Virus record (IMG/VR): IMGVR_UViG_3300005253_000368
Location: 1-42,433 of that record
DNA from: a virus
Length of the DNA stretch: 42,433 bases
Direction: 5' to 3' (one strand)
The position numbers were made by a program, and so were the translations under genes. This document shows positions 1 through 42,433 of the stretch, one piece after another. How positions within the stretch are numbered: the first letter of the stretch is position 1; each line of letters starts with the position of its first letter. A model generated the notes under the pieces. That model had not been told where the DNA came from and did no database searches. It saw only the letters and a list, made by a program, of their open reading frames with translations.

Positions 1-98
1 ACCTAGAACCTAGAACCAAGAACCAAGAACCAAGAACCTAGAACCAAGAACCAAGAACCAAGAACCAAGAACCAAGAACCAAGAACCAAGAACCAAGA
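1..98. repeat. Heptanucleotide tandem array ACCWAGA
   Basis: Fourteen consecutive 7-base units of the form ACCWAGA fill the left edge. Units 1, 2 and 6 read ACCTAGA and the rest ACCAAGA. The array reaches base 1, so its true length is unknown and it may be the reason the assembly stops here. It is not a CRISPR array, because there are no spacers. A genome terminus, a recombination hot spot or host-derived flanking sequence are all possible. Confidence 0.9.
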
Positions 99-148
99 GC
101 CTAAAATCAAAGTATCCAGAACCGTAGTAACTAGCACCATTGATATTA

Positions 149-167
149 GGTTCAGGGTTCCTGGTTC
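149..167. repeat. Degenerate inverted copies of the left heptamer array
   Basis: GGTTC occurs at 149-153, 156-160 and 163-167, exactly 7 bases apart. GGTTC is the reverse complement of the GAACC core of the 1-98 array, so the left end holds a direct array followed by a short, decayed inverted array. The two could pair as a long hairpin or cruciform. That they share an origin is inferred from matching core and period. Confidence 0.6.
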
Positions 168-295
168 GGGGTGGTGGGGTTATAAAATCATTTCAGGTCA
201 CCACCCGGTGGAGGGGTTATTGGAAGCTCCTTTGACTAACAGTGGGGTACATTTTTCGCTAAAAGATATCCCGAAAAATTTCTATTTTTATTGCA

Positions 296-322
296 CATTT
301 TTACTTAAAAATACGTATTATA
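296..322 (+). promoter_or_regulatory. Shared promoter-like box, copy 1 (structural operon)
   Basis: CATTTT, ten bases, then TACGTATTATA. The same arrangement with identical spacing occurs at 36539-36565 (minus) and 36741-36767 (plus), each upstream of the first gene of a transcription unit. The TATTAT part could be a -10 element, and here TTGCAC at 291-296 is a possible -35 with a long 19-base spacer. The box could instead be read by a modified or phage-specific transcription machinery. Confidence 0.65.
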
Positions 323-377
323 GTATGGGAACCCTATAAAAAGATTTTGCATATTTTTGGCCAAAAACGAGACCCAA

Positions 378-391
378 TGATTTTAGAATCA
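378..391. promoter_or_regulatory. 14-bp dyad TGATT-N4-AATCA, leader copy 1
   Basis: The sequence reads TGATTTTAGAATCA. Exact copies of TGATT-N4-AATCA start at 378, 1412, 3008, 3431, 8427, 9439, 10425, 13697, 15917, 17327, 19031, 33314, 35876, 36479 and 36817. The spacer is usually TTNN. This copy sits between the promoter-like box and the first ATG. As RNA it would make a 5-bp stem with a 4-nt loop; as DNA it is a symmetric protein site. Function is inferred from location and enrichment only. Confidence 0.6.
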
Positions 392-400
392 AGGTAAAAC

Positions 401-925
401 ATGGAAGATCAAAAATTCATAAGAGTCAAAGATGATGATCCCACTAGATGCCAAGCTTCTACGCGTAATGGTCAATGTAATCTTAAAGCAGTCCCTAATG
501 GTAAATGTTGCTTGGTTCATGGCGGAGCCATGGCCCTCAAAAACGAAGAACAAAAGAATCTTAAAAACTACAGATTAGCAAAGTTTCGAGTCAGAATAAC
601 AGAGCTCGGTAGCTCTAGCTATTTAATTAGTTTGACAGATGAAGTTGGAATTTTAAGGATGTTGATCGAAGAGATGATCAACTCCTGTGTTGAACCAGGC
701 GATTTAATGCTTAGAGCTGGGCCGCTTGCCGATTTGTTAATGAAGTCAGAGAAACTTGTTTCTTCTTGTCATAGACTTGATTCTAAGCTCGGTAACTTAC
801 TTTCTAAGGATCAAGTCATGCAGTTTGCTCAATTGGTAGTCGAAATAATCAGCAATGAAATTGACGATGAAAAAACATTAGACACTATTAGTGCACACAT
901 ACTCAAGGCTCTTGGAGAAATCTAA
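401..925 (+). CDS. HGG-motif zinc protein, possible small terminase subunit
   Basis: 174 residues, first gene of the rightward structural unit. The N-terminus has a compact Cys/His cluster: C17, C26, C36, C37, then H40-G41-G42, with the spacing C-x3-TR-x-G-x-C typical of HGGxSTG-type phage proteins that often lie near terminase genes. The rest is predicted helical, with a leucine-rich segment around residues 75-115. The metal-binding cluster suggests DNA or protein binding. Its position a few genes before the large terminase makes a small terminase or packaging regulator plausible, but no classical small-terminase helix-turn-helix is obvious. Its stop codon overlaps the start of the next gene. 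Confidence 0.55.
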   Translation: MEDQKFIRVKDDDPTRCQASTRNGQCNLKAVPNGKCCLVHGGAMALKNEEQKNLKNYRLAKFRVRITELGSSSYLISLTDEVGILRMLIEEMINSCVEPGDLMLRAGPLADLLMKSEKLVSSCHRLDSKLGNLLSKDQVMQFAQLVVEIISNEIDDEKTLDTISAHILKALGEI

Positions 926-1110
926 TGAAGAAATGGTACAAGTCTCGAATGATAATTGTTAATATGCTGACTTTAGCTATTAGTGTTCTTGGCGTCTTTG
1001 CAGGTACTGACTGGATTATGGCTAATCCTGTAGTAGCAGCTAATATTGTTAGTGTAATTGGTGCTCTGAATGTCTATCTTCGATTGAATACGTCAAAAGC
1101 AATCAAATGA
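925..1110 (+). CDS. Holin-like small membrane protein
   Basis: 61 residues. A basic start (MKKWYKSR) is followed by a hydrophobic segment at about residues 9-27, a short polar turn with W30 and N34-P35, a second hydrophobic stretch at about 36-52, and a basic tail. This two-segment layout with a central NP and a C-terminal N-x-Y-L-R-L motif matches small phage holins. It overlaps the upstream stop by one base and lies at the head of a run of membrane and exported proteins, which supports a role in lysis. A non-lytic membrane role cannot be excluded. Confidence 0.55.
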   Translation: MKKWYKSRMIIVNMLTLAISVLGVFAGTDWIMANPVVAANIVSVIGALNVYLRLNTSKAIK

Positions 1111-1208
1111 AAGACCTAGTAAATGTGTTAGTTGCATTGTATCTCGGCGCAGTTATTGCAGCATTATTTTATATTGCTGTAATAGCGTGTCTTTTCTTCA
1201 TAAGGTAA
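1107..1208 (+). CDS. 33-residue single-span membrane protein
   Basis: A short frame starts at ATG 1107, overlapping the TGA of the holin-like gene (ATGA), and ends with TAA at 1206-1208. After MKDLVNV the product is almost entirely hydrophobic, with a short IR tail, so it is one membrane span. It is tightly coupled to its neighbours and has no recognisable Shine-Dalgarno of its own. It may be a small lysis accessory protein or antiholin; no family is recognised. Confidence 0.5.
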   Translation: MKDLVNVLVALYLGAVIAALFYIAVIACLFFIR

Positions 1209-1212
1209 CCTA

Positions 1213-1302
1213 ATGAAAAACTATATCATTTTCGGCATATGGATTCTAATTGCTATTTTAGCCGGCGCTTCAACAGCCTTTACTATAAGGACACTACAAT
1301 GA
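1213..1302 (+). CDS. 29-residue single-span membrane protein
   Basis: This frame starts at ATG 1213 behind AAGG at 1203-1206 and ends in a TGA that overlaps the ATG at 1299. It reads as a hydrophobic helix (about residues 4-24) with a basic C-terminal end. Like the preceding tiny gene it fills a gap between overlapping membrane-protein genes, so it is likely translated. The function is unknown; a lysis or envelope role is inferred from context. Confidence 0.5.
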   Translation: MKNYIIFGIWILIAILAGASTAFTIRTLQ

Positions 1303-2021
1303 AAAAGTTCATGACTATTTTTCCGGTAATTTTATTTTCCACTATTATTATTGTTACAATCTTTTTCTTTGTCAATAGAAACGAAGAGCAAAAAAACCAT
1401 ATCAAAGTCAATGATTTCGAAATCACCTTTGACGGTGAAACTGAACAACAGTTGATTGTAAAAGCTCCGGAAACTTGTGTCATTGGCGAAATGGTTACTA
1501 TTGACGCAACTGCTAGTAACTGTGATTCTTTTGAGTGGAAAATTATTCCAGAGACAACGGATTACAGAATTATTGCAAATAAGCAAGAAGTTTTGTTCAC
1601 TTCAAGGACCGCAGGCAAATACATCTTTATTGTTGCAGGCACAAGAGACGGTATCCTGATGCCACTAAAAGTCATCACAATTATCGTTGAAGCAAGAACA
1701 CCATTAGTACCGATTATCGTAGATAACGCTTTTACAATCAAAGTCAAAAACTGGCTTCCAGCAAATGCTGACCCAATAATCCTTGAAAAGTTAGCCAAGA
1801 GTTTTGAACGTGTCGCGTCCGCAGGCCATGAAGAGGTCGCAGACCTCGTCAAAATCACTGCACTAAGCAACAGAGGAATCCTTGGATCACAACTCGAAGA
1901 GTATAAGCCTTTCCTTATTGCTTTTTCAAACCACCTTAAAACAAATTATGCTGAAGTAACTGTCGACAAACACATTGAACTTTGGTTCAATCTAGCAGCA
2001 GTATTAAGAGAAATCAAATGA
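1299..2021 (+). CDS. Membrane-anchored PKD/Ig-like domain protein
   Basis: 240 residues from ATG 1299, chosen over an in-frame ATG at 1239 because AAGGA precedes it and a clean membrane anchor follows. Residues 1-24 are MKKF plus a hydrophobic span. Residues about 50-130 look like a PKD/Ig-like beta domain, with a V-x-I-D-A-T-A strand, an F-E-W core and a G-K-Y-x-F-I-V-A-G-T closing strand. The C-terminal part (about 135-240) is helical and unassigned. Topology suggests the body faces outside the cytoplasm. It is followed directly by an exported protease gene, so it could be an adaptor or spanin-like part of a lysis module; this is inference. Confidence 0.55.
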   Translation: MKKFMTIFPVILFSTIIIVTIFFFVNRNEEQKNHIKVNDFEITFDGETEQQLIVKAPETCVIGEMVTIDATASNCDSFEWKIIPETTDYRIIANKQEVLFTSRTAGKYIFIVAGTRDGILMPLKVITIIVEARTPLVPIIVDNAFTIKVKNWLPANADPIILEKLAKSFERVASAGHEEVADLVKITALSNRGILGSQLEEYKPFLIAFSNHLKTNYAEVTVDKHIELWFNLAAVLREIK

Positions 2022-2941
2022 AAAGACGAGACTTCCTGACGACTGCTTTAGCGGCACCGCTCTTAATTCGAGCTCCAGCTTTCAATGATGGTTGGATTCC
2101 AGAAGACCCAAACAGTAAAGGTCGTCCTCGTTTTTGTACTCACAATCATTTGACTAATTTCGGACAGAGTAAAGTCGCTTGTCTGTGGAAACCTTACGAA
2201 CAAGTAACAAAACAGTCTTGGATTCCCCGGCAGCAAAAAGGACCAGATTGCGTAGCCTTTGCTACAGGCGCAGCAATGGATATTCTTACAGCCGTACAAA
2301 TTATCCTTAAAAAGAAACGAGAACGTTTCCTTGCTACGTCTAATACTGATATGATTTATTCTGGTAGCCGTAGAATAATTGCTAATAAGAAATCCATGGG
2401 TGGACTACGTGCTGAATGGTGTGTAAGTTACCTAGAAAAATACGGTAATCTACTTCGTCAAAAATACGGAGAGCACGATCTTACGCCTTACTCTGAAGCA
2501 ACACTTAAAAAATGGTTCAAAGGTATTCCTGAAGAACTTTTAATTATAGCCAAGGAACATCCGCTTCTAGAATCAGCACAAGTTCAATCTTGGGAAGAAT
2601 TTCGCGACGCAATCGCCGCCGGTTACCCTGTTGTTTTTTGTGCATCTATGGGCGGCAGTAATAGCAAACGCGACAAAGATGGTTTTATCAAACCAAAAGG
2701 AACTTGGTATCACTCTTGGTGCGGAGCCGGTGTTGTCGACGGTAAAAGACCAGGCGCTCTTTTAATCAATAGCCACGGCAAACACTACGGTAGTGGCCCT
2801 AAGACGCACGGCCAACCAGACGGTAGTATTTGGGTTGATGCTAGGCACATTGATCATCAGTGCCGCGCTTTCGGGGACTCTTACGCTCTCAGTTTGTACA
2901 AAGGTTTTCCAAAACCAGAAGAGGATTATATCTTATGGTAA
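2018..2941 (+). CDS. Tat-signal papain-like cysteine protease
   Basis: 307 residues from ATG 2018, overlapping the previous stop. The N-terminus is a twin-arginine signal: R3-R4-D-F-L, then a hydrophobic stretch to about residue 18. The body has the C1 papain layout: Q72/Q73-K-G-P-D-C78 with V-A-F-A after the cysteine, H232 in a Y-H-S-W-C-G segment, and N251 in L-L-I-N-S-H-G, the usual place of the catalytic asparagine. All three catalytic positions are present, so the enzyme is probably active. Export by Tat implies it folds in the cytoplasm and acts in the envelope. Among holin-like and membrane genes it may be the lysis enzyme, replacing a muramidase, or may process envelope proteins. Confidence 0.7.
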   Translation: MKRRDFLTTALAAPLLIRAPAFNDGWIPEDPNSKGRPRFCTHNHLTNFGQSKVACLWKPYEQVTKQSWIPRQQKGPDCVAFATGAAMDILTAVQIILKKKRERFLATSNTDMIYSGSRRIIANKKSMGGLRAEWCVSYLEKYGNLLRQKYGEHDLTPYSEATLKKWFKGIPEELLIIAKEHPLLESAQVQSWEEFRDAIAAGYPVVFCASMGGSNSKRDKDGFIKPKGTWYHSWCGAGVVDGKRPGALLINSHGKHYGSGPKTHGQPDGSIWVDARHIDHQCRAFGDSYALSLYKGFPKPEEDYILW

Positions 2942-3246
2942 AACTATTAATCATGTTGTTTGTAGTAACTTTAGGCCCACGCATTACTCCGAATACAGAG
3001 TATTTAATGATTTCAAAATCATGTGGACCTTGTATCAAAGCCATCAAGATTGTATCCAGATTGCAGTCTGAAGGCTATGACGTTGGAATTATTAACATTA
3101 GAGGTAATCCAGCGGAACGTGTTCTTGCCAAATTCTATAAAATCAAATCGACACCAACATTAGTCATCCGTGAGCACAGTAAAAAGACAAAGAAGGTTGT
3201 TGGTTTGCAGTCAGAGAAAAGATACAGGGAGCTTATCAGCCAATGA
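2935..3246 (+). CDS. Membrane or exported thioredoxin-like protein
   Basis: 103 residues from ATG 2935, overlapping the protease stop; a longer in-frame start at 2860 would run through the protease gene without reason. Residues 1-14 are hydrophobic (signal or anchor). The active site is S-C-G-P-C at about residues 29-33, followed by a basic helix, and the cis-proline motif S-T-P-T-L-V-I is at about 72-78. This is the thioredoxin/glutaredoxin fold. Translational coupling to an exported protease with several cysteines suggests redox control or disulfide handling of that protease, or general envelope redox activity. Confidence 0.75.
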   Translation: MVKLLIMLFVVTLGPRITPNTEYLMISKSCGPCIKAIKIVSRLQSEGYDVGIINIRGNPAERVLAKFYKIKSTPTLVIREHSKKTKKVVGLQSEKRYRELISQ

Positions 3247-3557
3247 TTATTCTAATAGCCTTAGCGGTAGCCGCAATTTCGATGACGTTCACTCAAAGTA
3301 GTCTATTTGTAAATACCCGGAAACTACTTAGTTGGAAGCTATTTCAATGTCCATACTGTTTTGCTCATTGGGTTAGTTGCTTATGTTGGGCTTGTTACGC
3401 TACTATACATCCTAAGACAATGGATCCATTTGATTTTGTAATCAATGTTTTTGCTACAGTAGCCATTAGCGTTTTACCTATGATCGTTATTGACTACCTT
3501 AATACTAGGATGGACAAACATGCCAAGATTCTTCATTCCTCGCACAGCGCACTGTAA
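3243..3557 (+). CDS. DUF1360-like membrane protein
   Basis: 104 residues with an N-terminal hydrophobic span, an L-F-Q-C-P-Y-C-F-A-H-W-V segment at about residues 33-44, and two further hydrophobic stretches. The CPYC-x-x-HW signature resembles DUF1360 proteins found in phages and bacterial genomes. Its start overlaps the upstream TGA. The function of the family is not known to me; position closes the membrane/export cluster just before the terminase. Confidence 0.5.
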   Translation: MIILIALAVAAISMTFTQSSLFVNTRKLLSWKLFQCPYCFAHWVSCLCWACYATIHPKTMDPFDFVINVFATVAISVLPMIVIDYLNTRMDKHAKILHSSHSAL

Positions 3558-3563
3558 GTCGGG

Positions 3564-5210
3564 ATGCACGAACTAGAAACAATTTTCAGGGATACTGTTG
3601 TTGGTGGCTTACGCCGCAAGGCTATAACTACGCCTAGTCGTTGGGCTGAAAGTTACAGAGTAATGGGACAACCATTTCCTGGTCCTTGGAAATTTGACCA
3701 CCATCCGTGGTTGCGTGGTATGCATGAAGCCACGCACCAAATTTGTATTGGTCAAAAAGCCGCACAACTTGGTTTTACTGAGGTTGTTCTCAACATTACT
3801 TTCTTTAAGATTGATATTGAACGTAGAGACTGTCTCTATCTTCTCCCGGCTAAAACTCCTGATGCATCTGACTTTTCAGCATCGCGTTTTGATGCGGCAT
3901 TAGAATTAAGTCCACACTTACGGAATTTGTTCCAACATGTAAAAAATGTCGGTCACAAACGAGCAGGCTCTGCTAATCTTTTTGTTCGAGGTACTAATAG
4001 TCGTGGTGGCGTAAAAGGTTTGCCAATTGGTTTTATCGTTTTTGATGAATTAGATGAAATGAATCAAGACAATGTTATTTTGGCTAAAGAAAGAGTTGCA
4101 GGACAACCGACTTGGCAAATATGGAAAATTAGTACACCAACAGCACCAAATCATGGTATAAATAAAGAGTTTGTACTTTCTACACAAGACCATTTCATTT
4201 TTAAGTGTCCCCGTTGTTCAAAACAAACAGAGTTAATTTTCCCTGAATGTTTGAAAATCGAAGGTGAACACCGGCTCGATATTAAAATCAAAGGAACGCA
4301 CTTAATTTGCAAAGAGTGCGGCGGCACCTTACATCAAGAAGAAAAGAAATTCTTTTTGAAAGACGCCATTTGGGTACCGTTCGGAGAAAAACACGTCGAT
4401 CGTCGTGGCTTTTACGTTAATCAACTTTATTCTAGTACGATTCAACCTTGGGAGCTTGCAGAATCTTATTTTGCAGCACAAGTCGACAAAGCAGAAGAAC
4501 AAGAATTCTTTAATTCCAAGCTTGGAATACCACATGTTCCTGAAGGTGCACAAGTTACTGATGTTGAAATCAGCAACGCTATAGGTCCTAGAATCAAAAG
4601 TGACCCAGCACCAAAAGACAAGCTAGTTACAATGGGTGTTGATCAAGGAACATGGCTCCATTACGAAATAGGCGCTTGGGATTTTTTGAGACTTGGTAAT
4701 GACCTAAATATGAATGCGTCTTGTGAAGTGCTCGCAGAAGGCAAAGTTCTAAATTTTGTTGAATTAGCCCAATTGATGCGACAATGGCGAGTTATAATGT
4801 GTGTCATTGACGCACAACCGGAACGACGTTTAGCTTACGAATTTGCAGTCAAACACTGGGGCCATGTCAAACTCTGTTATTATTCAGTTGGCGCGAGCGG
4901 AAAACAAATTATTATAGACCAGGATGACGATAGTCATAAAGTTAGTGTCGACAGAACATCTTGGCTGGATGTAGCTTTTAATAGGTTTCATAATAAGACT
5001 ATTACGTTGCCTAAAGATTTATCAAATGAATATCGTTTTCATATCAAAAATCAAATTCGACGTTATAGTAAAGACCGTCATGGTAATCCTATTGGAGAGT
5101 ACATTTCAATAGGTGACGACCATCTTGGTCATGCGCGCTGTTATGATGAAATTGCTTTACCTCTAGCAGCTTCACTTAACACGAACACAGACATAAAGGC
5201 GTTCCTTTGA
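3564..5210 (+). CDS. terL: Large terminase subunit, lambda gpA type
   Basis: 548 residues. The ATPase that packages DNA and the nuclease that cuts concatemers. Early residues P24-S-R-W and P41-W-K-F-D are characteristic of the gpA family. The Walker A region is the variant Q64-K-A-A-Q-L-G-F-T-E. Walker B is F157-I-V-F-D-E-L-D with D161 and E162. A zinc-ribbon-like insertion has C215-x2-C218 and C249-x2-C252. The C-terminal nuclease begins around M-G-V-D-Q-G (about residue 358), with a second acidic strand C-V-I-D-A-Q near 415. Length is typical or slightly short. It overlaps the portal gene start by 4 bases, the usual terminase-portal order. Confidence 0.92.
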   Translation: MHELETIFRDTVVGGLRRKAITTPSRWAESYRVMGQPFPGPWKFDHHPWLRGMHEATHQICIGQKAAQLGFTEVVLNITFFKIDIERRDCLYLLPAKTPDASDFSASRFDAALELSPHLRNLFQHVKNVGHKRAGSANLFVRGTNSRGGVKGLPIGFIVFDELDEMNQDNVILAKERVAGQPTWQIWKISTPTAPNHGINKEFVLSTQDHFIFKCPRCSKQTELIFPECLKIEGEHRLDIKIKGTHLICKECGGTLHQEEKKFFLKDAIWVPFGEKHVDRRGFYVNQLYSSTIQPWELAESYFAAQVDKAEEQEFFNSKLGIPHVPEGAQVTDVEISNAIGPRIKSDPAPKDKLVTMGVDQGTWLHYEIGAWDFLRLGNDLNMNASCEVLAEGKVLNFVELAQLMRQWRVIMCVIDAQPERRLAYEFAVKHWGHVKLCYYSVGASGKQIIIDQDDDSHKVSVDRTSWLDVAFNRFHNKTITLPKDLSNEYRFHIKNQIRRYSKDRHGNPIGEYISIGDDHLGHARCYDEIALPLAASLNTNTDIKAFL

Positions 5211-6922
5211 TGACCATAGCAACATCATTACACCCAAACTATAACGCTTTGTCCGCCGCTTGGAACAAATATCGTCTTACAATGGACGGCGGAGACGAAT
5301 ATATTGAAGCTTATATGATCCGCCTCAGTAACCGTGAAGGCAATACGGATTTTGCGAAGCGAAAATTGGTTTCACCAATTCCTGGTTTTGCAACAGCTGC
5401 TTTGATTGATGTTAAAAACGCCATTTTTCAACGTATGGATGATATTAGGCGCATTAACGGTTCTGCTAGTTACCAAGAGGTTATGACCGGTCTTAGAGGC
5501 GGCGTAGATTTGGCTTATTCAACAATGAATCATTTTATTGGGCGTGAAGTTTTACCTGAATTGATCTTTTTGGGTAAGGTTGGTATTTATGTTGATATGC
5601 CTGCGCTTCCAGTTAATCAAACGAAGATTGACGCTGCTCAAGTACACCCCTATCTTTATGTTTTTAAGACTGAACAAATACGCAACTGGGTATACACTAC
5701 AGGTAAAGAAGGATTAGAGTTTGACAAACTCCTTCTACAAGAAACACATGAAAATTTCGATGTTGACGGTCTTCCAGAAACAACAGGGTCCACAAGATAC
5801 CGATTTTTGGAGCGCACAGAAGACGGTGTAACTGTTAAATTCTTTGATGAAAAAGGCCAAATGGTCACTATAAATGGTGATCTAACAACAAGTTTCATGA
5901 CTCTTGAAACAGACAAAATACCTTTTGTTTTAATGGAATTAGAGCGGTCAATGCTCACTGATATTGCAAATCATCAGATTGCACTCTTGAATATGGAAAG
6001 CGCTGATGTTACTTATTCATTGAAAGCTAATTTTACGTTCTATACAGAACAATTTAGTGGACGCTTTGGTTCTGACCACCTTAAAGGTAGTGAAGACAGT
6101 AATGAAACTGAAGGTGTAGAAATTGAAGTAGGCTCTATTCAAGGCCGACGTTATGCAAAAGGCTTGGATCGACCCGAATTTATTAGTCCATCTTCAGAGC
6201 CGCTTGAAGCGTCTATGTCGAAGCAAAAGAACTTGAAAGATGACATTCGAGCCTTGGTTAATTTGGCTCTTAGTGCAATTAGACCTAAGTTTTCAAGTGC
6301 TGAATCTAAGCAGTACGACGAACGCGGCTTGGAAAGTGGACTATCTTTCTTGGGTCTAATTCTTGAACAAGCAGAGCGTCAAATTGCTCAGATTTACAGT
6401 TCCTATGAAAATGATGATAAAATCGCAACTATTCATTATCCTGAACGTTACAGCTTAAAAACAGATTCCGAAAAGCTAAAGGAAGCTGCTGCTTATGCCG
6501 AGCAAATGGCAACGGTTCCGAGCAATACATTCCAGAAAGCTGTTGCTAAAGAGATTAGTACTACTTTATTAAGTTCCAAAGTAAGCACTGACGAACTTCA
6601 GACAATTATGGACGAAATTGACGACGCCAAATGGTTGTCTTCTGACGCGGAAAGTATACACGCAGATATTGAAATAGGCCTGCTATCTTTGAATACTGGT
6701 GCTGAAGCCAGAGGCTACGAAAAAGACGAACCAGCAAAAGCTGCCAAAGACCACGCTGAAAGAATAGAACGAATCAAAGCTGCCCAAAGTACACCTGACG
6801 CTCGTGGTAATCCTGATGAATCAGATAATCCAGGAGAAGGCGCCAAGAACGAAAAAGTAATTACGCAAGATGCAGCTTCGAGTGATAGAGGTAGTAAAGC
6901 TGTTCGTGGTGAAGCAAATTAA
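5207..6922 (+). CDS. Portal protein
   Basis: 571 residues. Forms the dodecameric ring at the DNA-entry vertex. The N-terminal region (about 1-130) with H-P-x-Y, Y-L/M-I-R-L and an L-G-K-V-G-I-Y-V-D strand resembles DUF4055-type portal proteins. A long helical region follows at about 330-450, and the last 80 residues are charged and low-complexity (G-N-P-D-E-S-D-N-P-G-E). Start overlaps the terminase stop (TGATG). Assignment rests on family resemblance plus its place right after the terminase. Confidence 0.82.
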   Translation: MMTIATSLHPNYNALSAAWNKYRLTMDGGDEYIEAYMIRLSNREGNTDFAKRKLVSPIPGFATAALIDVKNAIFQRMDDIRRINGSASYQEVMTGLRGGVDLAYSTMNHFIGREVLPELIFLGKVGIYVDMPALPVNQTKIDAAQVHPYLYVFKTEQIRNWVYTTGKEGLEFDKLLLQETHENFDVDGLPETTGSTRYRFLERTEDGVTVKFFDEKGQMVTINGDLTTSFMTLETDKIPFVLMELERSMLTDIANHQIALLNMESADVTYSLKANFTFYTEQFSGRFGSDHLKGSEDSNETEGVEIEVGSIQGRRYAKGLDRPEFISPSSEPLEASMSKQKNLKDDIRALVNLALSAIRPKFSSAESKQYDERGLESGLSFLGLILEQAERQIAQIYSSYENDDKIATIHYPERYSLKTDSEKLKEAAAYAEQMATVPSNTFQKAVAKEISTTLLSSKVSTDELQTIMDEIDDAKWLSSDAESIHADIEIGLLSLNTGAEARGYEKDEPAKAAKDHAERIERIKAAQSTPDARGNPDESDNPGEGAKNEKVITQDAASSDRGSKAVRGEAN

Positions 6923-6934
6923 CAAGGAGAAAAA

Positions 6935-7672
6935 ATGGGTGTTTCATACCCTGGTTCTGTTTGGGATGGTGATTCTCGTAATCGTGATTCAGATAATGCT
7001 CCTCAAAAGGCGCCTGATTGGCAGGATTGGGATCGGGCATTCACAGAGGTAGTTGCAACGCAAAATAGAATCAATGGTAATAATGCAGGCATAGATGGTG
7101 TTGCATTGGACAGCGTTGGGACTCTTCCTACAAAGACTGGTCTTTCAGTCCTTGAAAAGGGTAATGGTGCTATCCACAAGACGGTCATTACTATGGATGA
7201 AATGTCAGTAGTCTCTACTGATGGTGCCTCTCCAGCTGCCGATGGCGCTTGGGGCACGCAGCAACTTTATACGTTTCCTGAAGGCCACATTAACGTTCTT
7301 GGCAAACATGTTGTTTTTCCATTGGCTGGCCTCGAAGCAGTTGACGGTGGTGGCGCTGGCTTCTCAGATACAGCTGATTTTGAAATCGGTGTTGGAACAG
7401 TCGCTGCCGCTCAGGACACACAATTCGATCTTAATGGCGGCGATGAAGAAGATGTTGTTGCTGCAATTATTGCTGCTTTGACAGCTAAGACTTCTGATGC
7501 AATTGAATCTTCGGCAAATGGTACGGCTGCAACTGTCGATGGTTCAACTTCTGCTTTAGAATACCATCTCAATTTTCGTACGAGAGATAATGCCGATCAT
7601 GGCTCTACAGCTGACGCTCTTTTGGTTAGTGGAACATTTACGATTTTATGGACATGTCTTGGTGACGACTGA
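6935..7672 (+). CDS. Putative virion surface protein, paralogue 1
   Basis: 245 residues behind a strong AAGGAG. No catalytic motif is seen; it is rich in G, A, T, D and predicted beta strands, as in decoration or fibre proteins. It is homologous end to end with the next gene: same start (S-Y-P-x-S-V-W-x-G), shared core G-N-G-A-x-H-K-T-V, A-W-G-T-Q, F-S-D-T-A-D-F, T-A-K-T-S-D-A-I-E, and the same ending L-G-D-D. The first 45 residues also match the third gene of the cluster. Between portal and head genes, it is probably a structural protein on the capsid or neck. Confidence 0.6.
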   Translation: MGVSYPGSVWDGDSRNRDSDNAPQKAPDWQDWDRAFTEVVATQNRINGNNAGIDGVALDSVGTLPTKTGLSVLEKGNGAIHKTVITMDEMSVVSTDGASPAADGAWGTQQLYTFPEGHINVLGKHVVFPLAGLEAVDGGGAGFSDTADFEIGVGTVAAAQDTQFDLNGGDEEDVVAAIIAALTAKTSDAIESSANGTAATVDGSTSALEYHLNFRTRDNADHGSTADALLVSGTFTILWTCLGDD

Positions 7673-7694
7673 ATAAAACTCTGAGGACAATAAA

Positions 7695-8429
7695 ATGACT
7701 GCTTCTTACCCTAGTTCTGTTTGGAATGGTGACACTGCTAATCGAAGCATGGCTCTCGCACAAAGAAAAGCCCCTAATTGGGAAGACTGGACGCGCATTG
7801 TCGAAGAGTTAGCTGCGGCTCAAACGAAGATTGACAGTAATAATGTTGCTACGGACGCGACGGCTATTGATAGTGTCGGCGCTGTGACGTCAAAGACTGG
7901 TCTTACAGTCGTTGAAAAAGGCAATGGTGCAGTCCACAAGACTGTCTTTACCTTTGATGAAGTCGAAGTTGCATCGACAGATGGATCTACAGCAGGGACC
8001 GACGGGGCTTGGGGAACGCAGCCGCTTTACACGTTCCCTGTGGGCCACATCAACATCCTTGGTGCTCACGCTGTCTTTCCGCTTGGCGACCTTGAAGCCG
8101 TTACGGGTGGCGGTACGGGATTTTCAGATACTGCCGATTTTGGTATCGGTGTGGGCACTGTAGCGGCGGCTAATTCAACTGAATTCGGAATCTCTACGAC
8201 TGAAGAAAATATTGTCGCAGAAATGGATGTTGATCTTACGGCTAAGACATCTGACGCAATTGAGTCCGCAGCAAATGGCACAGCAGCAACCTATGATGGT
8301 TCAACGTCAGCGGTTGTTGCCCGTCTTAATTTTCGTACACTTGACGATGCGGATCACGGTGCTGTGGCTGATGTCTTAAAGGTAAGTGGGACGATTACGA
8401 TTGTTTGGTCGAATCTTGGTGACGACTGA
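7695..8429 (+). CDS. Putative virion surface protein, paralogue 2
   Basis: 244 residues, a tandem duplicate of the preceding gene (well over half of the positions appear identical by eye), with AGGA upstream. Conserved blocks are the N-terminal S-V-W-x-G and W-x-D-W motifs, G-N-G-A-V-H-K-T-V, G-A-W-G-T-Q-P-L-Y-T-F-P and T-A-K-T-S-D-A-I-E. Its codon use is a little more GC-rich than paralogue 1, so the duplication is not fresh. The TGA stop forms the first three bases of the dyad at 8427. Two paralogues kept side by side suggest a hetero-oligomer or different capsid positions. Confidence 0.6.
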   Translation: MTASYPSSVWNGDTANRSMALAQRKAPNWEDWTRIVEELAAAQTKIDSNNVATDATAIDSVGAVTSKTGLTVVEKGNGAVHKTVFTFDEVEVASTDGSTAGTDGAWGTQPLYTFPVGHINILGAHAVFPLGDLEAVTGGGTGFSDTADFGIGVGTVAAANSTEFGISTTEENIVAEMDVDLTAKTSDAIESAANGTAATYDGSTSAVVARLNFRTLDDADHGAVADVLKVSGTITIVWSNLGDD

Positions 8430-8440
8430 TTTTGAAATCA
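8427..8440. promoter_or_regulatory. 14-bp dyad TGATT-N4-AATCA at an intergenic hairpin
   Basis: The sequence is TGATTTTGAAATCA, beginning with the stop codon of the upstream gene and followed one base later by a GC-rich hairpin (8442-8467). Confidence 0.55.
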
Positions 8441-8441
8441 A

Positions 8442-8467
8442 GGCGGGCAGCAATCGGGCTGCCCGCC
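8442..8467 (+). other. GC-rich intergenic hairpin without U-tract
   Basis: GGCGGGCAGC (8442-8451) and GCTGCCCGCC (8458-8467) form a perfect 10-bp stem with a 6-base loop. No T run follows, so it is not a standard terminator. It could protect the 3' end of the upstream message, pause polymerase or mark RNA processing. It also explains why the in-frame upstream ATG at 8432 is not the start of the next gene. Confidence 0.7.
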
Positions 8468-8482
8468 CACAGAGGAGTAACT

Positions 8483-10177
8483 ATGGGTAACTGGTTAAAA
8501 AGTGTCTGGGAAGGTGTTTCCAAGAGTAGGAGTCTAACTCCGTGGAAACAGGCACAACCGGACCGTTGGGACTGGGACCGAATCGTTGAAGAACTAGGTT
8601 TGACGCAGCGAGAAGTTTTGAACCTAGCGGCTCATGGTGGCAGTATCATGATTAAAGATGTTGTTCCACAAGACGAAGACAATGAAGAAGTTTCATCCAA
8701 GACTTGGATCGACGTTTCTGGCCAAACAGCTTTAGAAACTTGTACAACTAGTACTCTTGATGTTATAATCAGTATTACCTCTAGTTTTCCGATGTGCAAA
8801 ATCAATGATACAACCATCGAATTAGATGAAGCAACCGACGAGGGACATTATGAAAAAGACATTAATTTCACTTTACCTGCTGGCGCCACTGACATTAGTG
8901 TCAATTTGCTTTTACCTAATGATACTCTTGGTGCAGGGTACACTACAACTGTAGATATTGTCGCTGGACCAACGCTGTTAACGCTGCATTTTACTGGTGG
9001 TTACCCAGGTAGTCAAACGGAGATGAAAGTCGGTGATACATTTCAAATCACTGGAACAACGGACGTCCCTTGTGTTGCTGCAAGAGTCTTGGACTTTGGC
9101 GCTTGCACAGCAGCTGTTCAAGGTTTTCCGAGTGCTAACACTTTTGTTATCACAGCAACGATTGACACGACTGGCTACACGCCTGTGGCGTTAGCAGCGA
9201 AAGTTCAAGCTCGTAATGCAGATGGCGCCTACGGCCCGGTAGCAGTAACAACTCTGAATGGTGGCGCAGTCGATGGTTATAATACTATAATTTGCAATGA
9301 CACGGTTCCAACATTCATTGATAGTGATTACACTAATGACGATAATCCAGGGGCGACGGCTTTCAAAGGCACTGAAGAAGGTACTCAAAGTACTGTAGTT
9401 GCTGATTACGACACTGTACTCTACAGTTCAGCAACTAGTGATTTTACAATCACAGATCCAAATACTTACAGTGTTGACAAAATTATTACATTGACGAATC
9501 CAGGCGATTATAATGATAGTGAAAACAATTTCAAAATCACAGCAAATAGAGCAGCAAATGACGCCACTGAAGTTTTTGAAAAAATCATCGAAGTTGCGGA
9601 TACTGCACCGATACTCACAGTGACACAACCAGCAGCTAGTCTGCGATCTGAAGGTACTTACACTATTACGGTGACTTCAGACCAAAACCTCAATGGTGCA
9701 CCTGATCTTAACATTGCTGTTGGCGGCACGTGGCAAGGTGGTGGTTTTGCGGGTAGCGACAAAATCTGGACAAGAGACCTCTTGATTGAACACGATGACG
9801 CTCGCGGTACAACTGCTTGGACCCAGGTTTCTCCAGCCGAGAACAATGCTGGCGTAGGCGCGAGTATTACGGGCGATAATATCATTGGTGGTTTTCTTGA
9901 AATGGAGATTACTTTTAATCATGACCCTGCTTGGAATCTCGAGCCCTTGGAAAATCTTTCCGAAGTAGTAGATGTTACTAATTTGATTTGCGAAGATAAT
10001 GCTGGCCATGCCTTGGCTTATCAAGCTGGAGTTGGCGATAATCCTTATACTTTTACAATCACAGACGCTGGCGGTACCCCAGATGTAAATGGCAATTATT
10101 TGAGATGGACAGACCTCGACGCTGTTGGTGCTAACACTACTGGCACTGCTTACCTTAAAATAGAAGAGACACTTTGA
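8483..10177 (+). CDS. Ig-like multi-domain fibre or surface protein
   Basis: 564 residues from ATG 8483, chosen because GAGGAG precedes it and because the product then starts with the module shared with the two upstream proteins: S-V-W-E-G near residue 7 and R-W-D-W-D-R-I-V-E-E-L near 27-37. The rest is a string of beta-rich segments rich in T, V and D, reading like successive bacterial Ig-like or cadherin-like domains, for example T-F-V-I-T-A-T-I-D, Y-T-I-T-V-T-S-D and N-P-Y-T-F-T-I-T-D-A-G. Function: probably a spike or long decoration protein using the same virion attachment module as its neighbours. No enzymatic motif is seen. Confidence 0.6.
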   Translation: MGNWLKSVWEGVSKSRSLTPWKQAQPDRWDWDRIVEELGLTQREVLNLAAHGGSIMIKDVVPQDEDNEEVSSKTWIDVSGQTALETCTTSTLDVIISITSSFPMCKINDTTIELDEATDEGHYEKDINFTLPAGATDISVNLLLPNDTLGAGYTTTVDIVAGPTLLTLHFTGGYPGSQTEMKVGDTFQITGTTDVPCVAARVLDFGACTAAVQGFPSANTFVITATIDTTGYTPVALAAKVQARNADGAYGPVAVTTLNGGAVDGYNTIICNDTVPTFIDSDYTNDDNPGATAFKGTEEGTQSTVVADYDTVLYSSATSDFTITDPNTYSVDKIITLTNPGDYNDSENNFKITANRAANDATEVFEKIIEVADTAPILTVTQPAASLRSEGTYTITVTSDQNLNGAPDLNIAVGGTWQGGGFAGSDKIWTRDLLIEHDDARGTTAWTQVSPAENNAGVGASITGDNIIGGFLEMEITFNHDPAWNLEPLENLSEVVDVTNLICEDNAGHALAYQAGVGDNPYTFTITDAGGTPDVNGNYLRWTDLDAVGANTTGTAYLKIEETL

Positions 10178-12330
10178 GCGACTTTACGATTTGGACACAA
10201 GACGAATTAGCTGAGAGACCCTCCGTGGCGTCTATCGAAGCTACCGGTTCGATCTTAGTCAAAGTCAACAACCCATTCTCCAAAGACTATGAAGCTCTGG
10301 CCCAGGGCACTTCTGGTCAAGTCTTATTGTCTGAAGGTACTGACACCGTCCCGGTATGGTCCAGTGATTCAGATAATTGGGGCACTGCTTACACCCACTC
10401 ACAGAATCATAGCCAAGCTCATACTGATTATCTAATCAATAACGGCAGTGACGAAACTTCTGGTACTTTGACAGCAGCTGCTTTTGTCACCACTGGCAAT
10501 ATCACAATTGACAGTGATAGTAGTCTATTAAAATTAGGTGCGGAGCAAGATTACACAATTGGTTGGGATAATGCTGACGCTGTACATACTATTTCTGCTG
10601 GCACTTTTACCTTTCTTGGTGGGCGTATGGGTGTTGGCACTGCTAGTGCAGCAGCAACACTTTCACTCAAGCACTTTGATTCTGATTTACCTAACTATGG
10701 TGAAACAATAATCATCAATGGTGATTTTGTAAGTGATTTATCTAGTTGGACAATTGGTAGCGGTGGGGCTGAGTGGGTTTGGGACACAGGTAAAGCAAGA
10801 CATGTTGCTGGTAATACTAGCACATTTTATCAAAATATAACAACTGTTAATGCTGGTGTGTATGTTGTGACGTTTACTATATCTAGTCGGACAGCTGGGA
10901 ATATAACAGTAACATTTGGTTCGGCCAATGGTAGTTATTTGTTAAGCACAAATGCAACACATGTAATTTCATTCAAAGCTGTAGGTACTAGCACAGACTT
11001 AACTTTCAAACCTTTGTCGCAATTTAATGGTTCAATTGATGATGTCTCTGTTCAAATATTAACTGGTACAACACCGGTTATGACATTGAATGACAATAGT
11101 GATGTTGTTAGAATGGAAATGCGGGCTGTTGGGAATAATATTTTTATAGGATTAAGTTCAGGAGTATTAAATACCAGTGGTATTGCAAATGTTGGATTAG
11201 GTTATCATGCTCTTGAAAGAAATACAACTGGGTTATTTAATGCAGCTGTTGGGTCATATGCTCTTGAAAATAATATGTCTGGTAGTTACAATATGGCTAT
11301 GGGAGTGGAGACATTACAAAATAATGCAACAGGAAGTAATAACATAGCTATTGGTAGAAGAGTGTTAGTAGGTAATACTATTGGTAGTCAGAATATTGGT
11401 ATTGGGGGCTCGACATTGCTTGATTTAACAACAGGTACACATAATACTATAATTGGTTTCTATACAGGACGAGGTATTACAACTGGTAGTAAGAATACTA
11501 TCATTGGTGCTCAAGTACAAGGACTAGACTCTAATTTACAAAATCATATTATTCTTGCAGATGGCAACGGAAATCAACGTATAATTATAGATGCTAGTGG
11601 CCATGTACAAATTCCAGGCGACAATGTAAAATTAGAATTTGGTGCCGCAAAAGACTATGATATTCAGTGGAATGGCGATAATGCTATTCATACCATCAGT
11701 GCAGGATCATTTATTTTTACTGGTGGTTCATTGATTGTTGGCGGTGTCACAAATTATATTGAGTTTGAAGCTGATGGTATGTTGGTGATGAATGGTGAAG
11801 CAACTGTATGGGATGATATTAGAGTCGATGCTTTGGCCACAAAAATAGGCCCATTAAAACAACCTACTTTTAGTCAGTTTGCTGATGATGGCGCAGGTAG
11901 TACAGGTGTATTTACTTACATGTTTGCTGATAATGCTGAAGAACAAGTATTTTTTGGTGTTCTAATACCTCACGGTTACAAATTAGGTAGTAATTTACAA
12001 CCACATGTTCATTGGTCACCCCAAACAACAGATACAGGTCAAGTTGATTGGTTCCTTGAATACACTATTGCAAATCTTAATGGTACATTTGGTAATACAG
12101 CAACTATTATAATGTCGGATAATGGTGATGGTACAATCAATAAGCACCAAATAGCAGAAACTGATGTAATTGATGGTTCAAGTTTGACATTAGCTTCTAA
12201 GTTAATTTGTAGATTGTACCGTGATGGCGGCCAAGGTAATGATGATTTTACTGGTGACGCTGCACTTTTAGAATTTGATATTCATTTTGAGCAAGATACA
12301 ATTGGCAGCCATGAAGAGTATGTAAAATGA
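10174..12330 (+). CDS. Trimeric-autotransporter-like tail fibre with carbohydrate-binding-like domain
   Basis: 718 residues from a TTG start overlapping the upstream stop (TTGA). Order: N-terminal region (1-60); a module with D-Y-T-I-G-W-D and H-T-I-S-A-G near 125-150; a jelly-roll, CBM-like domain at about 175-300 (N-G-D-F...S-W-T; D-D-V-S-V-Q); YadA-head-like repeats at about 325-450 (N-x-x-x-G x-x-A-L-x-x-N-x-T-G); a second copy of the D-Y-D-I-Q-W/H-T-I-S-A-G module near 490-510; and a C-terminal beta domain with H-V-H-W-S. This fits a receptor-binding fibre. From about 10650 onward the DNA is clearly more AT-rich than neighbouring head genes, suggesting a separately acquired host-range segment. 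Confidence 0.7.
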   Translation: MSDFTIWTQDELAERPSVASIEATGSILVKVNNPFSKDYEALAQGTSGQVLLSEGTDTVPVWSSDSDNWGTAYTHSQNHSQAHTDYLINNGSDETSGTLTAAAFVTTGNITIDSDSSLLKLGAEQDYTIGWDNADAVHTISAGTFTFLGGRMGVGTASAAATLSLKHFDSDLPNYGETIIINGDFVSDLSSWTIGSGGAEWVWDTGKARHVAGNTSTFYQNITTVNAGVYVVTFTISSRTAGNITVTFGSANGSYLLSTNATHVISFKAVGTSTDLTFKPLSQFNGSIDDVSVQILTGTTPVMTLNDNSDVVRMEMRAVGNNIFIGLSSGVLNTSGIANVGLGYHALERNTTGLFNAAVGSYALENNMSGSYNMAMGVETLQNNATGSNNIAIGRRVLVGNTIGSQNIGIGGSTLLDLTTGTHNTIIGFYTGRGITTGSKNTIIGAQVQGLDSNLQNHIILADGNGNQRIIIDASGHVQIPGDNVKLEFGAAKDYDIQWNGDNAIHTISAGSFIFTGGSLIVGGVTNYIEFEADGMLVMNGEATVWDDIRVDALATKIGPLKQPTFSQFADDGAGSTGVFTYMFADNAEEQVFFGVLIPHGYKLGSNLQPHVHWSPQTTDTGQVDWFLEYTIANLNGTFGNTATIIMSDNGDGTINKHQIAETDVIDGSSLTLASKLICRLYRDGGQGNDDFTGDAALLEFDIHFEQDTIGSHEEYVK

Positions 12331-12362
12331 AGTTAACAATTAACAACGTGCCGGAGTAACAC

Positions 12363-12827
12363 ATGGCCGCTTACGACACTTACAGCAATGCGGATACTTA
12401 CTTCGCTACAAGACTCCACGTCTTAGCGTGGACAGAGTCTAATAATGCTGACAAAACTAAAGCGTTGACGGAAGCGTCGTACCGTATTGACAGACTCCGC
12501 TTCAGTGGTGAACTTGTCGACGAAGACCAAGAACTCGAGTTTCCTCGCTACTATGGCGATGAAGCTGAAGGTGATGAAGTTATACCGGATGACATTAAAA
12601 TCGCTTGCTACGAATGTGCGTTTGCTCTGCTTGATGGCGTTGATCCGGAATTAGAATTAGAGAACTTGGCCGTGTCGAGCCAAGGAATCTCTTCCGTACG
12701 TAGCACGTATGCTCGTGGAGAGGCCCCAGAACATACTGCTGCAGGAATCCCAAGTGCTTACGCTTGGCGATTCTTAGCGCGATATCTTTCTAGGGGTAAA
12801 ACTGTAAGATTAAGTAGGGTTAATTGA
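12363..12827 (+). CDS. Head-tail connector, DnaT-like fold
   Basis: 154 residues behind GGAG. The pattern Y-F-x-x-R near residue 13, A-L-T-E-A-S-Y-R-I-D, L-E-F-P-R, V-I-P-D-D-I-K-I-A-C-Y-E and the late A-x-R-F-L-A-R-Y-L is that of the phage head-tail connector family annotated as 'DnaT-like ssDNA-binding' or gp6-like. It is likely the adaptor that docks under the portal ring. Position next to scaffold and coat genes agrees. Confidence 0.72.
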   Translation: MAAYDTYSNADTYFATRLHVLAWTESNNADKTKALTEASYRIDRLRFSGELVDEDQELEFPRYYGDEAEGDEVIPDDIKIACYECAFALLDGVDPELELENLAVSSQGISSVRSTYARGEAPEHTAAGIPSAYAWRFLARYLSRGKTVRLSRVN

Positions 12828-12881
12828 TGTCTGAACTTGCACAGACTTTAATTGCAAGGCTCCTAATTAAGGGAAACTACT

Positions 12882-13667
12882 ATGTATCTGAGAACACTAT
12901 CTTTTGTTTGTTTTGATGATTCCGAAGCTGAAGCTAAAGCTGCTGCTGAAGCTAAAGCTGCTGAAGATGCTGTTAAAAAGGAAAAGATTTTTACACAAGA
13001 AGAAGCGAATACTTTTGCAGCTAAGCATAAGCGAACAGCACAGGAGGCGCAGAAGCAATTAGCTACTCAACTCCAAGAACACAAGAAGAATACTCAATTG
13101 AGTGTTGAAGAGAAAGGCGAGTTAGAGAAGCAAATTGATGAATTGCAGAAACAGTACATGACAGTCGAAGAACGTAATCGCCAAACTTCAGAAAAAGCTT
13201 CTAAGAAGCACAAACAAGAACTTGAAGACGCTGTTACAGACCGCGATTCTTGGCAACAACGGTATACGAAATCGACTATTGAGGCTGCAATCACTAAGGC
13301 AGCTGCGACTAATAAAGCAATTCAGGCTGATCAAATTCTAGCAATCTTACGGCCTGCAACTAAATTAGCCGAAAAGTTAGATGAAGCTGGTAAGCCAACT
13401 GGCATTTTTGAACCAAGAGTCGATTTTCAAGATATGGATAAAGATGACAAACCTATTACACTTAATTTGTCTGTTGATGACGCTGTAAAAAGGATGACGG
13501 AGTTACCACAACACGGTAATCTCTTTGAAGGCGGTAAGACTGGTGGACTTGGTGGTAGTGGTGGTACTAATTCAAAGACTGGTAAGATTGATATAGTTAA
13601 AATTGCTCGTGAAGACCCTGCACGTTACCGAAAATTACGCAAAGAGCAACCGGAATTTTTTGCGTAA
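12882..13667 (+). CDS. Capsid scaffolding protein
   Basis: 261 residues. After a short N-terminal peptide (M-Y-L-R-T-L-S-F-V-C-F-D-D) comes a highly charged A/E/K/Q-rich coiled-coil region at about 14-135, then a more globular part and a glycine-rich linker (G-G-L-G-G-S-G-G) near 225, ending in a basic helix R-Y-R-K-L-R-K-E. This is the standard composition of internal scaffolds, and it sits directly before the coat gene. The first 13 residues resemble the start of the coat protein and of the tail tube protein. Confidence 0.82.
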   Translation: MYLRTLSFVCFDDSEAEAKAAAEAKAAEDAVKKEKIFTQEEANTFAAKHKRTAQEAQKQLATQLQEHKKNTQLSVEEKGELEKQIDELQKQYMTVEERNRQTSEKASKKHKQELEDAVTDRDSWQQRYTKSTIEAAITKAAATNKAIQADQILAILRPATKLAEKLDEAGKPTGIFEPRVDFQDMDKDDKPITLNLSVDDAVKRMTELPQHGNLFEGGKTGGLGGSGGTNSKTGKIDIVKIAREDPARYRKLRKEQPEFFA

Positions 13668-13696
13668 ATGTAAATCGGGAAATATATTCCGGGTTG

Positions 13697-13710
13697 TGAT
13701 TTTGTAATCA
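13697..13710. promoter_or_regulatory. 14-bp dyad TGATT-N4-AATCA before the coat gene
   Basis: The sequence is TGATTTTGTAATCA in the 63-bp scaffold-coat gap, ending 20 bases before the coat ATG. Flanking bases extend the pairing: GGGTTG (13691-13696) can pair with CAACCC (13709-13714), so the leader RNA could fold into a larger hairpin just ahead of the Shine-Dalgarno AAAGGA. Confidence 0.55.
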
Positions 13711-13730
13711 ACCCTTGTAAAGGAAAAACC

Positions 13731-15320
13731 ATGAAGTTTCTGAAATCAATTAGTTACGTTGCGTTTGATAATGATTTCGATACCGATGAACGATCTTGGA
13801 ATCCTGAGGTTTGGGCAGCGGAGACGCTGGTTGTGCTTGAGGAGAACATGGTAATTGGACACTTGGTCCATACTGATTTTGAAGATGAAATCGCTGCTTT
13901 TGGTGATACTGTCAATACGCGTATGCCTGGCACGTTCAAGGCCAAGCGTAAGGGTACGAATGATGATGTTGATGTGCAAAGTGCAACGGCCGATAAGGTG
14001 GCTATTGTGTTGAATCAACATGTTCACACGTCCTTCATGATTCGTGATGGCGAAGAGAGTCGCTCTTTTGTCGATCTCGTTAATACGTACTTGCAGCCTG
14101 CTGCAAAGTCTTTGGCTGAGCATATTGACCGTATTCTGTTGGGTCAAGTGTACCAGTTCTTTATGATTCGTGATGGCGAAGAAAGTCGTTCTTTTGTCGA
14201 TCTTATTGATACGTACCTGAAACCTGCTGCTAAGTCTTTGGCTGAGCATATTGACCGTATTCTGTTGGGTCAAGTGTACCAGTTCTTGGACAATCAGGTT
14301 GAACAAGACCCGGATGATACGTCTAGTGATATCAAGGACATGATTCTTGATCTTCGCGAGGTTCAGAATATTAAGAAGGTTCCGGTGGATGGTCGTAACC
14401 TAATTCTTACTACGACAACTGAAACTGAAGCTCTGAAGTTGGACCTGTTCCTTTCAGCCGAAAGAGTCGGCGATGAAGGTACTGCTTTACGTGAGGCTTC
14501 GCTTGGTAAGAAGCTTGGCTACCAGACGTACATGAGTCAGAATGCTTCTGGCTACAAGACTGACGGCGGAAGTACCCTCGGTACGACAAATGCTGCTGGT
14601 AGTACAGACGGTGTTCATGCTGCTGGTAGCACTGTCATTACGTTGACCACTGATTCTAGTGCTGTTTTGACTGGTATGTACATCACTTTCACTACGGTTC
14701 CTGGTGTGTACCGTGTTACTGCTGGTGGCGCTGCTACTGAAATCACGATTGATCGTGGTCTTGAAGCATCTTGCCCTGATGATAGTTTCATCAGGTACCG
14801 TACTAATGGTGCGATTGACCTCGCAGGACACGCTGGCGTCTCTACGTATCCAATCGGTTATGACAAGCAAATCAATATCACCGCTAGTGGTGTTATTCCT
14901 CAGCTTGGTCAACTTGTCGGTTTCGCTGATTCTGATAGCGATCCTGTTCGCACGGGCGAATACTGCATCATTGATGTTGATGATGGCAGTGGCGCTGGTG
15001 ATTATTACATCATGCTTGATCGGCCTTTGGAAGCAGCCCTTGAAGACACTGATGTAGTCAATTACGGGCCTGCATTCCAGTATAACTTTGCGTTTGATCG
15101 TAATGCACTTGCATTGATCAGTCGACCGTTGGCTCAACCGAGGTCCGGTACTGGTGCAGTTTCCGGTGTGTCGTCTTACAATAACTTGTCTATGCGTGTT
15201 GTCATTACGTATGATGGCACCAAACAAGGTCATCTTGTGACATTCGATCTGCTCTGTGGTGTGAAGGTGCTCGACGTGAATCGCGGTGCAGTTCTGCTTC
15301 GCAATCGCATTGGAAGCTGA
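13731..15320 (+). CDS. Major coat protein, P22 gp5-like, with internal duplication
   Basis: 529 residues behind AAAGGA. The N-terminal arm and the segment N-P-E-V-W-A-A-E-T-L, the A-x-x-G-D-T-V-N-T-R stretch and S-F-M-I-R-D-G-E-E-S followed by P-A-A-K-S-L-A-x-x-I-D match P22 gp5-like coat proteins. Residues 102-143 (FMIRDGEESR to LGQVYQF) are repeated immediately as 144-185. A beta-rich insertion with N-I-T-A-S-G lies at about 265-420, and the end (V-T-F-D-L-L-C-G-V-K-V-L-D) is typical. Codon use is biased to CGT, GGT and CTG, as expected for the most abundant protein. Scaffold upstream and joining genes downstream agree. Confidence 0.85.
   Translation: MKFLKSISYVAFDNDFDTDERSWNPEVWAAETLVVLEENMVIGHLVHTDFEDEIAAFGDTVNTRMPGTFKAKRKGTNDDVDVQSATADKVAIVLNQHVHTSFMIRDGEESRSFVDLVNTYLQPAAKSLAEHIDRILLGQVYQFFMIRDGEESRSFVDLIDTYLKPAAKSLAEHIDRILLGQVYQFLDNQVEQDPDDTSSDIKDMILDLREVQNIKKVPVDGRNLILTTTTETEALKLDLFLSAERVGDEGTALREASLGKKLGYQTYMSQNASGYKTDGGSTLGTTNAAGSTDGVHAAGSTVITLTTDSSAVLTGMYITFTTVPGVYRVTAGGAATEITIDRGLEASCPDDSFIRYRTNGAIDLAGHAGVSTYPIGYDKQINITASGVIPQLGQLVGFADSDSDPVRTGEYCIIDVDDGSGAGDYYIMLDRPLEAALEDTDVVNYGPAFQYNFAFDRNALALISRPLAQPRSGTGAVSGVSSYNNLSMRVVITYDGTKQGHLVTFDLLCGVKVLDVNRGAVLLRNRIGS
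14034..14285 (+). repeat. 126-bp tandem duplication inside the coat gene
   Basis: Unit 1 is 14034-14159 and unit 2 is 14160-14285, each 42 codons, in frame. The first 72 bases differ at 10 positions (three amino-acid changes: V/I, N/D, Q/K), while the remaining 54 bases are identical. The uneven divergence suggests recombination between two diverged coat alleles, or gene conversion of the 3' half, rather than simple slippage. An assembly artefact from mixed strains is also possible. Confidence 0.9.
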
Positions 15321-15335
15321 TTTTAACATCGATCA

Positions 15336-15355
15336 AGGCACCAAGGAGGGTGCCT
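15336..15355 (+). other. Hairpin after the coat gene
   Basis: AGGCACC (15336-15342) pairs with GGTGCCT (15349-15355), leaving the loop AAGGAG. There is no T tract, so it would attenuate or protect the coat message rather than end it. The AAGGAG in the loop is too far from the next ATG (15374); a second AAGGAG at 15362-15367 is the real ribosome binding site. Confidence 0.55.
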
Positions 15356-15373
15356 CTCGGTTAAGGAGAAATT

Positions 15374-15607
15374 ATGGATCTGCAATCTCTTAGTAATGCA
15401 ATGGAATATATGAAAGGTAAGGTTGATATGATCGTTGCAGCGCTCATTGGTGATCCAACTGATGAGTCTAAGCCTGGTCTTTTAATTCGTTTGGACAGAA
15501 CAGAGCGGTCTATTGCTTCACTGGAACGTAAGTTGACATTGGTTGGCGGTGCGCTAGTTACTGTGATTGCAACTATTATTGCAGCATTTGTGATCAAATT
15601 GATCTAA
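15374..15607 (+). CDS. Small coiled-coil membrane protein, XhlA-like
   Basis: 77 residues behind AAGGAG. An amphipathic N-terminal part with G-D-P-T and G-L-L-I-R-L-D-R-T-E leads into a short coiled coil (about 38-52), then one membrane span (about 54-75). This layout resembles XhlA-like haemolysin/holin-associated proteins. It is odd that it lies right after the coat gene rather than in the lysis cluster at the left end. It could be a second holin component or a membrane-contact protein; the role is unproven. Confidence 0.45.
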   Translation: MDLQSLSNAMEYMKGKVDMIVAALIGDPTDESKPGLLIRLDRTERSIASLERKLTLVGGALVTVIATIIAAFVIKLI

Positions 15608-15617
15608 GGATAAGCTG

Positions 15618-16121
15618 ATGCAACCAAGACGCAAAGAAACACGACTGGTTAGAAAAGCCTTCTATAGGCTCAAACGAGACTATGGATTCCCAATCAGGCT
15701 TTACAAAATCACGAATGTTACTTTAGATCTTGAAGCGGGAACGAAGACACGCAGAGTGAGATACAAAAGTATTCCTCGGGCAGTCTTCGTCACCGCTAAG
15801 TTGTATCGGTCTTTTGTCTACGATCTGTCTTATATTGCTGTAAATAAGAATTTTGTCTCTGGTGGATTTTTTGATCCAGAGGATAGAGTTATTCTAATTG
15901 ACTGGCAAGATACCCGTGATTTTATAATCAAAATAGACGATTACATTGTCTATGACAATAAGCATTATTTAATTACAGGTGTAAGAACGTTTGAAAATGA
16001 TGCTGGTTATCTTGTGAAAGTTCGTGGAGTAGCCGGTTCAGAACTTATAGACGTCGCTCTTTTTGAAATAAGTAATGCTATTGAAATCACTCAAACAGTT
16101 GCTGCGGATGCAATACCATGA
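15618..16121 (+). CDS. Head-tail joining protein (putative)
   Basis: 167 residues, basic at the start (M-Q-P-R-R-K-E-T-R) and then beta-rich, with I-D-D-Y-I-V-Y-D-N-K-H-Y-L-I-T-G-V near 115-130. The strand pattern 'D-x-I-x-x-x-x-x-x-Y-x-I-x-x-V' is common in phage stopper and head-closure proteins. It starts 10 bases after the previous gene and overlaps the next by 4 bases. Placement between coat and tail tube supports a neck role; sequence alone is not decisive. Confidence 0.5.
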   Translation: MQPRRKETRLVRKAFYRLKRDYGFPIRLYKITNVTLDLEAGTKTRRVRYKSIPRAVFVTAKLYRSFVYDLSYIAVNKNFVSGGFFDPEDRVILIDWQDTRDFIIKIDDYIVYDNKHYLITGVRTFENDAGYLVKVRGVAGSELIDVALFEISNAIEITQTVAADAIP

Positions 16122-16576
16122 GTAATTCCAATTGGCCCCGTTGGCTCTACGCTTCAACATCGAAATACTTCCAAGCTATCGCTGACGCATATCCCATTCA
16201 TATGTACCTTGAGGGTGTCGAACGAGACACAAAAGAAGAATCAAAGTGGATTGAATTTAGGATGGATGGTCCACAGACTAGAGAGATCAGTAAAGGTTAC
16301 TTCCGTCTTGACGTAGAAATCAATATCCTTTGGTCTGTACATCTAGATTCCACAGATTTCCATGAGCAGCAAAGAATCCTGGGAATGTTAATTGAAGCGA
16401 TGACGGATATTTGTATTCATAAATATGGCGATGATGATAGTTTGCTCGGTACTTTGATACTGCAACAGGATCCGAATAACCCAATTCGTGGTAATAATTT
16501 CGGTCAAGTAAGACCAGACACTCAGTTAGTCCAAGGTTCAGTAGAAGGCACGTACCGAATGTACCTATCGGAGTAA
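16118..16576 (+). CDS. Tail terminator or tail completion protein (putative)
   Basis: 152 residues starting in the ATGA overlap. It has an alpha/beta pattern with Y-L-E-G, W-I-E-F-R-M-D-G-P and a long central strand-helix unit (V-E-I-N-I-L-W-S-V ... I-L-G-M-L-I-E-A-M). Size, position after the joining protein and before the tail tube gene are those of tail terminators (gpU-like), which cap the tail tube. No diagnostic motif is seen. Confidence 0.5.
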   Translation: MSNSNWPRWLYASTSKYFQAIADAYPIHMYLEGVERDTKEESKWIEFRMDGPQTREISKGYFRLDVEINILWSVHLDSTDFHEQQRILGMLIEAMTDICIHKYGDDDSLLGTLILQQDPNNPIRGNNFGQVRPDTQLVQGSVEGTYRMYLSE

Positions 16577-16579
16577 ATT

Positions 16580-16999
16580 ATGTGGCCGACAAAGAAAGAA
16601 ATTATTCGACGAGAAAAACTTGAATCTGAAAATACAAAGTATTGTTCTGACTGTAAGCAAATTAAGCCTCTTTATGAGTTTGCAGTTAAAGCTAGAGCTC
16701 GAAAAATGGCTGAATCATTTTGCTTACAATGTCAAAGAACACGAGAATATAAGCGTAAATACGGTATTACAATCAGTGAATATGAAGAGTTACTGAAACA
16801 ACAAAATAACAAATGTGCAATTTGCGGTACGACTGATCCTTGTAAATCACGTGTTAATTTTTGTATTGATCACGATCATAAGAAAGATTCTGTGCGGGGT
16901 CTTCTTTGTGATGATTGTAATCGGGGCTTAGGAGCTTTCGATGATGACCCAGAGCGACTAGTCGCGGCTGCGGGATACCTGTTAAGGGCTAAAAAGTAA
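16580..16999 (+). CDS. Endonuclease VII-type HNH nuclease
   Basis: 139 residues. A first zinc pair C22-x2-C25 and later C-x2-C (about 48-51), then C-A-I-C-G (about 85-89), the catalytic segment C-I-D-H-D-H-K and the closing G-L-L-C-D-D-C-N-R-G-L-G with F-D-D-D-P after it. This is the recombination endonuclease VII (T4 gp49-like) pattern, with the DHDH and N residues needed for metal-dependent cleavage intact. It interrupts the neck-to-tail-tube gene order, as freestanding homing-type HNH genes often do. It may resolve branched DNA during packaging or be a mobile intruder. Confidence 0.85.
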   Translation: MWPTKKEIIRREKLESENTKYCSDCKQIKPLYEFAVKARARKMAESFCLQCQRTREYKRKYGITISEYEELLKQQNNKCAICGTTDPCKSRVNFCIDHDHKKDSVRGLLCDDCNRGLGAFDDDPERLVAAAGYLLRAKK

Positions 17000-17021
17000 C
17001 AACTTCCTTAAGGAGAAAACC

Positions 17022-18092
17022 ATGCGCTTCCTGAAAGCGAAAACTCAATTTGCGTGCTTCGCACCAATCGACCTCAAACAGGCTGATTTTTATGTGCGTG
17101 ATGGTTGGGGCGGTCAATCAGGTGTTAGTTCTGTAACTAACACTTCTGAAGAGCCTCTGGCCGAAACTGTGATTGCTCTTACTACTTGTAATCTTGTCGT
17201 TCCCGTTGGAATGTCTGTACATTTCGGTAATGATAGTACCGATGGAGAGTACATCGTTGCCTCCAGAACTACCAGCGGTGGGACTGATGCAATCTGGACA
17301 ATCTTCCTAGATACGGCAACCGGCGGTGATTATACAATCACTATGGGCGGCCAAACCACGAATTCTATTGCGTTTGACGCAGTTCCTGCGACAATTGAGC
17401 TTGAATTGCAAGCGTTAGATGCAATCGGTTTCGATGACGTTGTTGTTACGAAACCAGCAGCCGATATTATTCTCACCTTTGCTGATGATCTTGGTGAACA
17501 GCCTGTTACTGGTCTTACCTGGACGTCCAGCTTAACTGGTGCAGGTGCAGAAACTTTTACTAATACGACGCCTGGTGTTTCTGCTACTAATACGGCAACG
17601 ATTACTCTGACTGCGGGTTTGGCTGAGCTTATTGCAGCCGGCGGGACAGTCACCTTTACTGGTAGCCTCATAGCTGTAAGAATTGGTGAAGGTAATATGA
17701 CGTATGATGAAACGAAGAATCGTGACTATATTCTCGATCGTGGGATTATTGACACCGTTCGCCCAGGCGATGATGTGCCTATGGATGTTTCTTTTGATTT
17801 TGTTTGGGAGTACATCACTGCGGTTACTGACAGTGCGGTCCCGACGATTGAAGACGCTTTGAAGCAACGCGGTGAAGCTTCCGCGTGGGTTACTACCTCT
17901 AGTGATGAATGTGAAGAATACTGTGTTGATCTTGAAATCCATTATGACCCTCAATGTGGTGGTACAAATAGCGAAAAAATTGTGTTTCCATTCTTCCGTT
18001 ATGAGAAGTTGACTCATAACATCAAAGATTCGCAGATTTCGTGTACTGGTAAATGTAATGCCACTGAGGCGACTGCTACTCGCGGTTCCTAA
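17022..18092 (+). CDS. Major tail (tube) protein with Ig-like insertion
   Basis: 356 residues behind AAGGAG. Start M-R-F-L-K resembles scaffold and coat starts. Residues about 25-215 are Thr/Gly/Ala-rich beta domains (T-G-G-D-Y-T-I-T-M, T-A-T-I-T-L-T-A-G). The last 135 residues carry the tube-like part: N-R-D-Y-I-L-D-R-G, D-V-P-M-D-V-S-F-D-F-V-W-E-Y and V-F-P-F-F-R-Y-E-K-L, plus several cysteines in C-E-E-Y-C and C-T-G-K-C. Its place just before the frameshifted chaperone genes and the tape measure is the conserved siphovirus order. Confidence 0.75.
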   Translation: MRFLKAKTQFACFAPIDLKQADFYVRDGWGGQSGVSSVTNTSEEPLAETVIALTTCNLVVPVGMSVHFGNDSTDGEYIVASRTTSGGTDAIWTIFLDTATGGDYTITMGGQTTNSIAFDAVPATIELELQALDAIGFDDVVVTKPAADIILTFADDLGEQPVTGLTWTSSLTGAGAETFTNTTPGVSATNTATITLTAGLAELIAAGGTVTFTGSLIAVRIGEGNMTYDETKNRDYILDRGIIDTVRPGDDVPMDVSFDFVWEYITAVTDSAVPTIEDALKQRGEASAWVTTSSDECEEYCVDLEIHYDPQCGGTNSEKIVFPFFRYEKLTHNIKDSQISCTGKCNATEATATRGS

Positions 18093-18109
18093 GCAAAGGA
18101 GTATCTAAC

Positions 18110-18583
18110 TTGAAAATTAAAGGCAAGAGAATCGAAAGCGTTAACGTTGAGATCATTCCCATTCCTCGGGGTAATGGTCCTGATATTATTTTTGAAGCGC
18201 GCGCAATCCAAGACATGGAACCATTTGAAAGAATGTGTCCATTGCCTAATCCCCCGAAACGGAAGATTGACGGGGTGGATGTGCCGCAATTAAAAGATTC
18301 AAACTATTTGAAAGCTTTGGAAAAGCGAGCGACGCAACGTATGGCGTGGATGACCATTACAGCATTGGAAGCCACGGAAGGCTTAGAGTGGGAGACTGTA
18401 AAAGTCGATGATCCTTCGACTTGGTTGCAGTTAGAGCCTGAACTAATAAAAGCAGGTTTTAGTGCCGTTGAAAGGCAGCGCATTGTTGCAGGTGTTGTGA
18501 ATGCTAATGCTTTGAGTGAAGCAAAAATTGAAGCGGCACGTGAACGTTTTTTACTTTCGCGGCAGGCAGCAGCCGAAGAATAA
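18110..18583 (+). CDS. Tail assembly chaperone (unshifted form)
   Basis: 157 residues from a TTG start at 18110 placed after AAAGGAG. Beta-strand N-terminal half (M-K-I-K-G-K-R-I-E), then helices with L-E-K-R-A-T-Q-R-M-A-W-M and E-L-I-K-A-G-F-S-A-V-E-R-Q-R-I-V. It precedes the tape measure by one small gene, as lambda gpG does. Near its end a canonical slippery heptamer lies in the correct frame, and an open -1 frame continues to the next start codon, so this is the short member of a G/GT pair. Confidence 0.8.
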   Translation: MKIKGKRIESVNVEIIPIPRGNGPDIIFEARAIQDMEPFERMCPLPNPPKRKIDGVDVPQLKDSNYLKALEKRATQRMAWMTITALEATEGLEWETVKVDDPSTWLQLEPELIKAGFSAVERQRIVAGVVNANALSEAKIEAARERFLLSRQAAAEE

Positions 18584-18759
18584 TTCTTCCGAAAGGTAGA
18601 ACAGAACTTTACGCCATTTGGCGGGCCTGTGAAAGATTTAATGTCAGGCCACCAGGTGTTGCTGCTTGCTGGGATGATTGTAAGCATGATGCTAAAAATA
18701 ATATGATCGGATATGATCAAATTTGTAATCTTGAAGACGGAGAAACTGGATTACGATGA
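18110..18759 (+). CDS. Tail assembly chaperone, -1 frameshift fusion (gpGT-like)
   Basis: 148 residues in the zero frame up to TTA at 18551-18553, then a -1 shift re-reading A18553, giving 68 more residues to TGA at 18757-18759. The extension has no internal stop and includes E-L-Y-A-I-W-R-A-C-E-R-F-N, R-P-P-G-V and C-W-D-D-C, i.e. it looks like a real protein, and its stop overlaps the next ATG by three bases. In lambda and many siphoviruses the fusion recruits the tape measure during tail assembly at a fixed ratio to the short form. Confidence 0.8.
18547..18553 (+). other. Programmed -1 frameshift slippery site TTTTTTA
   Basis: T TTT TTA in the zero frame of the chaperone gene (CGT-TTT-TTA), the X-XXY-YYZ arrangement. 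A GAAGAA-TAA-TTCTTC stem at 18575-18589 spans the zero-frame stop 21 bases downstream and might stimulate shifting, though it is somewhat distant. Confidence 0.85.
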
Positions 18760-19220
18760 AATTTACTGGCCATTTCACGGGACCTGTATTCGACCTCGAA
18801 GCTTGGAAAGCTGAGTTACGCACACACCTCGAAGCAAAACTCTATGAGTATGTTCGAGAGTGGTTACGAGCAGTAACAGGTCGAGTCCCCGTTTGGTCAG
18901 GTATGTCGCAAGCTTCATTGCTTGCAATATCAGAGATGGTTGGCGGTAGACTTGTTATTAGTCCAAAAGTCAAGAGCCGCGTACCAAAAGGACGCGCTCT
19001 CGGGACAGCTACTCCTAGTATAACAGACAGTGATTTTACAATCACTGTAGTTACGAAAGTGCCACATTACACTTCGCAAGAATACAGAAAATCGCCGGTT
19101 GGCGGTAGCCCTTCAGCTCCTTGGTTTTCCTTGTTTGCTGGTGCGGAAGCTTTTAGAGCGATTGCACAAGACTTGCACTTACCTCCTGTACATTTCAAAC
19201 CCTTTGTCAAGACAATCTAA
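18756..19220 (+). CDS. Minor tail protein (putative)
   Basis: 154 residues, start overlapping the frameshift product's TGA and end overlapping the tape measure ATG. An N-terminal amphipathic helix (L-E-A-W-K-A-E-L-R-T-H-L-E-A-K) leads to a beta region with R-V-P-V-W-S-G-M-S and P-H-Y-T-S-Q-E-Y. The 'P-x-x-S-G' and 'H-Y' pattern resembles HK97 gp10-like or similar tail completion proteins. Tight coupling on both sides supports a tail assembly role. Confidence 0.45.
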   Translation: MKFTGHFTGPVFDLEAWKAELRTHLEAKLYEYVREWLRAVTGRVPVWSGMSQASLLAISEMVGGRLVISPKVKSRVPKGRALGTATPSITDSDFTITVVTKVPHYTSQEYRKSPVGGSPSAPWFSLFAGAEAFRAIAQDLHLPPVHFKPFVKTI

Positions 19221-22200
19221 TGGCAGATGAACTCCGAACAGTATTAGGTTTTGACGCAAGTCAAGCAATCAGCACGCTAATTAAATTGGACGCCCAATTA
19301 ACTAGCTATACTACAACTATGAATACTGCCGCAGGCAGTACCACCGGCTTTAATGCAGCTGCCAAAGACATCGACGCAACGCTAGGCCAGTTGGCAAATG
19401 CTGAACGTGGAGTCGTAGCAACACAAAATAATCTTATTACATCTACTAAGAAAGTTAGCAAAAGTACTAAAGATACTGGCAGTGCTGTAGCTGACACTGC
19501 AAAGAAAACAAAAAAAGCCGCTAAGCAAATGATGCTTAGTTGGCAAAGTATGGCTCGTATCTTTGCCATTCAGACTATCCATCAAGCGATTTCTAAAGTC
19601 ACTAGTGCTCTTGCTGATAGTGTGCGAGAGGCTATGTCATTAGAGATTGCGTTAGCTGAAATTCAAACTATTGCCAAACCTCTTCGTGGAGATTTTGAAG
19701 GTGTAGCTGCATCTGTCCGTGAACTTTCCGACGAATTTGGTATTAGTAGAGATATTGTTGCCGAAGGTGTGTATCAAACATTATCTAATCAAATAAGACA
19801 AGGTGCAGATGCTTTTGACTTTTTCAAAGACGCAGCTGATTTATCAATTGGTGCTGTAATGAGCGCTGATGCTGCGGTCAACTTGTTGTCTTCTACCATA
19901 AATTCTTTCGGTTTTGCTGCGGATCAAGCTGCGACTATCAGTGGTAAGCTCTTCAAAACTATTGAGTTAGGCCGTTTGCGTGGTGAAGAATTTGCCAATA
20001 CTATTGGCCGTGTGTATGTTCTTGCTGCACAATTAGGCGTTGGTCTTGATGAAGCAAATGCTTCGCTTGCTACTTTCACAATTTCTGGTTTGAAATATAA
20101 TGAAGCAGCGACGTTGACTACGAATATTATGCTCAAATTGATTAGACCGACAGATACTCTTAAAGAGTTAATGGAGGATATGGGTGTAGCAACAGCCGAA
20201 GCCGGTATTCAAGCTTTCGGCTTCCAAGGATTTCTACAACTATTAAGAGACGAAGCTGGTGGTACTGCAGAAGCTTTAGGTCTTGTTTTTGGTCGCGTAC
20301 GCGCGATCCGCGGTGTTATGGGTTTGACTAATGAAGCAACTGAAAAATATCAAAAGACTTTAATGGCTTTGAGAGAAGCTGGTTTTGAAGATATCCTTGG
20401 CGCGAAAGAATTGATTTTTGAAACAAATGCCAAGCAAGTAGAGATCGAATTAAATGCACTTAAAAATACAATTGTCTTTGATTTCGGTCGCGATGCATTA
20501 GCAGCAATCAATGAAGTTTTCAAAGCTTTTGGTGGTGCTGTTAATATCGTGAAGGGTCTTACCGTAGCCGTTGGAATCCTTGCTGCAGGTGCAGCCGTTT
20601 TAGCAGCTATTTTCTTTCCTTGGGTCGCAATGTTTGCAGCGATAGCCGCAACTGTTGGTTTGGTTACAGCTGCTTATAATAAATTATATACAACGGCAAG
20701 TACTAAGTTAAAGCGGCTTGTTAAAGAACAAGAAAAGGCTCGCGATCTAGCTAAGAAAGCTGCAAGTGATTTAGTAGAATTAGAAATTTTAGGGATGGAT
20801 AAAATATATGCTAGATTCCAAAGATGGCTCATTCAGCGTAAAAAAGGATCAAAAGACATTGTAGAAGATGCAATAGCAAAAGAAAAGTTTTTGTCTGGGA
20901 TTTTGTTTCAACAATTAGACGACAGAGCAAGTGCGTGGGATACTTTTGTCGGCGCAATTGAAGATAAAATCGCAGATTCTGCGGACACTATCGAAGACAG
21001 TCAAAAGAAGATTTTCGACATCCAACGTGAAATTGCTGGCTTTGATTTTGAAATGTCAATTAAAGGAAAAGATGCACGAAAGCAAAGTTTTGCGCAACTT
21101 GACAGATCTTCAAAGCTTCTTAGGGATGCGGGTGATGCTTTTCGTGAAGGTAGAACAGGCATGGCTGCTGATCTTCTTGGTGCTGCTAAGTCAATGGCTA
21201 AAATGGCTATGTCATCTGCTGACGCAGCTGAGAATGCTAGTCTTGAACACAAAGCACAGGACCAGATGCGTGGTGTACTCAAGGCACAGTTAAATCAGCG
21301 AGAACAAATTCGGAAACAGGCACAGACACAAGCAAGAGAAGCAACAGGATTCTATAGTATAGAAAAATCTAGAGCTGATCGCATAAAAATGTGGCTTGAT
21401 AAATTAGGGGAAATTCAAATTGCAGGTCCTGATGGCCTGCAGATTGGTACTCCAGAAGAAGCAAAAGCTTTAGCCGCACCTATTCTTAAAGCTTTACAAC
21501 TTGAATTTGAACAAGCTAAATTAGGAAAAAGTCTTGTTGATCGTATCGGAATACAAAAAGAATTCCAAGCTGCAATAGGATCTTTTGAGAACTTATTTAC
21601 TAGAGAACCAGTGAGTCTCAAATTCACGGTTGACCAGTATATTGATGTAGTCTTTGCGGGTATGACGGCTCATTCTCTTAAAAATCCAATTCCATTAAAA
21701 TTCATAGAACTTGGCAAAGAGTTAGGTGTTGATCTTGAGACTGAAAAAGGCCGGGCAGAAGCACCACAATTTCTTGCTGATCAAAGTAAAGATGTTAAAC
21801 GCCTCAAACATGAGCTTATAGACTTAAAAGGTGCGACACAAGCGTACGCGGACACTCTTGGGAATATGGAACAAGCGTCTTTCAATGCTGCTGAACAAGC
21901 TTTAGCAGAAAGAACTGCATTAGAAGGATTACTTAAATTTAGAGAAACTTCGCCTGTTGGTAGGGCTCAAATACGTGGAGAGCGTCTTGAATCCATAAAG
22001 GAACAATTGGAAGCTATTAAAACAACAGTACCTAATGCTCTTGAGGCGCTTGAAAATCTGAAAAGGGGTGCGGAAGTTATAGATGTAGATGAAATTAAAA
22101 ATGTAAATACGCAATTGGAAATTCATATTAACAAACTAAGAGCAGTTGGCCAAATAGACTTGGCTACATCTCTTGAGACTTACGTAAAAGAAGCGAAAAA

Positions 22201-22750
22201 ATTATCTGAACTTGCACCACTAAGGTTACAAGCAGATGCTATTGAGAAAGATATAAAAGCACACGAAGCAAATCTAAAAGCGCTCAATGAAGTAATGGGA
22301 CAAGGACTCAGTGATTCAGCTGCGGTAGGAGCCCAGGGTGTAAATAACGCGTCTACAGCTATGATTGAATCTGCTAACAATACAAGAGACGCTTGGCGAG
22401 AAGCAGGTCTTGCTATGGCTGCAGCTAGTGGCGGAACACCTATGCTCGCACACTTCGGTAAGATGATTTATCGCGCTAGCGGCGGTGATGCCAGAGGTAC
22501 GGATACAATTCCTGCTATGCTCAGTCCAGGTGAATTTGTTATGAATGCTCAATCGACTAAAAGATTTTACTCTCAATTAGTTGCAATGAATTCTGGTAAG
22601 AGCCCCGTCTATCGTGAAAGTGGCGGGACTGTTACAAATGTCGGTGATGTTAATATCACTGTTAGCGGTGCTACTGCCCCAAAGCAAACTGCACGCGAAA
22701 CCATGAAAGCATTTCGTCGTGAAATGCGTCGACACACGTCAACCTTCTAA
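19220..22750 (+). CDS. Tape measure protein
   Basis: 1176 residues. Sets tail length; at the usual ~1.5 angstrom per residue the tail would be about 175 nm. N-terminal helical region, then a PhageMin_Tail-like segment at about 130-400 (S-L-E-I-A-L-A-E-I-Q-T, Y-Q-T-L-S-N, A-A-Q-L-G-V). Strong hydrophobic stretches lie at about 440-490, then long coiled coils. The C-terminus carries the familiar Y-R-A-S-G-G-D-A-R-G-T-D-T-I and M-L-S-P-G-E-F-V-M-N motifs. Directly downstream of the chaperone pair. No lytic or peptidase domain is evident. Confidence 0.92.
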   Translation: MADELRTVLGFDASQAISTLIKLDAQLTSYTTTMNTAAGSTTGFNAAAKDIDATLGQLANAERGVVATQNNLITSTKKVSKSTKDTGSAVADTAKKTKKAAKQMMLSWQSMARIFAIQTIHQAISKVTSALADSVREAMSLEIALAEIQTIAKPLRGDFEGVAASVRELSDEFGISRDIVAEGVYQTLSNQIRQGADAFDFFKDAADLSIGAVMSADAAVNLLSSTINSFGFAADQAATISGKLFKTIELGRLRGEEFANTIGRVYVLAAQLGVGLDEANASLATFTISGLKYNEAATLTTNIMLKLIRPTDTLKELMEDMGVATAEAGIQAFGFQGFLQLLRDEAGGTAEALGLVFGRVRAIRGVMGLTNEATEKYQKTLMALREAGFEDILGAKELIFETNAKQVEIELNALKNTIVFDFGRDALAAINEVFKAFGGAVNIVKGLTVAVGILAAGAAVLAAIFFPWVAMFAAIAATVGLVTAAYNKLYTTASTKLKRLVKEQEKARDLAKKAASDLVELEILGMDKIYARFQRWLIQRKKGSKDIVEDAIAKEKFLSGILFQQLDDRASAWDTFVGAIEDKIADSADTIEDSQKKIFDIQREIAGFDFEMSIKGKDARKQSFAQLDRSSKLLRDAGDAFREGRTGMAADLLGAAKSMAKMAMSSADAAENASLEHKAQDQMRGVLKAQLNQREQIRKQAQTQAREATGFYSIEKSRADRIKMWLDKLGEIQIAGPDGLQIGTPEEAKALAAPILKALQLEFEQAKLGKSLVDRIGIQKEFQAAIGSFENLFTREPVSLKFTVDQYIDVVFAGMTAHSLKNPIPLKFIELGKELGVDLETEKGRAEAPQFLADQSKDVKRLKHELIDLKGATQAYADTLGNMEQASFNAAEQALAERTALEGLLKFRETSPVGRAQIRGERLESIKEQLEAIKTTVPNALEALENLKRGAEVIDVDEIKNVNTQLEIHINKLRAVGQIDLATSLETYVKEAKKLSELAPLRLQADAIEKDIKAHEANLKALNEVMGQGLSDSAAVGAQGVNNASTAMIESANNTRDAWREAGLAMAAASGGTPMLAHFGKMIYRASGGDARGTDTIPAMLSPGEFVMNAQSTKRFYSQLVAMNSGKSPVYRESGGTVTNVGDVNITVSGATAPKQTARETMKAFRREMRRHTSTF

Positions 22751-22761
22751 GGAGATTTTTG

Positions 22762-23343
22762 ATGAATATGGTGAGCTTGAGTCAACAAGTGTCTGCTAGA
22801 GTAATTAAAGCCAATAATCCTGTTGGATCTTGCATTAAGCCTAAAGGCGTTTTTCACATTGAACATTGGCGTGCCGGTAAATTATTGCGGCATTTTGATT
22901 GTCCAAATGGTGTTACAAATGAAGGCAAAGATGCTTTACTTGATATTATGTTCCACGCTGACACGCAAATTACTACGTGGTACATTGCACCACTTAAAAC
23001 GCAGACGGGATCTGGTGTCCAAGATGACGACACTTATGTCGCAATTGGTCAAGCCGGTAATGAGTGGACTGAGTCTCAAGATTATACTGAAGGTGTTCGA
23101 CAAGAATTTGTTGAAGGGCCTGCATCTAGTCAACAGATCAATAATAGCGGTAACAAAGCTGTCTTTACAATGAACGCAACTGTGACAATTGAAGGGGTTC
23201 TTGTAGTTGGTGGCGGAACTGCCCCTACCACGAAAGGCGATAATGCTGGTGGTGGTACGCTTTGGGCCACGGCATTATTTGCTGCTAATGTTGATGTTGA
23301 GAATCTCGATGAACTGAAGGTAACTTACACGGTCAGTGCGTAA
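22762..23343 (+). CDS. Tail protein following the tape measure
   Basis: 193 residues from ATG 22762, behind AAGGAG. Motifs G-V-F-H-I-E-H-W-R, C-P-N-G-V-T-N-E-G, L-L-D-I-M-F-H and W-Y-I-A-P-L recur in proteins encoded after tape measures in many phages and annotated only as tail or hypothetical proteins. The C-terminal half is beta-rich with G-V-L-V-V-G-G-G. Its role is probably in the distal tail. A strong hairpin follows the gene. Confidence 0.6.
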   Translation: MNMVSLSQQVSARVIKANNPVGSCIKPKGVFHIEHWRAGKLLRHFDCPNGVTNEGKDALLDIMFHADTQITTWYIAPLKTQTGSGVQDDDTYVAIGQAGNEWTESQDYTEGVRQEFVEGPASSQQINNSGNKAVFTMNATVTIEGVLVVGGGTAPTTKGDNAGGGTLWATALFAANVDVENLDELKVTYTVSA

Positions 23344-23353
23344 CCCTCAAGGT

Positions 23354-23385
23354 ACACCAGCTGGCTAATTTTAGCCAGCTGGTGT
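23354..23385 (+). terminator. Strong 13-bp hairpin, terminator-like
   Basis: ACACCAGCTGGCT (23354-23366) and AGCCAGCTGGTGT (23373-23385) form a perfect stem around AATTTT. Only a weak T-containing tail (TTAATT) follows, so termination may be partial. It ends eight bases before the next ATG, which has no visible Shine-Dalgarno, so the hairpin may also limit translation of that gene. Confidence 0.6.
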
Positions 23386-23393
23386 TAATTAAC

Positions 23394-24395
23394 ATGGCAT
23401 TACTACACCTTGAAGGCTTTGAAATCGCGGACGGTATTACTACCTATTTAGCACGAAAACTAGTTGCTGGATCAAATGCTAATGAGTGGGTGACTGGGCG
23501 TTTTGGTGGCAAAGCTATGCGTGTTGAGTATCCTAGAAGTATTGGTTGGGCCGTTAATAATGAGCAAACGTTAATTATTGGTTTTGCTATAAATTTTGAG
23601 ACACCAGAGGACCAATGGCCTTTTTTGATTCTTGCGGATGGCGGAACTGAACAAGTTTCTTTGCGTTTTGGTCTAAATGGTGCTTTGCAAGTTGTTCGTG
23701 ACGGTACAGTACTTGCGGCCGCAACCAATGTTATTACTAGAAGTGCTTGGCACTATGTCGAACTTAAAATAAAAATAGATAATATAACAGGTACAGTTGA
23801 AATTCATGTTGATGGTGTTGAAGTCGCTAATGAAACGGGTCTTGATACTCAGATGTCTGCAAATGCGTCAGTCAATGTAGTTATTTTTCGGCCAGCACGT
23901 TTTGAATTTGACTCACTCTACGACGATATTTATATTGCTAATAACAGTGGTAGTTATAATAATGACTTTTTGGGTGATATTCGTATTGTCGCTACACAAC
24001 CGGATGCTGACGGCAGTAGCACTGATTTTACACTCTTTCCGGGCGCTGGTGAGGATCATTATGAAAATGTAGACGATGGGTCATCCGTTGACGATGATAC
24101 AACATACGTAGAGTCAGCTGTAGCCACAAATGAAGATCTATTTACTTACGTAGACTTAGCGGACGTCGGTAACATTCTTGGTGTTCAGATATTTACTGAC
24201 GCTAGAGAATCAGCTGGCTCAGAGTCTTTAGGCACGTCTGTCTATACATACGCTACAGACCACGATGACACGCCACAAGCTGTAACAGCTGCGTATTTAA
24301 TTTATTCAAGAGTCATGGATGTTGAACCTGAAAATGGTATTCCTTGGACACCAACAGTCTTCAACGCATCCACATTTGGGATAAAGGTAGGTTAG
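23394..24395 (+). CDS. LamG-like tail protein, paralogue 1
   Basis: 333 residues from ATG 23394; upstream GTG at 23382 is inside the hairpin stem and is less likely. Starts L-L-H-L-E-G-F-E, then a concanavalin/LamG-like jelly roll at about 20-190: W-H-Y-V-E-L-K-I-K-I, G-T-V-E-I-H-V-D-G-V-E, F-D-S-L-Y-D-D-I-Y-I. A second beta region with Y-E-N-V-D-D-G follows. It is homologous over its length to the next gene. Such proteins are candidate receptor- or glycan-binding tail-tip components. No Shine-Dalgarno is visible. Confidence 0.65.
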   Translation: MALLHLEGFEIADGITTYLARKLVAGSNANEWVTGRFGGKAMRVEYPRSIGWAVNNEQTLIIGFAINFETPEDQWPFLILADGGTEQVSLRFGLNGALQVVRDGTVLAAATNVITRSAWHYVELKIKIDNITGTVEIHVDGVEVANETGLDTQMSANASVNVVIFRPARFEFDSLYDDIYIANNSGSYNNDFLGDIRIVATQPDADGSSTDFTLFPGAGEDHYENVDDGSSVDDDTTYVESAVATNEDLFTYVDLADVGNILGVQIFTDARESAGSESLGTSVYTYATDHDDTPQAVTAAYLIYSRVMDVEPENGIPWTPTVFNASTFGIKVG

Positions 24396-25403
24396 ATGAC
24401 ACTGATACATATAGAAGGTTTTGAAGGTTCAGGGGACACTAATACCACGTTACGTGATTTTGTCCGTAAGACTTATGCAAGTTCAGGTCCTGATACTCGT
24501 GTGGGTACTTTAGCTGCAGGGAGAGTGTCGGGTAATTCCGCATTTATTCAACGATATGGGTTTTTTATGAGTAAATTTACTAATAAAACAACAGTTACTG
24601 TTGGTTTTGGTTTCAAAACCAACAGTTGGACAAATGATAATATGATTGTTATATTTGGGGATGAAGGAACTTGGCAAATTGTCCTGGAGACTGTTACCGG
24701 TGGTGAACTAAAAGTATTACGAAATACGACAACATTAGATACAACTTCAGGTCTTGGTTGTGTGGCAGATACCTGGTATTATATTGAACTACAAGCTACA
24801 ATTGATAATACAGTTGGTAGTTTTGAATTACGTGTGAATGAAGTTAATGAATTAAGCGCTTCTGGTATTGACACACAAGAATCCGGCAGCCCAACACTTA
24901 ACAACATAAGTTTTTATAGTGATATAAATGTGAATCGTTGGTATGACGATATTTATATTCTTGATGATGCCGGTGCTATAAATAATGACTTTTTAGGTGA
25001 AATGCAAGTTATTGGTTTGTTCGTTGACGGTGACGGTACAGACAGTGATTTTACAAGCAGTGGTGGCGCGAATTATGAAGACGTAGACGATGGCTATATT
25101 CTTGATACTGCTACTTATGTTGAATCTTCAATTTCAACAAACAAAGACATGTACACTTTTGAAGCTTTAGGCGATTACGGCTACATTGCTGGTGTCCTAT
25201 TAAATGTTGATGCCTTAAAAACAGACGTCGGTGACGTAACTTTGAATTTATTTGCAACATTTGATGCTGTTGATGTAGAAGCACCAAAGACTATGACAGC
25301 TAGTTGGGGTGCACATCAAATGCTTAGGGAGACTGACCCTAAAAGCGATGTGTGGACAAAGACTAACTTGAATGCAACTCAGTTTGGTTTCGAAATAGAC
25401 TAA
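24396..25403 (+). CDS. LamG-like tail protein, paralogue 2
   Basis: 335 residues, starting immediately after the upstream TAG. Shares I-E-G-F-E at the start, W-Y-Y-I-E-L-Q-A-T-I-D, S-F-E-L-R-V-N, R-W-Y-D-D-I-Y-I-L-D-D, N-N-D-F-L-G and Y-E-D-V-D-D-G with paralogue 1, and both end with a short N-A-x-x-F-G strand. The DNA is more AT-rich than the head genes. Tandem, diverged paralogues point to selection for different ligands or for a hetero-oligomeric tip. Overlaps the next gene by one base. Confidence 0.65.
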   Translation: MTLIHIEGFEGSGDTNTTLRDFVRKTYASSGPDTRVGTLAAGRVSGNSAFIQRYGFFMSKFTNKTTVTVGFGFKTNSWTNDNMIVIFGDEGTWQIVLETVTGGELKVLRNTTTLDTTSGLGCVADTWYYIELQATIDNTVGSFELRVNEVNELSASGIDTQESGSPTLNNISFYSDINVNRWYDDIYILDDAGAINNDFLGEMQVIGLFVDGDGTDSDFTSSGGANYEDVDDGYILDTATYVESSISTNKDMYTFEALGDYGYIAGVLLNVDALKTDVGDVTLNLFATFDAVDVEAPKTMTASWGAHQMLRETDPKSDVWTKTNLNATQFGFEID

Positions 25404-27040
25404 TGTTAAGAGTAACACGCCAGAATATTGAAGTTCTAATCTCTGGGGATACACCCTCTGCTAGAGTTGCGCGTGCACATATTCAAGTATTATGCAAGCC
25501 TGTTTTTGATAGAGAAGCTAGTAACACTATAACAATAATTAGCAGTGCATACACTTTAGACCCAGCTGTAAGCAATACTTTAATAGTAACTAATACAGCA
25601 GTAGCAAACGTTGGTTGGGCTGAGTCTGCCTCTAATGCACTTCTCATTATACAATCGACAGATGTTCAAGGACCGTTAGACGTTTCAGCAACGAATGTTA
25701 TTGCGATAACTCAAACTGCTGTACCGTATGAGACAGAACAGTCCGCAAGCAGTACTTTAACAATCACACAAACTGCTGTAGCTGAAATCTTAGATTTAGG
25801 TAAATCAGCTTCTAACCTACTTATAATACAGCAATTTGCAGACACTACAATCTTTGAGCGAAGTCCTTATAATGTTCTTGTTATTACTCAGGTTGCTGTC
25901 GGTGAAGTTACTTCAAAGCACGCTTCACCTGTAAATGTAATAACAATAACTCAAGAAGCTAAGAGTCATCTCCATACAAGAGCAGTAACTAATGATATTA
26001 CAATCACACAAACTGCTGTTGGCACGAATAGTGCCGTTCATGTTGTTGCTTCTAATACTCTAACGCTGACAACAGAAGCATCTTTTGCAGCGATAAATCG
26101 CTATGAAGTCATTAGTCGTCTTATTACTTTTACGTTTGTTGTTGACTCTGAAACTGGTGAAGTGACTGTAATTGAAACAGGATTATCAAATACTGCAAGC
26201 GTGGAACGCTCAATAACTAACCGTGGCCTTTCAAATGATATTGAAATCACACAATCAGTCGTCTTTGAGTTAGACCGTGTAGGTTATTTTGAACGTAGCG
26301 TAGAATCTATTCTTACAATTACAAGCACGGTTGACCGCGACCATACAGTAGAATCTATTTTAACAATTATTAGTACCGCAGAATTCGAACTCGTAACACA
26401 ACCTCAGAGTGCGTTGACTATAACTCAAACAGCCGAACGTGAAGTAACTCTCAATCGCATGGCAAACTCAATGTTTGGTGTAGCTCAAACTGTTACTTAC
26501 GAAGTTGTTGGTCGTTTTGATCATTGTACATACTCCCCGTTCATTGGTAGTTCCACCCATCCAGACGCCCCAACAGCCCCGGCTATAATACCGCCGACTA
26601 TCAGTCGAGCCGGTGCTGTAATTTTGGAGCGGGGTGCCGACGTCTTAACGCTAAGACTCCCGGAGCTCGGAAACCGTGACCGCTTAGATTTCACTCGTAT
26701 CAATCGAGAGTCCCGGGGTGGAGTCCTTTACATTTTCTCTGATCCACTTTGGCCAAAAACAGAGAATATGCAACTTGATTTTCTCGGTTGCACAGAAGTG
26801 GAAATGCAAAACATCTTGACTTTTATTAAAAATACTCTGGGCCATGAGATCATAATTCATGATTGGGAGAGCCGTTCCTGGTATGGTTTTATCACGAATC
26901 CAGATACGCCAGTTGTTAGGGATAACAAAGGAACGTCTTCTATTGCTTTAGAACTTGACGTCATTTCGGACACGGCATTTTTGAACGGTGGTGCAAATGT
27001 CCTTAGTATCGGGCACGCAGCAGTTGCAGAGGTAGTCTAA
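25403..27040 (+). CDS. Beta-repeat protein fused to a tail-tip domain
   Basis: 545 residues. From about residue 35 to 370 it consists of more than ten diverged repeats of roughly 22-33 residues, consensus S-N-x-L-T-I-T-Q-T-A-V. The repeats suggest a stacked beta fibre. From about residue 375 (F-D-H-C-T-Y-S-P-F-I-G) it changes to a globular domain with R-L-P-E-L-G-N-R-D-R-L-D, D-P-x-W-P-K and H-E-I-I-I-H-D-W-E-S-R-S-W-Y-G-F-I, resembling a minor tail protein. One-base overlaps on both sides place it in the tail-tip operon. The repeat part has no recognised family. Confidence 0.55.
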   Translation: MLRVTRQNIEVLISGDTPSARVARAHIQVLCKPVFDREASNTITIISSAYTLDPAVSNTLIVTNTAVANVGWAESASNALLIIQSTDVQGPLDVSATNVIAITQTAVPYETEQSASSTLTITQTAVAEILDLGKSASNLLIIQQFADTTIFERSPYNVLVITQVAVGEVTSKHASPVNVITITQEAKSHLHTRAVTNDITITQTAVGTNSAVHVVASNTLTLTTEASFAAINRYEVISRLITFTFVVDSETGEVTVIETGLSNTASVERSITNRGLSNDIEITQSVVFELDRVGYFERSVESILTITSTVDRDHTVESILTIISTAEFELVTQPQSALTITQTAEREVTLNRMANSMFGVAQTVTYEVVGRFDHCTYSPFIGSSTHPDAPTAPAIIPPTISRAGAVILERGADVLTLRLPELGNRDRLDFTRINRESRGGVLYIFSDPLWPKTENMQLDFLGCTEVEMQNILTFIKNTLGHEIIIHDWESRSWYGFITNPDTPVVRDNKGTSSIALELDVISDTAFLNGGANVLSIGHAAVAEVV

Positions 27041-27399
27041 TGACAGTCCGTCTAGAAGCATACCAGACTATAACTTACCTACCAAACCCAACATTTAGTG
27101 ATAGTGAAAGCTTAGCTGTTAGTATTAGTCGAAAATTCTCTATGAATGGGACGCGGTACACTTATGTAAAAAGCAAAGACGCACGACGAAAATTAATTAT
27201 GCGTTTCGATTTGACACGCGCGAAAGGCTTAGAGTTTCACGCATTTATACGCTCGTACTACAGTACAGAGATTCTTTTAACAGACCACAATGGTGTTATT
27301 TGGTTAGGATACTTTACGTCAAATCCATTTGATTTTGAAACATCTGCTCGCGGTGAATATCAAAATATTCAAATCGAATTTGAAGGATTCATACAATGA
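27040..27399 (+). CDS. Distal tail protein (putative)
   Basis: 119 residues, ATG overlapping the previous TAA and its TGA overlapping the next ATG. Beta-rich with K-L-I-M-R-F-D-L-T-R-A, a central I-L-L-T-D-H-N-G-V-I-W-L-G-Y-F-T and F-D-F-E-T. This compact all-beta pattern, just before a large hub protein, is that of small distal-tail or 'phage tail' domain proteins. The second part of the preceding protein has a similar W-x-G-F-I-T strand, so the two may be related. Confidence 0.5.
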   Translation: MTVRLEAYQTITYLPNPTFSDSESLAVSISRKFSMNGTRYTYVKSKDARRKLIMRFDLTRAKGLEFHAFIRSYYSTEILLTDHNGVIWLGYFTSNPFDFETSARGEYQNIQIEFEGFIQ

Positions 27400-30257
27400 G
27401 AGACTTGTCAGCAAAAGCTTTACAGAAGATCGCTGAGCAATACGGTTCTGAACCAGTCAACATGTTAGAGATTTCATGGTCTGATGACATTCCGATCCAA
27501 GTGTATGCTGATATTACAGACAATCGCATTCGAGGCAAAATTCTAGAGCTTTCTAGTCTTGATAATATAATCAATGTCACAGATAGCGCTGACTCTCAGG
27601 AGATTTCTGTCGTACTCGATGATACTGATGGTATAATCAAGGCTATTATGAACAATAATGACATTCACAAGCGTGATGTTTGGGTTAAGCAGTGGTTCAG
27701 AGGTCTCCCGTTCAACGATAGATTCTTGTTGTTCAGAGGTAAAATTAGTTCACCTGTTGTATGGAACGAAGGTGATCGCACGGTTAGTTTCACGATCCTT
27801 TCGCAACTTGAAGACAAAGAGGTCGGCTTTTCACCCGAAGAGGGACAGTTTCCTTATATTCCTAAAGAGTTAATTGGCCAAACTTGGCCGTTAATTTTTG
27901 GAACACCACTTGACGTTCCTGCTGTTCAAATCAATAAAGCCATTACTGGAACTATTCTTTGCGGTGTCGGTATTATCAGTGGGCAACAATACCATAGAAG
28001 TATACCGCTTGGCGGTAATCCACCAGACACTAGACTAGCTGAAGCTCAAAGTAGGCATGTGAATTTTGTTGCTAGTGCCTGGTTTGATGAAGATTCTAAA
28101 TTATACGAACAATATAAAGACCAACATTCAGGTTTACGCGAACAAATTAACAGATCATGGGATCAATATGAACGAAAACGAATATGTGCTCTTCGAAAAC
28201 GCACAGGAACAGTAAATGATGCAGAAGAACAAGGGGAGGGTTGTAATCCTGTTAGGGTCTTAGGTGGTGAAGATTTTCCACGCGGTGAAATTGAATTGAA
28301 TATTGGTGGCGGCGTATTCACAGGGTATTTTAATGACGATTTATTTTATATAACAAGTAGACGCCACAAAGAAAATGAAGACCAAGCTGAAGCTGCAGCT
28401 AATCCAACTGGCACGCCCTGTGACATTTCAGCAGCAACTCCGGCTGCGCCGCAAGGGTATCTTTTTGAAGATCGCATTCCACCGTGGAAATCTTCTTCAG
28501 TGTCAAAACGAGGGTGGTACACGACAAGAGGCGTTATTTTTCCCGCTACGCCTAGTTCTAATGAGAATCAACCCGATCGAACACTGCAACAATTTTGGGT
28601 TGACGCTGGAACTAAAGTGGATAATGATGGTTTTATTCCGTTGTATTATATTGTCAGTATTATTCCAGGCACAGTTTTGAAGGTGAAAGCATACAAAGAT
28701 TTTCATGGCGATAAGAGGTTGGTTGACGTACCTGCAAGTTTGTACAATGTCATAAATGTTACTTACGGCACAATTGATACTGTTCAAGTTGTGCTTATAA
28801 AAGCACTTACGTCAATTCCGGATCAAGAGTGGGCTGGTGACGATATTTACGTGACTTTTGAATCTAGTGTCGGGCCACATATTGTAGACATTTTAACGTA
28901 TCTTATCGAAAATTATTCAGATCTCGCTATTGACGACACTTCTTTTAGTAATATTCGACCTAAGTTACTTCCATTCCCAGCTAACTTTGCTATTTTGAAT
29001 CGCACGAACATTGTTGATGTGTTACAAGAGATTGCATTTCAAGCTCGTTGCAGTCTACGGATCTCTAACGGAGTCTTTTTCTTAAGCTATTTACCTGAAG
29101 AGCCAACAGCAGTAGATACACTAAGAGACGATGATATTGAAAATCAAAGCGTCACAGTAACACTAACAGACACAGAAGAATTAGTTACAAAGTACACGGC
29201 AGAATGGCGGCTCAGTTATGCCCAAGAGAATTTGGACAAAATTGTATTAAGGCACAACGTCAATAAGTATGGTATCCAGGAGGAAACGTATGAGTATTAC
29301 ATTTATAATCAACCTGATATTATCTTCAAAGTAGCAACCTTCTGGCTTATTAGAAAATCCAACAGTTGGAAGAAATTCAATTGTAATGTCTTCTTGAACA
29401 AATTGAATCTAGAAACCTTTGACGCGGTGACACTTAATTTTGCAACCAACTATGTGTCTAATGGCGACGTCAAAGCAATAATTGAAAAAGCGACGTTTGA
29501 TTCTGCAAATCAAACTATTGAATTAGAGTGTTGGGTTCCGATTAAAGCTGGCAGTATGGTAGAATACCCTTTTGCTTGGCCAGCTGATGAAGAAGTCGAC
29601 GAAGAGTTTCCGACACAAGAAGAGTATGACGCGGGGAACGCCGGTGGTAATGGTATTGGTGCAGATGCTGTAGGCAATTTACCTATTGGCCAAATACCAC
29701 TTGAAGGTAATGCACCAATTTATGTTGGTGGCCTGAATGTTGTCTTTGGCCCTCAAACAGACACAGGAGATCCACACCCAACAGACAGAGGTTTTGAAGC
29801 ACAAAGTCTAAGAATAGATAGTACAATCGGAGATATAGTTTCAACACCAAAACCTGTCTTAGCGTTAAATATGTTTTATCTTTCGGACGCTAAAGCACTT
29901 GAGCTTCCTGACCGTCCCAATAGTACATCACTTATTTTAGAAGAAACTAAAATCTATACAACCGAAGGGCAAGAGGTGGGGTATCTTGATAACTTCTTAA
30001 AGTTCAATAGTGACAGTGATGACTCTATGTTAGGTCTGAGAATGGATGCAAAGGTAGTAGCCTTGGCTAATGCTGGTGAATTCGGAAGATTAGATGATGT
30101 TTGGTCTATTGCTGATGATGACGGTAATGTTCTAGCTAATAAGACGACCGCGGTGTACACTGATGAATCTGATGTTGCTGAATTTGATTATGAGTTTGAC
30201 ACTGAAGGTGAGAAGTGGGGTGCAGGAACAGCTTTCTTGAAAGAAGAGGATGACTAA
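27396..30257 (+). CDS. Tail hub or central tail-tip protein
   Basis: 953 residues. Largest protein after the tape measure. The N-terminal ~200 residues (Y-A-D-I-T-D-N-R-I-R-G, F-R-G-K-I-S-S-P, I-G-Q-T-W-P-L-I-F-G-T) resemble central hub or 'tail assembly' proteins of siphoviruses. The middle (about 480-720) has V-H-I-V-D-I-L-type and N-I-V-D-V-L-Q-E-I-A-F-Q-A-R motifs seen in gpJ/gp27-like hubs. The C-terminal ~200 residues are G/D-rich. It forms the hub that closes the tube and carries fibres. No peptidase motif is seen. One-base or four-base overlaps connect it to both neighbours. Confidence 0.65.
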   Translation: MRDLSAKALQKIAEQYGSEPVNMLEISWSDDIPIQVYADITDNRIRGKILELSSLDNIINVTDSADSQEISVVLDDTDGIIKAIMNNNDIHKRDVWVKQWFRGLPFNDRFLLFRGKISSPVVWNEGDRTVSFTILSQLEDKEVGFSPEEGQFPYIPKELIGQTWPLIFGTPLDVPAVQINKAITGTILCGVGIISGQQYHRSIPLGGNPPDTRLAEAQSRHVNFVASAWFDEDSKLYEQYKDQHSGLREQINRSWDQYERKRICALRKRTGTVNDAEEQGEGCNPVRVLGGEDFPRGEIELNIGGGVFTGYFNDDLFYITSRRHKENEDQAEAAANPTGTPCDISAATPAAPQGYLFEDRIPPWKSSSVSKRGWYTTRGVIFPATPSSNENQPDRTLQQFWVDAGTKVDNDGFIPLYYIVSIIPGTVLKVKAYKDFHGDKRLVDVPASLYNVINVTYGTIDTVQVVLIKALTSIPDQEWAGDDIYVTFESSVGPHIVDILTYLIENYSDLAIDDTSFSNIRPKLLPFPANFAILNRTNIVDVLQEIAFQARCSLRISNGVFFLSYLPEEPTAVDTLRDDDIENQSVTVTLTDTEELVTKYTAEWRLSYAQENLDKIVLRHNVNKYGIQEETYEYYIYNQPDIIFKVATFWLIRKSNSWKKFNCNVFLNKLNLETFDAVTLNFATNYVSNGDVKAIIEKATFDSANQTIELECWVPIKAGSMVEYPFAWPADEEVDEEFPTQEEYDAGNAGGNGIGADAVGNLPIGQIPLEGNAPIYVGGLNVVFGPQTDTGDPHPTDRGFEAQSLRIDSTIGDIVSTPKPVLALNMFYLSDAKALELPDRPNSTSLILEETKIYTTEGQEVGYLDNFLKFNSDSDDSMLGLRMDAKVVALANAGEFGRLDDVWSIADDDGNVLANKTTAVYTDESDVAEFDYEFDTEGEKWGAGTAFLKEEDD

Positions 30258-31597
30258 TGGTAGTTGACCCTTCAAAAGCATTTTCTCGGAAAAGCTGGAA
30301 TGAAGATATAATCCGTGAGGTCAATACCCTTTGTGAAAATCCAGATACTGGCTGTGACCCACTAGAGACCTTAGAAGAAGTTGACGAGGATCATATTTGG
30401 CTTGAAGAAGATGTGATTGACGTTCAAGATAAGTTAAAAGAGATTTGCCCTGAAAATGAATTTGATGATTTGAAAGAGCCACAACTGTGGCATTATGATG
30501 AAATTATTGTGCCAATAGAAGAGGCAATAGAGCGTGGGTGGTGTGGCTGTGGGCCAAACGAAACCGAATATGATTTTGGTTTCTTCCCACAAAGAACTTT
30601 AGAGGCTGGAAGACGTATTAGTAAAAGTGCGCCCACAGTAAGTATTACACCGACAGGTTGCGGTGGTTTTGAAACTATAACTTATCTAAGTCCATGGTAT
30701 CCTGTGCCGCCAGAGAATGAGATATTACTGGATATAATACAGACAGCGGGTGACGATAATATTAGCACTTTCTCATATACAGCCTTAGCGTCACTTGTAT
30801 TTTTCTATGAAGACAATGTTGAAGACATCGAAGATGAAATAACAGTTTTAGAAGGGCAGATTGCAGCAATAGAAGATGATATTACAGACAAAGAAGCTGA
30901 GATATCAGAAGCTACAACCTTACGAGATTATTATTGTGCAGAAGGTCCGCCTTCTGAGTGTACAACTTACACAACTCTAGTCACAACCTTGGAAGGAGAC
31001 TTTGCAGACCTTAAGGACGATCTACAAGTAAAAGAAGGTGAGTTAGAAGTCAAAGAAACTGAACTCGTAGCTGCTCAGAGTAGGCTTGATGAAATAATCG
31101 AAGAACGAAATATAGCACGAGAGGAAGCAGACGCTACAGCACAAATTATTTGGGCCGCTCAGCAGTCCATGGAGCTACAGTATTCCACGGATATACAACC
31201 AATTAGAGACCTATTTCCAGAGATGCACGAGCCGTGGGGCGACTATTTTGAAGATACAAGAAATAAGAGACCAGGTAAATGGTATTTTTATACTGACAGT
31301 GTGCTTAAAGCGTCCGGAAGTTTTTCACCTGGGGGTTACCCGTCGGGCGGTATTACGAGTAGTGTGGTTCATCTGCCAAATACGTGCAGATATTATGACT
31401 ACACATATCACAGAGATTGTAACTGCCCTTGGGAGATCCCTCACCGCGGGACTGACCAATGTGAGGGTACAACAAGAATCTGGTGGAAATCCGTAGGACT
31501 CTTAGATGTTGATTGCTCAAATGTTAGTCCAGATGAGTGGAACTTAAGCTTCAAAGTCAAACACTCACCGGACTATACTAGACCGTCCCCAGAATAA
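30257..31597 (+). CDS. Tail-tip protein with coiled coil, unknown family
   Basis: 446 residues, ATG overlapping the hub stop. The first 150 residues are acidic with paired cysteines (W-C-G-C-G). A long coiled coil spans about 190-300 (I-E-D-E-I-T-V-L-E-G-Q-I-A-A-I; D-L-Q-V-K-E-G-E-L-E-V-K). The C-terminal ~130 residues are aromatic and cysteine-rich (C-R-Y-Y-D-Y-T-Y-H-R-D-C-N-C-P-W), possibly disulfide- or metal-stabilised. Probably the last structural gene: a trimeric or dimeric tip fibre. Its 3' end overlaps the convergent exonuclease gene by 20 bases. Confidence 0.5.
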   Translation: MVVDPSKAFSRKSWNEDIIREVNTLCENPDTGCDPLETLEEVDEDHIWLEEDVIDVQDKLKEICPENEFDDLKEPQLWHYDEIIVPIEEAIERGWCGCGPNETEYDFGFFPQRTLEAGRRISKSAPTVSITPTGCGGFETITYLSPWYPVPPENEILLDIIQTAGDDNISTFSYTALASLVFFYEDNVEDIEDEITVLEGQIAAIEDDITDKEAEISEATTLRDYYCAEGPPSECTTYTTLVTTLEGDFADLKDDLQVKEGELEVKETELVAAQSRLDEIIEERNIAREEADATAQIIWAAQQSMELQYSTDIQPIRDLFPEMHEPWGDYFEDTRNKRPGKWYFYTDSVLKASGSFSPGGYPSGGITSSVVHLPNTCRYYDYTYHRDCNCPWEIPHRGTDQCEGTTRIWWKSVGLLDVDCSNVSPDEWNLSFKVKHSPDYTRPSPE

Positions 31598-32210
31598 TTC
31601 GACGATAAATCTCTGCTGTCGCAATACAATCTTGTAGCGCATCATGCGCCATGAGGTTTTTTACGTTAAAAATATTGCCCAGATAAGATAGATTTACTTT
31701 TGGTATGGGTATCTTTTGATTTTTGAAATCAGCACAATCGTTTCTGAATAGAGATGCAGCCATTGTGTCCCTGTAATGTACGCTGAATAATTGAAAGAAC
31801 GTTTCGCGGCCAAGCCAGTCAATTATAAATTCACGATCAAATGGCCAATTTTGTGCTAATGGCACAAGACGCTTATACATTGGCAACCCTAATTTTTGAA
31901 ACCATTCATCAAACATATCCGCAGCAGTCCAAGGATCAACAGCTCTTTGCTGTCGTACTGCCCAATCAACTTTTGCTAATTTAATAGCATCTGGATTTAT
32001 GTTTTCAGGTCTCTTGATTTGCATATCCATATAAAAAGGAATAATACCTTTATATGGTTTGATATTAGCATCAAGTGGCAAAATAGCTATTTGCCACATA
32101 CAATTATGATCGGGTATAAGACCTGTTGTTTCACAATCGACAGCAACCAAGAGGTCACCGTTCAGGTGTTGCATACCTTTTAATGTTGGACGTGTGTATT
32201 TACGGCTCAT
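31578..32210 (-). CDS. DnaQ-like 3'-5' exonuclease (DEDDh)
   Basis: 210 residues. Motif I: V22-A-V-D25-C-E27-T-T-G. Motif II: N121-x2-F-D125. Motif III: H189-D-A-L-Q-D194, so all acidic residues and the His of the DEDDh family are present. It is a freestanding proofreading-type exonuclease and the last gene of the leftward replication operon. It likely acts with the primase-polymerase or degrades DNA/RNA ends. Overlaps its upstream neighbour by 11 bases; the convergent tail gene overlaps its 3' end with no terminator between them. Confidence 0.88.
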   Translation of the reverse strand: MSRKYTRPTLKGMQHLNGDLLVAVDCETTGLIPDHNCMWQIAILPLDANIKPYKGIIPFYMDMQIKRPENINPDAIKLAKVDWAVRQQRAVDPWTAADMFDEWFQKLGLPMYKRLVPLAQNWPFDREFIIDWLGRETFFQLFSVHYRDTMAASLFRNDCADFKNQKIPIPKVNLSYLGNIFNVKNLMAHDALQDCIATAEIYRRIILGTV

Positions 32211-32412
32211 TATAATATGCCTCTAGTGTGTCGTCTAAGTACTCAGCGATGTCATTTATCGAAGATAATACTATACCACACCCTTCATTTAATGTGACTG
32301 AATCTGAGTCAATAGTGATTTTATAATCTTTCCCTACAAAATCTTTGATTATACGCATACAATGTTTCAAATTATGTAAATCTATTGTATATTTAGCTTT
32401 ATTTATGCTCAT
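32200..32412 (-). CDS. Small protein, paralogue of the 32600-32806 product
   Basis: 70 residues from ATG 32412 (M-S-I-N-K). A longer in-frame start at 32448 would overlap the neighbouring gene. Aligned by eye with the 68-residue protein two genes upstream it shares M-[ST]-I-x-K, C-x2-I-I, G-K-D/R-K-D, K-I-x-I, V-L-S and E-Y-L-x2-T-L-E-A. Beta-alpha pattern, no recognised family. A duplicated pair flanking another small gene suggests accessory proteins of the replication operon. Confidence 0.6.
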   Translation of the reverse strand: MSINKAKYTIDLHNLKHCMRIIKDFVGKDYKITIDSDSVTLNEGCGIVLSSINDIAEYLDDTLEAYYNEP

Positions 32413-32413
32413 G

Positions 32414-32596
32414 TTATTCTTTCTTAAATAATTTATACACTTTTTCATGTATTTTCGCTATAACAGCAGCTTCTTGTCTAAGTCTGATTATTTCTTCTGC
32501 AGCCCATTTGCAAGCTGGTTTCAATTGTGGCCATCCAAGAACACCGCTTTGACCAGCTTGTTCCAAAAGTACGATAAAATTATCAGGATGGTACAT
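32414..32596 (-). CDS. Small helical protein, unknown
   Basis: 60 residues in the leftward operon, almost touching both neighbours (spacings 1 and 3 bases). A hydrophobic-aromatic first half (F-I-V-L-L-E-Q-A-G) and a basic helical second half (A-A-E-E-I-I-R-L-R-Q-E-A) suggest a small helical binding protein. No family is recognised. Confidence 0.5.
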   Translation of the reverse strand: MYHPDNFIVLLEQAGQSGVLGWPQLKPACKWAAEEIIRLRQEAAVIAKIHEKVYKLFKKE

Positions 32597-32599
32597 TAT

Positions 32600-32806
32600 T
32601 TATGCCTCTAGTGTAGTATGTAAATATTCGGTCACATTTTTTGCTCCAGATAATACTACGTGTTCATAATCAAGTATGTATTCAAAATCAATTGAGTTTG
32701 GAGTAATAATAATTTTTACATCTTTTCTTCCAGCAATATCAATAATATGCAAGCACCGTCTTATGTGGTCTAAAGATTGTTCAATTGCATCTTTTTTAAT
32801 GGTCAT
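32600..32806 (-). CDS. Small protein, paralogue of the 32200-32412 product
   Basis: 68 residues. Two helical turns with C-L-H-I-I-D, then K-I-I-I-T-P-N-S and V-V-L-S-G, ending E-Y-L-H-T-T-L-E-A. Homologous to the protein encoded 190 bases further on. Spacing to the upstream gene is 2 bases, so it is part of the same transcript. Function unknown. Confidence 0.6.
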   Translation of the reverse strand: MTIKKDAIEQSLDHIRRCLHIIDIAGRKDVKIIITPNSIDFEYILDYEHVVLSGAKNVTEYLHTTLEA

Positions 32807-32808
32807 TA

Positions 32809-33000
32809 TTAACCTAGAATTGAGACAGCGCGTGAAGTGTCTGGATCTTTTGTGGCAATTTTCTTCTTAGGTGAAGCACGTAAAATCTTCTTGTATTCTT
32901 TGAGACCTTCAATTTGATCAAGAAGACGCTCACGCTTTCTACGTAAAACACCGAGTTCTTTAATCAATTGGCGCTTAACTATTAACTGCTTTAATGTCAT
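32809..33000 (-). CDS. Small basic coiled-coil protein
   Basis: 63 residues, strongly basic: V-K-R-Q-L-I-K-E-L-G-V-L-R-R-K-R-E-R-L-L heptads for the first 40 residues and a lysine cluster (S-P-K-K-K-I-A-T-K) near 45-53. Likely a nucleic-acid or protein-binding helix. It overlaps the dNMP kinase 3' end by 26 bases. No family is recognised. Confidence 0.5.
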   Translation of the reverse strand: MTLKQLIVKRQLIKELGVLRRKRERLLDQIEGLKEYKKILRASPKKKIATKDPDTSRAVSILG

Positions 33001-33550
33001 TGATAAGTTTCCTTGAAAGTGACTCGGCCATAGAATTCAAATATACTAAATCTCTATTATTATCAACTACAAGATCCCAAGTATTGTAACTATCAAGTTC
33101 AACTTCCGCAGGATCAGTACCTTGCGGGATACCTGGTCTATCAATTTTAACAAGCATACCGCCTTGGTTATGTATAGCCTTTGCCTCATTTTTGAATCTT
33201 ACGTCTGTTATAATAATAATATCAGCGACCGCACCACGAAGAGCAAAGTTAATCCAAGTTTCTGGGTACACATTTCTAAGGTTGTTTCCAACTTCAATCC
33301 AAAGCTGTCGCGGTGATTTTCCAATCAATGGAAGGGATACTTCTTTTTCATCACGATGTGCTTCATAATAAATACCTGGTTTTAGACCAGTCCAACCGTA
33401 TAATTGCTGGGCAATATCTTTGAGTTTGTCAGCAAAAGACATGCGCTTGATACAAAAACCAGGCGCGGTACATCGAATAAAAGTGTGCATAAAAGACGCA
33501 AATTGATCTTTACCGGAACCTTTTTTATATCCAATACCTACGATTCTCAT
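32975..33550 (-). CDS. Deoxynucleoside monophosphate kinase
   Basis: 191 residues. Phosphorylates dNMPs to dNDPs for DNA synthesis. P-loop G7-Y-K-K-G-S-G-K-D near the N-terminus, F-A-D-x-L-K near residue 40, the R-x-L-W-I-E-V-G-N-N-L-R segment near 80-90 and I-I-I-T-D-V-R-F-x-N-E-A near 112-123 are the T4 gp1-like dNMP kinase signature. Fits the replication operon beside the primase-polymerase. An exact TGATT-N4-AATCA dyad lies inside at 33314-33327. Confidence 0.85.
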   Translation of the reverse strand: MRIVGIGYKKGSGKDQFASFMHTFIRCTAPGFCIKRMSFADKLKDIAQQLYGWTGLKPGIYYEAHRDEKEVSLPLIGKSPRQLWIEVGNNLRNVYPETWINFALRGAVADIIIITDVRFKNEAKAIHNQGGMLVKIDRPGIPQGTDPAEVELDSYNTWDLVVDNNRDLVYLNSMAESLSRKLINDIKAVNS

Positions 33551-33753
33551 TGATTCTCTCCAGTTAAGTTAATTTGTCCATAACTCCAAACCCCAGTTTG
33601 TTCAAGAATTTTGAAACTGGGAGTGGAAACATTGACACCAACAAAATGATTATTTGGTAATTTAATATACTGTGTAATGTGCATTTCAAAAGCGTGCATG
33701 AGTCTGCGACGTTGCTCAGTTGTCAAGCCATCAAGTTTTGATTTTAGACTCAT
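33547..33753 (-). CDS. Small hypothetical protein in the replication operon
   Basis: 68 residues. Start overlaps the stop of the primase-helicase gene (ATGA type) and its end overlaps the kinase start. N-terminal basic helix (L-T-T-E-Q-R-R-R-L-M-H-A-F) and a beta-rich C-terminal half. Not recognised; coupling implies co-translation with the primase-helicase. Confidence 0.5.
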   Translation of the reverse strand: MSLKSKLDGLTTEQRRRLMHAFEMHITQYIKLPNNHFVGVNVSTPSFKILEQTGVWSYGQINLTGENQ

Positions 33754-36452
33754 TTCACAATTATCTCTTTAACTAGAGTATCCCCGTGTAGAATGAGTCT
33801 GGGGGTAGCATCGTTAGAAGTTGGTTTTTCAAGAGATAGATTCCCTACAAAAAACTGTGCACCTTTTGCTAAGACGCGGCCTTTAGGATACTCGTGGGGT
33901 AGTTCACGGCCCATCCTGATCTTGGACCAAAGGTGTACATCTTCCGCCGGTAGCCATTCTTGAAAACGAGACCATAATTCGCCGTAGAGTACCATAGCAC
34001 CTGGAGAAGGAAACATAGTCTCTTCGAGAAAGATTTCAAAAGCAGTACGATTCAATTGGGCGTTTTGGAATTTGTCTTGTGTTTCAATGACTGGAACATT
34101 CATACGATCTATACATTTTGGAATTTCTAATTTCAAAAGTGTAGCCATGAATGCTGGAGCTTCTTTTTTCAAACGTATGTGTAATTCGTCGCGTGGAATC
34201 ATGTCCATCAGACCAAGCGGCGGTACTTGAATTACAGTGATCCGTGTGTCTCCAGGAAAAATCGGACACTCCCGCGGGTCATTAGCTGTATGAATATAAT
34301 GTGTTGTATTGTCAATAAGGTATGGTGTCTTATTTTTAACATGAATAGGTATTTGTAGCGCAGTCACCCAGTCTTTAAGACGATTACGAGCACCAACGCT
34401 CTTTGTGATATCAGTTTCTTGAATGACACAAAGAACAGCATTAGCCAATTCACCATTAAAACCTTGTGCGCTTGTGAGTGCTGTATCTGCGCGTGCATAA
34501 CCAGTGGTATTGATTAAAAAACTCAAAGCTTCATGTAATGTAGATTTACCTGTGTTCTCAGCTTTTGAGTAAAGAAATAGATATGGTAATGGCCGCTTTG
34601 GATATTGAAACAGTGAAGCAATCCAAAGGCGGAGATAATCCTCACCCGTAGCCACACCGTTAACTTGACACCAACCGTCCTCTTTGATTGCATTATCAAG
34701 GCCACGCCCACAATGCTTTAGTATTAAATCCCAAGTTCCATGATTAAAAGGTTCCTCTTGTTGTGGTAAATAACGAAATTGCGCAGCTTCTCGGTTCCAA
34801 CGTCTGCCGCCAAGATATTCTTCTTGGAATGGTTCACTGACTAACAGCCAAGGCTCTAGGACGCAAGAACCTAGTGATTTATTAACTTCTTTTTCAGACA
34901 TGTCCCTTGCTTTTAATGCAATTTTTACATGTTGCAAAGGTTCGGAAGTCCATTTTGTATCTGATTTAACCACCCACCCACAGTCTGATTCTCCTGTAGA
35001 TAAATGTCTGATAATACTATCAAGATTCATATTGCCTGCTTCTTCAGTTTGCGTCAAACGAGCATAAAAAAGCTTTTTCCACCATCCTTTGTCTTCACGC
35101 CAACCTTGCATATCGCTATACTGGTCCGTGGGCTCGCGTTTAACATGTACAGCCAAACGGCCGTCTTTGTGTTGCTTAATAATTGTGTTTCTACTACACG
35201 CCCACAATGGTAATTTTAGATCAGCACCTAACATTCGTGCAGTAGCGGTAGCGGTTTCAGCTTCATTGAAATGATAATCACCCTTCTCGTCTTCGATACC
35301 GTCATAAGCCCTTGAAGCAATACGTAATGAAGGATCACGATTATAAAAGCATTGTGTCCAACCAGCTGCATCTTGCTCCCAACATTTTGATTCTGCTACG
35401 CCTTCTGAAAATCTGCGAATACTCCAAGCACCCGCTGGGTCTGATAGTGGGAAAGCATAACAATTCCAGTCTTCACCTTTACGTTTGCCAATTGCAAGTG
35501 TATCAAAAATACCTCTAAAATTAAGATCTTCATGAGCTTTTTTCAAATCAAATGTATGACAGACTAACATCCAGCGGTCATTATCCCACCACCAAGATAC
35601 TTTTGATTCACGTAAATAATCAAAAAGCTTCTTGTGTATATCATCAAGTTTTGTTCTAGATCGTTGGCCAGTTAATTCCTCAAACGCAGTTCGATCGGCT
35701 TCTTTAATTTGACTTGGGATACTGCGTCTACGCTTCTTCTTAATAACGTCAAGATGATCACGCCAATTGATAGGAATATCAGTTAATACTTCACCTTGTT
35801 TGATAAGAGCAAGACCGTCAGAACCTTTCATCTTGCGGTGAAAAACCCACATGTTTCCACCACAAGCGTCAACTTTGATTGAAAAATCAAAGCCAGTATC
35901 CGCGGACATTTTGCCTAGAATCGAGCGTCCCAACGCTGCGTGTTCAGTGTGGTTAGCGGTCGGTACGTCATTAAGAAAGACGTAAAGATGTAGCCCTTGA
36001 CCGCCACTAGATTTACGAATAGTAATCCAAGGAAGCTTACAAGCAGCTTCTTGAACTTCTAAAAGTTCTTGGCCAGTTAATTTTGCCGCATGGCCCTCAG
36101 CATGGCCTGCAATGTCGTCAAAATCAAAAGCGACCCATTTAGAGATTCTTTGTTCCCAGTTCCAACCGGTCATACCTATAGCTTCAGCATGTGTAGCTAA
36201 ATTGTAGACCATCTTAGAGTCTTCAAAATGCGGGTCTGTAGCTGCACCCCAAGGTATACGTATTGCTTTCCATTGCTCGTCGCCGTTTGAATAACCGTGC
36301 CACATACGGCCCTTAAATTCGCCTTCTATACGTTCCCCACTATCTTGGGCGACATTGACTTGAACTTCCATTCCGAAATGATACCGCGAAGCCAAATCTT
36401 CGTGAGTAAAATCAGTAAGAAAATTCTTAATGGCTTCTGTTTTTGTCGGCAT
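33750..36452 (-). CDS. Primase-polymerase / SF3-type helicase fusion
   Basis: 900 residues, first gene of the leftward operon. N-terminal archaeo-eukaryotic primase-like domain: A108-F-D110-F-D112, then S148-S-G-G-Q-G-L-H155-L-Y-V, then V-D195 before A-C-G-G-N; these are the D-x-D, s-x-H and acidic motifs of AEP enzymes. C-terminal SF3-like ATPase: S-K-A-E-N-T-G-K-S-T at about 628-637 (Walker A), V-L-C-V-I-Q-E-T-D at about 670 (Walker B), and H-T-A-N-D-P-R sensor-type motif after it. It probably primes and unwinds phage DNA, and may also polymerise, as no separate DNA polymerase is in the window. Confidence 0.82.
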   Translation of the reverse strand: MPTKTEAIKNFLTDFTHEDLASRYHFGMEVQVNVAQDSGERIEGEFKGRMWHGYSNGDEQWKAIRIPWGAATDPHFEDSKMVYNLATHAEAIGMTGWNWEQRISKWVAFDFDDIAGHAEGHAAKLTGQELLEVQEAACKLPWITIRKSSGGQGLHLYVFLNDVPTANHTEHAALGRSILGKMSADTGFDFSIKVDACGGNMWVFHRKMKGSDGLALIKQGEVLTDIPINWRDHLDVIKKKRRRSIPSQIKEADRTAFEELTGQRSRTKLDDIHKKLFDYLRESKVSWWWDNDRWMLVCHTFDLKKAHEDLNFRGIFDTLAIGKRKGEDWNCYAFPLSDPAGAWSIRRFSEGVAESKCWEQDAAGWTQCFYNRDPSLRIASRAYDGIEDEKGDYHFNEAETATATARMLGADLKLPLWACSRNTIIKQHKDGRLAVHVKREPTDQYSDMQGWREDKGWWKKLFYARLTQTEEAGNMNLDSIIRHLSTGESDCGWVVKSDTKWTSEPLQHVKIALKARDMSEKEVNKSLGSCVLEPWLLVSEPFQEEYLGGRRWNREAAQFRYLPQQEEPFNHGTWDLILKHCGRGLDNAIKEDGWCQVNGVATGEDYLRLWIASLFQYPKRPLPYLFLYSKAENTGKSTLHEALSFLINTTGYARADTALTSAQGFNGELANAVLCVIQETDITKSVGARNRLKDWVTALQIPIHVKNKTPYLIDNTTHYIHTANDPRECPIFPGDTRITVIQVPPLGLMDMIPRDELHIRLKKEAPAFMATLLKLEIPKCIDRMNVPVIETQDKFQNAQLNRTAFEIFLEETMFPSPGAMVLYGELWSRFQEWLPAEDVHLWSKIRMGRELPHEYPKGRVLAKGAQFFVGNLSLEKPTSNDATPRLILHGDTLVKEIIVK

Positions 36453-36478
36453 GATGGTAAAATCAAGTTGTTTGAATT

Positions 36479-36492
36479 TGATTATAAAATCA
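36479..36492. promoter_or_regulatory. 14-bp dyad TGATT-N4-AATCA, leftward leader
   Basis: The sequence is TGATTATAAAATCA, 26 bases upstream of the primase-helicase ATG on the minus strand and downstream of the minus-strand promoter-like box. More copies of GATTTGATTTT-like half-sites flank it. Confidence 0.55.
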
Positions 36493-36538
36493 AATCAGGT
36501 CTAATAGGAAAATCAAATCAAACGATAGTGCGTCATAA

Positions 36539-36565
36539 TATAATACGTAATCTAATGGTAAAATG
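36539..36565 (-). promoter_or_regulatory. Shared promoter-like box, copy 2 (leftward operon)
   Basis: On the minus strand: CATTTT at 36565-36560, ten bases, then TACGTATTATA ending at 36539. It matches the box at 36741 in 24 of 27 positions by eye. The primase-helicase ATG lies 87 bases downstream. Confidence 0.65.
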
Positions 36566-36673
36566 GGCACACTATTTTTGAGAATACAGAAAGCATAATT
36601 ACCGCTTCTTATTAAGCATACGGAAAGAAAGAAAGTAAGAAAAGAAGTCTATAAGGTAATAGGAAAACCCTGT

Positions 36674-36701
36674 TTGTATGTCACTTTTTATTCCTTATAC
36701 T
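36674..36701 (+). promoter_or_regulatory. Sigma70-like promoter toward the ParB gene
   Basis: TTGTAT (36674-36679), 16 bases, TATACT (36696-36701). A plausible host-sigma promoter upstream of the shared box at 36741, so the ParB operon may have both an early host-type and a phage-type start. Confidence 0.35.
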
Positions 36702-36740
36702 ATGGACGCATATACAAAGCAAATTTTTGGAATTATAGAA

Positions 36741-36767
36741 CATTTTGCCATTATTTTACGTATTATA
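36741..36767 (+). promoter_or_regulatory. Shared promoter-like box, copy 3 (rightward ParB operon)
   Basis: CATTTT, GCCATTATTT, TACGTATTATA. Identical spacing to the two other copies. The ParB-like ATG is 122 bases downstream, with a dyad in between. Confidence 0.65.
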
Positions 36768-36816
36768 TGTAGACCAATATCTAATGTATGATTTGATTTT
36801 CCTAGTCACTTAACAT

Positions 36817-36830
36817 TGATTTTTCAATCA
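36817..36830. promoter_or_regulatory. 14-bp dyad TGATT-N4-AATCA, ParB leader
   Basis: The sequence is TGATTTTTCAATCA, directly followed by AAATCA and then TTGTTGTGATTT, giving further half-sites. It lies 58 bases before the ParB-like start, a natural autoregulation position. Confidence 0.55.
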
Positions 36831-36888
36831 AAATCACTTGTTGTGATTTACAGTAATGTGGTGACCAACACTAACTTAGGAGTCCTTT

Positions 36889-37866
36889 ATGTCGACAAGT
36901 CTGCGTTCAATTAAAATCACGGACATTCGTGAGAACCCAGTCGCTCTTCGTGCAGTTGACCGTGAATCTGAAGCTTTTGTAGGTTTGCGGGATTCAATTG
37001 CTCTTGTAGGTATTATGAATCCAATCAATGTTCGTGAGCGTACTGAAGTGATTGAGGGACAAACAATCACGTATTACGAACTGTGTGACGGTTTGCACCG
37101 TTATACGGCTGCCGTGGACGTAGGTATCACTGAATTGAATGTACAGATTCTTACGCTAGATGACGCTGACGTGTTGGAAGCGCAGGTTATGGCAAATGTC
37201 CATAAAATCGACACGAAGCCAGTCCAGTACACTCAGCAAATGAATCGCATCTTTGCAGGCAATCCAGCAATGACCATTTCTGACATGGCTGCCAAGTTGG
37301 CCAAAAGTCCGTCATGGGTTAGCCAACGATTGGGTTTGCTCAAGTTGGAGAAGGGTATTGCTGAGCTTGTTGATGATGGTAAAATCACCATCAGTAATGC
37401 CGTTGTTTTGGCGAAGTTGCCTCATGAAGAGCAGGTTAATTTTGTCGATAGTGCTATCACTCTCGGCTCGGATGAATTTGCTCCACAAGTTCAAGCACGT
37501 GCTAAGGAATTGCGTGATGCAGCACGGCAAGGGCGTGTACCTGGTCAAGTTACTTTTGAGCCCACTGCTCGATTCCAAAAGATGGCTGTTCTGAAAGATG
37601 AGCTAGCTGGAGCAGCGGTCGGTCCGGCTATCTGTGCTCAGAATAAAGCTAAGACGGCTGATCAAGGATTTGCCCTTGGTGTTCGTTGGGCTGTCAGTAT
37701 GGACCCGGCGAGTGTTGAAGTTCAACGTGCTTCTGCTGAAGCGAAAGCTCAGAAGCTTGCTGAAGCTAAGGCAACGCGTGTTGCTGACAGGGCTGATAAG
37801 AAGGCAAAGGAAGCCGCCGTAGCTCAAGCTAAAGCACAAGCGGGACTTCAGAAGACCGCAAAGTGA
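36889..37866 (+). CDS. ParB-like DNA-binding protein
   Basis: 325 residues behind AGGAG. N-terminal ParB/sulfiredoxin-type domain: D-I-R-E-N-P at about 12-17, L-x-x-S-I-A-L-V-G-I-M-N-P-I near 33-46, and the CTP/phosphate-binding G-L-H-R-Y-T-A-A at about 68-75. A KorB/ParB helix-turn-helix follows at about 124-150 (M-T-I-S-D-M-A-A-K-L, S-P-S-W-V-S-Q-R-L-G). The C-terminus (about 270-325) is a long A/K/E-rich helix. No ParA is adjacent, so a regulatory, genome-coating or segregation-independent role is likely. Codon use (CGT, GGT) suggests high expression. Dyads in its own leader and elsewhere are candidate binding sites; this link is inference. Confidence 0.82.
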   Translation: MSTSLRSIKITDIRENPVALRAVDRESEAFVGLRDSIALVGIMNPINVRERTEVIEGQTITYYELCDGLHRYTAAVDVGITELNVQILTLDDADVLEAQVMANVHKIDTKPVQYTQQMNRIFAGNPAMTISDMAAKLAKSPSWVSQRLGLLKLEKGIAELVDDGKITISNAVVLAKLPHEEQVNFVDSAITLGSDEFAPQVQARAKELRDAARQGRVPGQVTFEPTARFQKMAVLKDELAGAAVGPAICAQNKAKTADQGFALGVRWAVSMDPASVEVQRASAEAKAQKLAEAKATRVADRADKKAKEAAVAQAKAQAGLQKTAK

Positions 37867-37873
37867 ATCTCGT

Positions 37874-37925
37874 CCTATCGGACTAGCTTAGCCCCGTTTT
37901 CTTAATATAGCTAAGCCCCGATAGG
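37874..37925 (+). other. Two-tier stem-loop after the ParB gene
   Basis: Outer arms CCTATCGG (37874-37881) and CCGATAGG (37918-37925) enclose inner arms GCTTAGC (37886-37892) and GCTAAGC (37910-37916). The two halves also carry a direct-repeat relation (CTTAGCCCCG / CTAAGCCCCG). The structure lies entirely in noncoding DNA eight bases past the ParB stop and just before a terminator-like hairpin. It could be an RNA element, a small RNA or a protein site. Confidence 0.6.
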
Positions 37926-37931
37926 CTTATA

Positions 37932-37964
37932 TCAACCTGCTCAGAAATGGGCAGGTTGATTTTC
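37932..37964 (+). terminator. Rho-independent terminator
   Basis: TCAACCTGC (37932-37940) pairs with GCAGGTTGA (37951-37959), extended inside by a T-G and a C-G pair, followed by TTTTCT. This would end or attenuate transcription after the ParB-like gene, separating it from the next genes. Confidence 0.75.
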
Positions 37965-37991
37965 TAACACATCTACAACAAGAGAACTAAC

Positions 37992-38639
37992 ATGAACGAA
38001 CTTGTACCCAAAGAACTTACCACTGGCGCTTTAACTGACAATAATTTCAGTGATACTGCAGCAAGCCTTGCAGAAAGTTATCTTTCTCGTCTTCAGTTGT
38101 TTGGTTCAAAATCAGACGCTTGTGCTGAAGGTAAAATCGGTATCGGCCGTTACGGCATAGTGCGAGATAAGGAGATTGTCGATCTTGGGGATGAGCTTGA
38201 TGCAGTTATTGTTTCATGGCGCCCAAAAGCTTTGCAGATTACTGCTGAAGGTATTGTCGCTAGTCATGAGCCTGATTCTGATTTGTATAAGAAAATCAAA
38301 GAGCTTTCTAGTATCAAAGATTCTGGTTGTATGCACGGCCCTGAATTTTTACTTTGGATTCCTAGTCAAGATCAATTTGTAACATTCCACATGTCCAGTA
38401 AGACTGCTAGGCGTGAGTCCCAGAAGATGGAGCCTTTGATTGGAAAAGCAGCTACTTTCCGTTGCCATTTAATTGATAGCGGCCGTTTCAAGTGGCACGG
38501 GCCTGTTGTAACTGGTTGTTCAACACAACTTGAAGTTCCGCCTGTTGAAGAAATCCAAGAGCAAGTTGAGCGATTTCAGAATCCACCGAAACAGGAAGTG
38601 GAACTTGCAAAAGATGATGACTCTGGACGCGAAGTGTAG
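37992..38639 (+). CDS. Conserved phage protein, unknown, SSB-like tail
   Basis: 215 residues behind AAGAGAAC. Glycine-rich early part (G-K-I-G-I-G-R-Y-G), then a mixed beta region with D-A-V-I-V-S-W-R-P-K-A-L, F-L-L-W-I-P and F-R-C-H-L-I-D. It ends in an acidic, flexible stretch (E-E-I-Q-E-Q-V ... K-D-D-D-S-G). Beta core plus acidic tail recalls single-strand-binding proteins, but no OB-fold motif can be proven by eye. It begins the post-terminator part of the rightward operon. Confidence 0.4.
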   Translation: MNELVPKELTTGALTDNNFSDTAASLAESYLSRLQLFGSKSDACAEGKIGIGRYGIVRDKEIVDLGDELDAVIVSWRPKALQITAEGIVASHEPDSDLYKKIKELSSIKDSGCMHGPEFLLWIPSQDQFVTFHMSSKTARRESQKMEPLIGKAATFRCHLIDSGRFKWHGPVVTGCSTQLEVPPVEEIQEQVERFQNPPKQEVELAKDDDSGREV

Positions 38640-38645
38640 GAAATT

Positions 38646-39143
38646 ATGTCAATATCTGTAAGTGTCACACCTATTACTGGCTCCATGATTTCGTGGACAC
38701 GGTTTCTTAAAGACACTTTGCAGGTCACTGGACACAGCCCTACACGCAGTATCGACGCATCCGGCCTGATTTTGAGTGATTATGCAAAATATATTATTGC
38801 CTTGAAAGAGTTACGCAGCAAGGAAGTATCGAATCCAGTTGACACTTTGAGGGATGCTGGATCTCTATTGCAACATATACATTTCAGTTTTCTTATTGGT
38901 GGGTCTGCAGGATTGATTTTCAAAATCTGCGAACTCACTGTATTGAGTGTATTGAGCACACGTATCAAAAAAGGTCGTTTTGCGTTGGTCAGTGGAACCC
39001 TAGGAGAGTGGAAAGACGCCATAACTGAGTTATCTAAAGACCACTCTCCAGAAACTCAGTGTATCGTTGAAGCTCTCCTAGGGTTTTTCTCTACTCTTGG
39101 TCTGAAACATGTTTTTACAGACTTAACTTTGAGGTTGGAATGA
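38646..39143 (+). CDS. Hypothetical protein carrying an RNA-structure element
   Basis: 165 residues, six bases after the previous gene. Mostly alpha-helical with hydrophobic helices around residues 75-105 (F-L-I-G-G-S-A-G-L-I-F-K-I) and L-L-G-F-F-S-T-L-G-L-K-H near the end. No family is recognised. Its 3' third contains several mutually exclusive inverted repeats (38996-39085). Overlaps the next gene by 4 bases (ATGA). Confidence 0.55.
   Translation: MSISVSVTPITGSMISWTRFLKDTLQVTGHSPTRSIDASGLILSDYAKYIIALKELRSKEVSNPVDTLRDAGSLLQHIHFSFLIGGSAGLIFKICELTVLSVLSTRIKKGRFALVSGTLGEWKDAITELSKDHSPETQCIVEALLGFFSTLGLKHVFTDLTLRLE
38996..39085 (+). promoter_or_regulatory. Attenuator-like alternative hairpins inside a gene
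   Basis: Stem A: AACCCTAGGAGAG (38996-39008) with CTCTCCTAGGGTT (39073-39085), perfect 13 bp, followed by TTTCT. Stem B: GGAGAGTGG (39003-39011) with CCACTCTCC (39041-39049), perfect 9 bp. Stem C: ACTGAGTT (39024-39031) with AACTCAGT (39053-39060). A and C can nest; B excludes A and would form a pseudoknot with C. This is the geometry of a terminator/antiterminator or translational switch. That it acts is inference. Confidence 0.55.
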
Positions 39144-39325
39144 CGAATGACAACTTTAAATTGGCTCGACAAGTGATGGCTAACTATTTCACCAAAAATC
39201 CTGGTTGTAGACTAACTTATGTTGCTAATATAGCTATGTTGCTTCATGATCATCATGGTATTACTAACCATAAAAAACGTAACGCAGCAGCCAATGATAT
39301 TATGAATTTGATTTTTAATACTTAG
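39140..39325 (+). CDS. Small hypothetical protein before the tRNA
   Basis: 61 residues, start overlapping the upstream TGA. Helical, with H-D-H-H-G and K-K-R-N-A-A-A-N-D-I-M. Possibly a small DNA-binding protein. Its TAG stop shares one base with the tRNA-Leu gene. No family is recognised. Confidence 0.5.
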   Translation: MTNDNFKLARQVMANYFTKNPGCRLTYVANIAMLLHDHHGITNHKKRNAAANDIMNLIFNT

Positions 39326-39407
39326 GCCGTGTGGCGGAATGGCATACGCACCGGACTTAAAATCCGGCACCAATAAGGTATTATAGGTTCGAATCCTATC
39401 ACGGCTA
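39325..39407 (+). tRNA. tRNA-Leu (anticodon UAA)
   Basis: Acceptor GGCCGTG pairs with CACGGCT (one G-T), discriminator A39407; D arm follows TGGCGG; anticodon stem CCGGA/TCCGG encloses CTTAAAA, anticodon TAA; a long variable arm (class II, as expected for Leu); T arm ATAGG-TTCGAAT-CCTAT. CCA is not encoded. It reads UUA, a frequent Leu codon in these AT-rich genes, so it probably supplements the host pool. The G at 39325 is also the last base of the upstream stop. Confidence 0.93.
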
Positions 39408-39412
39408 CTGAA

Positions 39413-39961
39413 ATGAAAACACTACATTGTACGTCCTGTCTGTTGTGGTTGGCTAAAAACAACAAGACCTGGGACACTATTTTTGCAGATCCTCCAGATA
39501 ACATAGACTTGAAGTATAGTCTTTATGGTGATCGTATTCCAGATGAAGAATATGTATATTTGTTGCGACAGTGGTTATTTGCATTTATACAGAATGCCCG
39601 ATGTGTTTGGTTCAGCTTTAATGTGAAGTGGTGGGTTGAAGTTGCACGTATTATAACTGACTTAAAACAGATGTTTGGCGGCACGGTTAAAATCAAATTT
39701 TGCGTACAAATTTATACTTTTGGCCAACACAATCAACATGATTTTGGCACTAATCATCGACCGATTTTACGAATCACTCGTAAAGGTGCTCCTTTGTATC
39801 CAGATGCAATACGTGTACAATCACAGCGACAAATAAATGGTGACAAACGCGCAAATCCTGCTGGTCGAGTACCAGGGGATGTTTTCGATTTTCCTCGCGT
39901 TACGGGTAATTCAAAACAGCGGCGACGTTGGCATCCAACACAACTACACGAGGGCTTGTAG
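39413..39961 (+). CDS. DNA methyltransferase, N-terminal part (frame disrupted)
   Basis: 182 residues. F-A-D-P-P-D-N-I at about residues 24-31 is the catalytic motif IV of a beta-class amino-methyltransferase, with D in place of the usual aromatic after DPP. The end reads R-R-W-H-P-T-Q-L-H-E-G-L and then stops at TAG (39959-39961). The normal family continuation (L-V-E-R-C-I and the SAM-binding D-P-F-G-G-T-G) is present, but in the -1 frame. So the gene looks split by a one-base loss, a sequence error, or a -1 frameshift event at GGC-TTG. Confidence 0.75.
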   Translation: MKTLHCTSCLLWLAKNNKTWDTIFADPPDNIDLKYSLYGDRIPDEEYVYLLRQWLFAFIQNARCVWFSFNVKWWVEVARIITDLKQMFGGTVKIKFCVQIYTFGQHNQHDFGTNHRPILRITRKGAPLYPDAIRVQSQRQINGDKRANPAGRVPGDVFDFPRVTGNSKQRRRWHPTQLHEGL

Positions 39962-40161
39962 AGCGTTGTATTAAAATGACTACACTTCCCGGTGAACAGG
40001 TTTTAGACCCATTTGGTGGTACAGGCACAACATTGCGTGTTTGTAAGCGAATTTCTCGGGAGTGTACTTTACTTGAAGTAGACTCTTTTTATTGTGAGCA
40101 AATCGCAAAAGAAAACGCTCTAAGTAAAATAAGTGAAAACACCTGGTCGGAGAAGTTATGA
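39928..40161 (+). CDS. DNA methyltransferase, C-terminal SAM-binding part
   Basis: Up to 77 residues in the -1 frame relative to the upstream part, from TTG 39928. Homology really begins at L-V-E-R-C-I-K (from about 39955), continuing V-L-D-P-F-G-G-T-G-T-T (motif I, SAM binding) and L-L-E-V-D-S-F-Y. Residues before that are an artefact of reading the overlap in this frame. Alone it cannot be a methyltransferase; joined at 39958 (re-reading one base) it restores the H-P-T-Q to D-P-F-G-G order of beta-class enzymes. Overlaps the helicase start by 4 bases. Confidence 0.7.
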   Translation: MASNTTTRGLVERCIKMTTLPGEQVLDPFGGTGTTLRVCKRISRECTLLEVDSFYCEQIAKENALSKISENTWSEKL

Positions 40162-42077
40162 AAGAACAGACAAAATTCAAGGTCGGGAAGTTCTTGGTTC
40201 CTGTTACTTTGACATATGAAGACAAACGTATTTACGTTGAGTTCCCGTTCAATCGGGGACTTATCGCTGAAGTTAAGTCTATGGCTGGCAGTAAGTGGCA
40301 TGGTTTTGACAAACCACCAAGGAAGATTTGGTCTATTTCTAATTGTGCCCGTAATCTTTTTCAGATTTCTTATCTCAAAGGTGAAAATCCGTACGCACCC
40401 TGGGATAAAGATATTGTTCAACAAGAGTACGAACGCGATCTCTACACACATCAAAAGGCCGCTATTGATTTTATACTCGCCAGGCACTATTGCGAATTAG
40501 CAGCCGATTGTGGTCTTGGTAAAACACTTGACGCAATTGAGGTGCTTGAACGAGCAAAGCCCATTTCAGCTTGGTACGTTGCTCCCAGGTCAGCACTTTA
40601 CGCAGTGCAGCTTGAGATGAAGAAATGGGACTGTCAAGATGAATTTGAGTTCATGACGTACCACGGTCTCGTTTCACGAACTAACAACTTTACTGAGACC
40701 TCGGAAGTCCCGCAATTCCTAGTTATTGACGAAGCTTCTAAAATCAAGAACCCAACAACCCAGAGGTCACAGGCTGCATTGATAATCGCGAATTATATTC
40801 GCGAAGCCTGGAACAATGAAGGTTATGTTCTCTTGATGACTGGTACACCGGCTCCTCGTTCCCCGTTGGATTGGCACCATCAAACTGAAGTCTGTTGCCC
40901 TGGTTTTCTTAAAGAAGGTACACAAGCTAAGCTCAAACAGACTTTAGCTATTACAGAAAAGTGTGAGAATCCACACGGCGGTTCTTTCTACCAGCTTATC
41001 TCTTGGCGTGACGATCCGCGTAAGTGCAATATCTGCGGTGAGTTCATAGCCCATGATAACCATAACCCACAGATTTTGAATTCATTGGATTGTGTGTCTG
41101 GGGAAGATGAAGACACTTGGCATGAATTCGTTCCGAGTATTGATGAAGTGTCACGGCTTCACAAACGCTTAGACGGTCTCGTTTTAGTGCAGTTCAAAAA
41201 GGATTGTGTTGACCTTCCAGACAAAGTCTATAGAAAAATTGAACTTCCGCCAACACCACAAATGCTGCAAGTTGCTAGAACGATTATAGAAACATCGTCT
41301 ACTACAATTGGTGGTTTGACGCTGCTCCGAGAGTTGTCTGACGGCTTTCAATATAACAAAGTCTTTGATGGTTTTGAGACTTGTCCGGTCTGTAAAGGTA
41401 AAAAACGCACAGCAAATCCTTTGTACAAGGTAGCGTGCCCAGAATGCCCGTACTATGAACCTTGTTTTGCCGGGAAAGATGTGGATTGTCCTGAGCGTCA
41501 GGAGCCTACAACCATTTGTGACGGCTGCGGTGGTCAAGGTCACCGTAAGACATACAAAAGAATAACAGAAGAGGTGGAGTGTCCTAAAGACGGGGCTCTA
41601 AGAGACTTGCTTGATGAATACGGGGAGGTGGGTCGTGTCGTAGTCTATGGTGGTTTTCAAGGTAGTATTGATCGTATAATCACGATTTGTGAAGCATGTA
41701 ATTGGGCCTGGATACGCGCTGATGGCCGCGGTTGGTCAAGTGATCTTGACGGCGAGCACCTTGACAATTTTCAAAATAAGGTGATTGATATTCCTCGGAT
41801 TGCTTTTGTTGGTCAACCCGGCGCTGCGGGCATGGGTCTGACCCTGACTGCTTCTCCTGTCATTATTTACTATAGTAATGACTTCAATGCAGAGTCACGT
41901 ATGCAATCAGAGCAAAGAACGCACCGCATTGGTATGGACACGAACCGTGGCTGTACAATCATTGATCTGTTACATTTACCAACAGATTATCTGATTCTTG
42001 AAAATCTTAAGCAGAAGTGCCATTTGCAATCATTGACTCTTGGTCAGATAAAGGAGAGTTTTGATGACAGATCATGA
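40158..42077 (+). CDS. SNF2-type superfamily 2 helicase with zinc insertion
   Basis: 639 residues. N-terminal domain with K-W-H-G-F and K-I-W-S-I, of a type seen before phage SNF2 ATPases. Q99 motif Y-T-H-Q-K, Walker A C118-G-L-G-K-T, Walker B V-I-D191-E-A-S, motif III T-G-T-P-A-P (about 228-233), then a second half with Q-P-G-A-A-G-M-G-L-T-L and motif VI Q-R-T-H-R-I-G. Between the halves are cysteine pairs: C-N-I-C near 290, C-P-V-C-K-G-K-K near 412, C-P-E-C and C-D-G-C-G-G-Q-G-H, a DnaJ-like zinc module. It probably remodels or repairs phage DNA. All core motifs look intact. Confidence 0.88.
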   Translation: MKEQTKFKVGKFLVPVTLTYEDKRIYVEFPFNRGLIAEVKSMAGSKWHGFDKPPRKIWSISNCARNLFQISYLKGENPYAPWDKDIVQQEYERDLYTHQKAAIDFILARHYCELAADCGLGKTLDAIEVLERAKPISAWYVAPRSALYAVQLEMKKWDCQDEFEFMTYHGLVSRTNNFTETSEVPQFLVIDEASKIKNPTTQRSQAALIIANYIREAWNNEGYVLLMTGTPAPRSPLDWHHQTEVCCPGFLKEGTQAKLKQTLAITEKCENPHGGSFYQLISWRDDPRKCNICGEFIAHDNHNPQILNSLDCVSGEDEDTWHEFVPSIDEVSRLHKRLDGLVLVQFKKDCVDLPDKVYRKIELPPTPQMLQVARTIIETSSTTIGGLTLLRELSDGFQYNKVFDGFETCPVCKGKKRTANPLYKVACPECPYYEPCFAGKDVDCPERQEPTTICDGCGGQGHRKTYKRITEEVECPKDGALRDLLDEYGEVGRVVVYGGFQGSIDRIITICEACNWAWIRADGRGWSSDLDGEHLDNFQNKVIDIPRIAFVGQPGAAGMGLTLTASPVIIYYSNDFNAESRMQSEQRTHRIGMDTNRGCTIIDLLHLPTDYLILENLKQKCHLQSLTLGQIKESFDDRS

Positions 42078-42276
42078 AGTGTTACAGTGGTTGCTTGATA
42101 ATAAAGCGATGTTCTCATTCCACAAGGTCAAAGGTGTTTTCTGTTTGAAGATAGCTGTGAAAGATCCTCACGGCGGTAAAGAACATTACACAATGTTTCG
42201 TTTTGAAGATACAGATACTATAGCAAATTATGTTGAACCAGCAGTTATAGCATTACAAGCATCAATTTCTAGCTAA
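42064..42276 (+). CDS. Small hypothetical protein after the helicase
   Basis: 70 residues from ATG 42064, preceded by GGAGAG within the helicase gene, which it overlaps by 14 bases. Mixed alpha/beta: W-L-L-D-N-K, then V-F-C-L-K-I-A-V-K-D and Y-T-M-F-R-F-E-D-T. No family is recognised. Confidence 0.5.
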   Translation: MTDHEVLQWLLDNKAMFSFHKVKGVFCLKIAVKDPHGGKEHYTMFRFEDTDTIANYVEPAVIALQASISS

Positions 42277-42284
42277 GGAACAAC

Positions 42285-42433
42285 ATGGCTAAAAACACAC
42301 CAAAGACGCAAGAATTGATTACCGCAATCGAAAGTGATATTGCGACTGACAAATTCACTGGCCGTGAAATTGCACGTAGACACAATGTTGGCCCCGATTT
42401 TGTCGCTAAGGTAGCTAGAGGCCAAGCTAAGCC
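42285..42433 (+). CDS. Partial small DNA-binding protein
   Basis: Starts at ATG 42285 behind AAGGA and runs open to the window end (49 complete codons). The visible part, with F-T-G-R-E-I-A-R-R-H-N-V-G-P-D-F-V-A-K-V, has the spacing of a helix-turn-helix (G-R-E-I-A-x-x-x-x-V-x-x-x-x-V). Probably a small regulator or terminase-like HTH protein. The 3' end is outside the window. Confidence 0.6.
   Translation, partial: MAKNTPKTQELITAIESDIATDKFTGREIARRHNVGPDFVAKVARGQAK

Follow-up and report, generated by a model that had tools for sequence, protein, structure and literature searches.

Gene organization and leader elements

The window, that is, the whole stretch of DNA analysed, comes from a tailed phage and corresponds to a 42.4-kb virus record in IMG/VR. 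Its rightward genes begin with the first ORF of the structural operon (401–925, + strand) and include those for terminase, portal, major head protein and tape measure; exonuclease, nucleotide kinase and primase genes are read leftward. The primase gene (33750–36452, − strand; phrog_1156, DUF5906) diverges from a second rightward operon, headed by a ParB-like gene that we call ParB1 (36889–37866, + strand). This operon also holds a SNF2-type helicase gene (40158–42077, + strand), after which, in relatives, comes the gene for a second ParB-family protein, ParB2. The window's own ParB2 is expected farther downstream, past the window end at 42433. The record stops within an incomplete, possibly HTH-like ORF (42285–42433, + strand), a 54% identical homologue of which lies between ParB1 and ParB2 in the related phage G003. 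Elsewhere we observed a tRNA-Leu (TAA) gene at 39325–39408, followed at once by a gene for a small N6/N4 DNA methylase (39413–39961), and, within the gene for the major head protein, a direct duplication of 126 bp (14033–14287). At the extreme left contig end (1–98), the heptamer ACCAAGA is repeated 14 times in tandem; the array could be a genuine terminal structure, or else what made the assembly stop.

All three operons have a leader in which a perfect TGATTN4AATCA dyad sits between an exact promoter-like box, TACGTATTATA, and the first ATG. This order had been reported in a sequence-only reading of the same DNA, and we found its dyads, boxes and start codons in place. The structural operon (ATG at 401, + strand) has its box at 312–322 (+ strand), with TTGCAC at 291, and its dyad, TGATTTTAGAATCA, at 378–391. 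In the leader of the leftward primase operon (ATG at 36452, − strand) the box is at 36539–36549 (− strand) and the dyad, TGATTATAAAATCA, at 36479–36492; the identical sequence occurs at 3766 in the related phage L005. Another dyad with one arm mismatch, TGATGGTAAAATCA, spans the primase start codon (36452–36465). The ParB1 operon (ATG at 36889, + strand) has the box at 36757–36767 (+ strand) and the dyad TGATTTTTCAATCA at 36817–36830. Exactly three copies of the box are present in the window, against 0.026 expected.

The two divergent leaders also contain a direct pair of half-sites, TGATTTGATTTT, located at 36789–36800 (+ strand) on the ParB1 side and as a mirror copy (TGATTTGATTTT on the minus strand) at 36509–36520 in the primase leader. 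The pair on the ParB1 side does not vary between the window, L005 and L006, and is the longest invariant leader stretch in the latter two. Among homologues of the 401–925 gene, leader dyads were found in three of five relatives; in G013 and G012 they precede the gene by 29 and 36 bp. We further observed a promoter form common to three related phages, consisting of TTGCAY, a spacing of ~16–19 bp and a ACGTATTATA-like box (291–322 in the window, and the leaders of L006 and L008). A small protein that by eye resembles a sigma factor is encoded in ~27 relatives (e.g., G002, 8175–8666) and could be the reader of the special box.

A genome-scattered palindrome selected as DNA

Perfect copies of TGATT-N4-AATCA number 15 in the window, against 0.19 expected from dinucleotide shuffles, none of which produced more than two. 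Allowing up to one arm mismatch, there are 33 copies (3.2 expected), and the core TGAT-N6-ATCA occurs 32 times (1.9 expected). When gapped palindromes were scanned with all arms from 4-mers to 6-mers and gaps of 0–20, this core ranked first independently in the window, in L006 (17 vs 1.5 expected) and in L005 (7 vs 0.3). The dyad had been described as a leader element, which it is in the three leaders, but it is not restricted to them: the 12 further perfect copies are mostly intragenic. One of these is intergenic, 20 bp ahead of the major head protein gene (13697–13710), and one is at a gene junction (8427–8440); the remainder lie within genes, at 1412–1425, 3008–3021, 3431–3444, 9439–9452, 10425–10438, 15917–15930, 17327–17340, 19031–19044, 33314–33327 and, in the primase gene, 35876–35889. 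A scattered dyad within the ParB1 gene (37374–37387) is conserved at 10465 in L006.

Nearly all intragenic copies are in the frame that reads GAT...ATC, with 24 of the 26 genic copies of the window sharing one frame; one of the two other frames is barred because TGA would read as a stop. Shuffling synonymous codons with the amino acids fixed reduced these 26 copies to a mean of 2.9 (maximum 7), and the result was alike in L006 and in seven more phages with motifs of their own (in G007, 71 copies vs ~10). Since synonymous shuffling abolishes the genic excess, we conclude that the palindrome is selected as DNA.

Palindromes and leader sites in related phages

A profile built from three ParB1 proteins retrieved 26 relatives, and the addition of primase and helicase profiles extended the set to 120 non-redundant contigs, the primase matches being the best 80 of 226. 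The ParB1 search gave no relatives in bacterial genomes; among isolated phages the primase search gave none, and the ParB1 and ParB2 searches gave remote matches only. The relatives carry their own genome-scattered palindromes, such as GATG-N4 in G007 (79 copies in 48 kb vs 3.3 expected) and GATTT-N3 in G014 (35 vs 0.4). Other lineages have TGAT-N6, TGATT-N4, GATT-N4/N5, GATA-N5, TGAG-N6, ATTT-N3, AGTTA-N1, AACA-N1, AACT-N2, TCTA-N1 or GTTT-N4. Some relatives with both ParB proteins, long records included (G021, G022), yielded no scattered palindrome. We set aside the apparent palindromes of L149, L215, L221 and L222, which are local arrays or have very few copies. The ParB1 leader of L215 contains a tandem array of three GTTACCgtttGGTAAC, and that of L149 one of ~15 CCGG-N3-CCGG. 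In the part of the literature covered, we found no publication on such dispersed palindromes associated with a phage ParB.

The 400 bp upstream of ParB1 contain 75 sites against 18.5 expected (p = 6e-23), distributed over 41 of the 50 motif-bearing phages, with a median distance of 33 bp from dyad centre to ParB1 start codon. Upstream of ParB2 there is no enrichment (11 sites vs 16.7 expected). Conserved sites upstream of ParB1 are what autoregulation predicts and, taken alone, their clustering there and not upstream of ParB2 would favour ParB1 as the reader. The second leader element is a tandem of two half-sites at a distance of 5 bp, in many cases with a mirror copy (AATCAAATCGATTTGATT; CATCACATCGATGTGATG for the GATG lineage). 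Such direct arm-N-arm pairs near ParB1 leaders total 94 in 50 relatives, against 2.6 expected, and the leader half-site varies together with the scattered motif, including in the TGAG, TCTA, CTTC and GTTT types.

Across phages, 235 of 1288 sites are at least partly intergenic. Their spacing in G007 is more even than chance (CV 0.65 vs 0.93, P<0.001) under a matched null; the effect had seemed stronger when sites less than 100 bp apart were merged. Even spacing was also significant in some other site-rich phages, and not significant in the window (P = 0.29).

Two ParB-family proteins and no ParA

The relatives encode two ParB-family proteins, ParB1 and a Noc-like ParB2. The ParB2 gene belongs to the rightward operon of ParB1 and lies ~5 kb farther downstream, with the SNF2 helicase gene before it and that for DNA polymerase A after it. 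Of the 120 contigs, 103 yielded ParB1; those that did not are mostly fragments. ParB_N followed by HTH_ParB scored above the Pfam cut-offs in ParB1 and in the ParB2 of L006, and both ParB1 and ParB2 exceeded the TIGR00180 cut-off. The predicted structures of both proteins, including the AlphaFold model of the window's ParB1, match PDB entries of CTP/CDP-bound ParB and Noc; the nearest solved structure to ParB2 is Noc, both by sequence (1.8e-31) and by fold (model mean pLDDT 91). The P motif GxRR is kept in 74 of 76 ParB2 proteins, and ParB1 proteins mostly have GLHR or GLQR (the non-canonical GLHR in the window). We assign both to the ParB/Noc family on domain order and on a predicted ParB-CTPase fold with a GxxR P motif, a class in which nucleotide choice is not reliably readable from sequence (PMC12704722).

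Searching for ParA, we obtained no PF13614 match in the window and 20 relatives (21 records), while the control was positive in 14 of 14 genomes. The ParA-binding motif [LFI]G[KR]G[LFI] is present in none of 102 ParB1 proteins, that of the window included, and in two of 76 ParB2 proteins. The earlier description of a ParB-family product without a ParA partner therefore holds for the window and for these relatives. No integrase or resolvase family was detected in 19 records. The contigs L103 and L131, considered as natural ParB2 knock-outs, provide no test of ParB2 because the gene is present elsewhere on their records.

Covariation of the palindrome with the ParB2 recognition helix

Aiming at the protein that tracks the palindrome, we related motif similarity between phages to protein similarity. 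The helix of ParB2 correlated modestly with motif similarity, at r = 0.37–0.42; its partial r was ~0.30 when controlling for the remainder of ParB2 and ~0.28 when controlling for ParB1, with p values (0.001–0.002) from permutations that, for these related genomes, ignore phylogeny apart from the partialled-out whole-protein identity. The helix region ranked first or close to first as a predictor, and did so too with helicase, primase or other proteins controlled for. In a location-blind scan of 12-column segments, the best segment of ParB2 was exactly the recognition helix, SRAWVQVRLYLL (P = 0.002), and it was the strongest among the nine conserved proteins scanned; one segment of a 165-aa protein reached P = 0.010 in the same scan. 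The ParB1 helix gave P = 0.36, with a partial r of ~0.04–0.06 (p 0.18–0.32).

Among the best columns of the ParB2 helix are its first two positions, aligned with S172 and R173 of Caulobacter ParB; both of these residues contact parS, and R173 is one of four residues switching ParB to Noc specificity (PMC7383237). In ParB1, too, the S172 equivalent ranks first among single columns. The position equivalent to 173 is mostly R and variable, and the Noc-type Q was not encountered there. Judging by this covariation, ParB2, not ParB1, is most likely the reader of the palindrome. The sequence-only reading had proposed that the ParB-like product of 36889–37866 regulates itself: the leader sites upstream of ParB1 agree with self-regulation, but the helix that tracks the site belongs to ParB2 and not to that product.

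Proposed function and alternative explanations

Our data suggest that the dyad is probably the binding site of a phage ParB/Noc-family protein, with ParB2 the likeliest candidate, which would autoregulate its operon and cover or organize the phage genome. A ParB2 dimer would bind the convergent half-sites (TGAT-N6-ATCA in the window). Its targets in the leader region between the divergent primase and ParB1 genes would be dyads and paired half-sites just downstream of promoters; hindrance of RNA polymerase is expected since the leader sites sit just downstream of the promoter boxes, and would result in feedback on primase, on ParB1 and, because ParB2 shares the ParB1 operon, on ParB2 itself. 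At the ~30–80 further sites, mostly intragenic, ParB2 would load and cover or organize the whole genome, probably as a CTP-dependent clamp, as for Noc and KorB. With one loading site per 0.5–1.3 kb, such a clamp could cover most of the genome. ParB1 would then act alongside ParB2 or be another reader of this half-site, and the two proteins may make up a mixed system. Some observations count against ParB2: relatives such as G021 and G022 have both proteins and no scattered palindrome, the leader sites adjoin ParB1, and in the window the spacing of sites is not significantly even. It is from sequence patterns that we infer binding, clamp loading, repression and genome organization by ParB2.

The main competing explanation leaves the palindrome to ParB1 (36889–37866), binding alone or mixed with ParB2, with autoregulation and with the scattered copies as operators or loading sites. 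Its domains, its wide occurrence, the concentration of sites and half-site pairs in its leader and the S172-equivalent column all speak for it, but the ParB1 helix shows no covariation beyond overall relatedness, the non-canonical GLHR argues against it, and leader sites would autoregulate ParB2 just as well, the operon being shared; we therefore regard ParB1 as an unlikely reader. It is improbable that the sites are elongation blocks, at which a phage repressor stops transcription as at the stoperators of cluster A mycobacteriophages: these also combine genome-wide sites with promoter operators, but they are asymmetric, oriented with transcription and placed in short intergenic gaps (PMC9283540), whereas the sites described here are palindromic and mostly intragenic. 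Moreover, with no integrase or resolvase in 19 records, there is no sign of a lysogeny for such a repressor to serve.

Even less probable is a site for a host protein, or a methylation or uptake mark carried for the host. Although the small methylase encoded in the window would fit a mark of this kind, the motif follows the recognition helix of a phage protein across lineages, sites are concentrated at one phage promoter region, and leader half-sites change together with scattered sites. Finally, the intragenic excess might be a by-product of D-x-x-I amino-acid sequence and codon usage, as the shared reading frame and a mild enrichment of D-x-x-I (88 vs 62) would allow. The synonymous shuffles, which leave similarly few copies in L006 and in seven phages with different motifs and frames, refute this amino-acid origin, and we give it practically no weight.

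Returning to ParB2 as the reader, neither partition nor lysogenic repression is an obvious purpose of the system, given the lack of ParA in the records searched, of a ParA-binding motif in ParB1 and of integrase or resolvase. The proposal of a phage-wide regulator was right in that the protein is of ParB type, free of ParA and phage-wide in its sites; as a function it is probably too narrow, since the many intragenic sites, evenly spread in some phages, suggest a role beyond promoter repression. We advance with some reserve, as it may well prove otherwise, the wider idea of a large ParA-free phage family with a genome-wide nucleoprotein system, comprising two ParB/Noc paralogues, a clamp loaded at tens of dispersed palindromes, timing of the early operons and repeated co-diversification of site and helix. 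If true, the clamp would cover, compact or mark the entire phage genome; it might thereby guard against nucleases or silencers of the host, or help to coordinate replication and packaging.

Phages often encode ParB-CTPase proteins, most of which have no known use. The ~100 related contigs constitute a natural specificity series, in which about a dozen palindrome types are paired with recognition helices; it makes testable the notion of a phage ParB/Noc clamp as organizer or regulator of a whole genome instead of partition, and supplies ParB-site pairs that may be orthogonal and of use in DNA labelling.

Comparison with known systems

ParABS systems of plasmids and of the phage-plasmids P1 and N15 share with these phages the ParB fold and site-specific palindromes near parB; they differ in having ParA, which was absent from our 21 records, as was its binding motif from the 102 ParB1 proteins, and in having one cluster of sites, where the phages have tens. 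The stoperators of cluster A mycobacteriophages are likewise regulator sites dispersed over a phage genome, but are read by a monomeric repressor (PMC9283540). VirB of Shigella is a ParB homologue that acts in transcription and uses CTP; unlike the system proposed here, it is an anti-silencer of a virulence plasmid, and the parts of the two reports consulted do not describe such genome-scattered sites for it (PMC10653881, PMC10676424).

KorB of plasmid RK2 is also a ParB homologue of a mobile element with several palindromic operators (OB), and is a global regulator through CTP-dependent sliding (PMC11790492). Its operators are at repressed promoters. In the window, the dyads of three leaders follow closely after promoter-like boxes, and the ParB1 leader is rich in sites across the relatives, which may or may not amount to operators of that type. 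KorB has a ParA-binding motif (PMC12704722) and works with KorA, whereas the phages far exceed it in number of sites, most of them within genes, and we identified no KorA-like partner.

Noc of Bacillus differs in several respects. The setting here is a phage genome with, in many cases, one site per 0.5–1.3 kb; the sites are TGAT-N6-ATCA and variants, not NBS, and diversify between lineages; the phage protein scores 102.9 bits, far below the Noc model cut-off of 315; and neither membrane targeting nor division control is part of the role proposed here. What the two have in common is a ParB-family protein without ParA, short palindromes scattered over the genome and a second ParB paralogue (PMC8429893), and solved Noc structures are the nearest to ParB2.
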